In this document: one piece after another, positions 1-64,000 of the stretch
How positions within the stretch are numbered: position 1 is the first letter of the stretch
Layout of the letters: each line of letters starts with the position of its first letter
Source of the DNA: Propionivibrio limicola
Lineage (GTDB): Bacteria > Pseudomonadota > Gammaproteobacteria > Burkholderiales > Rhodocyclaceae
NCBI RefSeq assembly: GCF_009469695.1
Contig: NZ_SSSR01000019.1
Location: forward strand, 1-64,000
Length of the DNA: 64,000 nucleotides
Direction of reading: 5' to 3'
The notes under the pieces: generated by a model
What the model was told of the DNA's origin: nothing
Database searches by the model: none
The model's input: only the letters and a program-made list of their open reading frames with translations
Translations under genes and position numbers: made by a program

Positions 1-60
1 CGAAAAGACCTCCGTCAGCGAGACTCGTTGATTTGCCGTAGCCGCTTTCTCCGTCTCCAT
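1..60 (-). CDS. possible start of a leftward gene cut by the window edge
   Basis: Reading leftward from an ATG at 60 there are 20 codons without a stop to the window edge (METEKAATANQRVSLTEVFS). No ribosome binding site stands out upstream and the fragment is too short to recognise. It could be chance, but it would give dcd a divergent neighbour and explain the roughly 200-base region between them. Confidence 0.22.
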   Translation of the reverse strand, partial: METEKAATANQRVSLTEVFS

Positions 61-101
61 ACGCCACCCAAAAAGACAGAAAACTACACAAATCAACGCC
101 C

Positions 102-157
102 TGTGAACAGCCCCTTTGTAACTGATTGATTGTGAACGGCTATTTTGGCATGTTCAC
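102..157. promoter_or_regulatory. repeated TGTGAAC half-sites upstream of dcd
   Basis: TGTGAAC occurs at 102-108 and 131-137, and GTTCAC, its inverse, at 152-157. GTGAAC (132-137) and GTTCAC (152-157) form a spaced inverted repeat. This arrangement could be an operator between dcd and whatever lies to the left. No regulator is implied by the sequence itself. A separate 7-base inverted repeat, GGAAACC (221-227) with GGTTTCC (250-256), lies just before the dcd ribosome binding site and could fold in the leader. Confidence 0.25.
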
Positions 158-267
158 GACGGTGGCATTTCGGGTTTGGTGCGATTGCCCTGGGGAAAAT
201 ATCTTCCCCTTCAAGGTCACGGAAACCGTAAAATACGCGCCTTCTTAAAGGTTTCCGGGATTTTGCA

Positions 268-837
268 ATGTCCATCAAATCCGATAAATGGATTCGCCGC
301 ATGGCGGAGCAGCACGGCATGATCGAGCCGTTTTCGCCCGAGCTCGTGCGCGAAGTCAATGGCCAGAAAATCGTTTCCTACGGCACGTCGAGCTACGGCT
401 ACGATATCCGTTGCGCCGACGAATTCCGGGTGTTCACCAACATCAATTCAACGATCGTCGACCCGAAGGCGTTCGATCCGCAGTCTTTCGTCGAGGTATC
501 TGGCAAGGGCTACTGCGTCATCCCGCCGAATTCCTTCGCGCTGGCGCGCACCGTCGAGTACTTCCGCATTCCGCGCAGCGTGCTGACGGTTTGCCTCGGC
601 AAGAGCACCTATGCGCGGTGCGGCATCATCGTCAACGTGACGCCGTTCGAACCCGAATGGGAGGGCTATGTGACCCTCGAGTTCTCGAACACGACGCCGC
701 TGCCCGCCAAGATCTATGCCGGCGAAGGCTGCGCCCAGGTGCTGTTCTTCGAGTCGGACGAGATTTGTGAGACTTCGTACAAGGACCGCGGCGGCAAGTA
801 CCAAGGGCAGGTCGGTGTGACCCTGCCGAAAATCTGA
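268..837 (+). CDS. dcd: dCTP deaminase
   Basis: Cytosolic enzyme that deaminates dCTP to dUTP and so feeds dTMP synthesis; thyA and folA lie 3 kb away. The 189-residue length is normal for the family (about 190). The conserved core '[20 protein letters not shown]' spans residues 111-130, and the expected catalytic glutamate is Glu138 in 'GYVTLEF', the same number as in the E. coli enzyme. The C-terminal stretch 'DRGGKYQGQ' is the lid that closes over the nucleotide. The ATG at 268 has GGGA at 257-260 as binding site. The Asp that distinguishes bifunctional deaminase/diphosphatase forms was not evident, so the monofunctional call is preferred. Confidence 0.96.
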
Positions 838-875
838 TTACGCAATACGTCTGTCGTATTTCCGTCTTATTCTTT

Positions 876-893
876 GACCCGCTGCGGCGGGTC
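876..893 (+). terminator. GC-rich hairpin between dcd and the decarboxylase gene
   Basis: GACCCGC (876-882), loop TGCG, GCGGGTC (887-893), followed by GCTGCTTTT. It could terminate dcd transcripts or act as an attenuator for the decarboxylase gene starting at 916. The T tract is short and delayed, so function is uncertain. Confidence 0.35.
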
Positions 894-915
894 GCTGCTT
901 TTCAAGGATAGAGCC

Positions 916-3150
916 ATGCGCTTCAATTTTCCGGTCATCATCATCGACGAGGACTTCCGTTCTGAGAACGCCAGCGGCCTCGGCATCCGCGCCCTGGCGG
1001 CGGCGATCGAGAAGGAAGGGCTGGAGGTGCTCGGTGTTACCAGTTACGGTGATCTGACTTCGTTCGCCCAGCAGCAGTCGCGGGCGAGCGCCTTCATCCT
1101 GTCGATCGACGACGAGGAGCTGGCGATGGAGCCCGAGGAAACGCTGGCCGAGCTGCGTGCCTTCGTTGCCGAGATCCGGCACCGCAACCGTGATATTCCG
1201 ATCTTCCTGCACGGCGAGACGCGCACCTCGCGCCACATCCCGAACGACGTGCTGCGCGAGCTGCACGGCTTCATCCACATGTACGAAGACACGCCGGAAT
1301 TCATCGCGCGCAGCATCAAGCGCGAGGCGACGGCTTACCTCGACTCGCTGCCGCCACCGTTCTTCCGCGCCCTGACGCACTATGCAGCGGACGGTTCGTA
1401 CTCGTGGCACTGCCCGGGACATTCGGGCGGCGTCGCTTTCCTGAAGTCGCCGGTCGGCCAGATGTTCCACCAGTTCTTCGGCGAGAACATGCTGCGCGCC
1501 GACGTCTGCAACGCGGTTGAAGAGCTCGGCCAGCTGCTCGACCACACCGGGCCGGTGGCGGCCTCCGAGCGCAATGCGGCGCGTATTTTCAACGCCGATC
1601 ATCTCTTCTTCGTCACCAACGGCACGTCGACGTCGAACAAGATCGTCTGGCATTCGACCGTGGCGCCCGGCGACATCGTTGTCGTCGACCGCAACTGCCA
1701 CAAGTCGATCCTCCATTCGATCATCATGACCGGCGCCGTGCCGGTGTTCCTGATGCCGACGCGCAACCACTACGGCATCATCGGCCCGATCCCGAAGGAA
1801 GAGTTCCGCTGGGAAAACATCCAGAAAAAGATCGCCGCACAACCCTTTGCGAGTGACGTCAACGTCAAGCCGCGCGTGCTGACGATCACCCAGTCGACCT
1901 ACGACGGGATTCTCTACAACGTCGAGGAAATCAAGGAGATGCTCGACGGCAAGATCGACACCCTGCATTTCGACGAGGCGTGGCTGCCGCATGCCGCCTT
2001 CCACGACTTTTACGGCGACTACCACGCCATCGGCGCCGACCGGCCGCGTTGTCAGGAGTCGATGGTGTTCTCGACGCAGTCGACGCACAAGCTCTTGGCC
2101 GGTCTGTCGCAGGCGTCGCAAATCCTCGTCCAGAACTCGGAGGAGCGCCAGCTCGACCGCGATGTGTTCAACGAAGCTTACCTGATGCACACCTCGACTT
2201 CGCCGCAGTACTCGATCATCGCCTCGTGCGACGTGGCGGCGGCGATGATGGAGGAACCGTCAGGCACCGCGCTGGTCGAGGAGTCGATCGCCGAGGCGCT
2301 CGATTTTCGCCGCGCCATGCGCAAGGTGGATGAGGAGTGGGGTGCCGACTGGTGGTTCAAGGTCTGGGGCCCGGACGACCTGTCCGAAGAAGGGATCGAG
2401 GAACGCGACGCCTGGATGCTGAAGCCCGGCGACCGCTGGCACGGTTTCGGCCAGGTTGCCGAAGGCTTCAACATGCTCGATCCGATCAAGGCGACCGTGA
2501 TTACGCCGGGGCTGGATGTCGATGGCGATTTTGCCGAGTGGGGCATCCCGGCGGCGATCGTCACCAAGTATTTGGCCGAGCACGGCGTGATCGTCGAGAA
2601 GTGCGGTCTTTATTCGTTCTTCATCATGTTCACGATCGGCATCACCAAGGGCCGCTGGAACACGATGGTCACCGAGCTGCAGCAGTTCAAGGACGACTAC
2701 GACAAGAATCAGCCGCTCTGGAAGGTGCTGCCGGAATTCGTTGCCAAGCACCCGCTCTACGAGCGCATCGGCCTCAAGGATTTGTGCCGGCAGATTCACG
2801 GCGTCTATGCCGCCAACGATGTGGCTCGCCTGACCACCGAGATGTATCTGTCCGACATGGTGCCGGCGATGAAGCCGACCGAGGCGTTCGCCAAAATGGC
2901 GCACCGCGAGATTGACCGCGTGCCGATCGATGAACTCGAAGGGCGCATCACCAGCATCCTGCTCACGCCGTATCCGCCGGGCATCCCGCTGCTGATTCCC
3001 GGCGAGCGCTTCAATGCGACGATCGTCCGCTACCTCAAGTTCGCGCGCGATTTCAACAACCAGTTCCCCGGCTTCGAAACCGACATTCACGGGCTGGTCA
3101 AGGAAGCGAATGGCGGGCGGGCGAAGTATTACGTCGATTGCGTGCGTTAG
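916..3150 (+). CDS. inducible-type arginine/lysine/ornithine decarboxylase
   Basis: PLP-dependent decarboxylase of the large bacterial family that includes AdiA, LdcI/CadA and SpeF; these make agmatine, cadaverine or putrescine and often serve acid resistance. 744 residues, the family's usual size. An N-terminal receiver-like wing domain begins 'MRFNFPVIIIDEDF'; the PLP lysine is Lys392 in 'STHKLLAGLSQ'; an 'HFDEAWLPHAAF' segment supplies the cofactor-binding Asp. The ATG at 916 follows AAGGATAGAG; an in-frame ATG-less extension upstream to 874 crosses a hairpin and is rejected. No antiporter gene is adjacent, unlike classic acid-resistance operons. The substrate cannot be decided by eye; arginine is the commonest assignment for proteins of this length. 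Confidence 0.9.
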   Translation: MRFNFPVIIIDEDFRSENASGLGIRALAAAIEKEGLEVLGVTSYGDLTSFAQQQSRASAFILSIDDEELAMEPEETLAELRAFVAEIRHRNRDIPIFLHGETRTSRHIPNDVLRELHGFIHMYEDTPEFIARSIKREATAYLDSLPPPFFRALTHYAADGSYSWHCPGHSGGVAFLKSPVGQMFHQFFGENMLRADVCNAVEELGQLLDHTGPVAASERNAARIFNADHLFFVTNGTSTSNKIVWHSTVAPGDIVVVDRNCHKSILHSIIMTGAVPVFLMPTRNHYGIIGPIPKEEFRWENIQKKIAAQPFASDVNVKPRVLTITQSTYDGILYNVEEIKEMLDGKIDTLHFDEAWLPHAAFHDFYGDYHAIGADRPRCQESMVFSTQSTHKLLAGLSQASQILVQNSEERQLDRDVFNEAYLMHTSTSPQYSIIASCDVAAAMMEEPSGTALVEESIAEALDFRRAMRKVDEEWGADWWFKVWGPDDLSEEGIEERDAWMLKPGDRWHGFGQVAEGFNMLDPIKATVITPGLDVDGDFAEWGIPAAIVTKYLAEHGVIVEKCGLYSFFIMFTIGITKGRWNTMVTELQQFKDDYDKNQPLWKVLPEFVAKHPLYERIGLKDLCRQIHGVYAANDVARLTTEMYLSDMVPAMKPTEAFAKMAHREIDRVPIDELEGRITSILLTPYPPGIPLLIPGERFNATIVRYLKFARDFNNQFPGFETDIHGLVKEANGGRAKYYVDCVR

Positions 3151-3159
3151 TAGTCAACG

Positions 3160-3265
3160 AAAAAAGCGAACCACCAAGTCACCAAGACACCAAGAGGGCA
3201 CCAAGCTAACCCGCTGTTTTCTTGGTGAGTCTTTGTGTCTTGGTGTCTTGGTGGTGAAGCTTTTT
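3160..3265. repeat. CACCAAG long-hairpin repeat, copy 1
   Basis: An imperfect inverted repeat between the convergent decarboxylase and folA genes. The left arm has three to four tandem units of the type ACCAAG plus 1-4 spacer bases (from 3170), the right arm the reverse, ending CTTGGTGGT (3247-3255); AAAAAGC/GCTTTTT flank the outer stem. It resembles the elements at 34.95 and 42.95 kb. The A/T-flanked stem could act as a bidirectional terminator. Confidence 0.85.
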
Positions 3266-3303
3266 CAATCTCCGGTATCTACGCGCTTTCCGGGCCAGTT
3301 GGG

Positions 3304-3804
3304 TCAGCGTCGTTGATAAACGGCAAACGAATACGGGAAAGCCGCTGGCTCTTGCGCTGGCGTGCGCGAGATTTCTTCCCAGTCTTGCGGCGTGAATTCG
3401 GGAAAGTGCGCGTCGCCGTCGAAGTCGGCAGCGATTTCGGTCAGGTACAGCCGGTGCGCGGCGGGCAGCGTTTCCTGATAGATCTCGGCGCCGCCGATGA
3501 TGAAAACTTCTTCGGGGCTCGGCGAAGCTTGTGCGGCTATTTTCAGCGCCTCGGTCAGCGATCCGGCCAGCGTGGCGCCGGGGGCGGCGTAGTCGGCATT
3601 GCGGGAGACGACGATGTTCAGCCGGCCGGGCAGCGGCCGGAAGGCGTCGGGCAGCGATTCCCACGTTTTCCGGCCCATGATGACCGGCTTGCCGCGCGTC
3701 GTCGTACGGAAGTGGCGCATGTCCTCCGGCAGCTGCCAGAGCAGGCGGTTGTTCTTGCCGATGACGCGATGGTTGGCGACGGCAGCGATCAGGGAAATTT
3801 GCAT
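3304..3804 (-). CDS. folA: dihydrofolate reductase
   Basis: NADPH-dependent reduction of dihydrofolate to tetrahydrofolate, regenerating the folate oxidised by thymidylate synthase, whose gene lies 13 bases upstream in the same operon. 166 residues, close to E. coli FolA (159). The N-terminus 'MQISLIAAVANHRVIGKNN' is typical; the folate-binding acid is Asp28 in 'LPEDM' (Asp27 in E. coli). 'PVIMGRKTWESL' and 'GGAEIYQETLP' are the cofactor-binding motifs. This is the chromosomal trimethoprim-sensitive class by family; nothing suggests a plasmid resistance type. Very confident. Confidence 0.96.
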   Translation of the reverse strand: MQISLIAAVANHRVIGKNNRLLWQLPEDMRHFRTTTRGKPVIMGRKTWESLPDAFRPLPGRLNIVVSRNADYAAPGATLAGSLTEALKIAAQASPSPEEVFIIGGAEIYQETLPAAHRLYLTEIAADFDGDAHFPEFTPQDWEEISRTPAQEPAAFPYSFAVYQRR

Positions 3805-3817
3805 TGGATGCCTTTCG

Positions 3818-4639
3818 TCAGACGGCGACCGGCGCCGCGATGTGCGGGTGCGGGTCGTAGCCGTCGAGCGTGAAGTCCTCGAAGCGGAAGCCGAAAATGT
3901 CCTTCACGTCCGGGTTGAGGCGCATCGTCGGTAGTGGCCGTGGCTCGCGGCCAAGCTGCAGGGCAACCTGTTCGAAATGGTTGGAATAGAGGTGCGCGTC
4001 ACCAAAGGTGTGCACGAAATCGCCATAGCGATAATTGCAGACCTGTGCCAGCATCATCGTGAGCAACGCGTAGGAGGCGATGTTGAACGGCACGCCGAGG
4101 AAAATGTCAGCGCTGCGCTGGTAGAGCTGGCAGGAGAGCTTCGGGCGCGGATCGGCGTCGCCGGGCGCGGCGGGGGTGACGTACAGCTGGAAGAAGGCGT
4201 GGCACGGCGGCAGCGCCATGCTGTCGACGTCGGCCGGATTCCAGGCGGTGACGATGTGGCGCCGCGAGTCCGGGTTTTTCTTCAGGCTCTCGACGAGCTT
4301 CGCGATCTGGTCGATTTCGCGTCCATCCGGTGTTTTCCAGTGCCGCCATTGGTGGCCATAAACCGGCCCGAGGTCGCCGTTCGCGTCGGCCCACTCGTCC
4401 CATATTTTCACGCCGTTTTCGTGCAGGTAGCGGATGTTGGTGTCGCCGTTCAGGAACCAGAGCAGTTCGTGGATGATCGAGCGCAAGTGCAGCTTCTTCG
4501 TCGTCAAGAGCGGGAAGCCCGCCTCCAGGTCAAACCGCATCTGCCAGCCGAAGACCGAGCGGGTGCCGGTGCCGGTGCGGTCGGCTTTGTCCACGCCATG
4601 CTCAAGGACATGGCGCATCAGGTCGAGGTACTGTTTCAT
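3818..4639 (-). CDS. thyA: thymidylate synthase
   Basis: Methylates dUMP to dTMP using 5,10-methylenetetrahydrofolate. 273 residues, slightly longer than E. coli ThyA (264) because of a Pro/Asp-rich insertion ('[13 protein letters not shown]') just before the dUMP-binding '[19 protein letters not shown]' block. The nucleophilic cysteine sits in '[10 protein letters not shown]', and the C-terminus ends 'APVAV', consistent with the mobile tail. The start at 4639 (MKQYLDLM) matches the family; upstream in-frame codons to 4699 encode an Arg/Pro-rich stretch unlike ThyA and overlap the intergenic promoter region. First gene of a thyA-folA operon, divergent from the PilZ-like gene. Confidence 0.95.
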
Positions 4640-4708
4640 GGGAGGGCGTGCGGTCGGTTGGGGAGCGCGCATTGTAATTGAGGGCGTCGGCCGGCGCACT
4701 TGTGCCGC

Positions 4709-4736
4709 TTGCAGCTTTTGCCTTAGCCCTTATACT
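4709..4736 (+). promoter_or_regulatory. sigma-70-like promoter for the PilZ-like gene
   Basis: TTGCAG (4709-4714), 16-base spacer, TATACT (4731-4736), in the 154-base gap between divergent thyA and the gene at 4794. Position and match to consensus fit a transcript start near 4743. Confidence 0.45.
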
Positions 4737-4793
4737 CACTGGATATTTTTGCACTTCAACGGGCCTTCTTTCGGCCGCCACTGGGGCGCCTCC

Positions 4794-6320
4794 ATGATTC
4801 TGAATTTTTTCTCTTCGCGGCCGGACCATCCGCTCGGTGAGCCCAAGGAGCTCAAACGGGTGTTGGCTGAGGTGCCGCGCGACAATTCGTTCAAGGCGGT
4901 CGACGAAATTCACGGCTGGCTGGAGTCGCTGCTCGCGGCCGAGGGGTTTCGCGCCAGTCAGCTGTTCGATGTCGTGCGCCAGCTCGATGAGGCCGCGCAG
5001 CCCCATCTACGGCGTCTGGCGCGCGATTACTTGCAGACCGGCAAGCAGTCGAAGAGCGAAGAGCGGCAACGCTGGACGATGTCGTACAACTACTGGGGCG
5101 AAGTCGCGAGCCTGTACGCGCTGTGCATCGATATGGCCACGCGGAATCCGAAAGAGCGCGGCAACGATGCTTTCAAGTCTTCGTTGCCGCTCGCGGCGAC
5201 GCGTCTGATGGCAGCGCGGACGGCTCAGCTCAAATGGGTCGAATTCCGCTACGGCCGGGTGGGCGAGGACTTGTGGCGCGGTCTCGGGCAACCGTACCTT
5301 GCCGCTGAAGCGGCGGGCTATGCGCAAAAATCGGTACAGCTTTATCCGGGGCAATCCGCGGTGACCAGCGTCGCCCAGCAATATCTGCAGGCGCTGGTGC
5401 TGCGCGCCTCGTCGATGGGGAGTTTGCGGCCGCTTGAAATCGAACTTGCCGACTGGCTGGTCGCGCATTTCCTACCCTTGTTTGCGGTGTCGCAAGAATG
5501 TCAGCCGCACAGCGTGTATTGGATCGATGCGGCGAATGGAACGCCGCCCATCCGTCTGGCGCGTCTGCCCGGCCAGCTAGGCCCGACGATCCGCTTTTTT
5601 TCTCCGGGCGAGGCGCCGCAAGCGCTGAGCGATCTGATGCATCGCGTCGAGCGTGGCGAGATGCCGTCCGATCTCAATCTCGGCGGTGAATTCCCCGCGC
5701 GGACGGTGTTGCCGGTGCTGCGTCATCTCGCCGTGCTCTGGTCGCCCGCGCCAAAGGTGCGCGCCCATCCGCGTCATCCGGTCAAAACCCGGATGGCCGT
5801 CCTGCACGGTTTTGACGACTGCTTCACCGTTTTTGCCGGCAACTTGGCCCGCTTGGGCAAGGAGCGTTCCGCCGAAAGCTGGGTCGTCGAGAATGTCAGC
5901 ATGGGCGGTTTTGGCGCGGCCGCCGACGATGTGGCCGACTGGCTAGGGGTAGGGGTTCTGCTCTGCTTGCAGCCGGAAGGGGGCGACAATTGGGTGCTCG
6001 GCGTTGTCCGGCGCATCGGGCGTGACGACGACGGCCGGGTGTCAGTCGGTATCCAGACGCTGGCAAGGCAGGCCGCCGCCATCGAGTTGCGGCCGCGTTC
6101 GGCCGGTTTTTCCGCGACGGGCGCGATTCCGGGGATTCTGCTCAAAGGGGCGGCCCCGGCCGGGGAGGCGCGCGTGGTGCTGCCGGTCGCGGGGTTCGAT
6201 CTGCGCGAGAACATGGAATTCATCGACGGCGATCAGCGTTGCGTTCTTTCCCCGGTTGAGCAGGAGACCGGTGGGGCCAGTTTTGAAATCGGGCGTTTCC
6301 GCGAAGAAAAAATGGATTGA
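4794..6320 (+). CDS. PilZ-like protein of unknown function
   Basis: 508 residues, no signal peptide, mainly helical in the N-terminal two thirds ('FKAVDEIHGWLESLLAAEGF', 'VRQLDEAAQPHLRRLARDYL'). From about residue 333 to 430 the pattern fits a PilZ domain: basic residues in 'RHPVKTRMAVLHG', then 'VVENVSMGGFGA' near residue 366, which resembles the (D/N)xSxxGG c-di-GMP signature. I do not recognise the N-terminal region as a named domain. Function is probably c-di-GMP-responsive or scaffold-like, but this is inference. The ATG at 4794 is preceded by a promoter-like sequence; longer in-frame readings start inside thyA. Convergent with darP, 18 bases away. Confidence 0.82.
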   Translation: MILNFFSSRPDHPLGEPKELKRVLAEVPRDNSFKAVDEIHGWLESLLAAEGFRASQLFDVVRQLDEAAQPHLRRLARDYLQTGKQSKSEERQRWTMSYNYWGEVASLYALCIDMATRNPKERGNDAFKSSLPLAATRLMAARTAQLKWVEFRYGRVGEDLWRGLGQPYLAAEAAGYAQKSVQLYPGQSAVTSVAQQYLQALVLRASSMGSLRPLEIELADWLVAHFLPLFAVSQECQPHSVYWIDAANGTPPIRLARLPGQLGPTIRFFSPGEAPQALSDLMHRVERGEMPSDLNLGGEFPARTVLPVLRHLAVLWSPAPKVRAHPRHPVKTRMAVLHGFDDCFTVFAGNLARLGKERSAESWVVENVSMGGFGAAADDVADWLGVGVLLCLQPEGGDNWVLGVVRRIGRDDDGRVSVGIQTLARQAAAIELRPRSAGFSATGAIPGILLKGAAPAGEARVVLPVAGFDLRENMEFIDGDQRCVLSPVEQETGGASFEIGRFREEKMD

Positions 6321-6338
6321 TGGTCCAGCGTCCCCGGG

Positions 6339-6857
6339 CTATTCGTCACCCTTGCCGGGCATGTTCTCGCAGTCCTTGAGCAACTGGAAAATGGCGCGGT
6401 AGCTGCGCGGCGGCTTGTTCTGTTCCTGTTCCTTGAGAGCGGAGCGGCGCAGCGAACGGAGATGCTGCAGGTCGAGCCCCGGGTAAAGCGTGGCGAGCTC
6501 GTGCAGCACCTTTTCGTCGGCCAGCAATTCCGTTCTGAGCTTTTCCAAGCGATGCAGCCTGGCCGTTTCGGCGGCCGATTCGCCGCGCACAGCGGCCAGG
6601 GCGGCGCGGATGGGCTCTTCGTCGACCGAGCGCATGAGCTTGCCGATGTACTGCATCTGCCGCCGCTTGGCTTCGCTGTTGCGCGGCATGCGCTGGGCGG
6701 CGGCGACCGCATTGCGCAGGTCCTCCGGAACGTCGATCTTCTTGAGGCGGTCGGTCGGGAGCGCGACCAGCTCTTCGCCGAGTACCTGAAGGTCTTCCAT
6801 GGCCTGTTTGCGGCGCGTTTTTGAGAGAGGTTCAAGCGTTTCGTCGTCGTTAGTCAT
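6339..6857 (-). CDS. darP: ribosome biogenesis factor DarP (YjgA, DUF615)
   Basis: 172 residues, small, charged and helical, matching the DUF615/YjgA family, which associates with precursor 50S subunits late in assembly. Recognisable blocks are 'PLSKTRRKQAMEDLQVLGEE' near the N-terminus and 'RNSEAKRRQMQYIGKLMR' in the middle, both diagnostic. The protein is cytosolic. Divergent from pmbA with a 106-base gap; this darP-pmbA divergence is common in Beta- and Gammaproteobacteria and supports both calls. ATG start at 6857. Confidence 0.93.
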   Translation of the reverse strand: MTNDDETLEPLSKTRRKQAMEDLQVLGEELVALPTDRLKKIDVPEDLRNAVAAAQRMPRNSEAKRRQMQYIGKLMRSVDEEPIRAALAAVRGESAAETARLHRLEKLRTELLADEKVLHELATLYPGLDLQHLRSLRRSALKEQEQNKPPRSYRAIFQLLKDCENMPGKGDE

Positions 6858-6924
6858 CGTGGCAGTTCTAGGGTTGGTCTGGGTTTTTCCGCTGCGCCCG
6901 GGGTGGGGGACGCCGGCGGCAAGC

Positions 6925-6933
6925 TGCTATGAT
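6925..6933 (+). promoter_or_regulatory. extended -10 promoter for pmbA
   Basis: TGCTATGAT fits the extended -10 pattern TGnTATAAT with one mismatch and lies 31 bases before the pmbA start. No good -35 element is seen, as expected for this class. Confidence 0.4.
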
Positions 6934-6963
6934 AACGAGTTTCAACGTCCGAGCCTTCTTCAC

Positions 6964-8346
6964 ATGCCGAGAAAAGCCGCTACAACTGTTTCTGCCGCCG
7001 CTGCAAACCGCTTCAGCCACGAGCCTGGCACGCTCCAGCAGTTGGCTCAGGATGTCCTGGATCTGGCCCGGAACGCCGGCGCCAGCGATTGCGAAGTCGA
7101 TGTCTCGGAAGGTTTCGGGCAGTCGGTGACCGTCCGTTGCGGCGAGGTTGAGACCATTGAGTACAACCGCGACAAGGGGATCGGCGTCACGATTTATCTC
7201 GGTCAGCAGAAGGGCCATGCCAGTACCTCCGATTTTTCGTCAAAGGCGCTGCGCCAGACGGTCGAGGCGGCGGTGAATATCGCCCGTTTTACGGCGGCCG
7301 ATGACTGTGCCGGCTTGCCCGAGGTGGAGCTTTTTGCCACGCGTGAACAGGGCTTCGCTGATCTTGATCTGTACCATCCCTGGTGCCTTTCGGTCGACGA
7401 GGCGGCTGACCTGGCGCGTCGCTGCGAGGACGCCGCCTTTGCCGTCAGTCCGGTGGTTAGCAATTCGGAAGGAGCGACGGTCTCGGGGCAAGAGGGGCAT
7501 TTCGTCTCGGCCAACAGCCGTGGCTTCATGGGCGGCTATCCGACGTCGCGACACTACCTTTCCTGTTCGGTGATCGCCGGTGCGGACGAGCAGATGCAGC
7601 GCGACGACTGGTACTCGACCTCGCGTGATCCGGCCAGACTCGCGACGCCGGAGGAGATCGGCGACTATGCGGCGCGCCGCGCACTGGCCCGTCTTGGCGC
7701 CCGCAAGATCAAGACCTGCAAGGTGCCGGTGCTGTTCGAAGCGCCACTGGCATCTTCCCTGATCGGCAGTTTTGTGCGCGCCGTCAGTGGCAGCAGTCTG
7801 TATCGGAAGTCTTCTTTCCTTGTCGATAGTCTCGGCAAGCGGGTCTTTTCGAAAAAAGTGCAGATCAGCGAGCGCCCGCATTTGCCGGGTGCCTTGGCCA
7901 GCAGCCCGTTCGACAACGACGGCGTGGCGACCCGCGACCGGGAAGTGGTCGAAGACGGCGTTTTGCAGGGCTACTTTCTGAGTGCCTATACCGCCCGCAA
8001 GCTGGGGATGCAGACGACCGGCAATGCCGGTGGGTCGCACAATCTGATTGTCCGTCCGGGCAAGCGCGATTTCGCCGGGTTGCTCAAGAAAATGGAGCGC
8101 GGCCTGCTCGTGACCGAGCTCCTCGGCCAGGGAATCAACTATGTGACGGGCGACTATTCGCGCGGCGCGGCCGGCTATTGGGTCGAGAACGGCAAAATCC
8201 AGTATCCCGTCGAGGAAATCACGATCGCCGGCAACCTGCGCGACATGTTCCGCAACATTGCGTCGATCGGCAACGATGTTCTCGTGCGCGGTTCACGGCA
8301 GGTTGGTTCGATCCTCGTCGAGGAAATGAAAGTCGCCGGTAGTTGA
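6964..8346 (+). CDS. pmbA: PmbA/TldE subunit of the TldD-TldE metalloprotease
   Basis: 460 residues. PmbA (TldE) pairs with TldD, encoded at 43078 in this window, to form a heterodimeric cytosolic protease; in E. coli it matures microcin B17 and degrades the antitoxin CcdA. Family blocks include 'GEVETIEYNRDKGIGVTIY' near residue 60 and 'GDYSRGAAGYWVENGKI' near the C-terminus. As expected, it lacks the HExxxH zinc motif carried by TldD. The start MPRKAATT at 6964 avoids an upstream extension (to 6799) that would run over the promoter and into darP. Followed by dctP in the same direction, 84 bases away. Confidence 0.94.
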   Translation: MPRKAATTVSAAAANRFSHEPGTLQQLAQDVLDLARNAGASDCEVDVSEGFGQSVTVRCGEVETIEYNRDKGIGVTIYLGQQKGHASTSDFSSKALRQTVEAAVNIARFTAADDCAGLPEVELFATREQGFADLDLYHPWCLSVDEAADLARRCEDAAFAVSPVVSNSEGATVSGQEGHFVSANSRGFMGGYPTSRHYLSCSVIAGADEQMQRDDWYSTSRDPARLATPEEIGDYAARRALARLGARKIKTCKVPVLFEAPLASSLIGSFVRAVSGSSLYRKSSFLVDSLGKRVFSKKVQISERPHLPGALASSPFDNDGVATRDREVVEDGVLQGYFLSAYTARKLGMQTTGNAGGSHNLIVRPGKRDFAGLLKKMERGLLVTELLGQGINYVTGDYSRGAAGYWVENGKIQYPVEEITIAGNLRDMFRNIASIGNDVLVRGSRQVGSILVEEMKVAGS

Positions 8347-8430
8347 TTTGACGGCCCGGTGGAGGACCACGTTTATGTTTTTCGCCCTGTCTGCAGGTTG
8401 GTTAATAACAATGTTCGGAGAAGAGAAACC

Positions 8431-9519
8431 ATGGAAAGACGTTCCTTTTTGAAGTCGGCCGGTGTCGGATTGGCTGCGGGTGCGGCCGCCATGCCGGCGA
8501 TCGCGCAGAATTCCAGTTTGCCGGTGATCAAGTGGCGGATGGCCTCGAGTTTCCCGAAAAGCCTCGATACGCTTTTCGGCACGGGTGAGTTCCTGATCAA
8601 GCGCCTCTCCGAAATTACCGGCGGCAAGTTCCAGATCCAGCATTTCGCCGCCGGCGAGATCGTGCCGGGGCCGGGCGTGCATGACGCCGTGCGCGACAAC
8701 ACCGTCGAGCTGGGTCACACCTGCGGCTACTACTATTACGGCAAGGACCCGACATACTGCATCGACACGGCGATTCCGTTCGGCATGAACAACCGGCAGA
8801 CCGATGCCTGGTACCGCGAGGGCAACGGTTCCAAACTGATGAACGAATTTTTCGCCAAGTCGAACATCATCGCCTTCCCGTGCGGCAATACCGGCGTCCA
8901 GATGGGCGGTTGGTTCCGCAAGGAAATCAAGTCGGCGGCCGACCTTAAAGGACTGAAGATGCGCATCGCCGGGCTGGCCGGTGCGGTGCTCTCCAAAGTG
9001 GGTGTTGTGCCGCAGCAGATCGCCGGGCCGGATATCTATCCATCGCTGGAAAAGGGAACGATCGACGCCGCCGAGTGGGTCGGCCCGTACGACGACCACA
9101 AGTTGGGCTTCAACAAGGTGGCCAAGTACTACTACTACCCGGGCTGGTGGGAAGGCGGTCCGCAAGTCTCGGTGTATGTGAATACGAAGAAATGGGCTTC
9201 GTTGCCCAAGGAGTATCAGGCGGCCTTCCGCGCCGCCTGCGCCGATGCGCACACCGAGATGCGCACGAAGTACGACGCCAAGAATCCGGAAGCGCTCAAG
9301 AAACTGGTCGCCGCTGGTGCCCAGCTGCGCCCTTTTCCGAAGGATGTGATGGAGGTCTGCTACAAGGCGGCGATGGAGCTCTATGCCGAGATTTCGGCCA
9401 AGAATCCGAACTTCAAGCGTGTTTATGACGACTACAAGAAGTTCATGGACGATCAGAATGCCTGGTTCCGCGTCGCCGAAGGCTCGTACGCCAATTTCAT
9501 GTTCAGTCGTCGGAAATAA
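8431..9519 (+). CDS. dctP: TRAP transporter substrate-binding protein, TAT-exported
   Basis: Periplasmic solute receptor of a tripartite TRAP transporter. 362 residues. The N-terminus 'MERRSFLKSAGVGLAAGAAA' followed by 'MPAIAQ' is a twin-arginine-type signal (RRSFLK) with a signal peptidase site after AQ. 'DLKGLKMRIAG' and 'AAEWVGPYDDHKLGF' are family motifs; the latter resembles the TakP/lactate-type receptors that bind small 2-oxo or hydroxy acids, so a monocarboxylate ligand is inferred. The ATG at 8431 has GGAGAAGAG upstream. Its membrane partners dctQ and dctM are on the opposite strand and face it, an unusual arrangement. Confidence 0.92.
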   Translation: MERRSFLKSAGVGLAAGAAAMPAIAQNSSLPVIKWRMASSFPKSLDTLFGTGEFLIKRLSEITGGKFQIQHFAAGEIVPGPGVHDAVRDNTVELGHTCGYYYYGKDPTYCIDTAIPFGMNNRQTDAWYREGNGSKLMNEFFAKSNIIAFPCGNTGVQMGGWFRKEIKSAADLKGLKMRIAGLAGAVLSKVGVVPQQIAGPDIYPSLEKGTIDAAEWVGPYDDHKLGFNKVAKYYYYPGWWEGGPQVSVYVNTKKWASLPKEYQAAFRAACADAHTEMRTKYDAKNPEALKKLVAAGAQLRPFPKDVMEVCYKAAMELYAEISAKNPNFKRVYDDYKKFMDDQNAWFRVAEGSYANFMFSRRK

Positions 9520-9530
9520 AGCCGATCATC

Positions 9531-9566
9531 CACAAAAAAACGCCGGCAAGTCCGGCGTTTTTTGTG
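9531..9566. terminator. bidirectional rho-independent terminator between dctP and dctM
   Basis: A7 tract, CGCCGG (9541-9546), loop, CCGGCG (9552-9557), then T6; CAC/GTG flank the whole. The A and T tracts make it functional on both strands, serving convergent dctP and dctM. Confidence 0.88.
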
Positions 9567-9577
9567 GGTCTAACCCG

Positions 9578-11017
9578 CTACGGTGTCTGCGCTGCCGCTC
9601 CTTCGGCCGGGAGCGAGAAATCCGGCGGAGCGTATTCGTAGCCTTCCACCTCGATCTCGATCTTCTCAAGATCGACCTGCTCCTGCTTCTCCAGATTGAA
9701 TGTCACCATTTGCGGCAGGGCGATGACCAGGCAAACCATCAGGATCTGGATGCCCACGAACGGAATCGCGCCCCAGTAGATATCCGACGTTTTGACCGAA
9801 ACCGGCGCTACGGAACGCAGGAAGAACAGGGCAAAACCGAACGGCGGGTGCAGGAAGGAGGTCTGCATGTTGATGCCGAGCAGAACGCCGAACCAGATCA
9901 GGTCGATGCCGAGTTTTTCGGCTACCGGGCCGAGCAGCGGCACGACGATGAAGGCCAGTTCGAAGTAGTCGAGGAAGAAGGCGAGCACGAAGATCATGAT
10001 GTTGACCACGATCAGGAAGCCGATCTGCCCGCCCGGCAGGTCGCCGAGCAGGTGTTCGACCCAGTGGTGGCCTTCGGCGCCGTAGAAGGTCAGCGAGAAG
10101 ACGCGGGCACCGATCAGGATGAAGATGACGAAGGTGGTCAGCTTGGCGGTGCTCTCCATCGCCTGCTTGAGCAACTGGCGGTCGAGTCGCTTGCGCAGGA
10201 CGGCCATGATGAGTGCGCCTGCGGCCCCCATCGCCCCGCCTTCGGTCGGCGTGGCAATGCCGAGGAAGATCGTGCCGAGGACGAGGAAAATCAGCATGAG
10301 CGGCGGCAGCAGCGTCGTCAGTACGCGCAACATCAACTTGCTGCCGTAGGCCGTGCGGGCGGTGGCTGGCAGTGCCGGAACCCATTGTGGTTTGAAGAAG
10401 GCGATGCCTGCCACGTAAAGAACGTAAAGGCTGGTCAGAACGAGGCTGGGAATGAGTGCGCCGGCGTACATGTCATTCACCGGCTTGCCGAGCTGGTCGG
10501 CCATGATGATCAGCACCAGTGACGGCGGAATGATCTGGGCGAGCGTGCCGGAGGCAGCGATGACACCGGTCGCGAGCCGCTTGTCGTAGCCGTAGCGGAG
10601 CATGATCGGCAGGGAAATGAGTCCCATCGAGATGACCGATGCGGCGACAACGCCGGTAGTGGCCGCGAGCAGCGCACCGACGAAGATGACGGCGTAGGCC
10701 AGGCCGCCGCGCACCGGGCCGAAGAGCTGGCCGATCGTGTCGAGCAAGTCCTCGGCCATGCCGGAACGTTCGAGAATCAGCCCCATGAACGTGAAGAACG
10801 GGACGGCGAGCAGGTTCTCGCTGGCCATGACGCCGTAGATGCGGTCGGGCAACGCCTGGAAGAGTTGCGGGCCGAAAAGCCCGAGTTCGATGCCGATCAA
10901 GCCGAAGACGATGCCGTTGGCAGCCAGGGCAAAGGCGACCGGAAAGCCGGTCAGGAGAAAGACGACCATCGAGGCGAACATGATGGGCGCCATGTTGGCG
11001 ATGAGAAACTCGGTCAT
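9578..11017 (-). CDS. dctM: TRAP transporter large permease subunit
   Basis: 479 residues and strongly hydrophobic with about twelve membrane segments: the DctM channel subunit that couples sodium or proton entry to solute uptake. Family motifs include 'GFPVAFALAANGIVFGLIG' near the start and 'GVLLGINMQTSFLHPPFGFA' near residue 400. The hydrophilic C-terminal tail of about 45 residues (rich in E, P, A) is longer than in many homologues. Its ATG overlaps the dctQ stop by four bases (ATGA), so the two are translationally coupled. With dctP across the terminator it probably forms one monocarboxylate transporter. Confidence 0.93.
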   Translation of the reverse strand: MTEFLIANMAPIMFASMVVFLLTGFPVAFALAANGIVFGLIGIELGLFGPQLFQALPDRIYGVMASENLLAVPFFTFMGLILERSGMAEDLLDTIGQLFGPVRGGLAYAVIFVGALLAATTGVVAASVISMGLISLPIMLRYGYDKRLATGVIAASGTLAQIIPPSLVLIIMADQLGKPVNDMYAGALIPSLVLTSLYVLYVAGIAFFKPQWVPALPATARTAYGSKLMLRVLTTLLPPLMLIFLVLGTIFLGIATPTEGGAMGAAGALIMAVLRKRLDRQLLKQAMESTAKLTTFVIFILIGARVFSLTFYGAEGHHWVEHLLGDLPGGQIGFLIVVNIMIFVLAFFLDYFELAFIVVPLLGPVAEKLGIDLIWFGVLLGINMQTSFLHPPFGFALFFLRSVAPVSVKTSDIYWGAIPFVGIQILMVCLVIALPQMVTFNLEKQEQVDLEKIEIEVEGYEYAPPDFSLPAEGAAAQTP

Positions 11018-11604
11018 TCCGCTTCTCCCCGGTTGGTTTTGATGGCGAGGGCCAGTTCTTCCTCAGCGGTGGGGTTTTTGCCCTTGTCGGTCGGGTCTGC
11101 GCACAGGCCTTTGAGGAAGCCGACGCGCTTGATCAATTCGGAGAGCGCCTGCAAGGAAAGCAGCAGGAAGCCGGCCGGAATCATCAGCCGGGCCGGCCAG
11201 ACGATCAGGCCGCCGGCGCTGTTCGACATTTCGCCGCTTTCAAAGGCGTGAAGGAAAACGGGCCACGAGAAATAGATGATGGCGACCGCCATCGGCATCA
11301 GGAAGAAAATGATGCCCAGAATGTCGATCCACGCCTGGCCGCGCCTGGAAAATTTGCTGGCAATCAGGTCGATGCGCACATGCTCGTTGCGCAGCAGCGT
11401 GTAGCCCGAACAGGCAAAGAAAATGGCGCCGAACAGATACCACTGAATTTCCAGGAGGGCGTTCGAGCTGTAGCTGATCGTGTAGCGCATGACAGCGTTA
11501 CCGGCGCTGATCAGGACGACAAGAAGAACGATCCAGGTGGCGGCCTTGCCGACGCTTTCCGTCATGGCGTCGACGCGGCGCGAGAAGTTGAGAAGCGCGT
11601 TCAC
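11014..11604 (-). CDS. dctQ: TRAP transporter small permease subunit
   Basis: 196 residues, four predicted membrane segments, the small DctQ subunit that packs against DctM. 'EIQWYLFGAIFFACSGYTLL' and 'NEHVRIDLIASKFS' are diagnostic of the family. The start is taken as GTG at 11604, which has AAGGA seven bases upstream; an ATG at 11712 would add 36 Arg/Cys-rich residues without family support and would lie at the promoter. First gene of the dctQM operon. Confidence 0.9.
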   Translation of the reverse strand: MNALLNFSRRVDAMTESVGKAATWIVLLVVLISAGNAVMRYTISYSSNALLEIQWYLFGAIFFACSGYTLLRNEHVRIDLIASKFSRRGQAWIDILGIIFFLMPMAVAIIYFSWPVFLHAFESGEMSNSAGGLIVWPARLMIPAGFLLLSLQALSELIKRVGFLKGLCADPTDKGKNPTAEEELALAIKTNRGEAE

Positions 11605-11700
11605 GTCTGTTTCCTTTGTGGGCGAGGTTGTCCGGAGCGGGCAACCCGCGCAAGGGGCGAATCGCGAAGTGGCGATTCGGTTACATGGGAAAAGGGCGCG

Positions 11701-11709
11701 ATTATCGCA
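11701..11709 (-). promoter_or_regulatory. extended -10 promoter for dctQM
   Basis: On the minus strand TGCGATAAT, one mismatch from the extended -10 pattern, lies about 95 bases before the dctQ GTG. No convincing -35 is visible. Confidence 0.35.
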
Positions 11710-11805
11710 CACAATACGGAAAAGCGATTCCGGGTGGCTTTGTAGTGTTTGTTTTGTCCATTGATTTTTAATGCTTTTTGCCGGCTGTGGAACGCCTTTT
11801 TCGCA

Positions 11806-11814
11806 TGATACAAT
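11806..11814 (+). promoter_or_regulatory. extended -10 promoter for glyA
   Basis: TGATACAAT (TGn plus TACAAT) lies 32 bases before the glyA start, in a 242-base gap shared with divergent dctQ. A start of transcription near 11821 would leave a short leader. Confidence 0.42.
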
Positions 11815-11846
11815 TCGCCACTTTTCAACGGCTTGTGAGGCACACG

Positions 11847-13097
11847 ATGTTTTCCGCGAAAGATACCCTGGCGAAAGTTGATCCAGAACTCTGGAAGGCG
11901 ATTGAGGATGAAAATCGTCGTCAGGAAGAGCATATCGAACTGATCGCTTCTGAAAACTATGTCAGCAAGGCAGTCATGGAAGCGCAGGGCTCGCAGCTGA
12001 CCAACAAATACGCCGAGGGTTATCCCGGCAAGCGTTACTACGGCGGCTGCGAGTATGTGGACGTGGCCGAGCAGATTGCCATCGATCGCCTGAAGAAGCT
12101 GTTCGGTGCCGATGCCGCCAACGTCCAGCCGAATTCCGGTTCGCAGGCCAACCAGGCCGTGCTGATGGCCTTCGCCAAGCCGGGCGACACGATCATGGGC
12201 ATGAGCCTCGCCGAAGGCGGTCACCTGACGCACGGCATGCCGCTCAACATGTCCGGTAAATGGTTCAATGTCGTCGCCTACGGCCTCGATGCCAACGAAG
12301 CCATCGATTACGACAAGATGGAAGCGCTGGCGCGCGAGCACAAGCCGAAAATCATCGTCGCCGGTGCTTCGGCCTACTCGCTGCGCATCGACTTCGAGCG
12401 CTTCGCCAAGATCGCCAAGGAAGTCGGCGCGATTTTCTGGGTCGATATGGCGCACTATGCCGGCCTGATCGCCGCCGGTTGCTACCCGAACCCGGTGCCG
12501 TTCGCCGACGTCGTTACCTCGACGACGCACAAGACGTTGCGCGGCCCGCGCGGCGGCGTCATCCTGATGAAGGCCGAGCACGAAAAAGCCATCAATTCGG
12601 CGATCTTCCCCGGTCTGCAAGGTGGCCCGCTGATGCATGTCATCGCGGCCAAGGCCGTGGCCTTCAAGGAAGCCGCGACGCCGGAGTTCCGCAATTATCA
12701 GGAACAGGTTGTCGCCAACGCCCGTGTGCTGTCGCGCGTGCTGGCTGAAGAACGTGGCCTGCGCATCGTCTCCGGTCGCACCGAGTCGCACGTCTTCCTG
12801 ATCGACCTGCGCGCCAAGAACATCACCGGCAAGGAAGCCGAAGCGGCGCTCGGCAAGGCGCACATCACGGTCAACAAGAACGGCATCCCGAACGATCCGC
12901 AGAAGCCGATGGTCACGTCCGGCATCCGTATCGGCACGCCGGCCATGACGACGCGTGGTTTCACCGAAATCGAGGCCGAGCAGGTCGCGCATCTGGTGGC
13001 CGACGTGCTCGATGCTCCGAACGACGAGGCCGTGCTGGCCCGCGTGCGCAGTGACGTTTCCGCGCTGTGCAAGAAGTTCCCGGTCTACGGCAACTGA
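11847..13097 (+). CDS. glyA: serine hydroxymethyltransferase
   Basis: PLP enzyme that interconverts serine and glycine with transfer of one carbon to tetrahydrofolate; main source of C1 units, linking to thyA and folA. 416 residues, as in E. coli (417). '[20 protein letters not shown]' at the N-terminus and '[16 protein letters not shown]' carrying the PLP lysine are unmistakable. The start MFSAKDTL at 11847 matches the family; a longer reading to 11778 would include the promoter. Followed by nrdR after 17 bases and ribD, a gene order frequent in Proteobacteria. Confidence 0.97.
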
Positions 13098-13114
13098 AGC
13101 AGAGCCGATAAGCG

Positions 13115-13588
13115 ATGAAGTGTCCTTTCTGCGGCGCGTCTGAAACGACTGTTGCAGATACCCGAGTCAACGAAGACGGCGACATCGTGCGTCGCCGTCG
13201 CCGTTGCCTTGCTTGTGACAAGCGGTTTTCGACTTACGAACGGGCCGAAATCCGCTTGCCGCAAGTCGTCAAGAAAAACGGTTCGCGGGCCGATTTCAGC
13301 CGCGAAAAGCTTTCCGCCAGCCTCTGGCTGGCCTTGCGCAAGCGGCCGGTGACGGTCGAGGCCGTCGATGCGGCAATCGCCCGGATCGAGGAAAAACTGC
13401 TGGCGCAGGGCGAACGGGAAATCCCCTCCGAGAAAATCGGCGAAATGGTCATGCGCGAACTGAAAAAGATCGACAAGGTCGCCTACGTCCGTTTTGCTTC
13501 CGTCTATAGAAACTTCGAGGATGTCGACGAGTTTTCCGATCTCGTGCGCGAAGTGACGCGCCCGGTTGCGGAGCGCGGCCGCTCCTGA
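13115..13588 (+). CDS. nrdR: transcriptional repressor NrdR
   Basis: 157 residues. ATP/dATP-sensing repressor of ribonucleotide reductase genes. The N-terminal zinc ribbon has Cys3, Cys6, Cys31 and Cys34 ('MKCPFCG' and '[11 protein letters not shown]'); an ATP-cone domain follows ('[20 protein letters not shown]'). No nrd gene or paired NrdR box was found in this window. Sits between glyA and ribD and is probably co-transcribed with both; spacing to ribD is only five bases. Confidence 0.97.
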
Positions 13589-13593
13589 TTCCC

Positions 13594-14684
<1,091 letters not shown>

Positions 14685-14694
<10 letters not shown>

Positions 14695-15443
14695 ACAGTT
14701 TCTCCGCACACCGTGCACGCCGGGTCCCGGCTGTAGGCCACGCTGCGCCATTGCATTGTCAGCGCGTCAAGCAAGAGCAGGCGGCCGATGCAGGGCTGGC
14801 CGGTGCCGGCAATCAGTTTCAGGGCTTCCGCTGCCTGGGTGGCGCCGATGATCCCGGTCAGTGGTGCGAAAACACCGGTGACGGAACAGCGCATTTCCTC
14901 GACATCTTCGCCCTCCGGAAAGAGGCAGTGATAGCAGGGGGCGTTTTCACGACGTGGGTCGAAGACGGTCAGCTGGCCGCTGAAACGGACGGCCGAACCC
15001 GAGACAAGCGGGGTGCGATGCTTGACGCAGGCGCGATTGACGGCATGGCGGGTGGCGAAGTTGTCGCAGCAGTCGAGCACGACATCGGCGGCGGCAATGC
15101 GCCGTTCGAGTTCTTCGCCTTCAAGGCGTTCGACGACTGTGTCGACGACGACTTCGGGATTTACTTCAGCGAGAGCGATTTTCCCCGATACGGCTTTTGA
15201 CAGGCCGATGCGTTCATGGGTGTGCAGAATTTGGCGCTGCAGGTTCGTCAGGTCAACCGTGTCGCCATCGGCCAGGGTGATGTGTCCGACGCCGGCCGAG
15301 GCCAGATAAAGCGCTGCTGGCGAGCCCAGCCCGCCGGCGCCGATCACCAAAACACGGGAATCGATAATGCGGGTCTGGCCTTCGATGCCGAGTTCGTTCA
15401 GAAGAATGTGGCGGCTGTAGCGGAGTAGTTGGTCGTCGTTCAT
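14685..15443 (-). CDS. HesA/MoeB/ThiF family adenylyltransferase
   Basis: 252 residues. E1-like enzyme that adenylates the C-terminus of a ubiquitin-like sulfur carrier (MoaD or ThiS). The nucleotide loop is 'VLVIGAGGLGSPAALYLASA'; the family start 'LLRYSRHILL' supports ATG at 15443 rather than the longer reading to 15479. Two CxxC pairs, 'CYHC' and 'CTVC', are the expected zinc site, and 'MRCSVTGVFAPL' holds the conserved cysteine. Whether it serves molybdopterin (MoeB) or thiamine (ThiF) cannot be told because no moa or thi gene is near. Last gene of the envC-ctpA operon, an arrangement common in Betaproteobacteria. Confidence 0.92.
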
Positions 15444-15494
15444 GTGAAAAACTCGGGCGCGCGGCGTTTCGGTGTACATTTCGCGCGACTGGCG

Positions 15495-15926
15495 TCATTT
15501 GTATTCTCGCCACTCGGGTGGTGTGTCGTCGTGATCGCCGTGCGGGTGCCGTTCCCAGGCTTGCGTATAGGCTTCGTGTTGCGATTTTTTGAGCGGATGG
15601 TTCGGCGCGTCAAGGTTGTGCAGCTGGGTTTCCTCGACGTAATGAATCAAGGCGCGAACGATTTTGTTGAGCAATGAACACTCGAGGCGGAACCCGTTGT
15701 CCATAAGCGCTATTTCCAGGGCTTCGAGCGAGTAATCGTGCAGGTCGTAAGTGACGCCGATTGCCCGATCTTCGGGGTGGGCGCGGACCTCCAGACGCTC
15801 CAGGCCGCTGAGAAAATCGGCGGCCTCTTGCGTCTGCCCGGGCGGGAATTCGCTGAACAGGATTGTCCGTTCCTTGCGGATCGGTGCTGGTCTGGGCGGC
15901 GTGGCCAGTCGTTTCATCGTCGTCAT
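15495..15926 (-). CDS. conserved hypothetical protein, possible ferredoxin-like fold
   Basis: 143 residues, no signal peptide or membrane segment. The middle (about residues 45-85, 'EVRAHPEDRAIGVTYDLHDY' then 'LEALEIALMDNGFRL') has the beta-helix-beta rhythm of heavy-metal-associated (HMA) domains but lacks their CxxC, so metal binding is doubtful. The C-terminus is His/Asp/Glu rich. Start may be ATG at 15926 or 15917; neither has a strong binding site. Position between ctpA and the moeB-like gene suggests co-transcription. Function unknown. Confidence 0.75.
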   Translation of the reverse strand: MTTMKRLATPPRPAPIRKERTILFSEFPPGQTQEAADFLSGLERLEVRAHPEDRAIGVTYDLHDYSLEALEIALMDNGFRLECSLLNKIVRALIHYVEETQLHNLDAPNHPLKKSQHEAYTQAWERHPHGDHDDTPPEWREYK

Positions 15927-15970
15927 CCGGACAGGGCGGTGGCGAAACCGCGTTCTTCCCGCGTTTTCAG

Positions 15971-17371
15971 TCAGGGTCTGATGATCTGCAGGCCCTTGAG
16001 CAGGTTGAGCGCCTGATTGAGCTGATAGTCCTTTTTCGAGGCCAGTTCGCGGCTACTTTCGATCGGGTCTTCCGCGTCGTCCTCGGGTGGCTGGCCCTTC
16101 GGCTTGGCCGGCGCCTTGCCCTGTGGCTTGGGTGTGCCGCTGGCGTCCTTGTCGTGAGGTTCTCGCTTGTCCTCAAGATGGTTTTCGAGATCGGCTTCAC
16201 GCAAGCGGACTAATGATGTGCCGTTGGCATTTTCTTCGACGACGATGTCGGGAACGATTCCCTTGGCCTGGATCGAGCGGCCAGACGGTGTGAAATAGCG
16301 CGCCGTAGTGAGCTTGATCGCCGCGTTGCCGGGGAGGGGCAGGACCGTCTGTACCGAGCCCTTGCCAAAGCTGGTGGTGCCCATGATGACGGCGCGCTTG
16401 TGGTCCTGCAGTGCGCCGGCCACGATCTCGGAGGCCGACGCCGAGCCGCCGTTGATCAGCACGACCATCGGTACCTTGCGTGTTTCGGTGGGCAGCGTTT
16501 TGATGAAATCGTCACGGTTGCCGCGCAGATAGTCGGTCGAGTCGGTATAGAACTGGTGCTTCGCATCCGGCGTTCGGCCGTCGGTCGAGGTGACCAGCGT
16601 TCGCGGCGGCAGGAAAGAGGCCGAGACGCCGATCGCCGAGTTCAGCAGACCGCCCGGATCGTTGCGCAGATCCAGGACCAGTCCCTTGAGCTGCCCGGAT
16701 TTGTAGAGGTCTGTCAGGTGCTTGGCGACGGACGGCGCGGTATTTTCCTGGAATGAGGTGATTCGCAGATAGCCGTATCCTGGTTCGACCAGCTTCGATT
16801 TGACGCTTTGGACCTTGATGATTTCGCGCGTGAGCGTGATTTCCAGCGGCTTCGCTTCGCCCTTGCGCAGAATGGATAGCTTGATCTGGGTCTTTGGCTT
16901 GCCGCGCATGCGCTTGACCGCATCGCTCAAGGTCAGGCCCTTGACCAGGGTGTCGTCGAGCTTGAAGATCAGGTCGCCCGGTTTGATGCCGGCGCGGTCG
17001 GCCGGCGTGTCCTCGATCGGTGAAATGACCTTGACCAAGCCGTCTTCCATGCCGACCTCGATGCCCAGACCGCCAAATTCGCCCTGCGTGCCGACCTGCA
17101 AGTCCTTGTAGGCGTCTGCGTCGAGATAGGAAGAGTGGGGGTCGAGATTGGAGAGCATGCCGCTGATCGCGTGCGTGATCAGCTTTTTGTCTTCGATCGG
17201 CTCAACATAGCCTTGTTTGATGGCGCCGAATACCTCGGCAAACGTACGCAACTCTTCAATCGGAAGATTGGCGCGTGTTTCCTTCTCGGCCATGGCCGAG
17301 AACTGCAAGCTGATCAGAATTCCGCCTACCAGCCCGGCGCATACCAGTCCGGCCTGCTTCCACTTACTCAT
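15971..17371 (-). CDS. ctpA: carboxyl-terminal processing protease (S41 family)
   Basis: 466 residues. Periplasmic, membrane-anchored serine protease that trims or degrades envelope proteins. An N-terminal hydrophobic anchor (about residues 8-28) is followed by a PDZ domain ('GEFGGLGIEVGMEDGLVKV') and the S41 catalytic domain with Ser in 'NGGSASASEI' and Lys in 'SFGKGSVQ'. The C-terminal 60 residues are Pro/Lys/Glu-rich and probably disordered. Directly downstream of envC (21 bases), a pairing known in many Proteobacteria; CtpA homologues act on peptidoglycan hydrolase systems, which fits. Confidence 0.94.
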   Translation of the reverse strand: MSKWKQAGLVCAGLVGGILISLQFSAMAEKETRANLPIEELRTFAEVFGAIKQGYVEPIEDKKLITHAISGMLSNLDPHSSYLDADAYKDLQVGTQGEFGGLGIEVGMEDGLVKVISPIEDTPADRAGIKPGDLIFKLDDTLVKGLTLSDAVKRMRGKPKTQIKLSILRKGEAKPLEITLTREIIKVQSVKSKLVEPGYGYLRITSFQENTAPSVAKHLTDLYKSGQLKGLVLDLRNDPGGLLNSAIGVSASFLPPRTLVTSTDGRTPDAKHQFYTDSTDYLRGNRDDFIKTLPTETRKVPMVVLINGGSASASEIVAGALQDHKRAVIMGTTSFGKGSVQTVLPLPGNAAIKLTTARYFTPSGRSIQAKGIVPDIVVEENANGTSLVRLREADLENHLEDKREPHDKDASGTPKPQGKAPAKPKGQPPEDDAEDPIESSRELASKKDYQLNQALNLLKGLQIIRP

Positions 17372-17392
17372 TACGTTTGCTCCAGCACGATG

Positions 17393-18691
17393 TCACTTCA
17401 GGCGGACCCACTGCATGGGGTCAACGGGTTTTCCCTGGTGACGAATTTCAAAGTATAAACCGGATTCCGGATTGCCACCGCTGTTGCCTACGGCGGCTAT
17501 GGTGTCGCCGCCGCGCACTTCATCGCCGACGTGTTTGAACAAGGCGTCATTGTTGCCGTAAATCGACAGGAAACTGTTGCCGTGATCGACAATCAGCAGA
17601 TTGCCGAAGCCGCGCATCCATTCGGAAAATACCACGCGTCCGGCGGCGATGGCTTTGACGTCGCCGCCGGTGCCGGCGCGGATGAACAGGCCGCGCCACG
17701 TACTGCCCTCTTGCCGGGGCGTGCCGAATCGGTTGCTGACAGCGCCGCGGGCCGGTAGCCGCAATTCGCCTTTCAGGCGCGCAAAATTGCCGGCGGGGCC
17801 CGGTTGCGGCACCGTGTCGTTCTGGATGTCGGGGGCTAGCTTGGCTTGTGGCTTTGTTCTTTCTGGCGGAGCGGATTGTGGAGGCTCCTTGCGTGGTGCG
17901 GGTTTGGCGGCGCTTAACTTGGTTAGCCTGTCGATGAGTTGCGAGAGCCGTTTTTCGTCGCGCCGAAGATTGCCGATTTCCTTTCGTTGTTCGGAAAGTT
18001 TGGCCGACAGGCTGCTGAGCAGGTTTTTCCGTTGCTCCCGCTGGGTCACGAGCTTGGCGTGTTGTTCTTTTTGCCGCTTTTCGATCTCGATCAATTCTTC
18101 CGCACGTGTTTTGGTGTTTTCGAGCAGCGCCTTTTTCTGCGCCAGCGACTGGCGAATTTCGTGCAGGAGTTCGCTGCGTGCGCGGCCGATCGTCGATAGA
18201 TAATACAGATTGCGCGTCACCTGGTTTGGGTCGTTGCCGTTGAGCAGCAAGCGCAACGAGTCCGGGTTGCTCTGCAGATACTGGCGGTAGAGGAGCCGTT
18301 CCAGTTGCTGCTGCTGTCCGTGCAGGCGGGTTTCCAGTTCGTGCGACTGGTTTGTCAGGTCACTCAGGTTGTCTTCGACCTTGTTCTTTTGTGTCGTCAG
18401 TTCATGCAGTGTGCGCTGGGTGGTCGATATGTCCTGCTCGATCGTTTTAAGCTGATCGGCGGCGCCCGCCCGTTTGTTCTCCCCGCTGCTGATCTCTTTG
18501 CGCAAGGAATGGATCTGTTCGCGCAACTCGTTGAGGTCGTCTTTCTTCTCGTTGATTTCGGCCCGGCTGGGCGGGGTGGCAGGTGACGCCGGGCTGGAGG
18601 CGAGCAGCGCGCCCAGTAGCATGAGGGCGGCGAGCGATTCTCTGGCAAGCGTCCGGTGGGTAGGGGTCACGGTGTCTGTGGGTGTTTTCAA
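17393..18691 (-). CDS. EnvC-like murein hydrolase activator
   Basis: 432 residues: signal-like segment ('SLAALMLLGALLASSPAS'), a long coiled coil (about residues 45-260) and a C-terminal LytM (M23) domain. The active-site metal ligands are not conserved: 'YFEIRH' stands where active enzymes have LHFE, and the HxxxD motif is missing, as in EnvC, which activates amidases rather than cutting peptidoglycan itself. Periplasmic role in daughter-cell separation is inferred. The start is uncertain: TTG at 18691 gives the full reading, GTG at 18670 is equally possible; neither has a clear binding site. First gene of the operon with ctpA. Confidence 0.88.
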   Translation of the reverse strand: MKTPTDTVTPTHRTLARESLAALMLLGALLASSPASPATPPSRAEINEKKDDLNELREQIHSLRKEISSGENKRAGAADQLKTIEQDISTTQRTLHELTTQKNKVEDNLSDLTNQSHELETRLHGQQQQLERLLYRQYLQSNPDSLRLLLNGNDPNQVTRNLYYLSTIGRARSELLHEIRQSLAQKKALLENTKTRAEELIEIEKRQKEQHAKLVTQREQRKNLLSSLSAKLSEQRKEIGNLRRDEKRLSQLIDRLTKLSAAKPAPRKEPPQSAPPERTKPQAKLAPDIQNDTVPQPGPAGNFARLKGELRLPARGAVSNRFGTPRQEGSTWRGLFIRAGTGGDVKAIAAGRVVFSEWMRGFGNLLIVDHGNSFLSIYGNNDALFKHVGDEVRGGDTIAAVGNSGGNPESGLYFEIRHQGKPVDPMQWVRLK

Positions 18692-18737
18692 GCGACGGGC
18701 CGAGGGGCAGGGGTGCCCCCGGGGAAGGCAATTATTC

Positions 18738-18766
18738 TATAATGATTCGCTCGTCCTTAACGAGCG
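18738..18766 (+). promoter_or_regulatory. perfect TATAAT followed by a leader hairpin
   Basis: TATAAT (18738-18743) is followed at once by CGCTCGT (18748-18754), loop CCTTA, ACGAGCG (18760-18766). If TATAAT drives the rhodanese operon, the hairpin would be at or very near the 5' end of the transcript and could stabilise it. No -35 is visible. The same region must also hold the leftward envC promoter. Confidence 0.35.
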
Positions 18767-18918
18767 TCTGGTTGTTGCTACTGCAGTAGAGTGTCGAGGA
18801 CAGGCGTCTTGGTGACGCGAGTGCCGCAAAGAGCCACGCTGCAGCCGCTGTCCGAGCGGGCGTTGTGTGCGTAAGGTTTCGGTGGTTTTTCTTTTTTAAA
18901 GCGGTTCTGGAGTATTCC

Positions 18919-19329
18919 TTGGAATTCGTTCAACAAAACATCATTTATATCGCGATGGCCGTCATCAGCGGGGGCCTTCTCTTTTCCTCTTCCTTTCGTC
19001 GTCCCGGTGGGCGTCATGCCGTTAGCCCGACTGAGGCGACGACGCTGATCAATCGTGAAAACGCGCGGGTCGTCGATGTGCGCGAGGCTGGTGATTTCGC
19101 GGCGGGGCACCTTGCCGATGCGCGTAATATTCCTGAAGCCAGCCTTGATGAGCGTGCGGGCGAACTCGACAGGTTCAAGGAACGCCCGGTGATTCTGGTC
19201 TGCCAGAACGGTTCCCGTTCGGCGGCTGCGTGCAAGAAGCTTGAGAAGCTCGGTTTTGCGCGCGTCTATAGTCTCAATGGAGGCGTCAAGGCATGGAGCG
19301 AAGCGGGTTTGCCCCTCAAAAAGGGGTGA
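18919..19329 (+). CDS. membrane-anchored rhodanese-like protein
   Basis: 136 residues. One N-terminal membrane segment ('NIIYIAMAVISGGLLF') then a single rhodanese domain with active Cys95 in the loop 'CQNGSRS', so sulfurtransferase activity is possible. The start is TTG at 18919 (EFVQQN), preceded by CTGGAG eight bases upstream and matching the N-terminus typical of this family; the ATG at 18865 has no support. First gene of rhodanese-grxC-secB-SH3-gpsA, a common betaproteobacterial order. Physiological substrate unknown. Confidence 0.9.
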   Translation: MEFVQQNIIYIAMAVISGGLLFSSSFRRPGGRHAVSPTEATTLINRENARVVDVREAGDFAAGHLADARNIPEASLDERAGELDRFKERPVILVCQNGSRSAAACKKLEKLGFARVYSLNGGVKAWSEAGLPLKKG

Positions 19330-19334
19330 AGTAA

Positions 19335-19607
19335 ATGAAACAGCCTCATGTTCTGATGTATTCGACGGCGGTCTGTCCGTTTTGCGTTCGTGCCGAGAAG
19401 CTGCTGCTTGAACGCGGCGTGACCGGGGTCGAGAAAGTGCGGATTGATCTCGATCCTGAGCGGCGTGCCGAAATGATGGAAAAGACCGGACGTAGGACCG
19501 TACCGCAAATATTCATCGGGGAGCGGCACGTTGGCGGGTGCGACGATCTTATCGCACTCGATCGTGCGGGCGAGCTTGTTCCCATGTTGTCAGGTCAGTC
19601 GGAATGA
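19335..19607 (+). CDS. grxC: glutaredoxin 3
   Basis: 90 residues, the size of GrxC. Glutathione-dependent dithiol redox protein of the cytosol. The active site is Cys14-Pro-Phe-Cys17, with Phe in place of the usual Tyr of CPYC; 'RRTVPQIFIGERHVGGCDDL' supplies the cis-proline and glutathione-binding motifs. Five bases after the rhodanese gene, so probably translated from the same message, and just ahead of secB as in many relatives. Confidence 0.95.
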   Translation: MKQPHVLMYSTAVCPFCVRAEKLLLERGVTGVEKVRIDLDPERRAEMMEKTGRRTVPQIFIGERHVGGCDDLIALDRAGELVPMLSGQSE

Positions 19608-19664
19608 CCGCCTGGCCCTGTGTTTTGCCTTTATTTCAACCCTTAATAAAAGAAAATCCCAATC

Positions 19665-20114
19665 ATGACTGAACAACAAGCCCCTTCGTTTGCCATCGAA
19701 AAACTCTACGTCAAGGATCTGTCGCTGGAAGTGCCCAATGCCCCGGCCGTTTTCGCCGAGCATGCAAATCCGGAAATTGGTATCCAGTTGCAGACGGCGG
19801 CGCAGAATCTGGGTGACGATGCCTACGAGGTGGTTCTGACTGTCACGGTGACGGCAAAGGTGGGCGAAAAAACCATGTTCCTCGTCGAAGTAAGCCAGTC
19901 GGGCATCTTCCGCGTGCGCAACGTGCCGGCCGAGAACCTCGAACCCCTGTTGTCGATCGCCTGCCCGAACATCCTCTTCCCCTATGCGCGCGAAGTCGTT
20001 TCCGAGTCGGTCAGCCGGGCCGGGTTCATGCCGGTCATCCTGCAACCGGTCAACTTCGAAGCGCTTTACGCGGCCCGCGCCCAACAGCAGCAGGCCGAGG
20101 CGACTCCCCAGTAA
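19665..20114 (+). CDS. secB: protein-export chaperone SecB
   Basis: 149 residues. Tetrameric cytosolic chaperone that keeps precursor proteins unfolded and hands them to SecA. Characteristic blocks are '[19 protein letters not shown]' at the N-terminus, '[14 protein letters not shown]' and '[20 protein letters not shown]'. Length matches E. coli SecB (155). The 57-base gap from grxC holds TAATAAAAGAAAA, which may carry a weak binding site. Neighbours grxC and gpsA make the classic cluster. Confidence 0.97.
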
Positions 20115-20126
20115 AGCAGGTATACG

Positions 20127-20582
20127 ATGAAATCCTGGCTGTCTTGCGTTTGTCGCTGCTTCTTTGTCGCGGGCGTGGCTGTTTTCTCCGCGGCGGCGCT
20201 GGCGGGCGAGTACCGTTCGGTCAATGCCGCGACCGTGCTTTTCGATACCCCGTCCCAGAAGGGTAACAAGCTCTTCGTGATCAAGCGCGACACCCCGGTT
20301 GAAGTCGTGGTCAGCCTTGAGGGGTGGTCCAAGGTTCGTGATGCGGACGGCGGTCTGTCCTGGGTCGAGAAGACCTACCTGTCCGAGAAGCGTACCGTGC
20401 TCGTCAGTGCCAGTCGCGCCCAGATTCGGCAGAAAGCCGAAGAAGCCGCACCGCTGGTCTTCGAGGCGGAAAAGAACGTTGCGCTCGAGTATCTTGAGTC
20501 CGTTCCCGGTGGCTGGGTCAAGGTCCGTCACCCCGGCGGTCAATCGGGATTCGTTCGCGCCAACCAGGTCTGGGGGATTTGA
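20127..20582 (+). CDS. SH3-domain periplasmic protein
   Basis: 151 residues. A Sec signal peptide ('CRCFFVAGVAVFSAAALAGE') with cleavage probably after ALA near residue 28, followed by two bacterial SH3-like units: 'YRSVNAATVLFDTPSQKGNK' to 'WVEKTYLS' and the second ending 'GFVRANQVWGI'. Such proteins bind cell-wall or other peptides; the exact ligand is unknown. Between secB and gpsA, with the gpsA reading beginning two bases after its stop, so co-translation is likely. Confidence 0.88.
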   Translation: MKSWLSCVCRCFFVAGVAVFSAAALAGEYRSVNAATVLFDTPSQKGNKLFVIKRDTPVEVVVSLEGWSKVRDADGGLSWVEKTYLSEKRTVLVSASRAQIRQKAEEAAPLVFEAEKNVALEYLESVPGGWVKVRHPGGQSGFVRANQVWGI

Positions 20583-20584
20583 GC

Positions 20585-21574
20585 GTGCGGCTCACCGTCT
20601 TGGCCGCAGGGGCCTGGGGAACGGCGCTGGCAATCGCCTTCAGCGCCAAACACCGGGTAACGCTGTGGACGCGCGAATCCGACGTTACGCAGGAAATGCT
20701 TTCGTTGCGTGAAAACCGGCGCTTCCTGCCCGGCTTCCCCCTGCCGGCCAACCTGCAGATCGGAACGGCTTTCGAGGCGGCTGTCGATGGCGCCGATCTC
20801 GTTATGGTGGCCGCGCCACTGGCGGGGTTTCGCGCGACTTTGCAGCGCCTTCGTGAATCCTGCCAGCCTGTCCCTGTCATCTGGGTGTGCAAGGGGCTGG
20901 AGGCGGGGACGGCCAAGTTTCCGCATCAGATCGTCGCGGAAGAACTTGGCGCGGATGTGTGTAGCGGCGTTCTGACCGGACCCAGCTTCGCGGAAGAGGT
21001 GGCCAAGGGGCTGCCGATGGCGATCACGCTTGCTTCTCGCGACGTTGAGTTTGCTCGCCGCATGGCGCGCGAACTGCACAGCCCGCGCATGCGCATCTAC
21101 GCGAACGAGGATTTGATCGGGGCCGAGGTCGGGGGCGCCGTCAAAAACGTCATGGCGATCGCCACTGGTATTTGCGATGGCCTCGGCTTCGGGCTGAACG
21201 CTCGTGCCGCCTTGATGACCCGTGGCCTGGCCGAGATTGCCCGGCTCGGTGTTGCGTTGGGCGGGCAGCCGGGAACTTTCCTTGGCTTGGCCGGCATGGG
21301 CGACCTCGTCCTGACGTGTACCGGTGATTTGTCGCGGAACCGGCGTGTCGGCCTGGCGCTGGCGGCTGGCAAGAAATTGCCGGAAATCCTTGCCGAACTC
21401 GGCCACGTCGCCGAGGGCGTCGGCACGGCTCGCGAAGTGGCGCGTCTGGCGGCCGAGCTGGGGATCGAGATGCCGATTACGCAGGCGGTCGAAGCCATTC
21501 TCTATCGCGACGAACCGGCCGTACTGGCGGTCGAAAAGTTGCTGAGCCGCGATCCCAGGGACGAAGCACTCTGA
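20585..21574 (+). CDS. gpsA: glycerol-3-phosphate dehydrogenase [NAD(P)+]
   Basis: 329 residues. Reduces dihydroxyacetone phosphate to sn-glycerol 3-phosphate for phospholipid synthesis. The start is taken as GTG at 20585, giving 'MRLTVLAAGAWGTALAIAF', which aligns with the usual MKITVLGAGAWGTALA; GGGGG lies eight bases before it. A TTG at 20579 is possible but sits too close. The first glycine of the dinucleotide motif GAGAWG is Ala here. Catalytic-site block 'EVGGAVKNVMAIATGICDG' is intact, as is 'GLAGMGDLVLTCTGDLSRNR'. Confidence 0.95.
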   Translation: MRLTVLAAGAWGTALAIAFSAKHRVTLWTRESDVTQEMLSLRENRRFLPGFPLPANLQIGTAFEAAVDGADLVMVAAPLAGFRATLQRLRESCQPVPVIWVCKGLEAGTAKFPHQIVAEELGADVCSGVLTGPSFAEEVAKGLPMAITLASRDVEFARRMARELHSPRMRIYANEDLIGAEVGGAVKNVMAIATGICDGLGFGLNARAALMTRGLAEIARLGVALGGQPGTFLGLAGMGDLVLTCTGDLSRNRRVGLALAAGKKLPEILAELGHVAEGVGTAREVARLAAELGIEMPITQAVEAILYRDEPAVLAVEKLLSRDPRDEAL

Positions 21575-21589
21575 CCCACCTGTTGTTGC

Positions 21590-21610
21590 CGGGAGCGGTC
21601 GCTCCCGTTT
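21590..21610 (+). terminator. hairpin after gpsA
   Basis: CGGGAGC (21590-21596), loop GGTC, GCTCCCG (21601-21607), then TTT. Probably ends the rhodanese-to-gpsA transcript; the T tract is short. trmL converges from the right. Confidence 0.5.
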
Positions 21611-21669
21611 CCGGGAGGGGCTTCGTCCTTCTCGATTTGTCCCCGTGCCAAGACTCCATTCCGCCCTTG

Positions 21670-22134
21670 CTACACGCCGCCGGCAAACCCGGCTTGTCGC
21701 CACGTCTCGAACACCGTGACAGCGACAGCGTTCGATAGATTCAGGCTGCGCTGCCCCGGTAGCATGGGAAGGCGCAGGCGGCGCTCTTCGGGGAACTCGG
21801 CCATGACCTCAGCGGGTAAGCCACTCGTTTCCCGGCCAAAGACCAGCACGTCATCGGGGAGGAAGCGAACGGCGTCGTAACGCTCTCCGCCCCGCGTCGT
21901 TACCGCGAAGAAGCGGCGGTTGGCGAGCGCCGATTTGCAGGTGTCCCAATTCGGATGGCGGAAGACGCGGGCAAATTCATGGTAATCGAGGCCGGCGCGC
22001 TTCAGCGAACGATCTTCCCAGCGGAAGCCGAGCGGTTCCACCAGATGCAGTTCCGTGCCCGTGTTGGCGCAAAGGCGAATGACGTTGCCGGTATTGGGCG
22101 GGATTTCCGGCTGGAAAAGTACAACAGCAGTCAA
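21670..22134 (-). CDS. trmL: tRNA (cytidine/uridine-2'-O-)-methyltransferase
   Basis: 154 residues on the chosen start, the normal TrmL size. SPOUT-class enzyme that methylates the wobble position of tRNA-Leu isoacceptors. The fold signature is clear: 'LFQPEIPPNTGNVIRLCANT' at the N-terminus, 'VFGRETSGLP', and the knot 'LPMLPGQRSLNLSNAVAVTV'. TTG at 22134 is preferred because GGAG lies six bases upstream and it yields LTAVVLFQPE; TTG at 22146 would add four residues and lacks a binding site. It is convergent with gpsA. Confidence 0.93.
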   Translation of the reverse strand: MTAVVLFQPEIPPNTGNVIRLCANTGTELHLVEPLGFRWEDRSLKRAGLDYHEFARVFRHPNWDTCKSALANRRFFAVTTRGGERYDAVRFLPDDVLVFGRETSGLPAEVMAEFPEERRLRLPMLPGQRSLNLSNAVAVTVFETWRQAGFAGGV

Positions 22135-22268
22135 AACAGGCTCCAAGGAGAGGATGGGCCCAAAGTCTACCGCGTCTGTCGCGGAGAAGGGCGGTGCGGT
22201 GATGGCGGCTGCTCGTCGAGTGGCTTGCAGTCATGCCCGAATCTTCTGTGTTTTGCTCATGCGTTGGT

Positions 22269-22297
22269 TTGACTGAGGTGCACCGCGGGAGGATAAT
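22269..22297 (+). promoter_or_regulatory. strong sigma-70 promoter upstream of the CoA-transferase
   Basis: TTGACT (22269-22274), 17-base spacer, GATAAT (22292-22297): one mismatch in each hexamer. Transcription from about 22304 would leave a leader of roughly 165 bases before the CoA-transferase start. The rest of the 337-base gap (22135-22471) shows no gene. Confidence 0.65.
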
Positions 22298-22471
22298 CCG
22301 CGCTTGTTTTTTCCTTGCACGCCGTGAATTTTCGGTGGTTGCGGCCCGGTTCCGGAAGGTCGCGGTGGATGGCTTCCGTATTCCGGCATTGCGTCAGATC
22401 AAATGTTTTTTTGTGCCGTTTTGACGGTGCAATCCCAGCTTTTCAATCATCAACGAGGAGTCATTCCCGAA

Positions 22472-23974
22472 ATGTCGCTACCTTTCCCGATTCTTACCGC
22501 CGAAGAAGCGGCGGAACTCATCCAGAACGGCCAGAACATCGGCTTCAGCGGATTTACGGCGGCGGGCGCGGCGAAAGCTGTCCCCGTCGCTTTGGCAAAA
22601 CGGGCACGGCGCGAGCATGAAGCCGGCCGTCCGTTCAAGGTCGGCGTGCTGACCGGTGCCTCCACCGGTAAATCGCTCGACGGCGCGCTGGCCGAAGCCG
22701 AGGCGATCAGCTTCCGCACTCCGTACCAAGGCAACGCGACCTTGCGCAAGCAGATCAACGTCGGCAACGTGAAATTCTTCGACATGCACCTGTCGATGGT
22801 GCCGCAGAGCGCTCGTTACGGCGCCCTCGGCAAGATCAACTGGGCGGTCGTCGAAGCCTGTGACATCACGGCCGGTGGCGGTATCGTGCTGACCACCTCG
22901 GTCGGCGCCTCGAACACCTACATGCGCCTCGCTGACAAGATCATCATCGAGCTCAACGCCAATCACCCGACCTCGCTGCTCGGCATGCACGACATTTTCG
23001 AGCCGCAGGATCCTCCGATGCGGACGGACATCCCGATCTTCAGCGCATCCGACCGCGTTGGCTCGCCGATCTGCGTTGTTGATCCGAAAAAGATCGTCGG
23101 CGTTGTGCTGACCAACCAGGCTGACGAAAGCGGTGCCTTCGACGAATCGACGCCGGTGACCGACAAGATTGGTCAGAACGTCGCCGACTTCCTCGTTGCC
23201 GAAATGCGTGCCGGCCGCATTCCGCCGCAGTTCCTGCCGCTGCAATCGGGTGTCGGCAACATCGCCAACGCCGTGCTCGCCGCGTTGGGGCGCAGCACCG
23301 AAATCCCGCCGTTCGAGATGTACACCGAAGTGCTGCAGGACTCCGTCGTGCCGCTGCTCGAAAACGGCCGCTGCAAGTTCGCCTCGACCTGCGCGCTGAC
23401 GCTGAGCCCCGAAATGATGAAGAACGTCACCGGCAACATCGACTTCTTCCGCAACCGCGTTCTCCTGCGTCCGCAGGAAATATCGAACCATCCGGAAATC
23501 GTGCGCCGCCTCGGCATCGTGTCGATGAACACGGCGATTGAAGTCGACATCGCCGGCAACGTGAACTCAACGCACGTCATGGGCAAGACGCTGATGAACG
23601 GTATCGGCGGTTCGGGCGACTTCACCCGCAACGCCTATATGTCGATCTTCTCGTGCCCGTCGACGGCCAAGAACGGCATGATTTCGGCGATCGTGCCGCT
23701 GGCCACGCACATGGACCACAGCGAGCACTCGGTCAATATCGTCGTGACCGAACAGGGCGTGGCCGACCTGCGCGGCAAGGATCCGTACGAGCGCGCGAAA
23801 GTCCTCATCGACAACTGTGCCCACCCGGACTACCGCGAGCAGCTGTATGACTACCTCAAGCTGATTGAAGCCGGTTGCCATGAGCCGATGTCGCTGGAAC
23901 TCGGTTTCGCCATGCACCGCCACTTCTTGAAGACCGGCGACATGCGCAACATCAACTGGGGCGATTACAAGTAA
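22472..23974 (+). CDS. succinyl-CoA:acetate CoA-transferase family protein
   Basis: 500 residues of the class I CoA-transferase family that includes AarC and Cat1, which move CoA between succinyl-CoA and acetate (or propionate). 'GFSGFTAAGAAKAVPVALA' at the N-terminus, 'LPLQSGVGNIANAVLAALG' and 'GIGGSGDFTRNAYMSIF' are family motifs. Glu286 in 'MYTEVLQD' lines up by position with the thioester-forming Glu294 of AarC. Start MSLPFPIL at 22472; GAGGAG lies about 12 bases upstream, a wide spacing. Role in acetate/propionate use or TCA bypass is inferred. It stands alone with its own promoter and terminator. Confidence 0.93.
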   Translation: MSLPFPILTAEEAAELIQNGQNIGFSGFTAAGAAKAVPVALAKRARREHEAGRPFKVGVLTGASTGKSLDGALAEAEAISFRTPYQGNATLRKQINVGNVKFFDMHLSMVPQSARYGALGKINWAVVEACDITAGGGIVLTTSVGASNTYMRLADKIIIELNANHPTSLLGMHDIFEPQDPPMRTDIPIFSASDRVGSPICVVDPKKIVGVVLTNQADESGAFDESTPVTDKIGQNVADFLVAEMRAGRIPPQFLPLQSGVGNIANAVLAALGRSTEIPPFEMYTEVLQDSVVPLLENGRCKFASTCALTLSPEMMKNVTGNIDFFRNRVLLRPQEISNHPEIVRRLGIVSMNTAIEVDIAGNVNSTHVMGKTLMNGIGGSGDFTRNAYMSIFSCPSTAKNGMISAIVPLATHMDHSEHSVNIVVTEQGVADLRGKDPYERAKVLIDNCAHPDYREQLYDYLKLIEAGCHEPMSLELGFAMHRHFLKTGDMRNINWGDYK

Positions 23975-24003
23975 TCCGATCGCTGCACAAAAAAGTGCGC
24001 CAG

Positions 24004-24031
24004 GCCCTGTCTTCATGGCAGGGCTTTTTTT
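24004..24031 (+). terminator. rho-independent terminator after the CoA-transferase
   Basis: GCCCTG (24004-24009), nine-base loop, CAGGGC (24019-24024), then T7. A strong match, 30 bases after the stop codon. Confidence 0.85.
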
Positions 24032-24119
24032 CGCCCATCCGCAACGCGGTTAAGCCGGCGTTTTCGGGGCGGGAAGGCGTATGATGCGGACAAAATAAAT
24101 CTCAAAAAAGGCGGGGGCG

Positions 24120-26711
24120 ATGCTGGGGGGCGGGCTGTTCCGGCGGTTTTTCGACACGATGGGGATTCGCGGCAAGTTGATCGTTATTTTCGTGGCGATC
24201 AAAGTTGTGCCGCTTGTCTTGCTTGCCGGATATGCGTGGCAGTCGGCCCGCAATCTGGGGGCGGGCGTGTCTGCGCAAGGCGTCGAGATGGCCGATGCGA
24301 TGCGCGAGGCGCAGCGCAAGACCGGAAAAATGGCGGTCGACGACGCCGTCCGCGCGCTCGACGAGCGTTCGCGCGAGGCGATTGAAGCGTTGACGACGAG
24401 CCTCGCCCGGCAGGTGGCCGATTTCCTTTACGAGCGGGATCGGGATGTATTGGCGGCGGCCAATCTCGCTCCGTCGGAGGCGGAATACCGCCGCTTCATG
24501 GCGAGCCACGTCCGTTCGCTCTACGTGCATGGCAAGTACGCTCCCTCTCCTGACGGCAAGGGATGGCAGCCAGAGTCACCTTTCGCGGCCGAGAACCCGG
24601 TTCGCCCGCCGTTGCCGGACAACGCCAAGGACTTCCATGCGCGCTCTCCGGAAAACTACGGTGCACGCGTATTGGCGCCGCTGTTTCTCGAAATGACCTT
24701 TGTCGATCCGGGCGGCCAGGAAAAGGTGAAGGTGCAGAACGGCGATCTCCTCAAGCCGGGCTTGCGCAACATCAGCCGGCGCGAGAATACGTTCATCAAG
24801 GCGGAAAACTACTGGCCGGCTCTGACGAAACTGAAGCCCGGCGAGATCTACGTTTCCGAAGTGATCGGCCCGTACGTCCGCACCGACTGGATCGGCCCCT
24901 ACACGAAGGCCAAGGCAGACGAAATGGGGAGGCCGTTTGTGCCCGAGAATTCGGGGTATGCCGGTCTGGAAAATCCGCTTGGCAAAAGGTTTCGCGGCAT
25001 CGCCCGCTGGGCGACGCCGGTTGCCAAGGAGGGAAAGATCATTGGCTACGTGACGCTCGCCCTTGACCATGCACATCTGATGGCCTTTACCAACGGCGTG
25101 CGGCCAACGCCGGAGCGCTTTGCGCCGATTGCCGACCCCGGTTCGGGCAACTACGCCTTCATCTGGGATCATCAGAGCCGGGCGATCGCCCATCCGCGCG
25201 ACTATTTCATCGCCGGCTACGATCCCGAAACCGGAGAGCCGGCACCGCCGTGGATGGACGAGCAGTTGTGGAACGAATGGAAGGCCAGCGGCCAGTCATG
25301 GGCGGCCTTTTCGCGCGGGATTCCGCCTTTCCGCGAGCAATCGCTCAAACGCAAGCCGTCGCCGGAGTCGAGCCGTTCCGGCAGCGTCGGACTCGATTGC
25401 CGCTATCTCAATCATTCGCCGCAATGCCATGGCTGGGACGCACTGACCGAACATGGCGGCTCGGGCTCCTTCGTGATCTTCTTTTCCGGTTTGTGGAAGC
25501 TGACGACGGCGGCGGCCATTCCGTACTACACGGGCGATTACGGAGCGAGCAAGCGCGGTTTCGGCTACGTCACAATCGGTGCCAACGTCGACGATTTCCA
25601 TAAGGCGGCCAACGAATCGGGCAAGCGCATCGACGCCCTGATCGACGCCGCCGACGACAAACTCCGGCAGGAGCGCGAGGGGTTGCTTGACGCGATCGGC
25701 AGTCATTTGAGCGCAACGGCGATCGGTCTTGTCTCGTCGACGCTGGTGATGATCGCGCTCGTTATCGTTATCGCCATCTGGATGGCGAATGTGTTGACCG
25801 GGCGTATTACCCAAATGGATGGCGGCGTTCGGCGCTTCCGCGAGGGCGATCTCGGGCACCGGCTGCCGGTGCGCAGCCGTGACGAACTGGGCAACCTGGC
25901 GCGGGCCTTCAATTTGATGGCCGATGAAGTGCAGCATTCCTTCGCCCGCCTTGACGAGGCGAGAAAAGCCGCCGAGGCGGCCAACAGTCTGAAGGGCGAG
26001 TTTCTGGCCAACATGTCGCACGAACTGCGTACGCCGCTCAACGGCATTCTCGGCTTTGCCGAGTTGCTCGAAAACGAGCTCAAGGACCCCGAACAACAGG
26101 ATTACGCGCGGCATATCCGGACGAGTGGCGAGCACTTGCTCGAATTGGTGACGGACGTGCTTGATCTGGCCAAGATCGAAGCCGGGCGGCTCGATTTCGA
26201 TCCGGAGCCGTTCGATCTGCCGGACTTTCTGCGCGAAGTCGTTGCGCTGCAAAATGGCCATGCCCTGAAGAAAGGGCTGAGGCTTGAACTGGTGGCGGAT
26301 GGCGTGCCGGCGCAAGTGTTTGCCGACCCGGTCCGCCTGCGTCAGGTGATGCACAATCTGCTCAGCAACGCGCTCAAATTCACAGCGCAAGGCGGCGTCA
26401 CCGTGCGCGCATTCGGCGTGCCCGGCAACGGCGAAACGGACGGATCGGCGAACGGTTGTTCGCGCGTCCGCATCGAAGTGAGCGATACCGGTCCGGGAAT
26501 CCGGTTGGAGGACCTGACGCTCATCTTCGAGAAATTCCGGCAGGGCGAGTCCTTCGCCACGCGCACCCACGACGGCACCGGCCTTGGGCTGACGCTGGCT
26601 AAGGAATTGGTCGAACACATGGACGGGGAAATCGGCGTCGAATCGATCGTGGGCGCCGGTTCCACCTTCTTCGTCATCCTGCCGGCACACGAGAGAGGTA
26701 CTGAGAAATGA
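24120..26711 (+). CDS. membrane sensor histidine kinase with large periplasmic domain
   Basis: 863 residues. A first membrane segment (about residues 20-42) and a second ('LVSSTLVMIALVIVIAIW', about 538-556) enclose a periplasmic sensor of nearly 500 residues that has a Cache-type feel, including 'GYVTLALDHAHLMAF' and a two-cysteine block 'GLDCRYLNHSPQCHGWD'. HAMP follows, then HisKA with His634 in 'NMSHELRTPLNGI', and an ATPase domain ('HNLLSNALKF', 'DTGPGI', 'GTGLGLTLAKELV'). The stop overlaps the next gene's start. Ligand unknown. ATG at 24120 follows GGCGGGGGCG; ATG at 24159 is an alternative. Confidence 0.93.
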   Translation: MLGGGLFRRFFDTMGIRGKLIVIFVAIKVVPLVLLAGYAWQSARNLGAGVSAQGVEMADAMREAQRKTGKMAVDDAVRALDERSREAIEALTTSLARQVADFLYERDRDVLAAANLAPSEAEYRRFMASHVRSLYVHGKYAPSPDGKGWQPESPFAAENPVRPPLPDNAKDFHARSPENYGARVLAPLFLEMTFVDPGGQEKVKVQNGDLLKPGLRNISRRENTFIKAENYWPALTKLKPGEIYVSEVIGPYVRTDWIGPYTKAKADEMGRPFVPENSGYAGLENPLGKRFRGIARWATPVAKEGKIIGYVTLALDHAHLMAFTNGVRPTPERFAPIADPGSGNYAFIWDHQSRAIAHPRDYFIAGYDPETGEPAPPWMDEQLWNEWKASGQSWAAFSRGIPPFREQSLKRKPSPESSRSGSVGLDCRYLNHSPQCHGWDALTEHGGSGSFVIFFSGLWKLTTAAAIPYYTGDYGASKRGFGYVTIGANVDDFHKAANESGKRIDALIDAADDKLRQEREGLLDAIGSHLSATAIGLVSSTLVMIALVIVIAIWMANVLTGRITQMDGGVRRFREGDLGHRLPVRSRDELGNLARAFNLMADEVQHSFARLDEARKAAEAANSLKGEFLANMSHELRTPLNGILGFAELLENELKDPEQQDYARHIRTSGEHLLELVTDVLDLAKIEAGRLDFDPEPFDLPDFLREVVALQNGHALKKGLRLELVADGVPAQVFADPVRLRQVMHNLLSNALKFTAQGGVTVRAFGVPGNGETDGSANGCSRVRIEVSDTGPGIRLEDLTLIFEKFRQGESFATRTHDGTGLGLTLAKELVEHMDGEIGVESIVGAGSTFFVILPAHERGTEK

Positions 26712-27091
26712 CGAACGAGTCGATCAAGCGGGCCTTGGTGGTGGATGACATTCCGGTCAATAGCAAGCTGGCTGTGGCCCTTCTGGCAAAGCTTGGCTGG
26801 GAGGCGGCTTCCGTCGGCGGCGGAGTGAGTGCGCTCGACTGGCTGGCCAGTCATCCGCCCGTCGACCTCGTGCTGCTCGACATCAGCATGCCCGATCTCA
26901 ACGGAGAGGAAGTCTGCCGTCGTCTGCGCGCGGATCCCGATTTCGCTGGCCTGGCCATCGTGGCCTACACCGCGCATGCGTTGTCGGCCGATGTGCAGCG
27001 TTTTCTGGCGCATGGCTTCGACGGCGTGCTGCTCAAGCCGGTCTCGCTGCAAGGTCTGCGCGACGTCATCGCGGCGCTCGAGCGCCGCTGA
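26708..27091 (+). CDS. single-domain response regulator
   Basis: 127 residues, only a receiver domain: acid pocket Asp13/Asp14 in 'VVDDIPVNS', phosphoryl-accepting Asp58 in 'LLDISMPDLNG', Thr88 and Lys110 in 'LLKPV'. No DNA-binding or enzymatic output. The ATGA overlap with the kinase gene implies translational coupling and a cognate pair. Single-domain receivers work by protein contact or as phosphate relays to a further phosphotransfer protein; none is in the window. Confidence 0.93.
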   Translation: MTNESIKRALVVDDIPVNSKLAVALLAKLGWEAASVGGGVSALDWLASHPPVDLVLLDISMPDLNGEEVCRRLRADPDFAGLAIVAYTAHALSADVQRFLAHGFDGVLLKPVSLQGLRDVIAALERR

Positions 27092-27109
27092 TGAAGCAGG
27101 GCGGGAAAT

Positions 27110-27325
27110 TTACCGCGCTTGGCGCAATGGGTCGAGCAGCGACGCGAGGCCGTTGTGGTCGAGTTCGTGCATCAACGCCAGCAGGCGGCCGAGCTCGCCG
27201 GGCGGGAAGCCTTCGCGGGCGAACCAGTTGAGGTAGTGGCCGGGAAGGTCGGCCAGCAGGCGTCCCTTGTATTTGCCGAACGGCATCGTGCGCGTCACGA
27301 GCAACTGGAGACTTTCAGTGTTCAT
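27110..27325 (-). CDS. DUF3820 family protein
   Basis: 71 residues. 'TMPFGKYKGRLLADLPGHYL' followed by 'NWFAREGFPPGELGRLLAL' is the DUF3820 signature, sometimes annotated as a putative quorum-sensing-regulated virulence factor. The fold is small and nucleic-acid-related by some proposals, but the function is not established. Last gene of the leftward ycgR-mtnA operon, 14 bases after the ankyrin gene, convergent with the response regulator. Confidence 0.9.
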   Translation of the reverse strand: MNTESLQLLVTRTMPFGKYKGRLLADLPGHYLNWFAREGFPPGELGRLLALMHELDHNGLASLLDPLRQAR

Positions 27326-27339
27326 CGGGCGACCTTGGA

Positions 27340-27849
27340 CTATCGCGCTTGCTTCTTGCGCATGAGCCGATCAGCGAGTTGCATCTCGGTGTCGAGGATG
27401 TTGGTGTCGGTGCCATAGCAGCCGCCGTCAACGTTGATTTCTTCGATGACGGGGGGCGCGTCGCTATCCAGCTTGCTTCCCGGACCGAAATGTTGGGCGC
27501 GCCAGCGGGCCAGCATCAGTTCGCTTTCGCTGAGACCAGTGTCCGCGCCGGGCGGCACGACGGCGCCGTTCTCGATCAGCACCTTGATGACTTCCTGCCT
27601 TTTGCCGCGGATGGCCATCGACAGCGGCGAGGCGGCGACGCTGTTGTCGGGGAAGTTGACGTGGGCGCCACGCAGGATGAGTTCGCGCACGATCTCGCTA
27701 TGGCCCATGAAGCACGCCATGGCGATGGGCAGGCCGGGATGGCCGCTTTCGTCATTCAGTTCGCTGCCGGCACCCGCGTCGAGCGCGGCGATGACTTCCG
27801 GTAGCTTGCCGGTGCGAATCGCCTTGAGAAGATCGGCGGGGGAGGACAC
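27340..27849 (-). CDS. ankyrin-repeat protein
   Basis: 169 residues. About three ankyrin repeats between residues 5 and 95, e.g. 'GLPIAMACFMGHSEIVRELI' and 'SPLSMAIRGKRQEVIKVLIE'. No signal peptide. The C-terminal third is unrelated to ankyrin ('NVDGGCYGTDTNILDTEMQL'). The start is GTG at 27849, with GGAG seven bases upstream. Protein-protein interaction is expected; the partner is unknown. It lies 63 bases after the FAD oxidoreductase gene in the same direction. Confidence 0.88.
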   Translation of the reverse strand: MSSPADLLKAIRTGKLPEVIAALDAGAGSELNDESGHPGLPIAMACFMGHSEIVRELILRGAHVNFPDNSVAASPLSMAIRGKRQEVIKVLIENGAVVPPGADTGLSESELMLARWRAQHFGPGSKLDSDAPPVIEEINVDGGCYGTDTNILDTEMQLADRLMRKKQAR

Positions 27850-27912
27850 AACATGACTCCAGTAGGACGGCGGGAAGGCCGAATTGTACCGAAAAAGGTC
27901 AACCGCCCGCCG

Positions 27913-29526
27913 TTACGGCGTTGCTTGGGTGATGCCAAGGGCCACCGCTTCTGCCACCCGGATGCCGTCGATTCCCGCGGAGAGAATGCCGCCCGCGTAG
28001 CCCGCGCCTTCGCCGGCCGGATAGAGCCCCTTCACGTTCAGGCTCTGCAAGTCCTCGCCCCGGGTGAGGCGCAACGGCGACGAGGTGCGCGTCTCGACGC
28101 CGGTCAGGACGGCATCGGTCAGCGCGAAGCCGCGAATCTGCCGGTCGAAAGCCGGAATCGCCTCGCGGATGGCGGCGATGGCAAAGTCCGGCAGAGCGGT
28201 CGCCAGATCGGTCAGGTGCACTCCGGGCTGGTAGGAGGGAGTCACCGCGCCGAGTTGCGTCGATGGGCGGCCGGCCAGGAAGTCGCCGACGAGCTGGCCC
28301 GGCGCTTCATACGTGCCGCCGCCGAGTTCGAAGGCGTGCGCTTCGAGCTGGCGCTGGAAGGCGATGCCGGCGAGCGGATTGTTCGTGCCGCCGAAGTCTT
28401 CCGGCGAGATATTGACGACGAGGCCGGCGTTGGCGTTGCGTTCGGCGCGCGAATACTGGCTCATGCCGTTGGTGACGACGCAGTTCGGTTCCGAGGTGGC
28501 GGCGACGACCTGTCCGCCCGGACACATGCAGAAGCTATACACGGCGCGCCCGTTGCTGGCGTGATAGACGAGCTTGTAATCGGCGGCGCCGAGCAGCGGG
28601 TTGCCGGCGTTCGGGCCGTGCCGCGCCTTGTCGATCAGCGTTTGCGGGTGCTCGATGCGAAAGCCGACGGCGAACGGCTTGGCCTCCATGAACACGCCGG
28701 CTTCATGCAGCATGGCGAAGGTATCGCGCGCGCTGTGGCCGAGCGCCAGCACGACGTGGTCGGTGGCAATCTGTTCGCCATTCGCCAGCGTGACGCCGCG
28801 CACGTGCCCCGCTTCGATCTGCAGTCCGGTGACGCGGCTTTCGAAACGGATTTCGCCGCCCAGCGATTCGATCTCGTGGCGCATGCGCTCGACCATGCTG
28901 ACGAGGCGGAAGGTGCCGATGTGTGGATGCGCGAGGTAGAGAATTTCCTCCGGCGCGCCGGCTTTGACGAATTCGGTCAGCACCTTGCGCCCGAGAAAGC
29001 GCGGGTCTTTCACCTGACTGTACAGCTTGCCGTCGGAGAACGTACCGGCACCGCCTTCGCCGAACTGCACGTTCGATTCCGGATTGAGCTGGTTCTCGCG
29101 CCACAGCTTCCACGTGTCCTTGGTGCGCTCGCGCACCGCCTTGCCGCGTTCGAGCACGATCGGCTTGAAGCCCATCTGCGCCAGCACCAGCGCGGCGAAG
29201 ATGCCGGCCGGGCCGAAGCCGACGACGACCGGGCGGATCTTGAGATTCGCCGGCGCCTGCGTGACGAAGTGGTAGCTCGTGTCCGGTGCCGGGCCGATTT
29301 TCGTGTCGTCGGCGAACTGGCGCAGCAGAGCCGATTCGTTATCGACCTCGACATCGATCGTGTAGATGAACAGCAGGGCCGATTTCTTGCGCGCGTCGTG
29401 GCTGCGCTTGAAGACGGTCAGCTGGCGGATGGCCTGTTCGGCGATGCCGAGGCGCTGGGCAACGGCGGCAGGCAAGGCCTCCGGCGCGTGGTCGAGCGGC
29501 AGGCGGAGTTCGTTGATGCGGATCAT
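27913..29526 (-). CDS. NAD(P)/FAD-dependent dehydrogenase (COG2509 type)
   Basis: 537 residues. The FAD-binding Rossmann motif lies near residue 100 ('PVVVGFGPAGIFAALVLAQM'), followed by 'NVQFGEGGAGTFSDGKL' and a C-terminal 'LYPAGEGAGYAGGILSAGID', all diagnostic of this uncharacterised dehydrogenase family. An N-terminal region of about 95 residues precedes the flavin domain. The ATG overlaps the aldolase stop by four bases (ATGA), so the enzyme is made together with MtnA and the aldolase. Substrate unknown. The family is widespread outside this context, so the link to methylthio metabolism is only inferred. Confidence 0.9.
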   Translation of the reverse strand: MIRINELRLPLDHAPEALPAAVAQRLGIAEQAIRQLTVFKRSHDARKKSALLFIYTIDVEVDNESALLRQFADDTKIGPAPDTSYHFVTQAPANLKIRPVVVGFGPAGIFAALVLAQMGFKPIVLERGKAVRERTKDTWKLWRENQLNPESNVQFGEGGAGTFSDGKLYSQVKDPRFLGRKVLTEFVKAGAPEEILYLAHPHIGTFRLVSMVERMRHEIESLGGEIRFESRVTGLQIEAGHVRGVTLANGEQIATDHVVLALGHSARDTFAMLHEAGVFMEAKPFAVGFRIEHPQTLIDKARHGPNAGNPLLGAADYKLVYHASNGRAVYSFCMCPGGQVVAATSEPNCVVTNGMSQYSRAERNANAGLVVNISPEDFGGTNNPLAGIAFQRQLEAHAFELGGGTYEAPGQLVGDFLAGRPSTQLGAVTPSYQPGVHLTDLATALPDFAIAAIREAIPAFDRQIRGFALTDAVLTGVETRTSSPLRLTRGEDLQSLNVKGLYPAGEGAGYAGGILSAGIDGIRVAEAVALGITQATP

Positions 29527-30168
29527 GATGTGGGGTCCTGTTGGCCGTAGCCGGCGAATTTCGCGAGCACGATGGCCATTTCTTCGTTGTCGAGCAGCAC
29601 CGGCGCGCCGAGCTGGCAGGCGCGCCAGTACTGCTCGCAGAGTTCTTCGAGTTCGACGCCTAGCGCCAGCGCCTGTTCAAGGTCGTGCCCGAAGACGAGC
29701 AGACCGTGGTTGGCGAGCAGGCAGGCGCAGCGGTCGCGCAGCGCGGTGAGGGCGTGGTCGGAAAGCTCCTGCGTGCCGAACGTGGCGTAGTCGGCGCAGC
29801 GGATCGTGTCGCCGCCGAAGCGGGCGATCATGTAGTGAAAGGGCGGAATGTCGCGGCGCAGGCAGGCGAGGCTGGTGGCAAACGGCGCGTGTGCGTGCAG
29901 GATGGCGCCGGCGTCCGCGCGGGCGGCGTAGATGTCGTGGTGAAAGCGCCATTCGGAAGAAGGCTGGCGCGGGCCGACCGGCGTGCCGTCCATGCGCATG
30001 AAGACGATGTCGGCCGGCGTCAACGCTTCGTAGGCCATGCCGGTCGGCGTGATCAGGTAACCAGATTCGCCGTTTTCGATGGCACGCACGCTGACGTTGC
30101 CGGCGGTGCCGCGATTGAGCCCGGCCGGGGCCATGCGGCGGGCCGTGTCGATCAACTGCTGGCGAAGC

Positions 30169-30176
<8 letters not shown>
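29523..30176 (-). CDS. class II aldolase, likely DHAP-shunt aldolase (Ald2-like)
   Basis: 217 residues of the fuculose-phosphate/ribulose-phosphate aldolase family. Zinc ligands His94, His96 ('ILHAHAPFA') and His157 ('LLANHGLL'), with catalytic-type Glu75 ('SSEWRFHH'), match FucA spacing (73, 92, 94, 155). Because it overlaps mtnA by eight bases, the likely substrate is 5-methylthioribulose 1-phosphate (and/or the 5-deoxy analogue), cleaved to DHAP and an aldehyde. MtnB dehydratase, another member of this fold, is the main alternative. Start MPELRQQL at 30176; a longer reading to 30371 lies inside mtnA. Confidence 0.88.
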
Positions 30177-31254
<1,078 letters not shown>

Positions 31255-31284
31255 GGGAGCTTCCGGTGGAACGTGGCGATGCGT

Positions 31285-32016
31285 TTAGTCGGCGGACAGG
31301 GCGCGGCGTTCGGCTTCGATGCGCGCCATGAAGCGCTGGATCAGCACTTCGCTTGCCGGGGTGAGATCGACAAACCGGCAGCCCATGTGCCAGAGCGGTT
31401 TGCCGGTGCGGCTTTCGATGTTGGTGACGTAGCGGATTTCGAGCGTGACGTTGAGAAAACCGCTCTCGCGCAGGTCGATCCGGCAGTTTTCGAGCTTTTC
31501 GAGCTGCTCGTAGCGCAGTTCCTGCGAGGTCAGAATGCCGATGCCGCCGATGGAAATGTCATGCAGGGCGTGCGATTCGTCGCCATTCTCGCGCGGGATG
31601 CGGCACATGTACGGCTTGGTGCTGGGTAACGGGCAGCGAAACATGTCGCGCCGCTGCAGGCGCAGCATGGCGGTGGGAATCGGCACGGCCAGCGTGCGCT
31701 CGCCGTTGAGTTTCACTTCCTGCCCGGCCTTGGCCGAAAACTGCAGGCGTATGCCATCGACGATGGCCACGAAGGTGCTCTGCTCGGCCTTGAGAAAGGC
31801 TTGGTTGATCTCGTTGCTGCCGCCGATGTCGAAGTAGAGCCGGTTGTTCTTTTCGGAAACGTCGAGGAGCACGGTCAGAAAGGTCTGGCGGCCTTCCTGA
31901 AAAATGACGGAGACACGCTCGCCGCGTTTGATCAGGGTCTTGAGTTGAAAAACGATCTCGCGCGGATTGCGCAGCGTGCAACGTTCGATTTCCTCGTCGG
32001 AGTAGGTGTTTTCCAT
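31285..32016 (-). CDS. ycgR: flagellar brake protein YcgR (PilZ, c-di-GMP binding)
   Basis: 243 residues: an N-terminal YcgR domain ('NPREIVFQLKTLIKRGERVS') and a C-terminal PilZ domain with the c-di-GMP motif RRDMFR near residue 125 and 'HDISIGGIGIL' near residue 153. When bound to c-di-GMP, YcgR slows or biases the flagellar motor, so the organism is expected to be motile. First gene of the leftward operon leading into mtnA, an unusual neighbour, and divergent from the aminotransferase gene. Confidence 0.92.
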   Translation of the reverse strand: MENTYSDEEIERCTLRNPREIVFQLKTLIKRGERVSVIFQEGRQTFLTVLLDVSEKNNRLYFDIGGSNEINQAFLKAEQSTFVAIVDGIRLQFSAKAGQEVKLNGERTLAVPIPTAMLRLQRRDMFRCPLPSTKPYMCRIPRENGDESHALHDISIGGIGILTSQELRYEQLEKLENCRIDLRESGFLNVTLEIRYVTNIESRTGKPLWHMGCRFVDLTPASEVLIQRFMARIEAERRALSAD

Positions 32017-32146
32017 GGTGTTGTATATCGGGTGCGGCCGGCTTTTCCTTAAGTTGCCGCAATGGTAATGGCGATGGGGCTCTTCCGCCAGTGCGGGGCA
32101 CCACGGATGCGCTGGCGGATGCGTTGGCGTAGACAGCGCGCCGGCC

Positions 32147-32155
32147 TGGTACGAT
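32147..32155 (+). promoter_or_regulatory. extended -10 promoter for the aminotransferase gene
   Basis: TGGTACGAT (TGn plus TACGAT) lies 38 bases before the ATG at 32193. A transcript starting near 32161 excludes the in-frame ATG at 32154 and supports the downstream start. Confidence 0.35.
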
Positions 32156-32192
32156 GATTATGGTATTCCCGTTCAACTTGCCGACTGCATTC

Positions 32193-33350
32193 ATGATTCC
32201 GACCGCCGTTGCCATCGATTCCAAGCTCCCCTGGGTGGGGACGACGATTTTCACCGTCATGTCCAAACTGGCCGCCGACTGCGGCGCGATCAACCTGTCG
32301 CAGGGATTCCCCGATTTTCAGGCCGACCCGTCGCTGTTCGAGGCGACCATGCGTGCCATGAGCGAGGGGCGCAACCAGTATGCGCCGATGACCGGGATGC
32401 CCGAACTGCGCCACGCCATTTCCGGCAAGGTCGAGGCGCTGTATGGCGTGCATTACGATGCCGAGACCGAGGTCACGGTAACGGCCGGGGCGACGCAGGC
32501 GCTGATGACTTCGATTGCCGCCTTTGTGCGCACGGGCGACGAAGTCATCGTCTTTGCGCCGTTCTACGACAGCTATGTGCCGTCGATCGAAACGGTGGGC
32601 GGCAAGGCGGTGTATGCCCGGCTCAATTTTCCCGACTACACGCCGGACTGGGAGCACGCGCGCTCGCTGATCACGCCGCGCACGCGCATGATCATCGTCA
32701 ACTCGCCGCACAACCCGACCGGCAGCCTGCTCGGTGCGAACGACCTCGACGCTCTGGCTGAACTGACGCGCAATACCGATATCGTGGTCCTGTCCGACGA
32801 AGTGTATGAACACATCGTCTTCGACGGCGCCCAGCACCGCAGCGTGGCTGCGCATCCGGAGCTGGCCGCGCGCAGCCTCGTCGTCTCTTCGTTCGGCAAG
32901 ACCTACCACATCACCGGCTGGAAGATCGGCTACGTGCTGGCTGGCGCCGAGCTGATGACCGAATTCCGCAAGGTGCATCAGTTCAACGTGTTCTCGGTCA
33001 ATACGCCGTGCCAACTCGGCATTGCCGAGTACATGCGCGATGCTTCCCGTCATCTCGGACTGGGCGCGTTCTACGAGCGCAAGCGCGATTTCTTCCGCGC
33101 CCAGTTGCAGGGTTCCCGCTTCGAGTTGCTGCCGTGCCGCGGCACCTATTTCCAGCTGGCGCGCTACGACGCGATCTCGGATTTGCCCGACCGCGCGTTC
33201 GCCGAATGGCTGACGCGCGAGATTGGGGTGGCGGCGATCCCGGTCTCGGTCTTTTACGAGAACGGGCGTGATCACCGGGTGATTCGTTTCTGTTTTGCCA
33301 AGCAGGAGTCGACGCTGGCGGCAGCCGGCGAGAAGCTGCGGCGGGTTTGA
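32193..33350 (+). CDS. methionine aminotransferase-like enzyme (YbdL type)
   Basis: 385 residues, PLP fold type I. Very similar in its blocks to E. coli YbdL: 'SKLPWVGTTIFTVMSKLA', 'INLSQGFPDF', 'NQYAPMTGMPELRHAISGKV', PLP lysine in 'VVSSFGKTYHITGWKIGY'. YbdL prefers methionine and aromatic acids; such enzymes can form methionine from 2-oxo-4-methylthiobutyrate at the end of methionine salvage, which is suggestive beside mtnA. The start at 32193 (MIPTAVAIDSKLP) keeps the family's N-terminal length; no strong ribosome binding site precedes it. Confidence 0.92.
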   Translation: MIPTAVAIDSKLPWVGTTIFTVMSKLAADCGAINLSQGFPDFQADPSLFEATMRAMSEGRNQYAPMTGMPELRHAISGKVEALYGVHYDAETEVTVTAGATQALMTSIAAFVRTGDEVIVFAPFYDSYVPSIETVGGKAVYARLNFPDYTPDWEHARSLITPRTRMIIVNSPHNPTGSLLGANDLDALAELTRNTDIVVLSDEVYEHIVFDGAQHRSVAAHPELAARSLVVSSFGKTYHITGWKIGYVLAGAELMTEFRKVHQFNVFSVNTPCQLGIAEYMRDASRHLGLGAFYERKRDFFRAQLQGSRFELLPCRGTYFQLARYDAISDLPDRAFAEWLTREIGVAAIPVSVFYENGRDHRVIRFCFAKQESTLAAAGEKLRRV

Positions 33351-33407
33351 ATGTTTGAATCCGCCGTTTTTAGTTGTCGGTAGTTTTCAATCCACAAGGA
33401 GAAAAAC

Positions 33408-33839
33408 ATGAGCCTCGTTACGGAATTCAGGGAATTTGCCATTAAGGGTAACGTCATGGATCTCGCGGTCGGCGTGATCATCGGTGGCGCCTTCGGCAAG
33501 ATCGTCGATTCGGTCGTCGGTGATTTGATCATGCCTTTCATCGCCTGGATCATGGGCGGCAAGCTCGACTTCTCCGGGCTCTTTTTCGTGCTCGGCGATG
33601 TGCCGCCGGGTACGGCGATGACCCTTGATGCACTCAAGAAAGCGCAGGTGCCGGTGTTCGCCTACGGCAATTTCATCACGATCCTCGTCAATTTCATCAT
33701 TCTGGCCTTCATCATCTTCATGATGATCAAACAGATGAACCGCTTGCGCAAAGAGGCGCCCGCCGCCCCGGCGCCCGAGCCGGTGACGCCGGAAGATGTT
33801 CTGCTGTTGCGCGAGATCCGCGACAGTCTGAAGAAGTAA
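33408..33839 (+). CDS. mscL: large-conductance mechanosensitive channel
   Basis: 143 residues. Emergency release valve of the inner membrane on hypo-osmotic shock. N-terminal amphipathic helix '[20 protein letters not shown]', TM1 '[20 protein letters not shown]', and TM2 'NFIITLVNF' region '[20 protein letters not shown]' are typical, as is the C-terminal helix '[15 protein letters not shown]'. AAGGAG six bases before the ATG. Stands alone, 57 bases after the aminotransferase gene. Confidence 0.96.
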
Positions 33840-33936
33840 CGAGGCCGGTCCTGGCTTTCTCTGGCCGCTGGTTCCCCGTTCGCGGGGAGCCGCGCACCCA
33901 AAGAGAGCCCGGAGGCCTGGCCGGGGCCACTCGCGG

Positions 33937-34141
33937 TTGGCGGGGATGCCGGCCGAGCAGTCGTACTATTCCTTCGTCGGTTCGCTGACCACGCCGCCGT
34001 GTTCGGAAGGCGTGCAATGGCAAGTGCTGAAGACGCCAGTCGTTATCTCCAAGGCGCAGTTGAAGGCGTTCCAGAAGCTTTACCCGATGAATGCACCGTC
34101 CGGTGCAGCCGCTCAACGGCCGCAAGGTCGAGGCCAGCTAA
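33937..34141 (+). pseudogene. remnant of an alpha-carbonic anhydrase gene
   Basis: Only the C-terminal ~65 codons remain. 'YYSFVGSLTTPPCSEGVQWQ' followed by 'VLKTPVVISKAQLKAFQKLY' and PMNA is clear alpha-carbonic anhydrase. The frame then breaks: one extra C at 34096-34097. Reading on from 34097 restores RPVQPLNGRKVEAS and a TAA at 34139, the normal end of such proteins. The N-terminal two thirds, with zinc histidines and signal peptide, are absent; the 97 bases between mscL and 33937 do not encode it. So the gene suffered both truncation and a frameshift. The remainder of 33840-34267 holds a terminator (34176) and the leader of the HAD gene. Confidence 0.88.
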
Positions 34142-34175
34142 GCGTTTGCTTGGCGTTTGGCAGCGAAAAAGATCG

Positions 34176-34203
34176 AATGGCCAGTTCCGACTGGCCATTT
34201 TTT
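34176..34203. terminator. rho-independent terminator after the carbonic anhydrase remnant
   Basis: AATGGCCAGT (34176-34185), loop TCCG, ACTGGCCATT (34190-34199), then TTTT. A perfect 10-base stem, presumably the relic terminator of the lost gene; it may still end mscL transcripts. Confidence 0.85.
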
Positions 34204-34267
34204 CAGGCATTCTTTGCTGCTTTGGTTCCGCCGTGGCGCCGAAAGAATGAGAAAAGAGGAGAGTGCG

Positions 34268-34927
34268 ATGACGCACGACATCGCCGCCGTGATCTTCGAT
34301 TGCGACGGTACGCTGGTTGATAGCGAGACACCGGGACTCGACGTCCTGCATGCCGAAGCCGTCAAAATCGGGGCAGCGATTGAGCGCGATGAGATCCATG
34401 CCCGCTTCCGTGGCAAACGCATGATGTGGTGCGCCGGGGTCGTTGGCGAGCGTCTGGCGAACAAGCCGAACGATTTTGAGGACGGCTTTACCAAGCAGGT
34501 GCGTGCCGCTATGACGGTGCGTTTTCGGGAGGGGCTTGATCCGCTGCCCGGCGCTTTCGACTTGCTACGGCGTTTGCAGATTCCCTTTTGCGTGGCGTCG
34601 AACGGCCCGCGCGAAAAGATGGAATTGACGCTCGGCCAGTGCGGCCTGTGGCCGCTGGTCAGCGACCGAATTTTCAGCGCCTACGAGGTCGGCAGCTTCA
34701 AGCCCGATCCGGGGCTTTTTTTGCACGCAGCGGCGGCGCTCGGCGTCGAACCGGCCCGCTGCGCCGTCATCGAAGACAGCCTGCCCGGCGTGCAGGCCGG
34801 CTTGGCGGCCGGGATGCAGGTCTTCTCATTGCATCCGCAACCGGGCCTGCCGGCCGAATTGGCGGACCGTGTCCGCTTCATCGACAGCCTCGTCGAACTC
34901 GACCGCCTGCTGCACGGCCAGGCGTGA
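34268..34927 (+). CDS. HAD-superfamily phosphatase (phosphoglycolate phosphatase-like)
   Basis: 219 residues. HAD motif I 'VIFDCDGTLVDSE' gives the nucleophile Asp and acid/base Asp near residues 11-13; motif II is 'CVASNGPREKM', motif III lysine in 'GSFKPDPGLF', motif IV 'VIEDSLPGVQAG'. Cap domain type C1. These sequences resemble YieH/Gph-type phosphatases for small sugar phosphates or phosphoglycolate; the substrate cannot be told. AGAGGAGAG precedes the ATG at 34268. Convergent with glnE across repeat copy 2. Confidence 0.9.
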   Translation: MTHDIAAVIFDCDGTLVDSETPGLDVLHAEAVKIGAAIERDEIHARFRGKRMMWCAGVVGERLANKPNDFEDGFTKQVRAAMTVRFREGLDPLPGAFDLLRRLQIPFCVASNGPREKMELTLGQCGLWPLVSDRIFSAYEVGSFKPDPGLFLHAAAALGVEPARCAVIEDSLPGVQAGLAAGMQVFSLHPQPGLPAELADRVRFIDSLVELDRLLHGQA

Positions 34928-34946
34928 TCTGACGGTTTTCCCGCGG

Positions 34947-35063
34947 TTTTTTCACCACCAAGTCACCAAGAACACCAAGTTTCACCAAGAAAAACGCCGC
35001 AAGTTTTTTTGCTTTTCTTGGTGCTTCTTTGTGCCCTTGGTGACTTGGTGGTTCGCTTTTTTG
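34947..35063. repeat. CACCAAG long-hairpin repeat, copy 2
   Basis: The outer 17 bases of each arm are perfect complements (34954-34970 with 35036-35052), built from ACCAAG units; inner arms are imperfect (TTTCACCAAGAAAA against TTTTCTTGGTGCTTC). T and A tracts flank it. Lies between convergent HAD and glnE genes, like copy 1 between convergent genes. Confidence 0.87.
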
Positions 35064-35071
35064 ACGGTTGC

Positions 35072-37795
35072 CTACCCAAGAACAGCCGCCCACAGCGCCT
35101 TGACCGCTTCGATGCGGCGGGCGTGTTCGGCGCGGTCGACGCGGGCGCCGCTGATGCCGTCGAGGCGGAAGGCGTGTTGCAGGCGGCGGTATTCGCGGTA
35201 GGTGTCGCGCACCGGGTCGGCCAGCTCGTGCGAAATGAGCCCGAGGTCGGCGGCGATGCCGAGCAGCGCGATGTTGCCGAGATTGCCGCACAGTTCCGCG
35301 TGGGCGTGGGCGTAGCCGAGAATCAGGTACTGGACGATGAACTCGACGTCGATCAGGCCGCCCGGGTCCTGCTTGATGTCGAACACGTCCTCGCTGTGCG
35401 AGGCGTGCGCGTCGAGCATGCGCTGGCGCATGGCCAGCACTTCTTCTCTGAGCTTGGCCAGATCGCGCGGCTGGCGCAGGATCTCGACGCGGATTTCCTC
35501 GAAGCGTTTGCCGAGCTCGGCATCGCCGGCGCAGAAGCGGGCGCGGGTCAGCGCCTGATGCTCCCAGACCCAGGCTTTTTCCAGCTGGTACTCGCGGAAG
35601 GCTTCGACCGGATTGACCAGCATGCCGGCGTCGCCGTTCGGGCGCAGACGGTAGTCGGTCTCGAACAGCATGCCGGCCGAGGTCTGGGTGCCGAGCCAGG
35701 TGCTCAGGCGCTGGCTGAGCCGGGAATAGAGCTCGCCGGCGCTTGATTCCGGATCGTTGTGCACGAAGACAAGGTCGAGGTCGGAGCCGTAGGCGAGTTC
35801 CTTGCCGCCGAGCTTGCCGTAGGCGATGACGGCGAATTTCGGCGGCTGCTCGGGGTGCGGGTGGCGCTCCTTGATCTTGCTCCAGCACAGGTCGAGCGTC
35901 GTCTGCACGACGATGTCGGCCAGTTGTGTCAGGTGGTCGGCGAGGCGTTCGACGGTTTGCATCCCCGCGATGTCCTGCGCCAGCAGGCGGAAAACCTGCG
36001 CGTGGTAGGCCTCGCGCATGACGTCCATTTCGCGCTCGGTCTCACCGTCTTCGTCGCGCAGGCGGCGCAGCAGGTTGGTGCGGAAATCCTGCCAGTCGGT
36101 GGCGATTTCGTAGAGGCGCGGATCGAGCACCTCATCGAGCAGGATCGGGTGGCGCGTCAGGAAGTTGGCGGCCCATACCGAGCTGCCGATGATCTCGGCC
36201 ACTTTTCTGAGCGCTTGCGGGTATTGCTGTAACAGGGCCAGATAAGCGCCGCGGCGGCTGATCGTCTCGAAGAAGTCGAGACCGCGCTGCCAGGTGGCGT
36301 CGGGATGCTGCGTCGCGGCGGCCGCTTCGATCAGGCGCGGCGCGATGGTGTCGAGCCGCTCGCGGTTTTGCGTTGGCAGTTGCTGGTACTTGGCCCCTTC
36401 GCGGAAGCTGTGCAGCCGGTCGAGCGCGCTCTTCGCGTGCTGAAAACCGAGGTTGCCGAGCACTTCGAGCGCGTCGTCGCGTTCGAGCTGTTCCATCCAC
36501 AGGCCGGCGAGCGCGTGCGTGCCTTCCTCCGGGTCGGAAAAGATCTGGCCGAAGTGGAAGGCGACGCGCTGGCGGTGGCCGTTGAGCACGTCGAGCATCG
36601 CCGGCCAGTCGGCAAAGCCCATCGAAACGGCGATTTGCAGGCGCTCATTCGCGCCGGTTGGCAACATGTGGGTTTGCGCGTCATTCACGTACTGCAGCCG
36701 ATGTTCGAGTGTGCGCAAGAAGGCATAGGCATCGGTGAGTTCGCGCCGCGTTTCTTCGGGCAGCAGGCGCAGATTGACGAGCAGCGCAAGCACCTTGAGC
36801 GTTGGCCGGATCTGCAGCGCCGGATCGCCGCCGCCGCGAATCAACTGGAAGACCTGCGCCATGAACTCGATCTCGCGGATGCCGCCCGGGCCGAGCTTGA
36901 TGTGGTCGGCCATGTCCTTGCGCGCCACTTCGCGGCGGATTTGCGTGTGCAGGTCGCGCATGGCGTTGATCGCGCCAAAATCCAGATACTTGCGGAAGAC
37001 GAACGGCCGCGCCACTTTTTCGAGGGCGGTTTTCCATTCCGGTTGCAGGTTGTCGCCCTCGTTCATCACCCGCGCCTTGATCCAGGCGTAACGTTCCCAT
37101 TCGCGGCCTTGCGCGATCAGGTAGTTTTCGAGCGAGACGATCGAGCAGACGAGCGGGCCCGAGTCGCCGTTCGGGCGCAGCCGCATGTCGACGCGGAACA
37201 CCTGGCCGTCGCCGGTGATTTCGCCGATGGCCGCGATCAGACGTTTGCCGAGGCGGGTGAAGAATTCGTAAGCCTCGATCTTGCGCCCGCTCTGCGGCCC
37301 GCCGGCCGTCTCGCCTTCCTGCGGGTAGATGAAGATGTAATCGACGTCGGATGAGACATTGAGTTCGCGTCCGCCGAGCTTGCCCATGCCGACGACGAGC
37401 AGGCGCTGCGGCCGGCCCTGCCAGTCGAGCGGTTCGCCGAACTGGGCGGCGAGCTGGCGGTGCAGGAAGTCGAGCGCGAAGTTGGTCGTGATGTCGGCGA
37501 GCAGCGTCATTGTCTCGACGACTTCTTCGAGCGGCGCCTGGCCGCCGATGTCGCGCACGATGAGCGCCGCCATGACGCGCTGGCGCAGCTGGCGCAGGGC
37601 GCGTTTGAGCGCGTCCTCGTCGGACGGGGCGAGGACGGCGAGAAAATCGCGCATCCGCTGGCCGTCGATGGCGCTGCCGGCGTGTTCCTTGAGCCAGTCG
37701 ACGATGGCCGGATAGGCGGCGAGTTGCTGGCGCAGGAAGTGGCTGTGCGCCAGTGCGGGTTGCCACGTAGCGGGGTAGGAGAGAGGTTCGGTCAT
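35072..37795 (-). CDS. glnE: bifunctional glutamine synthetase adenylyltransferase/adenylyl-removing enzyme
   Basis: 907 residues, against 946 in E. coli. Adds or removes AMP on glutamine synthetase in response to PII and glutamine, controlling nitrogen assimilation. Two nucleotidyltransferase domains are visible: the N-terminal adenylyl-removing half ('VVGMGKLGGRELNVSSDVDY', near residue 130) and the C-terminal adenylylating half ('AYGKLGGKELAYGSDLDLVF', near residue 655). 'DPGGLIDVEFIVQYLILGYA' and 'GPGGIREIEFMAQVFQLIRG' are the paired helical-domain motifs. No glnA or PII gene is in the window. The 273-base gap upstream to yhdP holds no gene. Confidence 0.96.
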   Translation of the reverse strand: MTEPLSYPATWQPALAHSHFLRQQLAAYPAIVDWLKEHAGSAIDGQRMRDFLAVLAPSDEDALKRALRQLRQRVMAALIVRDIGGQAPLEEVVETMTLLADITTNFALDFLHRQLAAQFGEPLDWQGRPQRLLVVGMGKLGGRELNVSSDVDYIFIYPQEGETAGGPQSGRKIEAYEFFTRLGKRLIAAIGEITGDGQVFRVDMRLRPNGDSGPLVCSIVSLENYLIAQGREWERYAWIKARVMNEGDNLQPEWKTALEKVARPFVFRKYLDFGAINAMRDLHTQIRREVARKDMADHIKLGPGGIREIEFMAQVFQLIRGGGDPALQIRPTLKVLALLVNLRLLPEETRRELTDAYAFLRTLEHRLQYVNDAQTHMLPTGANERLQIAVSMGFADWPAMLDVLNGHRQRVAFHFGQIFSDPEEGTHALAGLWMEQLERDDALEVLGNLGFQHAKSALDRLHSFREGAKYQQLPTQNRERLDTIAPRLIEAAAATQHPDATWQRGLDFFETISRRGAYLALLQQYPQALRKVAEIIGSSVWAANFLTRHPILLDEVLDPRLYEIATDWQDFRTNLLRRLRDEDGETEREMDVMREAYHAQVFRLLAQDIAGMQTVERLADHLTQLADIVVQTTLDLCWSKIKERHPHPEQPPKFAVIAYGKLGGKELAYGSDLDLVFVHNDPESSAGELYSRLSQRLSTWLGTQTSAGMLFETDYRLRPNGDAGMLVNPVEAFREYQLEKAWVWEHQALTRARFCAGDAELGKRFEEIRVEILRQPRDLAKLREEVLAMRQRMLDAHASHSEDVFDIKQDPGGLIDVEFIVQYLILGYAHAHAELCGNLGNIALLGIAADLGLISHELADPVRDTYREYRRLQHAFRLDGISGARVDRAEHARRIEAVKALWAAVLG

Positions 37796-38068
37796 GATGT
37801 TTTCGGTCGTCGGGGATATGAAGGCGCTGTGGCAGGGCTTGGCGTGTTCGGTGATTTCGGCGCGTCATGCGGGCGGTCGCGGCGGGAACTACCCATCGCT
37901 GGCCGGACCAAATGGACTTGAGCGTCCGCCGAATAGCCGTTAGCCGTTACAATTGGCGCCTTTGCTGGGCGCCGCAACCGGTTCGCGGGAGTTCCGCCAT
38001 TTTAGTGAGGCTTTTTGACAATTGGCAAAATCTTCTCCCTCTGAATCGAAGATCCCGAGGGCTGCGTC

Positions 38069-41000
38069 ATGACCCGGGAAAACGGGGGGCGCGGCGGCTT
38101 GCGCGCCGCGCTGTATCACCGTTTCCATGCATTCCTGCCGTTGTGCTTCAACCGCTGGGCGCGCGGTCTGCTGCGTGCGCTTGGTTGGGCGTCGCTGGCG
38201 GGGCTTCTGGCGTTCATCGCTCTTGTGCTGGCCTTGCGCTATGCCGTCCTGCCGCGCGTCGAAGACTATCGGCCCGAGATCGAGCGTCTGGCCAGTGAGC
38301 GGATGGGGCAGCCAGTCAGTATCGGGGGCATCCAGGCAAATTGGGAGGGATTGCATCCCGATCTGATCCTGTCCGATGTGAGCATCGCCGACGGCGAGGG
38401 GCGCCCGGCGCTCGCGTTGTCGCATGTCAAGGCCGTCGTGTCCTGGTGGTCGGTGCCGAGTTGGCAGGTTCGTTTGCGCCTGTTGCAGATCGATGAACCG
38501 ACGTTGCACGTCCGGCGCGATGTTGACGGGCGTTTTTTCATCGCTGGCATTCCTCTCGATCAGGAGCAAAGCGACAGCGACCTCTCCGGCTGGTTGCTTG
38601 ATCAGCGGCGCATCCGCATCAACGGTGCGATGCTGGTCTGGGAGGACGGCATGCGGGCGGCGCCGCCGCTGATCCTTGAGGACGTCAATCTGGCGCTGGA
38701 CAATGAAGGCCGGCGCCATCGATTCGGGCTGACGGCGTTGCCGCCCGAGGGGCTGGCGTCGAAAATCGACATCCGCGGCGACTTCCGAGGCAGTGATCTG
38801 ACGCGGCTCGATCGTTGGTCCGGCGATGGCTATGTCGACATCGGCCATGCCGATCTGGCGGTCTGGCGGCAGTGGGTCGATTACCCCGTCGAGCTGCCGC
38901 GCGGGCGGGGCGCCCTGCGCGTCTGGGCCGGATTCGACAAGGCGCAGTTGCGCGAGCTGACGGCGGATGTGGCATTGCGCGATGTCAATCTGCGCCTGGC
39001 GCCGGAACTGCCGGCGCTCGACCTTGAACACCTGAGCGGGCGCCTCTCCGCGAAGTTCGCCGAGAATGGATTCGACATCGAAGGGCGCGACGTCATGCTG
39101 GCGGCGCGGAAAGCCGTTGCGGAGGGCGATGCAGTTGCGGAATCGCCGGCGGTTCGTCTGGAGCCGATGCGTTTTCATGTCGTTTGGCAACCCGACGCCG
39201 GGGAGCAGAGCGCGCAGGGCAGCGCGACGGCGAATCAGGTCGACCTCGGTGCGCTGGCCGTGCTTTCTGCCTATGTGCCGCTCGATGCGTCAGCGCGGCA
39301 GACGCTGGAAGCCTATGGGCCACGTGGGCGGCTGAGCGAGTTGAGCGCGCGCTGGAAGACGCAGGGTGGGGCGCTGAAAACGTACGCGCTGAAAACCCGC
39401 TTCGACGATCTGGCGTTGAAGCCGCAGGGCGGGATGCCCGGTTTTGCCGGGATTGCCGGAACGGTCGATGCGACCGACAAGGGCGGAACGGCGACGTTGC
39501 TGACAGGAAAGTCATCGTTCGACTTGCCGGCCGTGTTCCCGGTGCCGCTGATCGAGCTCGATTCACTGAATGCGCTGGCCAAGTGGTCGTTCAAGAACGG
39601 CGAGCTGGAAGCGGAACTGTTGCGCGCCGGGTTCGCCGGTCCGGAAGCGGCCGGTTCGGCGCAGGGTACCTACCGCTCGGTGGCCGGCACACCGGGCGTC
39701 ATCGACATGACGGCGGCGCTGACGCGCGCCGATGCGCGCGCCGTCTGGCGCTATCTGCCCCGTGTGGTCGGCGACGGCGCCCGTTACTGGCTGCGTGATT
39801 CGCTGCTGGCCGGCAATGCCAGCGAAGCGAAATTGACGCTCAAGGGCAATCTTGCCGACTTCCCCTTCCTTGACAAGCGCAAGGGGCAGTTCCTGGTGAC
39901 GGTCAAGGCGCGCGATGTGCTGCTCGACTATGGCAAGGGCTGGCCGCGCATCAACGCTATCCACGGCGACCTGCGTTTCGAGGGCAATGGAATGTCCATC
40001 GAGGCGCAACGCGGCTCGATTCTCGGCGCCAAATTGTCGAACACCCATGTCGAGATTCCCGATTTCGATCTCGCCGTGCCGATGCTGCACGTGCGCGGCA
40101 AGGCCGAGGGGCCGACCGCCGAGTTCCTCAAGTTCATCGACCAGAGCCCCGTTGCCGAGCGGATCAACCGTTTTACCGAGGACATGCGCGCGGTCGGTAA
40201 CGGCCAGCTCGACATCAACCTGACCATCCCGCTCGCCGAGGAGAAGCTGGATGATTCCGAAATCGAGGGAACGTACCGCTTCCTCGGCAACGAGGTGACG
40301 GTCGATCCGGCGCTGCCGCCGCTGCGGCAGGTCAAGGGCAGCCTCCGCTTTTCCGGCAGCGACCTGAACGTGCCGGAAATCAATGCCACCTTGCTGGGCG
40401 GCCCGCTCAGGATTCAGGGCGGCACGCAGAAGGATGGCCGCGTCCTGATTTCCGCCAACGGTTCCGTTTCCGTGGCGCAGTTGCGCAAGCAGGCCGACCA
40501 TCCGTTGCTGGCGAGTCTCGGCGGGGCGGCGTCGTATCGCGGCGAGGTGCGCATCAACAAACGCAATGCCGACGTGGTCATCGAGTCCGGACTGGTGGGG
40601 TTGTCCTCGGCGCTGCCCGAGCCGTTCAACAAGCCGGCGACGGCGACTTTGCCGCTGCGCTTCGAAAAGAAACTGTTGCCGGAGGCTGGCAATACCACCG
40701 GCAAGGGCGAGGTTGTCGAGCGCGACCAGATCAACGTGTCGCTCGGCAATGGTGGCAACAGCCTCCTCTCGATGCAATTGCTGCGCCGCAAGCAGGCCGG
40801 CGTGCTGACCGTCGAGCGCGGGGCGATTGCCATCGGCCGGGCGCCCGAGCTGCCGGCGTCGGGCGTCGTGCTCGCCATTTCGGCCGGACAGCTCGACCTC
40901 GATGTCTGGCGCGCGCTGTGGCGGAAGGAAGACGGTGCCGTCGCGACAAACGGGGGCGATGGAGCTGCCGCGCAGCCGCCATCCCAGACGGGTTCGGTCG

Positions 41001-42113
41001 CGTCCTTTATCAACGCGATCAGCCTGAAGACGCCCGATTTGCATGCCTTCGGCCACCGCCTACGCGACGTCGACCTGTTGGCCACGGCGGCGGGCAGCGC
41101 GTGGCGGGCGCGCCTGAGTTCGCGGCAGGCTTCCGGCGACGTGCAATGGGATCCGTCGGCGGAGGCGGGCGGCGGCAAGCTGACGGCGCGCTTGAAGCAG
41201 ATGCGGATCGATCCGTCGTCGATCGGTGCCGGCCAAGGGGAGTCGGTGCCGACGGAAACCTTGCCCGCCGTCGATTTTGTCGCCGATGACTTCCAAGTTG
41301 GCCCGCGGCGTTTTGGCCGCATCGAGGTGCAGGCCCGCAACGAAGGCGGCGTCTGGCTGCTCGACCGGATTCAGGCGTCCAATCCCGACGGCACGCTGAA
41401 CGGCAGCGGACAGTGGCGGCGCGCCGGCGGCGCGAATCGCAGTCAGCTGGCTTTCAAACTCACTAGCGGCAACGTCGGCAAGTTGCTCGAACGCATGGAT
41501 TACCCGGGAACCTTGCGCGGCGGCACCGCCGTTCTGGAGGGCAAACTTGGCTGGAACGGCTCGCCGGTCGATCTCGACTATGCCAGCCTGAGCGGCGACA
41601 TGAAGCTCGACGCGGGCAAGGGACAGTTCGTCAAACTCGATCCGGGCGCCGCCGGCAAGCTGCTCGGGCTGATCAGCCTGCAGGGGCTGCCGCGCCGCAT
41701 CTCGCTCGATTTCGGCGACGTGTTCAGCGACGGCTTCGCTTTCGATTCGGTGACGAGCAAGATTCGCGTCGACAATGGCGTGATGCGTACCGAGCGTTTG
41801 CAGATCGATGGGCCGTCGGCGCGTGTCCTCATGCGCGGCGAAGTCGATCTGAAACGCGAAACGCAGCGTCTGAACGTCACCGTGCAGCCCGAGCTTGGCG
41901 GCACGGCCGCGCTCGGCGTGGGCCTCGTCAACCCGGTGGCCGGCGTGGCGACGCTGCTCGCCCACAAAGTGCTGCAGAATCCGCTCAACCAGATGTTCGG
42001 TTTCGAATACCTTGTGACCGGCACGTGGGACGACCCGAAGGTCGAGAAAGCCGCGCGCTCGGCACCGGTTCAGACCGATCCAGCCAAGCCAGATAATCCA
42101 ACAGGAGCCGCTC

Positions 42114-42133
<20 letters not shown>
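38069..42133 (+). CDS. yhdP: YhdP-type AsmA-like envelope protein
   Basis: 1354 residues (E. coli YhdP 1266). One N-terminal membrane segment ('LRALGWASLAGLLAFIALVL') anchors a very long periplasmic beta-rich protein, DUF3971 in the centre ('ADARAVWRYLPRVVGDGARY' near residue 560) and an AsmA-like C-terminus ('LDYASLSGDMKLDAGKGQFV'). YhdP and TamB-like relatives are thought to bridge the envelope and move phospholipids to the outer membrane. The C-terminus overlaps the nitrilase gene by 20 bases. yhdP-nitrilase-tldD is a common order in Betaproteobacteria. Confidence 0.92.
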
Positions 42134-42941
<808 letters not shown>

Positions 42942-42952
42942 TGCAAAACATC

Positions 42953-43045
42953 CACCACCAAGGCACCAAGGGCACCAAGTTGCACCAAGAAAAGTCAGTA
43001 CGGATTTTCTTGGTAAGTCTTTGTGAACTTGGTGTCTTGGTGGTG
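42953..43045. repeat. CACCAAG long-hairpin repeat, copy 3
   Basis: CACCACCAAG (42953-42962) pairs with CTTGGTGGTG (43036-43045); between them are further CACCAAG units (left) and CTTGGT units (right), imperfectly complementary. Unlike copies 1 and 2 it lies between two genes read in the same direction (nitrilase and tldD), so a full terminator here would cut the operon. Confidence 0.85.
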
Positions 43046-43077
43046 AAGCCTTTGAATCTGTTGGAACCGCAAATCCC

Positions 43078-44538
43078 ATGACCGCCAAAACCGAATCCCT
43101 GCTCGTGCAGGCCAAGAAAACCCTGCTTACGCCGTATGGCCTCGATGTGGCTGATCTGACCAAGGTGCTTGGCCAGATCATGACGCACGAGGTCGATTAC
43201 GCCGATCTTTACTTCCAGTACAGCCGCTCCGAGGCGTGGAGCCTGGAGGAGGGGATCGTCAAGTCGGGCAGCTTCAACATCGACGAAGGCGTCGGCGTGC
43301 GGGCTCTGTCGGGCGAGAAGACGGCCTTTGCCTACTCCGACGACATCAGCCTGCCGGCGCTCGGTGACGCGGCCGCCGCCGTGCGCGCCATCGCCGCCGC
43401 CGGACAGAAAAAGCGCGCCAAGGCCGGCACGGAGCTCCAGGCGCGCCGCGGCCATGCGCTCTACCTGCCGCATGATCCGCTCGCTTCGCTCGACGCGACG
43501 GCCAAGGTCAAGCTGCTCGAACGGCTGGAAGCCTACGCCCGCGCCGAGGATGCGCGCGTGACGCAGGTGATGGCACATATCGCCGGCGAATACGAGGTGG
43601 TCCTCGTCGCCGGCAGCGACGGCCGGCTGGCGGCGGATATCCGTCCGCTGGTGCGCGTCTCGATCAGCGTCATCATCGAGGACAAGGACGGCAAGCGCGA
43701 ACAGGGTTCGGCGGGCGGCGGCGGGCGTACCGACTACAGCTATTTCACCGACGACGTGCTGCGCGGCTACGCCAGGGCCGCCGTGCATCAGGCAGTGGTC
43801 AACCTCGATGCCAAACCGGCGCCGGCGGGCACAATGAGCGTCGTGCTTGGTTCCGGCTGGCCGGGCATCCTCTTGCACGAGGCGGTCGGGCACGGGCTGG
43901 AGGGCGACTTCAACCGCAAGGGCAGTTCGACCTTCGCCGGCCGCGTCGGCAAGCGCGTCGCCGCCAAGGGCGTCACCGTCGTCGACGACGGCACGATCGC
44001 CGGCCGGCGCGGCTCGCTCAACATCGACGACGAGGGCAACCCGACGCAGCGCACGGTGCTGATCGAGAACGGCATCCTCAAGGGTTACATGCAGGACAGC
44101 CTGAACGCCCGCCTGATGGGCGTGCCGGTGACCGGCAACGCGCGGCGCGAATCGTTTGCGCACCTGCCGCTACCGCGCATGACCAACACCATGATGGAGA
44201 ACGGCGACAAGAGCGTCGAGGAAATCATCAAGTCGGTGAAGAGGGGCATCTACGCCGTCAATTTCGGCGGCGGGCAGGTGGATATCACCAACGGCAAGTT
44301 CGTCTTCTCGATGTCCGAGGCGTACATGATCGAGGACGGCAAGGTCACTTACCCGGTCAAGGGCGCGACATTGATCGGCAACGGGCCGGAGGCGATGCAC
44401 AACGTGTCGATGATCGGCAACGACCTCAAGCTCGATCCGGGCGTCGGCACCTGCGGCAAGGATGGGCAGAGCGTGCCGGTCGGCGTCGGTCAGCCGACCT
44501 TGCGCATCGACGGCCTGACCGTCGGCGGGACGGCCTGA
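43078..44538 (+). CDS. tldD: metalloprotease TldD
   Basis: 486 residues. Catalytic partner of PmbA (encoded at 6964). The zinc motif HExxxH is His267-Glu268...His272 in '[14 protein letters not shown]'. The N-terminal '[20 protein letters not shown]' and C-terminal '[20 protein letters not shown]' are typical. The TldD-TldE complex cleaves unfolded or small peptides inside the cell; its role with the nearby peptide-ligase cluster (45-55 kb) is speculative. ATG at 43078, after repeat copy 3. Confidence 0.96.
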
Positions 44539-44554
44539 TCCAGGCCTGACAAAG

Positions 44555-44581
44555 CGGGGGCGAAGGCCCCCGTCATTCTTT
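44555..44581. terminator. hairpin terminator between tldD and the DUF2784 gene
   Basis: CGGGGGC (44555-44561), loop GAAG, GCCCCCG (44566-44572), then TCATTCTTT. It overlaps the end of the convergent DUF2784 gene. The strong stem with a broken T tract suggests a moderate terminator for tldD. Confidence 0.5.
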
Positions 44582-45031
44582 GGGCGGTCGCTGACGCGTG
44601 GCACGGCCGCGCCTCGGCGGAAAAATCCACCAGGCCGCGATCACGCCGAGACCGAACGCGGTATAGAGCACGGCGAATACCCAAGCCGGCGCTTCGAAGA
44701 AGAGAATCTGCTGAATCCAGTGCGCGACAAAACTCCCGGCGTAGGGCGCCGCTCCGGCTTTCATGCGCAGCCAGGATTCCCAGGTGGTCAACGGGCAGTC
44801 GACACCAAGCCATGACTCGGCGACGACGGTGGCAATGGCGGCCAGGTGCGCGACGCGGAAGCACAAATTATTCACCCACCGCCAGCCGAGGAAATTGCCG
44901 GCGACGACCAGTGCAAATCCCCCGACGATGAAGATGACGATGCCCAGATGCGCGAACAGCACGGTGTCGGCGAGCAGTTGGTAGAAAGCGGCGGCGGACA
45001 TGGCCGGTGCTGATTCCGTAACTTGGCTCAT
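44573..45031 (-). CDS. DUF2784 membrane protein
   Basis: 152 residues on the start chosen (ATG 45031; ATG 45001 is an alternative). Four membrane segments; 'LLADTVLFAHLGIVIFIVGG' and 'CPLTTWESWLRMKAG' are the DUF2784 signature. Function unknown. The C-terminus is Arg/Pro rich. The longer reading to 45079 has no support. It is leftward, like the alpha-E gene upstream, but separated from it by the CGCAGAG hairpin. Confidence 0.88.
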   Translation of the reverse strand: MSQVTESAPAMSAAAFYQLLADTVLFAHLGIVIFIVGGFALVVAGNFLGWRWVNNLCFRVAHLAAIATVVAESWLGVDCPLTTWESWLRMKAGAAPYAGSFVAHWIQQILFFEAPAWVFAVLYTAFGLGVIAAWWIFPPRRGRATRQRPPKE

Positions 45032-45139
45032 GGGATTGGGTTCGTTGTCGGAATGGCGAGCAGTATAGCCATTCGCCACGGCCTAGCCACGCTGGCCCGT
45101 CCCGCCGATGTTGCGCATCGACGGCCAGATAGAACCTCT

Positions 45140-45225
45140 TTCGACGCAGAGAGCGCAGAGATACAGAGGGCGCAGAGAAAACTCTCAAAAGTTTTTCTCT
45201 GTGTTCTCTGCGCTCTCTGCGTTAA
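45140..45225. repeat. CGCAGAG long-hairpin repeat
   Basis: A perfect 16-base outer stem (45145-45160 with 45206-45221) made of tandem CGCAGAGA-like units, and an inner stem CAGAGAAAACT/AGTTTTTCTCTG with one bulge. Architecture and length match the three CACCAAG elements, but the unit sequence is different. Lies between the alpha-E and DUF2784 genes, both leftward. Confidence 0.85.
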
Positions 45226-45252
45226 AAGCGGTTTTCGCCGAGCGTCGACGAT

Positions 45253-46197
45253 TCAGCCTTCCGACACCGGCATCAGGAAGTCCTGACTGATCCCCTCGCC
45301 GAGTTCGAAGATGTCGTCCATGAAGCCGGTGAGGAATTCGTGCGTTCCGGTTTTCAGGATGTCGTCGATGCGGGCGTAGTGGATGCGTGCATGCAGCATG
45401 CCGGCGCGGCGTTCGGTTTCGGCCGAATGGTCGTTCTTCACCGAGTCGAGGATGCGCACGATGCCCTTGGTGCAGGCGTGCAGCGAACGCGGCATGTCGA
45501 GGCGGAGAATGAGCAGCTCGGCGACGCGCGCCGGGGTGATGACGTCGCGATAGACCTTGCGATAGACCTCGAACGCCGACAGCGAACGCAGCAGCGCGCC
45601 CCATCGGTAGAAATCCGACGTTCCCTCGTCGCCGTTCGTGCGCAGTACGTGGTACTTCACGTCGAGGATGCGCGCCGTGTTGTCGGCGCGCTCGATCTGG
45701 CCGCCGAGGCGGATGAAGTGCAGCGCCTCGTCCTGCAGCATGGTGCCGAAGGTGACGCCGCGCGTGACGGCGGCGCGCAGTTTGACCCACTCGAAGAACT
45801 GGCCGATGCCGGTGGTCATCAGCTGCTCGAATTTCTGTTCGCGCAGTTCGATCCAGGTGGCGTTGGCGCTCTCCCACGTTTCCGAAGTCAGCGTGCCGCG
45901 CACGGCGTGGGCATTCTCGCGGGCGGCGCGCAGGCAGCTGTGGATCGATGACAGGTTGTTCGGGTCGGAGACCATGAAGCGCAGGACGTTCTCGGCGTTG
46001 ACCTTGTCATAGGATTCGGCGAAAGCCGTCTCCAGGCTATTGAGAGCGAGGATGGCGCGCCAGTTCTGGTTTTCGGCGGCGACGGGCTTGGGCACGAGCG
46101 ACATCTGGTAGGTGACGTCGAGCAGACGGGCCAGGTTTTCGGCGCGCTCGGTGTAGCGCGACATCCAGTAAAGGTGATCGGCGGTGCGGCTTAGCAT
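45253..46197 (-). CDS. alpha-E domain protein (DUF403)
   Basis: 314 residues, all helical. 'MLSRTADHLYWMSRYTERAE' at the N-terminus is the alpha-E signature; the basic/acidic pair in RYTERAENLARLLDV is conserved. Alpha-E proteins always travel with circularly permuted ATP-grasp enzymes and are predicted partners in peptide ligation. 'RLGGQIERADNTARILDVKY' repeats the motif internally, pointing to a duplicated helical unit. Eighteen bases after the ATP-grasp gene. Biochemical function unproven. Confidence 0.92.
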   Translation of the reverse strand: MLSRTADHLYWMSRYTERAENLARLLDVTYQMSLVPKPVAAENQNWRAILALNSLETAFAESYDKVNAENVLRFMVSDPNNLSSIHSCLRAARENAHAVRGTLTSETWESANATWIELREQKFEQLMTTGIGQFFEWVKLRAAVTRGVTFGTMLQDEALHFIRLGGQIERADNTARILDVKYHVLRTNGDEGTSDFYRWGALLRSLSAFEVYRKVYRDVITPARVAELLILRLDMPRSLHACTKGIVRILDSVKNDHSAETERRAGMLHARIHYARIDDILKTGTHEFLTGFMDDIFELGEGISQDFLMPVSEG

Positions 46198-46215
46198 TCT
46201 GTTCTCCCGGCTTTC

Positions 46216-47634
46216 TTAGTCTTCAAGAACCCACGTGTCTTTCGTACCGCCGCCCTGCGACGAGTTGACGACCAGCGACCCCTCGCGCAGTGCGACGCGC
46301 GTCAGGCCACCGGGCACCATCTGAATCTCCTTGCCGGAGAGCACGAACGGGCGCAGGTCGAGGTGGCGCGGGGCAATGCCTGATTCGACAAAGGTCGGGC
46401 AGTTGGAGAGTGCCAGCGTCGGCTGGGCGATGTATTTTTCCGGCGCGGCGAGGATGCGCTGGCGGAAGTCCTCGATCTGCGTCTTCGTCGATGCCGGGCC
46501 GACGAGCATGCCGTAGCCACCGGCGCCATGCACCTCCTTGACGACGAGTTCCGGCAAGTGGTCGAGCGCGTATTGGAGGTCGTCCGGCTTCCTCAGCATG
46601 TAGGTCGGCACGTTGTTGAGCAGCGGCTCCTCGCCGAGGTAGAAGCGCACCATGTCCGGCACGTACGGGTAGATCGACTTGTCGTCGGCGACGCCGGTGC
46701 CGATGGCGTTGGCCAGCGTGACGCGGCCGGCGCGGTAGGCCGAGAGCAGCCCCGGCACGCCGAGCATCGAATCCTTGCGGAAGGCGAGCGGATCGAGGAA
46801 GTCGTCGTCGAGGCGGCGGTAAATGACATCGACGCGCTGCGGCCCCTGCGTCGTGCGCATGAAGACGGTGTCGTCCTTGACGAACAGGTCGCGCCCTTCG
46901 ACAAGCTCGACACCCATCTGCTGGGCAAGAAAGGTGTGCTCGAAATAGGCGCTGTTGTACGCGCCCGGCGTGAGCAGGACGACGGTCGGATCCTTTTCGA
47001 CGCCGTGCGGCGCGACGGTGCGCAGGTTTTCGAGCAGCATGTCCGGATAGTGCGCGACCGGAGCGATCTTGTGCCGGGAGAAGAGTTCGGGGAAGAGCCG
47101 CATCGTCATCTTGCGGTCTTCGATCATGTACGAGACGCCGGACGGCACGCGCAGGTTGTCTTCGAGCACGTAGAACTCGCCTCCCCCCGCACGCACCAGA
47201 TCGACGCCGGCGATATGCGCGTAAATGCCGGCCGCGACATCGACGCCCATCATTTCCGGGCGGAACTGGGCGTTGTTGAGCACCTGTTCGCGCGGAATGT
47301 GGCCGGCTTTCAGAATCGCCTGCTCGTGGTAGATGTCGTGCAGGAAGGCGTTGAGCGCCTTGACGCGCTGGCGCAGCCCTTTTTGCAGTTGCGTCCATTC
47401 ATCGGCCGGAATGATGCGCGGAATGATGTCGAAGGGAATCAGCCGCTCCTTGCCCGCTTCCTCGCCATAAACGGCGAAGGTGATGCCGACGCGATGGAAG
47501 GCGATGTCGGCTTCGGCTCGCTTGCGCGCGATCTTCTCGGCCGGGGTCGCGGCCAGCCAGTCGGCATAGGCGCGATAGTGCGGCCGCACGGCGCCTGATG
47601 CATCGTACATTTCGTTGTAAAAGTTTATGCTCAT
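46216..47634 (-). CDS. circularly permuted ATP-grasp protein (DUF404/DUF407)
   Basis: 472 residues. Predicted peptide ligase of the circularly permuted ATP-grasp class. Motifs: 'LTPGAYNSAYFEHTFLAQQM', 'IYRRLDDDFLDPLAF', the glycine-rich nucleotide loop with lysine 'VVKEVHGAGGYGMLVGP', and the terminal 'GGGTKDTWVLED'. The ATG at 47634 (MSINFYNEMYD) follows GGAG by three bases; an earlier in-frame start at 47685 would add 17 residues and run over a hairpin. Downstream alpha-E partner is 18 bases away. The substrate peptide is unknown. Confidence 0.92.
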   Translation of the reverse strand: MSINFYNEMYDASGAVRPHYRAYADWLAATPAEKIARKRAEADIAFHRVGITFAVYGEEAGKERLIPFDIIPRIIPADEWTQLQKGLRQRVKALNAFLHDIYHEQAILKAGHIPREQVLNNAQFRPEMMGVDVAAGIYAHIAGVDLVRAGGGEFYVLEDNLRVPSGVSYMIEDRKMTMRLFPELFSRHKIAPVAHYPDMLLENLRTVAPHGVEKDPTVVLLTPGAYNSAYFEHTFLAQQMGVELVEGRDLFVKDDTVFMRTTQGPQRVDVIYRRLDDDFLDPLAFRKDSMLGVPGLLSAYRAGRVTLANAIGTGVADDKSIYPYVPDMVRFYLGEEPLLNNVPTYMLRKPDDLQYALDHLPELVVKEVHGAGGYGMLVGPASTKTQIEDFRQRILAAPEKYIAQPTLALSNCPTFVESGIAPRHLDLRPFVLSGKEIQMVPGGLTRVALREGSLVVNSSQGGGTKDTWVLED

Positions 47635-47679
47635 GATCTCCGCCGGTGCTGTTGTTTCATGCGATATGAGCAGAAAGCG

Positions 47680-47701
47680 TGCCACCGGGTTTCCGGTGGC
47701 A
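47680..47701. other. perfect 9-base hairpin inside the ATP-grasp cluster
   Basis: TGCCACCGG (47680-47688), loop GTTT, CCGGTGGCA (47693-47701), in the 222-base gap between the transglutaminase gene and the downstream ATP-grasp gene. No T tract follows on the leftward strand, so it may stabilise or process the message rather than end it. The rest of this gap shows no gene. Confidence 0.5.
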
Positions 47702-47847
47702 TGGGCCTAAGGCGGCGGGCCGATTCACCAGCGCCGGCGCGGCGTGTGAGACGCAAGACACCAGATCGCCGTCGGGCATAGCGATACGTCATGCACTAAT
47801 GTTGTGCGGGAATTCTCCCGTCGGGTGGGGGAATGCTGTTCAGCTAA

Positions 47848-47865
47848 GCCGAATGGCTATTCGGC
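47848..47865 (-). other. hairpin over the transglutaminase stop codon
   Basis: GCCGAAT (47848-47854), loop GGCT, ATTCGGC (47859-47865). The leftward gene's TAG (47857-47859) falls in the loop and stem edge. Could shape termination or 3' end stability. Confidence 0.35.
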
Positions 47866-48789
47866 ACTGAAATGAGGCGCCTGCGTCGCGACTTCCCCGG
47901 CGGGCATGACGGTGACCGCCACCTCTGGCATTTTGGCGTCGCCGCCGAGGATGACGCCGCGCAGCGGGGAAATGTCGCCGAAGTCGCGGCCCCAGGCGAG
48001 GGTGATGTGCTGGGTGTCGGGCAGCAGGTTGTTGGTCGGGTCGAAGTCGACCCAGAAGCCGCCTTCCTTGTCAGGGCAGAAGACCGAGATCCAGGCGTGC
48101 GAGGCGTCGGCGCCGATCATGCGCGGCTGGCCGGGCGGGGGCTGGGTCAGCAGGTAGCCGCTGACATAACGCGCCGCCAGCCCCAGCGAGCGCAGACAGG
48201 CGAGCATCAGGTGGGCGAAATCCTGGCAGACGCCGCGTTTTTGTTCGAGCACCTTGAGCACCGGTGTGGCGATGGTCGTGGCCTTGGGGTCGAACTTGAA
48301 TTCCGTGAAGATCTTCTTCATCAGCGCCTGCACCGCTTCGAGCAGCGGCCGCCCCGGCGTGAAGCACGGCGCGGCGTAGGCGGAGAATTCGCGCTTGACG
48401 CGCACGTAGGGCGATTCGAAGAGATAGGGCGCGGCGTCGAGTTGAACCGGGTGGGCACCGTAAGCCAACCCGTCGCGCACGGTTTCCCAAGCCGGCGACT
48501 TGGCGAACGGCCGGGCCGTCAGGTGTGGATGCACATCGATCAGGCTTTCGGCGCGCACCAGCAGGCTGTCGTGCGGCGCTTCGATGGCGAACTGGCGCAG
48601 CGGATTGCCGAAACTGTCGAGCCGCGTTCCGTCATGCGTCGGCGTCGGGATAATGTCGATGGCGTGTTCGACGCACGTCTGCCAGGGGCAGTCGCGCGGC
48701 GTCAGATGCAGCAGCTGCTGCGAGAGCGACACCGGACATTCGTAGTCGTAGCGCGTCTCGTGAATGATGTGGTAGCGGGCCGTTGGCAT
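47857..48789 (-). CDS. transglutaminase-like cysteine peptidase
   Basis: 310 residues. N-terminal bacterial transglutaminase-associated domain ('YHIIHETRYDYECPVSLSQQ') then a transglutaminase core with Cys188 ('KRGVCQDFAHLMLACLRSLG'), His231 ('DASHAWISVF') and Asp250 ('VDFDPTNN'), a full triad. In such clusters these are predicted peptidases that undo or trim the ATP-grasp product. No signal peptide, so cytosolic. Thirteen bases after the fused ATP-grasp gene. Confidence 0.92.
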   Translation of the reverse strand: MPTARYHIIHETRYDYECPVSLSQQLLHLTPRDCPWQTCVEHAIDIIPTPTHDGTRLDSFGNPLRQFAIEAPHDSLLVRAESLIDVHPHLTARPFAKSPAWETVRDGLAYGAHPVQLDAAPYLFESPYVRVKREFSAYAAPCFTPGRPLLEAVQALMKKIFTEFKFDPKATTIATPVLKVLEQKRGVCQDFAHLMLACLRSLGLAARYVSGYLLTQPPPGQPRMIGADASHAWISVFCPDKEGGFWVDFDPTNNLLPDTQHITLAWGRDFGDISPLRGVILGGDAKMPEVAVTVMPAGEVATQAPHFSAE

Positions 48790-48802
48790 GATGTGGGCGG
48801 GG

Positions 48803-51373
48803 TCAGGCGGCCAGCGTTTGCCGGCCGACGTCGCCGATGTGCGTGAAGTAGCGCATGGCCAGACGGTCGGAAAGGTTGGCCGCAGCGTTCGCGATTTCGT
48901 CGAGCAGGTCGGCGAGTTTGAGGCAGGTGCCGCAACTCTGACAGTCGCCGAAATCGCGGCTCTCGAAGCACTTGAGGTCGAATGCGGCCAGTCTTTGCAC
49001 GGCGTCGTCCAGCGAGTCGCCGATTTCGTGCGACAGCCGGGAAAGGTAACGCTGGGCGCCTTGCAGCTGGAAGATGACCGAATGCGGATTGGTGTCGTCG
49101 AAGACGATCAGGTCGAGCGCCGGCATCAGTTCAGGCTGCGCCATGTAGCGCGAACGGTAGGTGATGATGCTGTCGGCGAGTTCGAGCAGCCATTCGATGC
49201 AGCCGGGGGCGCGCGTCGACTGCAGGCGCAGGAACTGACTGATGGCGTTGGCGAGGAAGATCAGGCGCTCGATGCGGCGGCCGATGATCAGGAAGCGCCA
49301 GCCGTCGTCGCGCGTCATGTCGTCCATGGCGAAGCCGGCCAGCGCCGAGGCGGCGAGCAGCATCTGGTCGAGGAAGGCGAGGGCGTCGCGGATCGCCGGT
49401 TTCTGCTTGTTGTAGCCCTGCAACTGGTGTTGCAGGCGGTTGAGGGCGTGCCAGTTGTCGAGCGAAAAACGCTCGCGCACCTGCGCACCGACCCAGAGCA
49501 GACGGCGGACGTTGCCGGCCAGTCCGTCGCCCCATTCGCTGGTGCACAGCCCGGCGAGAAGCCGGCCTTCGATTTCGGCGCGCGTCGGTATTTTGGGCGG
49601 AGTGTTCGCGGGTTCTTTCGACGTCGTTTCCTGTTGAGGCAGCTCAGTTTTTTCTTCCGTATTTTGAGGCAGCAAGCCGAGCGCCTTGCATACCTCAAAC
49701 GCTGACAGCAGCGCCGGTATGTCCTCCGGGCCGGCGTCGACGAGGCGCGACAGGCCGACGCGCAGCAGGCGGGCGCCGTCCTCGCAGCGTTCGCTGTAGC
49801 GTCCGAACCAGAACAGGTTCTCGACGACGCGCGACGAGAGGTTGCTGCCGCTACGCACCAGATCGGCCTTGCCGAGCAGCGGCTTGATCAGGCTGAAGGT
49901 GCTGGGGGCGACGTCGCCCAGCACCCAGGTGTCCTTGCTCGACCCGCCGCGCTGCATCGAGATCATGCGCGCGTTGATGGCCGACGTGACACGGGTGAGT
50001 CCGCCCGGCATGACGGTGTAGCCGTTCGCCGTCGCGGCGACGAAGACGCGCAACGCGACGCCACGCGGCAGCAGGCGGCGCTCGTGCACCTTGCTCCAGG
50101 TCGGCGCCTGCGAGAAGCGCACGAGTTCTTGCGCCACGTAGGCCTGCGGACGCGTGCGCAGGCGATCGATCATCTCGTCGCGCTTGGCGCCTTTCAGTTC
50201 GTCGCCGAACGTCGGTTCGAGATGCTGTGACGGGAAGGCGCCCTTGATGACGAGCCGGTCGAGGTTGTCGATCACGAAGTCGAGCGCGCTCTCCTCGCCG
50301 CACCACCAGGTACCGACCGACGGCATGCGCAGTTCTTCGCCGAGCAGTTTTTCGCAGACGCCGGGCAGGAAGCCAGGCAGCGCCGCCGATTCGAGCAGGC
50401 CGCTGCCAAGGGCGTTGGCCATCAGCACGTGGCCGGCGCGCACGGCCTGCAGCAGGCCGGGAATGCCGAGCGCCGAATCGCCGCGCAATTCGAGCGGATC
50501 GCAGAAATCGTCGTCGAGGCGGCGTACGATGGCATGGACGCGCCTTAAGCCGGTCAGCGTTTTCAGATAAACGCGCTGGTTGCGCACCGTCAGGTCCTGC
50601 CCCTCGACGAGCGGGTAGCCGAGATAGCGGGCGAGGTAAGCGTGTTCGAAATAGGTTTCGTTGTACGGGCCCGGCGTGAGCAGCACGACGAGCGGTTTCT
50701 GGCCGTCTTCGCTGGTTGGCGCCCAGTGTGCGAGATTTTCCTGGAGGGCGGCGAAGAAGGCGGCGAGGTGCTGGACGCCGAGGTCGCGGAACTGCTCGGG
50801 AAAGACGCGCGAGACGATGACGCGGTTTTCCAGCGCATAACCGGCGCCGGACGGTGCTTGCGTGCGGTCGCCGATCACCCACCAGCGGCCGTCGGGCGAA
50901 CGGGCGAGGTCGGCGGCGTAGAGGTGCAGCCAGGTGTCGCCGGGTGGGCGGATGCCCTGGCACGACCAGAGATAGTTGTTGTGCCCGTAGACGAGGGCTG
51001 GCGGAAGATTGCCATCCTTCAACAGCGTTTGTTCGCCGTAAAGGTCGACGAGCAGGGCGTTGAGCAGTCGGGCCCGCTGGGTGACCGCCGCCGAGATTTC
51101 GTCCCACTCGCCCGAGGAGAGAATCAGCGGCAACGGATCGAGCTCCCACGGCCGGTCGGCGCCTTCCGGGTCGGCATAGACGTTGTAGGTGATGCCGTTT
51201 TCGAGAATGCGGCGGTGCACGTAGTCGGTGCGGTGCCGCATCTGCTCGGCCGTGGCCGTGCTCAAGTGCTCCAAAAAGCCGCGCCAAGCCGGACGAAGCT
51301 CGCTGCCTTCAGCGAGCATTTCGTCGAAGCGGTCGGTTCGGCGCGGATAGTTCAGGAGCAGGGAGCGCGGCAT
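48803..51373 (-). CDS. fused circularly permuted ATP-grasp and alpha-E protein
   Basis: 856 residues. Residues about 1-500 are a second ATP-grasp ('LTPGPYNETYFEHAYLARYL', 'IVRRLDDDFCDPLEL', 'GGSSKDTWVLGD'); from about 505 an alpha-E domain ('SSRVVENLFWFGRYSERCED') runs to the end, split by a Pro/Thr/Glu-rich insert near residues 570-600. It is a fused paralogue of the two genes at 46216 and 45253. The glycine-rich loop of the separate copy is missing: after 'RLVIKGAFPSQHLEPTFG' there is no GxGG. The lysine is kept. This difference suggests altered nucleotide binding or substrate. ATG at 51373, 25 bases after the DUF2126 gene. Confidence 0.92.
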   Translation of the reverse strand: MPRSLLLNYPRRTDRFDEMLAEGSELRPAWRGFLEHLSTATAEQMRHRTDYVHRRILENGITYNVYADPEGADRPWELDPLPLILSSGEWDEISAAVTQRARLLNALLVDLYGEQTLLKDGNLPPALVYGHNNYLWSCQGIRPPGDTWLHLYAADLARSPDGRWWVIGDRTQAPSGAGYALENRVIVSRVFPEQFRDLGVQHLAAFFAALQENLAHWAPTSEDGQKPLVVLLTPGPYNETYFEHAYLARYLGYPLVEGQDLTVRNQRVYLKTLTGLRRVHAIVRRLDDDFCDPLELRGDSALGIPGLLQAVRAGHVLMANALGSGLLESAALPGFLPGVCEKLLGEELRMPSVGTWWCGEESALDFVIDNLDRLVIKGAFPSQHLEPTFGDELKGAKRDEMIDRLRTRPQAYVAQELVRFSQAPTWSKVHERRLLPRGVALRVFVAATANGYTVMPGGLTRVTSAINARMISMQRGGSSKDTWVLGDVAPSTFSLIKPLLGKADLVRSGSNLSSRVVENLFWFGRYSERCEDGARLLRVGLSRLVDAGPEDIPALLSAFEVCKALGLLPQNTEEKTELPQQETTSKEPANTPPKIPTRAEIEGRLLAGLCTSEWGDGLAGNVRRLLWVGAQVRERFSLDNWHALNRLQHQLQGYNKQKPAIRDALAFLDQMLLAASALAGFAMDDMTRDDGWRFLIIGRRIERLIFLANAISQFLRLQSTRAPGCIEWLLELADSIITYRSRYMAQPELMPALDLIVFDDTNPHSVIFQLQGAQRYLSRLSHEIGDSLDDAVQRLAAFDLKCFESRDFGDCQSCGTCLKLADLLDEIANAAANLSDRLAMRYFTHIGDVGRQTLAA

Positions 51374-51398
51374 GGGGGCAAGGTCGGCGAGGGGCTAC

Positions 51399-54300
51399 TC
51401 AAAAGCGGCGCAAGTCTAGCGTAAACGGGAAATTGGCATTGCGCGGCGCGTCGGCCACCTCGATCCGTCCCGGCGTGTGGCCGAGCGTTGAAAAGCGCGC
51501 CAGCCGGCGGCCTTCCGCCTCGTAGGCGTTGATCGGGTAGCTTTCGAAGTTGCGACCGCCCGGATGTGCTACGTGGTACTCACAGCCGCCGAGCGAGCGC
51601 TTCATCCAGGTGTCGACGAGGTCGAAGGTGAGCGGCGCATGGACGCCGATCGTCGGGTGCAGGCAGGAGGGCGGTTGCCAGGCGCGGTAGCGCACGCCGG
51701 CAACGAATTCGCCGACTTTTCCCGTGTCCTGCAGCGGCACCGGGCGGCCGTTGCAGGCGAGCACGTAACGGTCGCTCGCCATGCCGGTGGCCTTGATCTG
51801 CAGGCGCTCGACCGATGAATCGACGTAGCGCACGGTGCCGCCGGGCGCCCCTTCCTCGCCCATGACGTGCCACGGCTCCAGCGCATGGCGCAGTTCGACC
51901 TCGATACCTTGCGCGGCGAATTGCCCGTGCAGCGGGAAGCGGAACTCGAAATGCGGTGCGAACCAGCGGGCGTCGAAGGCGTAACCGGCACTGTTGAGCT
52001 CGGCGATGACATCGTTGAAATCCTGCTGCACGAAATGCGGCAGCATGAAGCGGTCGTGCAGTTCGGTGTTCCAGCGCATCAGCCGTGGCGGGGCGTACGG
52101 CGCATGCCAGAAACGGGCGATCAGGGCGCGCAGCAGCAGTTGCTGGGCCAGCGACATGCGCGCATGCGGCGGCATCTCGAAGGCGCGCATTTCGAGCAGG
52201 CCGAGGCGGCCGGTGGCGCTGTCCGGCGAGTAGAGCTTGTCGATGCAGAATTCGGCGCGGTGCGTGTTGCCGGAAGAGTCGATCAGCAGGTTGCGCAGGA
52301 TGCGGTCGATCAGCCAGGGCGGAACCGAATTTGCCAACAGCGGGCCGGCTTCGGGCAGCTGCTGGAAGGCGATCTCCAGTTCGTAAACCGAATCGTTGCG
52401 CGCTTCATCGACGCGCGGCGCCTGGCTGGTCGGGCCGATGAATAGGCCGGAGAACAGGTAGGAGAGCGACGGGTGGTTATGCCAGTACGAAATCAGGCTG
52501 CGCAATACATCCGGCCGGCGCAGGAAGGGCGAGTCGAGTGGCGTCGCCGCGCCAAGCACGAAGTGGTTGCCGCCGCCGGTGCCGGTGTGGCGGCCGTCGA
52601 GCATGAATTTCTCGCTGGTCAGGCGCGCCAGGCGGGCCGCCTCATACAGGTGCGTTGTGCGTTCGACGAGTTCGTCCCAGTCGGCGCACGGCTGGATGTT
52701 GACCTCGATGACGCCGGGGTCGGGCGTGACGCTGAATTTGACGAGGCGCGGGTCGGACGGCGGCTCGTAGCCCTCGAGAATCACCGGCGTCGCCAGTTCC
52801 TCGGCCGTGGCTTCGACGGCGGCGACGAGTTCGAGGTAGTCGTCGAGGCTTTGCGTCGGCGGCATGAAAATGTAGAGGATGCCGTCGCGCGCCTGCGCCG
52901 ATATGGCCGTGCGCGTGATCCAGCTCGCGGACTCCTTGCTGTGCGGCCAGCGTTCGGATACGGAACCGGTTGCGTTGCTGGCCGGAGTGTTGGACTGTGG
53001 AGCTTCCCCGGATCGCCTGGCGAACTGGCGGCGGATTTCAGCCGCGGCGCGGAGCGGCGGGAACGACTGGGTCGGGTCGGCCGGGTTGATGTACGGGTAG
53101 TCGCTTTTCGCCACCCAGGGTTGCGAATCGAGCGGCAGACGGTAGCCGACCGGCGAGTCGCCGGGGATCAGGTAGCAGCGTTCGCTGCGCAGAAACCACG
53201 GCCCGGTCTGCCAGCCGCCGCCGGTGTTCTTCATCACCGGCAGCACGTGGCCGACGATTGCGTCGAGGCCTTGGCCGAAAACGCGTGCCAGTCGATCGCG
53301 TTCGAGCGGGTCGTCGAGCTTCGAATCATGCGGATCGACATTGGCCGGCAACCGGCGTTCGCGCCACAGGTAATAGAAGGCATCCTCGAAGGTCGGGAAA
53401 ACGTACTGGCCATCGAGATCGAGCCGGTCAGCGACGCGGCGCAGGAAGCGGCCGGCGAGCTTCTCGTCGGCGCCGTAGGGTTTGGTCTCGTCGGCGACCA
53501 GCGCCGGATCGTTCCAGATCGGTTGGCCGTCGCGCCGCCAGAAGCAGTTGAGCGCCCAGCGCGGCAGTTGTTCGCCCGGATACCACTTGCCCTGTCCGAA
53601 ATGGGCGAGACCGTGCGGCGCGTATTTCTCGCGCAGGCGGTGGAAAAGGTCGGCGGCGCGGATGCGTTTGGTCGGGCCGAGCGCTTCGGTGTTCCATTCG
53701 GCGCCGTCGGGATCGTCGATCGAGATGAAGGTCGGCTCGCCGCCCATGGTCAGGCGCACGTCGCTGTCGGCGAGGTCGGTGTCGATGCGGTGGCCGAGCG
53801 CTTCGATGCCAGCCCACTGCTCTTCCGTGTACGGCTTGGTGACGCGCGGCGCTTCCCACACACGTTCGATCTTCATCGTGTGCGAGAACTCGCATTCGCA
53901 CTCGTCGGAAAAGCCGGTGATCGGCGCAGCCGAGGACGGCTCGGGCGAGCAGGCGATCGGGATGTGGCCTTCGCCGGCGAAGAGGCCGGAGGTCGGGTCG
54001 AGACCGACCCAGCCGGCGCCCGGCAGATAGACCTCGGTCCACGCGTGCAGGTCGGTGAAATCAACCTCGGTGCCGGAGGGGCCATCGAGCGATTTGACGT
54101 CCGGCGTGAGCTGGATCAGGTAGCCGGAGACGAAGCGCGCCGCCAGTCCGAGGTGGCGCAGCGTTTGTACCAGCAGCCAGGCCGAGTCGCGGCAGGAGCC
54201 GGTTTTCTTGGTCAGTGTTTCTTCCGGCGTTTGCACTCCCGGCTCCAGTCGGATGACGTAGCCGACGGCCTGTTGCACGCGCTGGTTGAGGTCGACGAGA

Positions 54301-54731
54301 AAGTCGACGCTCGGCTTGGCGGTGTGCGGAATGCCGGCGACAAACTTGTCGAGCAGCGGCGTCGCCGGCAGCGTTTCAAGAAAGGGCAGCAGTTCGTGGC
54401 GCTGCGCGGCGTCATAGGCAAATGGAAAGTCCTTGGCCGACGGTTCGAGAAAGAAGTCGAACGGATTGATCACCGACAATTCGGCGACGAGATCGACCTC
54501 GACCTTGAATTCGCGTGTTTTCTCCGGGAAAACGAGGCGCGCCAGATAGTTCGATTGCGGATCCTGCTGCCAGTTGATGAAGTGCTCGCCCGGCGTGACC
54601 TTCAGCGAGTAACTCAGGATCGGCGTGCGCGAGTGCGGTGCGGGGCGCAGGCGGACGATCTGTGGCGAGAGGCTGACCAGACGGTCGTAGCGATAGTGCG
54701 TTACGTGGGTGAGGGCAACATGAATCGACAC
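51399..54731 (-). CDS. transglutaminase/DUF2126 protein
   Basis: 1110 residues. N-terminal transglutaminase domain with Cys180 ('KKTGSCRDSAWLLVQTLRHL'), His229 ('DLHAWTEVYL') and Asp245 ('VGLDPTSGLF'); then DUF2126 from about residue 310 ('RLTMGGEPTFISIDDPDGAE') to the end, including 'HTGTGGNHFVLGA'-type blocks ('GRHTGTGGGNHFVLGAATPL'). Large proteins of this layout head many ATP-grasp/alpha-E clusters. GTG start at 54731 with GGAG six bases upstream. First gene of a five-gene leftward cluster. Catalytic role of DUF2126 is unknown. Confidence 0.93.
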   Translation of the reverse strand: MSIHVALTHVTHYRYDRLVSLSPQIVRLRPAPHSRTPILSYSLKVTPGEHFINWQQDPQSNYLARLVFPEKTREFKVEVDLVAELSVINPFDFFLEPSAKDFPFAYDAAQRHELLPFLETLPATPLLDKFVAGIPHTAKPSVDFLVDLNQRVQQAVGYVIRLEPGVQTPEETLTKKTGSCRDSAWLLVQTLRHLGLAARFVSGYLIQLTPDVKSLDGPSGTEVDFTDLHAWTEVYLPGAGWVGLDPTSGLFAGEGHIPIACSPEPSSAAPITGFSDECECEFSHTMKIERVWEAPRVTKPYTEEQWAGIEALGHRIDTDLADSDVRLTMGGEPTFISIDDPDGAEWNTEALGPTKRIRAADLFHRLREKYAPHGLAHFGQGKWYPGEQLPRWALNCFWRRDGQPIWNDPALVADETKPYGADEKLAGRFLRRVADRLDLDGQYVFPTFEDAFYYLWRERRLPANVDPHDSKLDDPLERDRLARVFGQGLDAIVGHVLPVMKNTGGGWQTGPWFLRSERCYLIPGDSPVGYRLPLDSQPWVAKSDYPYINPADPTQSFPPLRAAAEIRRQFARRSGEAPQSNTPASNATGSVSERWPHSKESASWITRTAISAQARDGILYIFMPPTQSLDDYLELVAAVEATAEELATPVILEGYEPPSDPRLVKFSVTPDPGVIEVNIQPCADWDELVERTTHLYEAARLARLTSEKFMLDGRHTGTGGGNHFVLGAATPLDSPFLRRPDVLRSLISYWHNHPSLSYLFSGLFIGPTSQAPRVDEARNDSVYELEIAFQQLPEAGPLLANSVPPWLIDRILRNLLIDSSGNTHRAEFCIDKLYSPDSATGRLGLLEMRAFEMPPHARMSLAQQLLLRALIARFWHAPYAPPRLMRWNTELHDRFMLPHFVQQDFNDVIAELNSAGYAFDARWFAPHFEFRFPLHGQFAAQGIEVELRHALEPWHVMGEEGAPGGTVRYVDSSVERLQIKATGMASDRYVLACNGRPVPLQDTGKVGEFVAGVRYRAWQPPSCLHPTIGVHAPLTFDLVDTWMKRSLGGCEYHVAHPGGRNFESYPINAYEAEGRRLARFSTLGHTPGRIEVADAPRNANFPFTLDLRRF

Positions 54732-54902
54732 ATTAGGCTCCGTAACTGTGATGGCGAGAGTTCGCTAGCAAAAGGCGAGCCAAAATGTTTCAAGCGGCTG
54801 GCATGGGGCGCGAAGCAAAGGGCGTGGCTTGGTGCACCGCGCAGGTGCATCGGCCGCACAAGTCGAGTGCGTCCGATGCCGGACCAGAGGCCGAGAGGCG
54901 GA

Positions 54903-55454
54903 TTAGCTGCCTTTGTTTTGCACCCACAGCACGTCGCCGCGCCCTTCGGCCTGGTTCAGCGTGCGGCCGAGGATGAACAGCAGGTCGGACAGGCGGTTGA
55001 GGTATTTGCGGGCGAAATCGGAAACCGGCTCGCTGTTGCCGAGATGGACAACCCGCCGTTCGACCCGGCGGCAGACGGAGCGAGCGAGATGGGCGAGCGA
55101 CGCGGCGCGCGTGCCGCCGGGGAGGATGAAATTCTTGAGCGGGCTCAATTCGGCGTTGAAGCGTCCGGCCTGCTCTTCGAGGCGCAGGATATGGTTTTCG
55201 CTGATGTAGGCCGAATTCGGGATGCAGATCTCGCCGCCGAGGTCGAACAGGTCGTTCTGTACGCTGAGCAAGGTTTCGCGGACGGCGTCGGGCAGGGTTT
55301 CGGCCAGCAGGACGCCGATGCAGGAATTGAGTTCGTCGACTTCACCGATGCAGTCGATGCGCAGGCAGTCCTTGGTGACGCGCGATCCGTCGCCAAGGCC
55401 GGTGGTGCCGGCGTCGCCGGTGCGGGTGACGATTTTTGAGAGACGGTTGCCCAT
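54903..55454 (-). CDS. PduO-type corrinoid adenosyltransferase
   Basis: 183 residues. Transfers the adenosyl group of ATP to cob(I)alamin to make coenzyme B12. N-terminal ATP-binding motif 'KIVTRTGDAGTTGLGDGSRV' and the active-site 'FILPGGTRAASLAHLARSVC' followed by 'RRVERRVV' are diagnostic of the PduO/CobO2 family (MMAB-like). No cobalamin riboswitch or B12-dependent enzyme is seen nearby. Lies upstream of, and in the same direction as, the DUF2126 gene with a 171-base gap that holds no gene. Confidence 0.94.
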   Translation of the reverse strand: MGNRLSKIVTRTGDAGTTGLGDGSRVTKDCLRIDCIGEVDELNSCIGVLLAETLPDAVRETLLSVQNDLFDLGGEICIPNSAYISENHILRLEEQAGRFNAELSPLKNFILPGGTRAASLAHLARSVCRRVERRVVHLGNSEPVSDFARKYLNRLSDLLFILGRTLNQAEGRGDVLWVQNKGS

Positions 55455-55646
55455 GAGATGATTCCTAAGGAGAATGTGCGGCTGTTGAAGGAGGTCGGGA
55501 ATTATAGCGAATGCGGCTCAACCGTCTGGCGTAGGCGCCAGGTGCCGGCCGCACGAGTTTGTTCCTCGCCGCTGCAAAAGGTTTCCGGCATAAACCTCGG
55601 CGCGTTGCGCTCTACGAACAATAAATGAAACAAAAGGTGGGGAGTC

Positions 55647-56528
55647 ATGGCATTCGATAAAGCGCTGCTCGACAGGTTGTCGGGCAACGAGGTCAAAAGC
55701 GTCAAACGCCTGATCGAGAAGGGCGTCACCATTCCGCCGCAACCGCGCGTACTCGTCGAGTTGGAGCAGAATCTGGCGAAGGGCGTCTCCGATGTGCGTG
55801 TGCTGGCCCGCGTCATCAGCCAGGACCCCGGGATTGTCGCCATGCTATTCAAGGTGGTGCAGAACGCCGCCTTCCGCAAATTCCAGCCGTTCGAATCGCT
55901 TGAACACATCCTGCAGGCGATCGGGTTGCAGCAGACGGGCAATCTGGTGCGGGCCATCGCGCTGGCGTCGTCGATGCCGGCCAAGCACAACCAGAAAGCC
56001 TTCGAAGCCTACTGGGCACGGTCGCGGACCATTTCCGAGCTGGCGATGATCATTGCTGACGAGCGGGTGGCCGTGTGCAACATCTTTCCCGATCAGGCTG
56101 GCCTGGCCGGCATCTTTCACGATTGCGGCGTGCCGGTGCTGATGCAGCGTTTCCAGACCTATTGCGCTGACATGCGGCTTGACCAGCCCGGGCACTGGCC
56201 CGACCTGGCCGAGGAGGATGCGCGCTTCAATGCTGACCATTGCGTGATCGGTTATCTCGTTGCCCGCCATTGGCGCTTGCCGGACTTTATTTGCGATTCC
56301 ATCCGGTATCACCACGATATCGGGCGCATTGAGCATCACGCGGCGCGTACCATGGTCGCCATTCTGCAACTGGCAATCCAGATGTATTACCACGATCTGC
56401 ATCAGCCCTACCCGGAATGGGCCGGAGTGCGCGCCGACGTGATCGAAGAGCTGGGCCTGGGCGACGAAACTTTGCCCGAATTCATCGATGTCGTCCTCGA
56501 TCGTTATCATTCGATGAACCAGGCCTGA
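55647..56528 (+). CDS. HDOD domain signalling protein
   Basis: 293 residues. The HDOD region (about residues 25-220) shows 'RVLARVISQDPGIVAMLFKV' and 'LAGIFHDCGVPVLMQRFQTY', related to HD phosphohydrolases but usually lacking the full metal site; here His-Asp of 'FHDCG' is present but the second ligand set is unclear. HDOD proteins are regulatory, often in c-di-GMP, motility or stress pathways. No other domain is attached. 36 bases before the PP2C gene, likely one operon. GGGGAG lies just before the ATG. Confidence 0.88.
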   Translation: MAFDKALLDRLSGNEVKSVKRLIEKGVTIPPQPRVLVELEQNLAKGVSDVRVLARVISQDPGIVAMLFKVVQNAAFRKFQPFESLEHILQAIGLQQTGNLVRAIALASSMPAKHNQKAFEAYWARSRTISELAMIIADERVAVCNIFPDQAGLAGIFHDCGVPVLMQRFQTYCADMRLDQPGHWPDLAEEDARFNADHCVIGYLVARHWRLPDFICDSIRYHHDIGRIEHHAARTMVAILQLAIQMYYHDLHQPYPEWAGVRADVIEELGLGDETLPEFIDVVLDRYHSMNQA

Positions 56529-56564
56529 GCGGTTTTCCAACTTCTGCACGGAGAGTAATGCGCC

Positions 56565-57335
56565 ATGGCCATCACCATTGACGCGTGTATCGCGCAGCAT
56601 CAGGGCGACCGCAAGGAGCAGCAGGATCGCGTGGCGCTTGTTCCGCATCCGCGCGGCGGTGGCGTGGCGCTGGCGGTGGTCGCCGACGGGATGGGCGGCC
56701 ACACCGGGGGGGCGCTGGCGGCGCAACAGGTCATCCACACGGTGCGCAACAATCTCGACCAGTTTTCTCCGCGTAGCGGCGATTTGCCGCGCGCTCTGTT
56801 GCAGTCGAGCCTCGATGAGGCACACCTGCTGATCAAGGCCTCGCGCTTCATCAACGAGAAGGACCCGCACAGCACGGCGGTCATGCTGTTGCTGCAACCG
56901 GGCCGGGTCAGCTGGGCGCATTGCGGCGACAGCCGCCTGTACCGGTTTCGCGGCGACAAGTTGCTGGCGCATACGGTCGACCATTCGTATGTCGAACAGC
57001 TGGTCGCGCGCGGCAAGATTACGGCCGAGCAGGCGCTCGTCCATCCCAACCGCAATATCCTGATCACGTCGCTCGGTGGCAACGACGTGCCGAAAGTCGA
57101 TTTCGGCGAATCGGACGACCTGCGCGGCGGCGATGCTTTTTTACTGTGCTCGGATGGGCTGTGGGGATATTTCGATGCCGCCGAACTCGGCGGCGTGATT
57201 GCCGCCTATCCGGCGCGCGAAGCCTCGCAGCACCTCATTGAGCGGGCGCGCAAGCGGGCCCAGGGCGCGGGCGACAATGTGTCGCTGGCCATTCTTAAAC
57301 TGGTCGAGGTGTCGGAGAAAAAGACGGCGAAGTAA
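56565..57335 (+). CDS. PP2C-family serine/threonine phosphatase
   Basis: 256 residues. Metal-dependent phosphatase with motifs 'VVADGMGGHTGGALAA' (metal Asp), 'WAHCGDSRLYRFRG', 'FLLCSDGLWGYFD' and 'GAGDNVSLAILKL' (last metal Asp). It resembles stand-alone Stp/PrpC-type enzymes. No serine/threonine kinase is next to it; partner is the HDOD gene upstream. Convergent with rhlE, 62 bases apart. Confidence 0.93.
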   Translation: MAITIDACIAQHQGDRKEQQDRVALVPHPRGGGVALAVVADGMGGHTGGALAAQQVIHTVRNNLDQFSPRSGDLPRALLQSSLDEAHLLIKASRFINEKDPHSTAVMLLLQPGRVSWAHCGDSRLYRFRGDKLLAHTVDHSYVEQLVARGKITAEQALVHPNRNILITSLGGNDVPKVDFGESDDLRGGDAFLLCSDGLWGYFDAAELGGVIAAYPAREASQHLIERARKRAQGAGDNVSLAILKLVEVSEKKTAK

Positions 57336-57397
57336 GGTTGGCCGGTCGAATCTCGGACGCAGAGGCAGGTTGCCCACTGCGCCCGGTGTCGTGGAGC

Positions 57398-58837
<1,440 letters not shown>

Positions 58838-58890
58838 TAGAGGAAGGTGCCTGTAAATAAATTAGGAATCAATGGCATAGGGGAGCGACG

Positions 58891-58896
58891 ATTATA
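58891..58896 (-). promoter_or_regulatory. perfect -10 for rhlE
   Basis: TATAAT on the minus strand, 54 bases before the rhlE ATG. No clear -35 at 16-18 bases, so strength is uncertain; a leader of about 47 bases would result. Confidence 0.4.
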
Positions 58897-58945
58897 CACA
58901 CTTTGTCGTTCCTGCCATTTTGCGCCGGCCGCGCGTTGGCTGGCG

Positions 58946-61000
58946 TCACGGTTGGCCGAGCCGGGCGAGTGCGTGTTCGGCCGCCTCGTCGAAAAGCCGG
59001 CCGTTGGAAACGATGCGTGCTTCGCCGCTCCGCAGTTGCCGATCAAGCAGGTCCGGTGCCATGGCCACCGCGTAACCCCACCCCGGGCTGAACAGCAGAG
59101 CGGTGCCGCTCGCGGCGGCTTGCCAGCAATAGAGTCCGCACAGGCGCTTGCCCTTGTTGCCATCTGCCAATTGAAAGTCGATCCAGTCGCCCAAGGACGC
59201 GATTGCGGTTCCCGTGGCGTTCTTTGCAGGGGGCGTGGTGGTGTGGCTGACATAGCGGACGAATTTCCCGCCTCTTTCAATCGTTTTGGCGTGGTACGGG
59301 GGCGTTCCGCTGGTGTCGTCAGGCGACTGTGGCGTGGCGGCTGTCGCGTTTGGCCGCGCTTCCGGTGCCGACAGCGCTTGGCCGCGCAAGGCGGCGGTCT
59401 GCAGCGCGAAAAAGGTATCGAGAAACGGGCGGCGGTCGTCGTCCGGGATTTTTAGCCAGTCCAGTCCGGTGTTGATGCGCTTGATTAAATCGGGGAGGCG
59501 TGCCGTCAGCAGTTTCCGTTCGCCGGGCGTGTTCTTGGGCTCGATGCTCCAGAGCAGGCTTTCGATGGTTTCGGCGCTTTCTTTCCAGTACGCGCCCGCC
59601 GTGCCGCCGTTCAGGCAGGCCAGCTGCATGACAGGCAGCCAGGTGCTCTCCAGAAACGTTGCAATCGCGGAGTGTTTGGCCTTGGGGCGGGTTCGGTCAA
59701 GCCAGTTCTGTGCGCTGGATTTTGCGGCCTCACGTCTTTCGTAACGGGTAACGACATCGGTGTAGGGGTCGGCCGCGGCTTTCAGCGAACGGTCGCGTGT
59801 GTCGATCAGCGCCTCGAGCTGGTCGAGAAGGGGCGTCAGGTCATTGTCGTTGCTTTCCAGTTGGGTGCGTACGGCGTCGGCCAGTTTGACGAGGGCGGTG
59901 CAGACCGGGTGCTCGCGACGCGTGTCGGCCGGCAAGCCGATGGCGGCGCGGGCCATGCGATTGATAAGGCGGCGCGCCGGATGATCGGTGTTGGCGAAGA
60001 AGGTGGGGTCGAGGATCGCTTGTTTGAGGAGCGGGATTTGCAGGCGTCCGATGGCCGTTTTGACGGTGTCGGGCAAATCGGGCGAGGAAAAAATGGCGTC
60101 GAAGATCAGGGCCAGTGTGTCGAGCGCGACCGTGGCCGGTGTGCCGGGTGGCAAATCCAGGTCGCGCGATGAGAGCGGGCGGCGCGGTTGGCCGTCCGTT
60201 GTGTCGGCGAGGGTAAGCTGCTGCAACTCGAGAGTTGTGAGGCGGGCGGTCAACTGGTTGAGCATGACCAGGGCGGTGGCGTTCAGCGCGGCGTTGCTGT
60301 TTGCCCCGGCCGGCAAAGTCAGCGCTGCGTCGGCGAGTTCCGCGTTTGCGCCGCCTGCCGCCTGCAGTTGAATGGCGTTGTGCAGCGTCGTCAAGGCGTT
60401 GGTGATGCCCTGCCCGACCGGCTCCGGCTGCGTGACTCCTCCGCTCGTCCCGCGCGCGATCGGCACTGGTGCCGCCTCGATGCCGTAGCGTTCGAGCAGT
60501 GCATTGAGCTCGGTGTATAGGTCCGGGAGCCGGAGCTGGAGCAGTTCTTCGAGGCGATCCAGGCGTTCGAGTTTCTGATCGAGCGTGCTGTTGTCTTCCC
60601 GACAGATGGCCCAGAGTCCCTCGCAGATCGGCGAGAGGCCGATCGGATTCTGTTCCGGAGTCATGCGCGGCCGCTGCAGCAGCGTCATGTACCGCAATTG
60701 CGCCCGCCAGTGGTCGATGCGATCGTTTTCACGCAGGCGGGCGAGGATGTCGTTGATGCGGATTTCGAGATCGAGATCGTCGAGGCCCATCAGGGAAATG
60801 CGCGATGCGGTCAGTCCGGCGGTCTGCTCGAATCCCTCTTGTGGCCGGGCGTCGGCCAGCGCGTCGTGGGTGCCGGCCAGCGTGCTGGAGAAGGCGGCGA
60901 TGACCGTGCTATCGCTGATGCCGGATAGTTGGGCGATATCGGCAAGCCGTTTCTGAAAAAGTTCGAGGCAATCCTTGCGGACAAAGAATGAGTCGGCCAT
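58946..61000 (-). CDS. DUF1631 family protein
   Basis: 684 residues from ATG 61000 (MADSFFVRKDCLELF). Mostly helical, no signal peptide. DUF1631 is recognised from 'LMGLDDLDLEIRINDILARL' near residue 80 and 'IGRLQIPLLKQAILDPTFFA' followed by 'NTDHPARRLINRMARAAIGL' near residue 330. The C-terminal ~110 residues ('LGDWIDFQLADGNKGKRLCG') have a PilZ-like pattern (short beta strands) but no RxxxR or DxSxxG motif, so c-di-GMP binding is doubtful. Function unknown. 108 bases before rhlE in the same direction. Confidence 0.88.
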   Translation of the reverse strand: MADSFFVRKDCLELFQKRLADIAQLSGISDSTVIAAFSSTLAGTHDALADARPQEGFEQTAGLTASRISLMGLDDLDLEIRINDILARLRENDRIDHWRAQLRYMTLLQRPRMTPEQNPIGLSPICEGLWAICREDNSTLDQKLERLDRLEELLQLRLPDLYTELNALLERYGIEAAPVPIARGTSGGVTQPEPVGQGITNALTTLHNAIQLQAAGGANAELADAALTLPAGANSNAALNATALVMLNQLTARLTTLELQQLTLADTTDGQPRRPLSSRDLDLPPGTPATVALDTLALIFDAIFSSPDLPDTVKTAIGRLQIPLLKQAILDPTFFANTDHPARRLINRMARAAIGLPADTRREHPVCTALVKLADAVRTQLESNDNDLTPLLDQLEALIDTRDRSLKAAADPYTDVVTRYERREAAKSSAQNWLDRTRPKAKHSAIATFLESTWLPVMQLACLNGGTAGAYWKESAETIESLLWSIEPKNTPGERKLLTARLPDLIKRINTGLDWLKIPDDDRRPFLDTFFALQTAALRGQALSAPEARPNATAATPQSPDDTSGTPPYHAKTIERGGKFVRYVSHTTTPPAKNATGTAIASLGDWIDFQLADGNKGKRLCGLYCWQAAASGTALLFSPGWGYAVAMAPDLLDRQLRSGEARIVSNGRLFDEAAEHALARLGQP

Positions 61001-61051
61001 GGCGGATGTGTGAGTGGAGTGTAGAGCGCTGGGCATGGCGCGTTGCGACGA

Positions 61052-61486
61052 TCAGTGTTTTTTCGCTTCGTTTTTTGCCGCGCTAGTCTCGTCGGTTTTC
61101 TCTCCAGCGGCAGATGCTTCCTCAGGAGCTGCCTGTTTTTTGATTTTCTTTGTCTTCTTTTTCGCGCTTGGCGGGGCTACTGGCGGAAGTTGCGGGGCGA
61201 TGGTCTCGAGATTGTTTTCGCGCATGTACGCATCCATGTCGCGCCAGCCCTCGTAAATCGATGCTTTGGGGAGCCAGGAGTAAATCGAGTAGCAATCCTC
61301 GATGGCTCGGCCGGATTGCCGGCAGGCGCCGCCCACGGCTTTGCCATCGGCATTTTCCCGCTCGGCTTTGGCGATCGGATCCTCGATCCCCATCTTTTGC
61401 TGGACGGCATCGCAGCCGCTCAGGATCAGTGATACCGATGCGGCGATCAGGAATGCTTGCAATGGCGGTAAACGCTTGTCCGGCAC
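61052..61486 (-). CDS. predicted lipoprotein of unknown function
   Basis: 144 residues. Signal peptide with lipobox LSGC; lipidated Cys25. Mature N-terminal half is small and hydrophilic with 'CRQSGRAIEDCYSIYSWLPK', two cysteines that could pair; the C-terminal 50 residues are Lys/Ala/Glu-rich low complexity ('KKKTKKIKKQAAPEEASAAG'). GTG start at 61486 with GGGGA five bases upstream. Upstream of, and same strand as, the DUF1631 gene. No family recognised. Confidence 0.85.
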   Translation of the reverse strand: MPDKRLPPLQAFLIAASVSLILSGCDAVQQKMGIEDPIAKAERENADGKAVGGACRQSGRAIEDCYSIYSWLPKASIYEGWRDMDAYMRENNLETIAPQLPPVAPPSAKKKTKKIKKQAAPEEASAAGEKTDETSAAKNEAKKH

Positions 61487-61633
61487 AATGGTCCCCGAGT
61501 GTGTGATGGTGGGCGCGAAAAAGGCGGCGAACTGTCAAGCATGGCATTTTAACCAGAAAAAGCTCTGGCAAGGCGTTGTGGTATGGGAAGTGGTTGAAAC
61601 GTAAGCGGTTTTTTTATGGTTTTCTTTTGTGAC

Positions 61634-61639
61634 TATAAT
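61634..61639 (+). promoter_or_regulatory. perfect -10 for the solute-binding protein gene
   Basis: TATAAT, 33 bases before the ATG at 61672, within the 185-base divergent region next to the lipoprotein gene. The -35 position is T-rich (TTTTTTA) and poor. Confidence 0.4.
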
Positions 61640-61671
61640 CGCCGCTCCTTTGATTCTCGCGAGGAAATACC

Positions 61672-62949
61672 ATGTCTTTTCCCAGAATGCCGCTCGCCAT
61701 TGGCGGGTGGATGCTGGCAGCCTCCGTAATCGCGGCGCCGTCCGCGCCGCAGTCGCCGGTCAGTATTGAACTTTCCCATCAACTCGATGAAGAACGCGCC
61801 GAACGCCTGGAGCCCTTGATCGAGAGTTTCAACAAGCAGCAAAAAAACGTGCAGGTCAAACTTGTGCGCCGGGTGGGAGGGGAGGCACCGAAACAGCTCA
61901 ATCTCGTGACCCGTGAGGAACAGAAGCGTTTTGTCGATAACAAGGCGCAGTTCAAGCCGTTGCACCAGGTCATGCGCGAAGCCAAAGAAAAATTCGATGC
62001 CAGCAAGCTGTCGCCGGAGCTGCGTGAAGGACTGACCGACGGCAAGGGGCAGTTGATGGCGCTCCCGGTGGCGTATTCGACGCCGGTGCTTTACATCAAC
62101 CGTGAAGCGTTCCGCAAAGCAGGCCTGGATCCGGACAAGCCGCCGAAAACCTGGTTCGAGGCGCAGGAAGTTGCCGGCAAGCTGGCCGATGCCGGCAACG
62201 CCTGTCCGTTCACCACTTCCTGGCCGGCGTGGGTGCTGCTCGACAACCTGAGTGCCTGGAACGGTGCCGAAACGAGCGATGGCTCGGGCAAGCTGGCGTT
62301 CAACGGCCTGGTGCAGGTCAAGCACGTGGCCATGATGGCGACCTGGTACAAGAGCAAGTATTTCTCCTACTTTGGCCGTCGTGACGAGGCCGACCGCCGT
62401 TTCGCCAACGGCGAATGCGGCATGCTGACCAGCTCGTCGTCGCTCTACGCCAGCTTTGCCGACAAGAAGCTCGATGTTGGCGTGGCGACGCTGCCCTACC
62501 ACGACGACGTCTACGGTGCCCCTAAAGCAACGCTGGCCGACGGCGCCTCGCTGTGGGTGGCGAGCGGCCTGAAACCGGCTGAAACGAAGGGCGTCGCCAA
62601 ATTCGTCAATTACGTGCTCGGGCCTGAGGTTCAGGTCAATTTGACGCTGGCGGGCGGTTTCCTCCCGATGACGCCGGTGGCGCGCGCGGCGGCAAACAGC
62701 AAGCTGCTCAAGTCGGATCTCGCCGGGCTGCATGTGGCGTATGCCGAGTTACAGGGCAAGCCCACCGCGTCGGCCGTGCGCGTTTCGCAGGTTGAGCCGC
62801 TCCGCACGATCGTCGAAGAAGAGCTCGAATCAGTTTGGGCGGACAAGAAGCCGGCCAAGGAAGCTCTGGATAACGCCGTGGCGCGCGGTAATGCCATCCT
62901 GCCGTCGTCCGCGTCTGCGCGGGTGGCGAAGTCCAAGCGTCGCATGTGA
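61672..62949 (+). CDS. UgpB-like extracellular solute-binding protein
   Basis: 425 residues, ABC-type solute receptor family 1. Signal peptide 'MLAASVIAAPSAPQSP' region (cleavage near residue 22). 'LMALPVAYSTPVLYINREAF' followed by 'RKAGLDPDKPPKTWFEAQEV', 'GKLAFNGLVQVKHVAMM', and 'GAPKATLADGASLWVASGLK' match glycerol-3-phosphate receptors (UgpB). No permease or ATPase gene lies beside it, so it is an orphan receptor here. C-terminus is basic ('SARVAKSKRRM'). GAGGAAA precedes the ATG. Ligand inferred only. Confidence 0.9.
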   Translation: MSFPRMPLAIGGWMLAASVIAAPSAPQSPVSIELSHQLDEERAERLEPLIESFNKQQKNVQVKLVRRVGGEAPKQLNLVTREEQKRFVDNKAQFKPLHQVMREAKEKFDASKLSPELREGLTDGKGQLMALPVAYSTPVLYINREAFRKAGLDPDKPPKTWFEAQEVAGKLADAGNACPFTTSWPAWVLLDNLSAWNGAETSDGSGKLAFNGLVQVKHVAMMATWYKSKYFSYFGRRDEADRRFANGECGMLTSSSSLYASFADKKLDVGVATLPYHDDVYGAPKATLADGASLWVASGLKPAETKGVAKFVNYVLGPEVQVNLTLAGGFLPMTPVARAAANSKLLKSDLAGLHVAYAELQGKPTASAVRVSQVEPLRTIVEEELESVWADKKPAKEALDNAVARGNAILPSSASARVAKSKRRM

Positions 62950-63105
62950 TCGAAAGATATATATCGGTCGTGTGTGACTCCTGCTCAGGCGGGGGAAGGG
63001 TAAGTGCCGCGTTGCCCGCTGGCGGCGCGGTGCTTGCTTCGCCTGTGTCCAACCCCGAGGGACGTTTACGGTGAATGCCATTTTCCTGTGTCTTTTAAAA
63101 TTCAT

Positions 63106-63134
63106 TTGACTGTAAGCGATGTGTTTGATATAGT
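63106..63134 (+). promoter_or_regulatory. tRNA-Phe promoter
   Basis: TTGACT (63106-63111), 17-base spacer, TATAGT (63129-63134), then the GC-rich discriminator GCGGCC typical of stringently controlled stable RNA promoters. The tRNA starts 12 bases downstream. Confidence 0.85.
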
Positions 63135-63146
63135 GCGGCCTTCGTT

Positions 63147-63222
63147 GGCCAGTTAGCTCAGTTGGTAGAGCAGCGGATTGAAAATCCGCGTGTCCGTGGT
63201 TCGATTCCGCGACTGGCCACCA
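63147..63222 (+). tRNA. tRNA-Phe (anticodon GAA)
   Basis: 76 bases with encoded CCA. The seven-base acceptor stem GGCCAGT/ACTGGCC is perfect; anticodon loop TTGAAAA gives GAA; TTCGATTC is the T-loop. D-arm AGCTCAGTTGGTAGAGC is standard. Single gene with its own promoter and terminator. tRNA-Phe genes are frequent integration sites for islands, relevant to the odd region on its right. Confidence 0.97.
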
Positions 63223-63230
63223 AAATTCAG

Positions 63231-63258
63231 CGCCCAACTGTTCTCAGTTGGGCGTTTT
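63231..63258 (+). terminator. rho-independent terminator of tRNA-Phe
   Basis: CGCCCAACTG (63231-63240), loop TTCT, CAGTTGGGCG (63245-63254), then TTTT: a perfect 10-base stem eight bases after the tRNA. Confidence 0.92.
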
Positions 63259-63299
63259 CATTTCTGCTTCCCGCAAACCACGCGGGGTTCGCGCCCATT

Positions 63300-63411
63300 C
63301 TGCGTGTGCCAGGGGTAGGCATAGTGTCAGCTGGGAGGCTGCCGGTTTGACCCTGTTCTGCCCTATTTTCTCTCGAAACCTGCGCCAACTTCTCCGCCGT
63401 GGCACACGCAG
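63300..63411. repeat. 12-base inverted repeat spaced by 88 bases
   Basis: CTGCGTGTGCCA (63300-63311) and TGGCACACGCAG (63400-63411) are perfect inverse copies. The enclosed 88 bases have no convincing open reading frame. It could be a long-range RNA stem, the ends of a tiny mobile element, or a protein-binding pair. No target-site duplication is evident. Confidence 0.4.
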
Positions 63412-63460
63412 ACGGCGTTGTTCGCCAACTACTTATGCGTGCGCCGATGGGAATGGTTGG

Positions 63461-63503
63461 CTCGCGGGTTTGCACGAGCAAAGCAGCACGGCAAACCCGC
63501 GAG
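63461..63503. repeat. 13-base inverted repeat (hairpin) after the DUF2188 gene
   Basis: CTCGCGGGTTTGC (63461-63473), 17-base loop, GCAAACCCGCGAG (63491-63503). It lies 14 bases beyond the stop of the leftward DUF2188 gene and could end its transcript, though no T run follows on that strand. The remaining 63259-63516 shows no gene. Confidence 0.5.
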
Positions 63504-63516
63504 GCCAGCCTCCACG

Positions 63517-63747
63517 TCAACCTTTGGGCGGGAACGGATCGTCACCGTAGCTGTTGCGCTCACGGATTTGGCCGTTCCGCCCTTGGATGAGCATCTCGCT
63601 CTGCTGGTTGATGGCGATGTCCCGCGCACGGTCAATCGCCTGTTGCTGCGTGTCATGGATGGATGTGAGACGGCCGTTGCCTTCTCCCCGCACACCCCAC
63701 TGATCACCGCCGTTGATGGGTACGACCCATTGGTTCTTTCCGCTCAT
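63517..63747 (-). CDS. DUF2188 domain protein
   Basis: 76 residues. The pattern 'WGVRGEGNGRLTSIHDTQQQ' followed by 'AIDRARDIAINQQSEMLIQG' and 'RNGQIRERNSYGDDPFPPKG' is DUF2188, a small domain of unknown function that recurs in accessory and mobile regions. ATG at 63747 has GGAG eight bases upstream; an in-frame GTG at 63756 is too close to that site. Probably transcribed after the partial gene on its right. Confidence 0.85.
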   Translation of the reverse strand: MSGKNQWVVPINGGDQWGVRGEGNGRLTSIHDTQQQAIDRARDIAINQQSEMLIQGRNGQIRERNSYGDDPFPPKG

Positions 63748-63820
63748 TTTATTCACTCCAAAAATTGCAAAGGGCAGGCTCTTGAAGTCGGCGCGAGCCT
63801 GGGCGCATCGGTTGGGGAGA

Positions 63821-64000
63821 TCACGTCATGGCGACCTCCTTTCCCGCCGCCGCGCACGGCATCGCGTACAACCCCGCACGTTGCTGTGTGACCACGAGCG
63901 CGCCGTAGGCAGCGTGCTGTGCAGCAGGCCCCGGCTTGCCCTTGTCCTTCGCCCTGACCTTGAACAGGTCGCTTGGCTTGGCGCTGTCCAAGCCTGCGCG
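63821..64000 (-). CDS. 3' end of an unrecognised gene cut by the window edge
   Basis: An open frame enters from the right edge leftward and ends with TGA at 63821 after 59 codons. It includes 'SAKPSDLFKVRAKDKGKPGP' followed by 'AAQHAAYGALVVTQQRAGLY'. Composition is plausible for a protein and there is a strong GGAAAGGAGG sequence near its end (63842-63833) that may serve a short or following gene. I do not recognise the family. Same strand as the DUF2188 gene 73 bases on. Confidence 0.5.
   Translation of the reverse strand, partial: RAGLDSAKPSDLFKVRAKDKGKPGPAAQHAAYGALVVTQQRAGLYAMPCAAAGKEVAMT

Follow-up and report, generated by a model that had tools for sequence, protein, structure and literature searches.

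An Anbu-free ATP-grasp, alpha-E and transglutaminase-like gene cluster in Propionivibrio limicola with predicted nitrogen control

The window analysed here, a 64,000-nucleotide stretch of Propionivibrio limicola DNA, carries a conserved five-gene cluster, confirmed as real, that belongs to a known predicted family built from circularly permuted (CP) ATP-grasp, alpha-E and transglutaminase-like proteins. The cluster is very likely a nitrogen-limitation operon, because conserved sigma54/NtrC-like sites lie upstream of its genes and its Burkholderia cenocepacia homologues depend on ntrC. We lean modestly towards reading it as an Anbu-free form of the predicted CP-ATP-grasp/alpha-E/transglutaminase amide-bond system, induced by nitrogen limitation. 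Added here are the nitrogen wiring of the locus, a conserved and probably dead ligase, the model-based assignment of a glutamine-synthetase (GS) fold to DUF2126, and an association with a zinc peptidase.

Gene order and distribution

All five genes lie on the minus strand (Table 1). An earlier note on this DNA had described five leftward genes separated by 13-25 bases and by one gap of 222 bases; open reading frames and Pfam placed every gene where it was said to be, and the measured gaps were 25, 13 and 18 bases, plus 222 bases if the stand-alone ATP-grasp gene (AG) begins at ATG 47634. The AG reading frame also offers an alternative start codon (GTG 47685), but ATG 47634 is favoured because a sigma54-like site overlaps the GTG. 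In the TGD and TG proteins, Pfam recognised DUF2126 (1356 bits) and Transglut_core (75 and 66 bits); in the ATP-grasp and alpha-E proteins it recognised CP_ATPgrasp_2 (566 and 521 bits) and Alpha-E (329 and 212 bits), the 329-bit match being that of the separate alpha-E protein (aE). NCBIfam provided a family for none of the five proteins. According to the Pfam scan, the cluster is flanked on one side by a cobalamin adenosyltransferase gene (54903-55454) and on the other by DUF2784, TldD/PmbA, nitrilase and YhdP genes; the TldD gene runs in the opposite direction and adjoins those for nitrilase and YhdP. HDOD and PP2C-type phosphatase genes lie near the cobalamin adenosyltransferase gene (55647-57335, + strand).

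Table 1. Genes and putative regulatory sites of the cluster, in window coordinates.
Feature	Position	Strand	Basis or remark
TGD (transglutaminase-like/papain-like domain fused to DUF2126 domain)	51399..54731	-	
AGaE (fused circularly permuted ATP-grasp and alpha-E)	48803..51373	-	
TG (second transglutaminase-like cysteine peptidase)	47857..48789	-	Pfam; triad
AG (stand-alone circularly permuted ATP-grasp)	46216..47634	-	Pfam, PDB 3n6x match, motifs
aE (alpha-E protein)	45253..46197	-	Pfam; ER motifs kept
sigma54 -24/-12-like promoter TGGCTCGCCTTTTGCT	54767..54782	-	35 bp before TGD start; 1 mismatch to TGGCACN5TTGCW
NtrC-like palindrome GCACCTGCGCGGTGC	54834..54848	-	exact GCACN6GGTGC
sigma54 -24/-12-like promoter TGGCACGCTTTCTGCT	47669..47684	-	34 bp before ATG 47634; 1 mismatch
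NtrC-like palindrome GCACAACATTAGTGC	47793..47807	-	1 mismatch

Relatives of DUF2126 were found in at least 593 stretches of the GTDB collection, and the closest among the matches listed came from Rhodocyclales (a Propionivibrio MAG with 79% in the best segment, Azonexus, and Accumulibacter). The window's order of TGD, AGaE, TG on one strand recurred in 72 of the 80 GTDB loci fetched, some of which also have AG-aE adjoining; in the other eight, the fetched DNA had no TG, or neither AGaE nor TG, and several of them sit at contig ends. Three ARRANGEMENTS were seen among the mapped loci. The first is AG-aE-TG-Anbu (L238, L256, L257), the second combines AG-aE with Anbu and TGD in a stretch lacking AGaE (L249-L254, L223, and L225, where AG-aE-TG and TGD-Anbu are divergent), and the third, the window's own, is TGD-AGaE-TG with or without AG-aE.

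Ligase-type and transglutaminase-like domains

The cluster holds three ligase-type domains, namely the ATP-grasps of AG and AGaE and the GS-fold domain of DUF2126. The stand-alone AG, which matched PDB 3n6x with 768 bits over 467 residues, is predicted from its sequence to be an active ATP-grasp ligase, with aE as its predicted helical partner. E175, D176 and N177 are invariant in all 58 stand-alone AG sequences (and in 31/31 of a smaller set), and K383 and G389/G390/G392 are conserved in 58/58. AG carries both the metal motif and the Gly-rich loop expected of an active ATP-grasp, the ligands being assigned by likeness only. For E and N as metal ligands, the assignment draws on likeness to the GspS motif and on the shared fold; we take the GspS ligands to be D318, E330 and N332, and the residues at these positions were confirmed in the E. 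coli K-12 sequence. A profile alignment of AG with E. coli GspS gave no significant match.

Our comparison did not bear out two working ATP-grasp ligases in the cluster: AGaE has lost the metal motif that AG keeps, and is probably a pseudo-ligase, i.e., a catalytically dead ATP-grasp, as judged from its sequence. N177 is replaced in 118/118 fused homologues (R in 110, H in 7, P in 1) and E175 in 117/118, such that E and N are both gone in 117/118; the lone homologue retaining Glu (L215) reads L-E-D-H. The Gly-rich loop residues G389/G390 are deleted in 100/118, D335 is replaced in at least 116/118, and K336 in at least 111/118. The window's own AGaE reads IGDR and has no Gly-rich loop. AGaE nonetheless keeps E249, D298, N326 and R445 in 118/118 (D162 in 106/118, K383 in 78/118), and selection therefore acts both on the fold and on some of the pocket. 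Its predicted structure (pLDDT 84) has a glutathione-synthetase-type ATP-grasp fold, and the neighbours of the ATP-grasp fold are glutathione, glutathionylspermidine and trypanothione synthetases. It is unlikely that AGaE is instead a diverged but active ligase using other metal ligands, as the retained D162, D298, N326 and K383 would allow, given how consistently E175, N177, D335 and K336 are replaced and G389/G390 deleted.

A role of DUF2126 as a mere partner of the transglutaminase was not supported: it models as a GS-fold ligase domain. Modelled within the whole TGD protein, it adjoins GS and gamma-glutamylmethylamide synthetase among known folds, a match that rests on the predicted model and for which Foldseek alone gave E 0.025 against the best GS. 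The Pfam title of DUF2126 is 'putative amidoligase', and Iyer et al. reportedly proposed it as an amidoligase in 2009; our literature search turned up no paper that we recognised as addressing the function of either DUF2126 or the fused AGaE. Both transglutaminase-like triads of the cluster are intact, as in the transglutaminase-like superfamily: C188/H231/D250 of TG is invariant in 75/75 rows, and the Cys-His-Asp triad of TGD is present in 81/83, the remaining two being gapped. Their activity could be that of a peptidase, an amidase or a transferase.

Anbu and other candidate peptidases

The window clusters CP-ATP-grasp, alpha-E and transglutaminase-like genes as in the Anbu operon, and the earlier note had remarked on the missing Anbu gene and suggested a genome search for Anbu/HslV-like genes. 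We ran this search on genome G000 (a Rhodocyclales relative; 97.9% complete, 56 contigs), where the sole proteasome-family match (E<=1) was HslV, with a gene that matches HslV structures. Two further queries, a protein of a related genome identified as Anbu because it matches PDB Anbu entries and an 11-sequence Anbu profile, found no match in G000, so that the absence seen in the window extends to the operon and the genome alike; the completeness and fragmentation of the assembly leave room for an Anbu gene in some missing piece. The hslV gene (G000:C5:11924-12439, L003) sits between frames resembling STAS and HDOD/HD genes, with no hslU frame apparent in the surrounding 3.5 kb.

Considering the absence of Anbu as an oddity proved untenable. 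In a 299-genome sample of the phylum, Anbu occurred in 120 genomes, DUF2126 in 96 and alpha-E in 172, and 34 of the 96 DUF2126 genomes had no Anbu. Within the window's genus, Anbu was matched in just 2/28 genomes (G048 and G059) and not in the other 26, several of the 28 being <90% complete, and its absence is therefore the local norm. Among 59 relatives (G000 included), Anbu was matched in 19 and DUF2126 in 33. We read Anbu as an accessory in other lineages that was probably lost here. The window's AG falls in a starred eight-row clade together with L115, an Anbu-linked AG, and L248, whose genome has Anbu elsewhere, which fits a loss of Anbu in the genus. In another Propionivibrio genome, the Anbu gene (L114:4522-5271) adjoins a leucyl-aminopeptidase-like frame, and none of the five cluster families was matched on its 9.7-kb contig. 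At L237 (G305, 6628-9733), the DUF2126 gene is apparently broken or strongly diverged, and this genome has Anbu.

It is conceivable, though doubtful, that AGaE and the second TG form a conserved module in Anbu's place, doing the job of the proteasome-like ring. The idea follows from DUF2126 enzymes falling into an Anbu-partnered lineage (AG, aE, Anbu and TGD, with no AGaE) and an AGaE-TG lineage. A tree of 81 TGD proteins set the eight rows that are partnered with Anbu and lack AGaE apart from all others by one branch (SH-aLRT 100); AGaE and Anbu shared a locus in seven of the rows, and the split is therefore not absolute. The 33 relatives with DUF2126 comprised 18 with AGaE only, eight with AGaE and Anbu, six with Anbu only, and one (75% complete) with neither. 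Across the 172 alpha-E genomes, Anbu was present in 59/103 with AGaE vs. 59/69 without (Fisher p ~1e-4, kinship uncorrected). In this sample AGaE was called from at least two alpha-E hits, plus G377, and checked directly in 13 genomes; the 11 of these with two alpha-E hits and neither DUF2126 nor Anbu each had an alpha-E match within an 811-1174 aa open frame. Replacement is contradicted by the 59 alpha-E genomes that have both AGaE and Anbu and by the 10 that have neither.

The earlier note had also suggested that the pathway may use another protease. Our survey yielded one candidate for an extra peptidase of the system, the zinc-ribbon metallopeptidase Peptidase_Mx (PF15887), found near the cluster in 7/85 representative loci (7/7 confirmed by Pfam). 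It occurred in 63/299 genomes, of which 62 had alpha-E and 50 had DUF2126 (kinship uncorrected), and at least 17 of these 63 genes, picked by eye, had an Anbu, alpha-E or DUF2126 gene 27-5634 bp away. As a substitute for Anbu, it was rejected, being no commoner in Anbu-less (16/34) than in Anbu-bearing (34/62) DUF2126 genomes (kinship uncorrected). The G000 gene (C1:58662-59399, L259) encodes an H-E-I-G-H motif and a zinc ribbon and is unlinked to the cluster; no sigma54 site (<=2 mismatches) was found in the 3.7 kb of L259, and a putative IS200-like transposase frame lies just downstream of the gene. With antisense frames filtered out, we examined the three largest of the 30 flank families listed for the 85 loci: the largest, at 26/85 loci, is made up of chained signalling proteins (GGDEF/EAL/PAS in the two members scanned), the second (10 loci) resembles LysR regulators, and the third (7 loci) is Peptidase_Mx itself.

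Predicted nitrogen control, proposed mechanism and known systems

The genes form two transcription units, TGD-AGaE-TG and AG-aE, each with a sigma54-like promoter and an NtrC-like site (Table 1). The TGGCTCGCCTTTTGCT-type site before TGD occurs at the same position in relatives, and the 16-mer TGGCACGCTTTCTGCT, which sits within the 222-base gap, is identical before AG in L245, L247 and L248 (same genus) and in L016 (Thauera). Over the whole window, sigma54-like sites (<=2 mismatches) were no more frequent than expected by chance (27 found vs. 31.9 expected), and it is therefore their position and conservation that carry weight. Across the GTDB loci, such a site preceded TGD in 53/76 and AG in 15/22 cases, compared with 3.7% and 2.5% in shuffled controls; the 76 TGD loci are not independent because many are close Pseudomonas relatives, and several loci without the site before TGD have AG-aE directly upstream. 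Ten further loci from the genus had the sigma54 site before TGD in 8/10 and before AG in 6/6, and the exact NtrC palindrome before TGD in 8/10, whereas the upstream regions of 1118 other long ORFs had the sigma54 site in 6.0% and the exact NtrC site in 0.5%. A sigma54 -24/-12 site with an upstream NtrC palindrome, as expected of an NtrC/sigma54 regulon, is kept in many beta- and gammaproteobacterial loci. In the wider phylum set, the sigma54 site preceded just 8/38 TGD and 7/17 AG genes, and in Anbu-partnered operons 2/7 and 4/7; the nitrogen wiring is therefore lineage-bound rather than family-wide.

Published expression data from relatives are consistent with this prediction. In the reported RNA-seq of a B. 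cenocepacia H111 ntrC mutant, I35_5080 (DUF404/407) was down by 8.2 log2 units, I35_5081 (DUF403) by 9.4, and the transglutaminase-like I35_5082 and I35_5083 by 9.4 and 6.0, and I35_5080-83 are named among the common sigma54/NtrC targets (PMC5491218). For Pseudomonas putida grown on nitrate vs. ammonium, increases of 4.4 log2 units for PP_2685 (Anbu) and 4.0 for PP_2688 (CP-ATP-grasp) are given, and a PP_2688 promoter reporter rose 3.7-fold under nitrogen depletion; the account of the reporter test singles out just two promoters, those of PP_2688 and urtA, as responsive (PMC8050072). Expression of Anbu operon proteins is elsewhere described as unchanged across conditions, except for Anbu in P. 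putida under nitrogen limitation (PMC5666114).

Based on these features, we propose that NtrC and sigma54 would turn on both units under nitrogen limitation, as shown for relatives and predicted here. Judging by their folds and motifs, AG together with aE, and likewise the DUF2126 domain with its GS fold, would spend ATP on coupling a carboxylate and an amine, yielding a small gamma-glutamyl-, peptide- or amine-type conjugate; ATP use has been reported for one ATP-grasp of the bercovieri Anbu operon (PMC6376114). TG and the peptidase domain of TGD could then cut or transfer the amide of this conjugate, allowing bound nitrogen to be stored, re-routed or released. AGaE, with its dead ATP-grasp and partial pocket, might serve as a substrate-binding scaffold or as an activator or regulator of AG. 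The earlier view of the locus as an uncharacterised ligase-plus-peptidase gene set is supported, with no Anbu found across G000.

A less probable explanation is protein tagging, in which the ligases would modify proteins with an amino acid or peptide, and the transglutaminase-like enzymes, along with Anbu or another peptidase where there is one, would remove this tag or process the tagged protein. This is a standing hypothesis for the Anbu operon (PMC6376114), and the co-occurrence of Peptidase_Mx with alpha-E would agree with it. However, among the five genes and the ten flanking ORFs scanned (one of them family-less), Pfam revealed neither a tag gene nor an AAA+ unfoldase nor a ubiquitin-like protein, and the ligases have small-molecule ligases as their neighbours in fold. 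The Anbu operon experiments described in PMC6376114 likewise detected no specific operon-protein interactions and no Anbu peptidase activity. Quite improbable is a nitrogen-scavenging amidase, whereby the transglutaminase-like enzymes would hydrolyse external or cell-wall peptides to ammonia and the ligases salvage the fragments: NtrC control in a relative and the co-occurrence of these domains with urea-metabolism domains in marine metagenomes (PMC3597751) would suit it, but Pfam identified no transporter among the five genes, and pure catabolism poorly explains three ATP-ligase-type domains.

If the cluster is indeed an Anbu-free, nitrogen-induced amide-bond system, its predicted control points to a growth condition in which its product could be sought. 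The ligase sites worth testing are those of AG and DUF2126, and AGaE should be treated as a pseudo-enzyme. A nitrogen-controlled version of the gene set that does without Anbu uncouples the chemistry of ligation from the proteasome-like ring.

The nearest known system is the Anbu operon, which, after Iyer et al. 2009, is described as comprising ATP-grasp, alpha-E, transglutaminase and Anbu (PMC5666114, PMC6376114). The predicted nitrogen control of the window resembles the induction reported for the P. putida Anbu operon under nitrogen limitation. Unlike the Anbu operon, G000 has no Anbu match, and the window adds the DUF2126 GS-fold ligase, the fused pseudo-ATP-grasp/alpha-E and two promoters. 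The I35_5080-5083 cluster of B. cenocepacia is also similar: its DUF404/407 and DUF403 genes and its two transglutaminase-like genes are controlled by NtrC/sigma54 (PMC5491218). The sampled genome G356, with a TGD placed as sister to the Burkholderia arboris protein, has TGD-AGaE-TG and AG-aE with no Anbu match, but differs from the window in having AG, aE and a further TG upstream of TGD. At the protein level, PDB 3n6x (Methylobacillus flagellatus, putative glutathionylspermidine synthase) is a close homologue of AG for which the structure only is available. Identity in the listed rows was 8-14% for glutathione, glutathionylspermidine and trypanothione synthetases, and 6-14% for glutamine synthetase and gamma-glutamylmethylamide synthetase, from both of which DUF2126 differs in being larger and fused to a transglutaminase-like domain.
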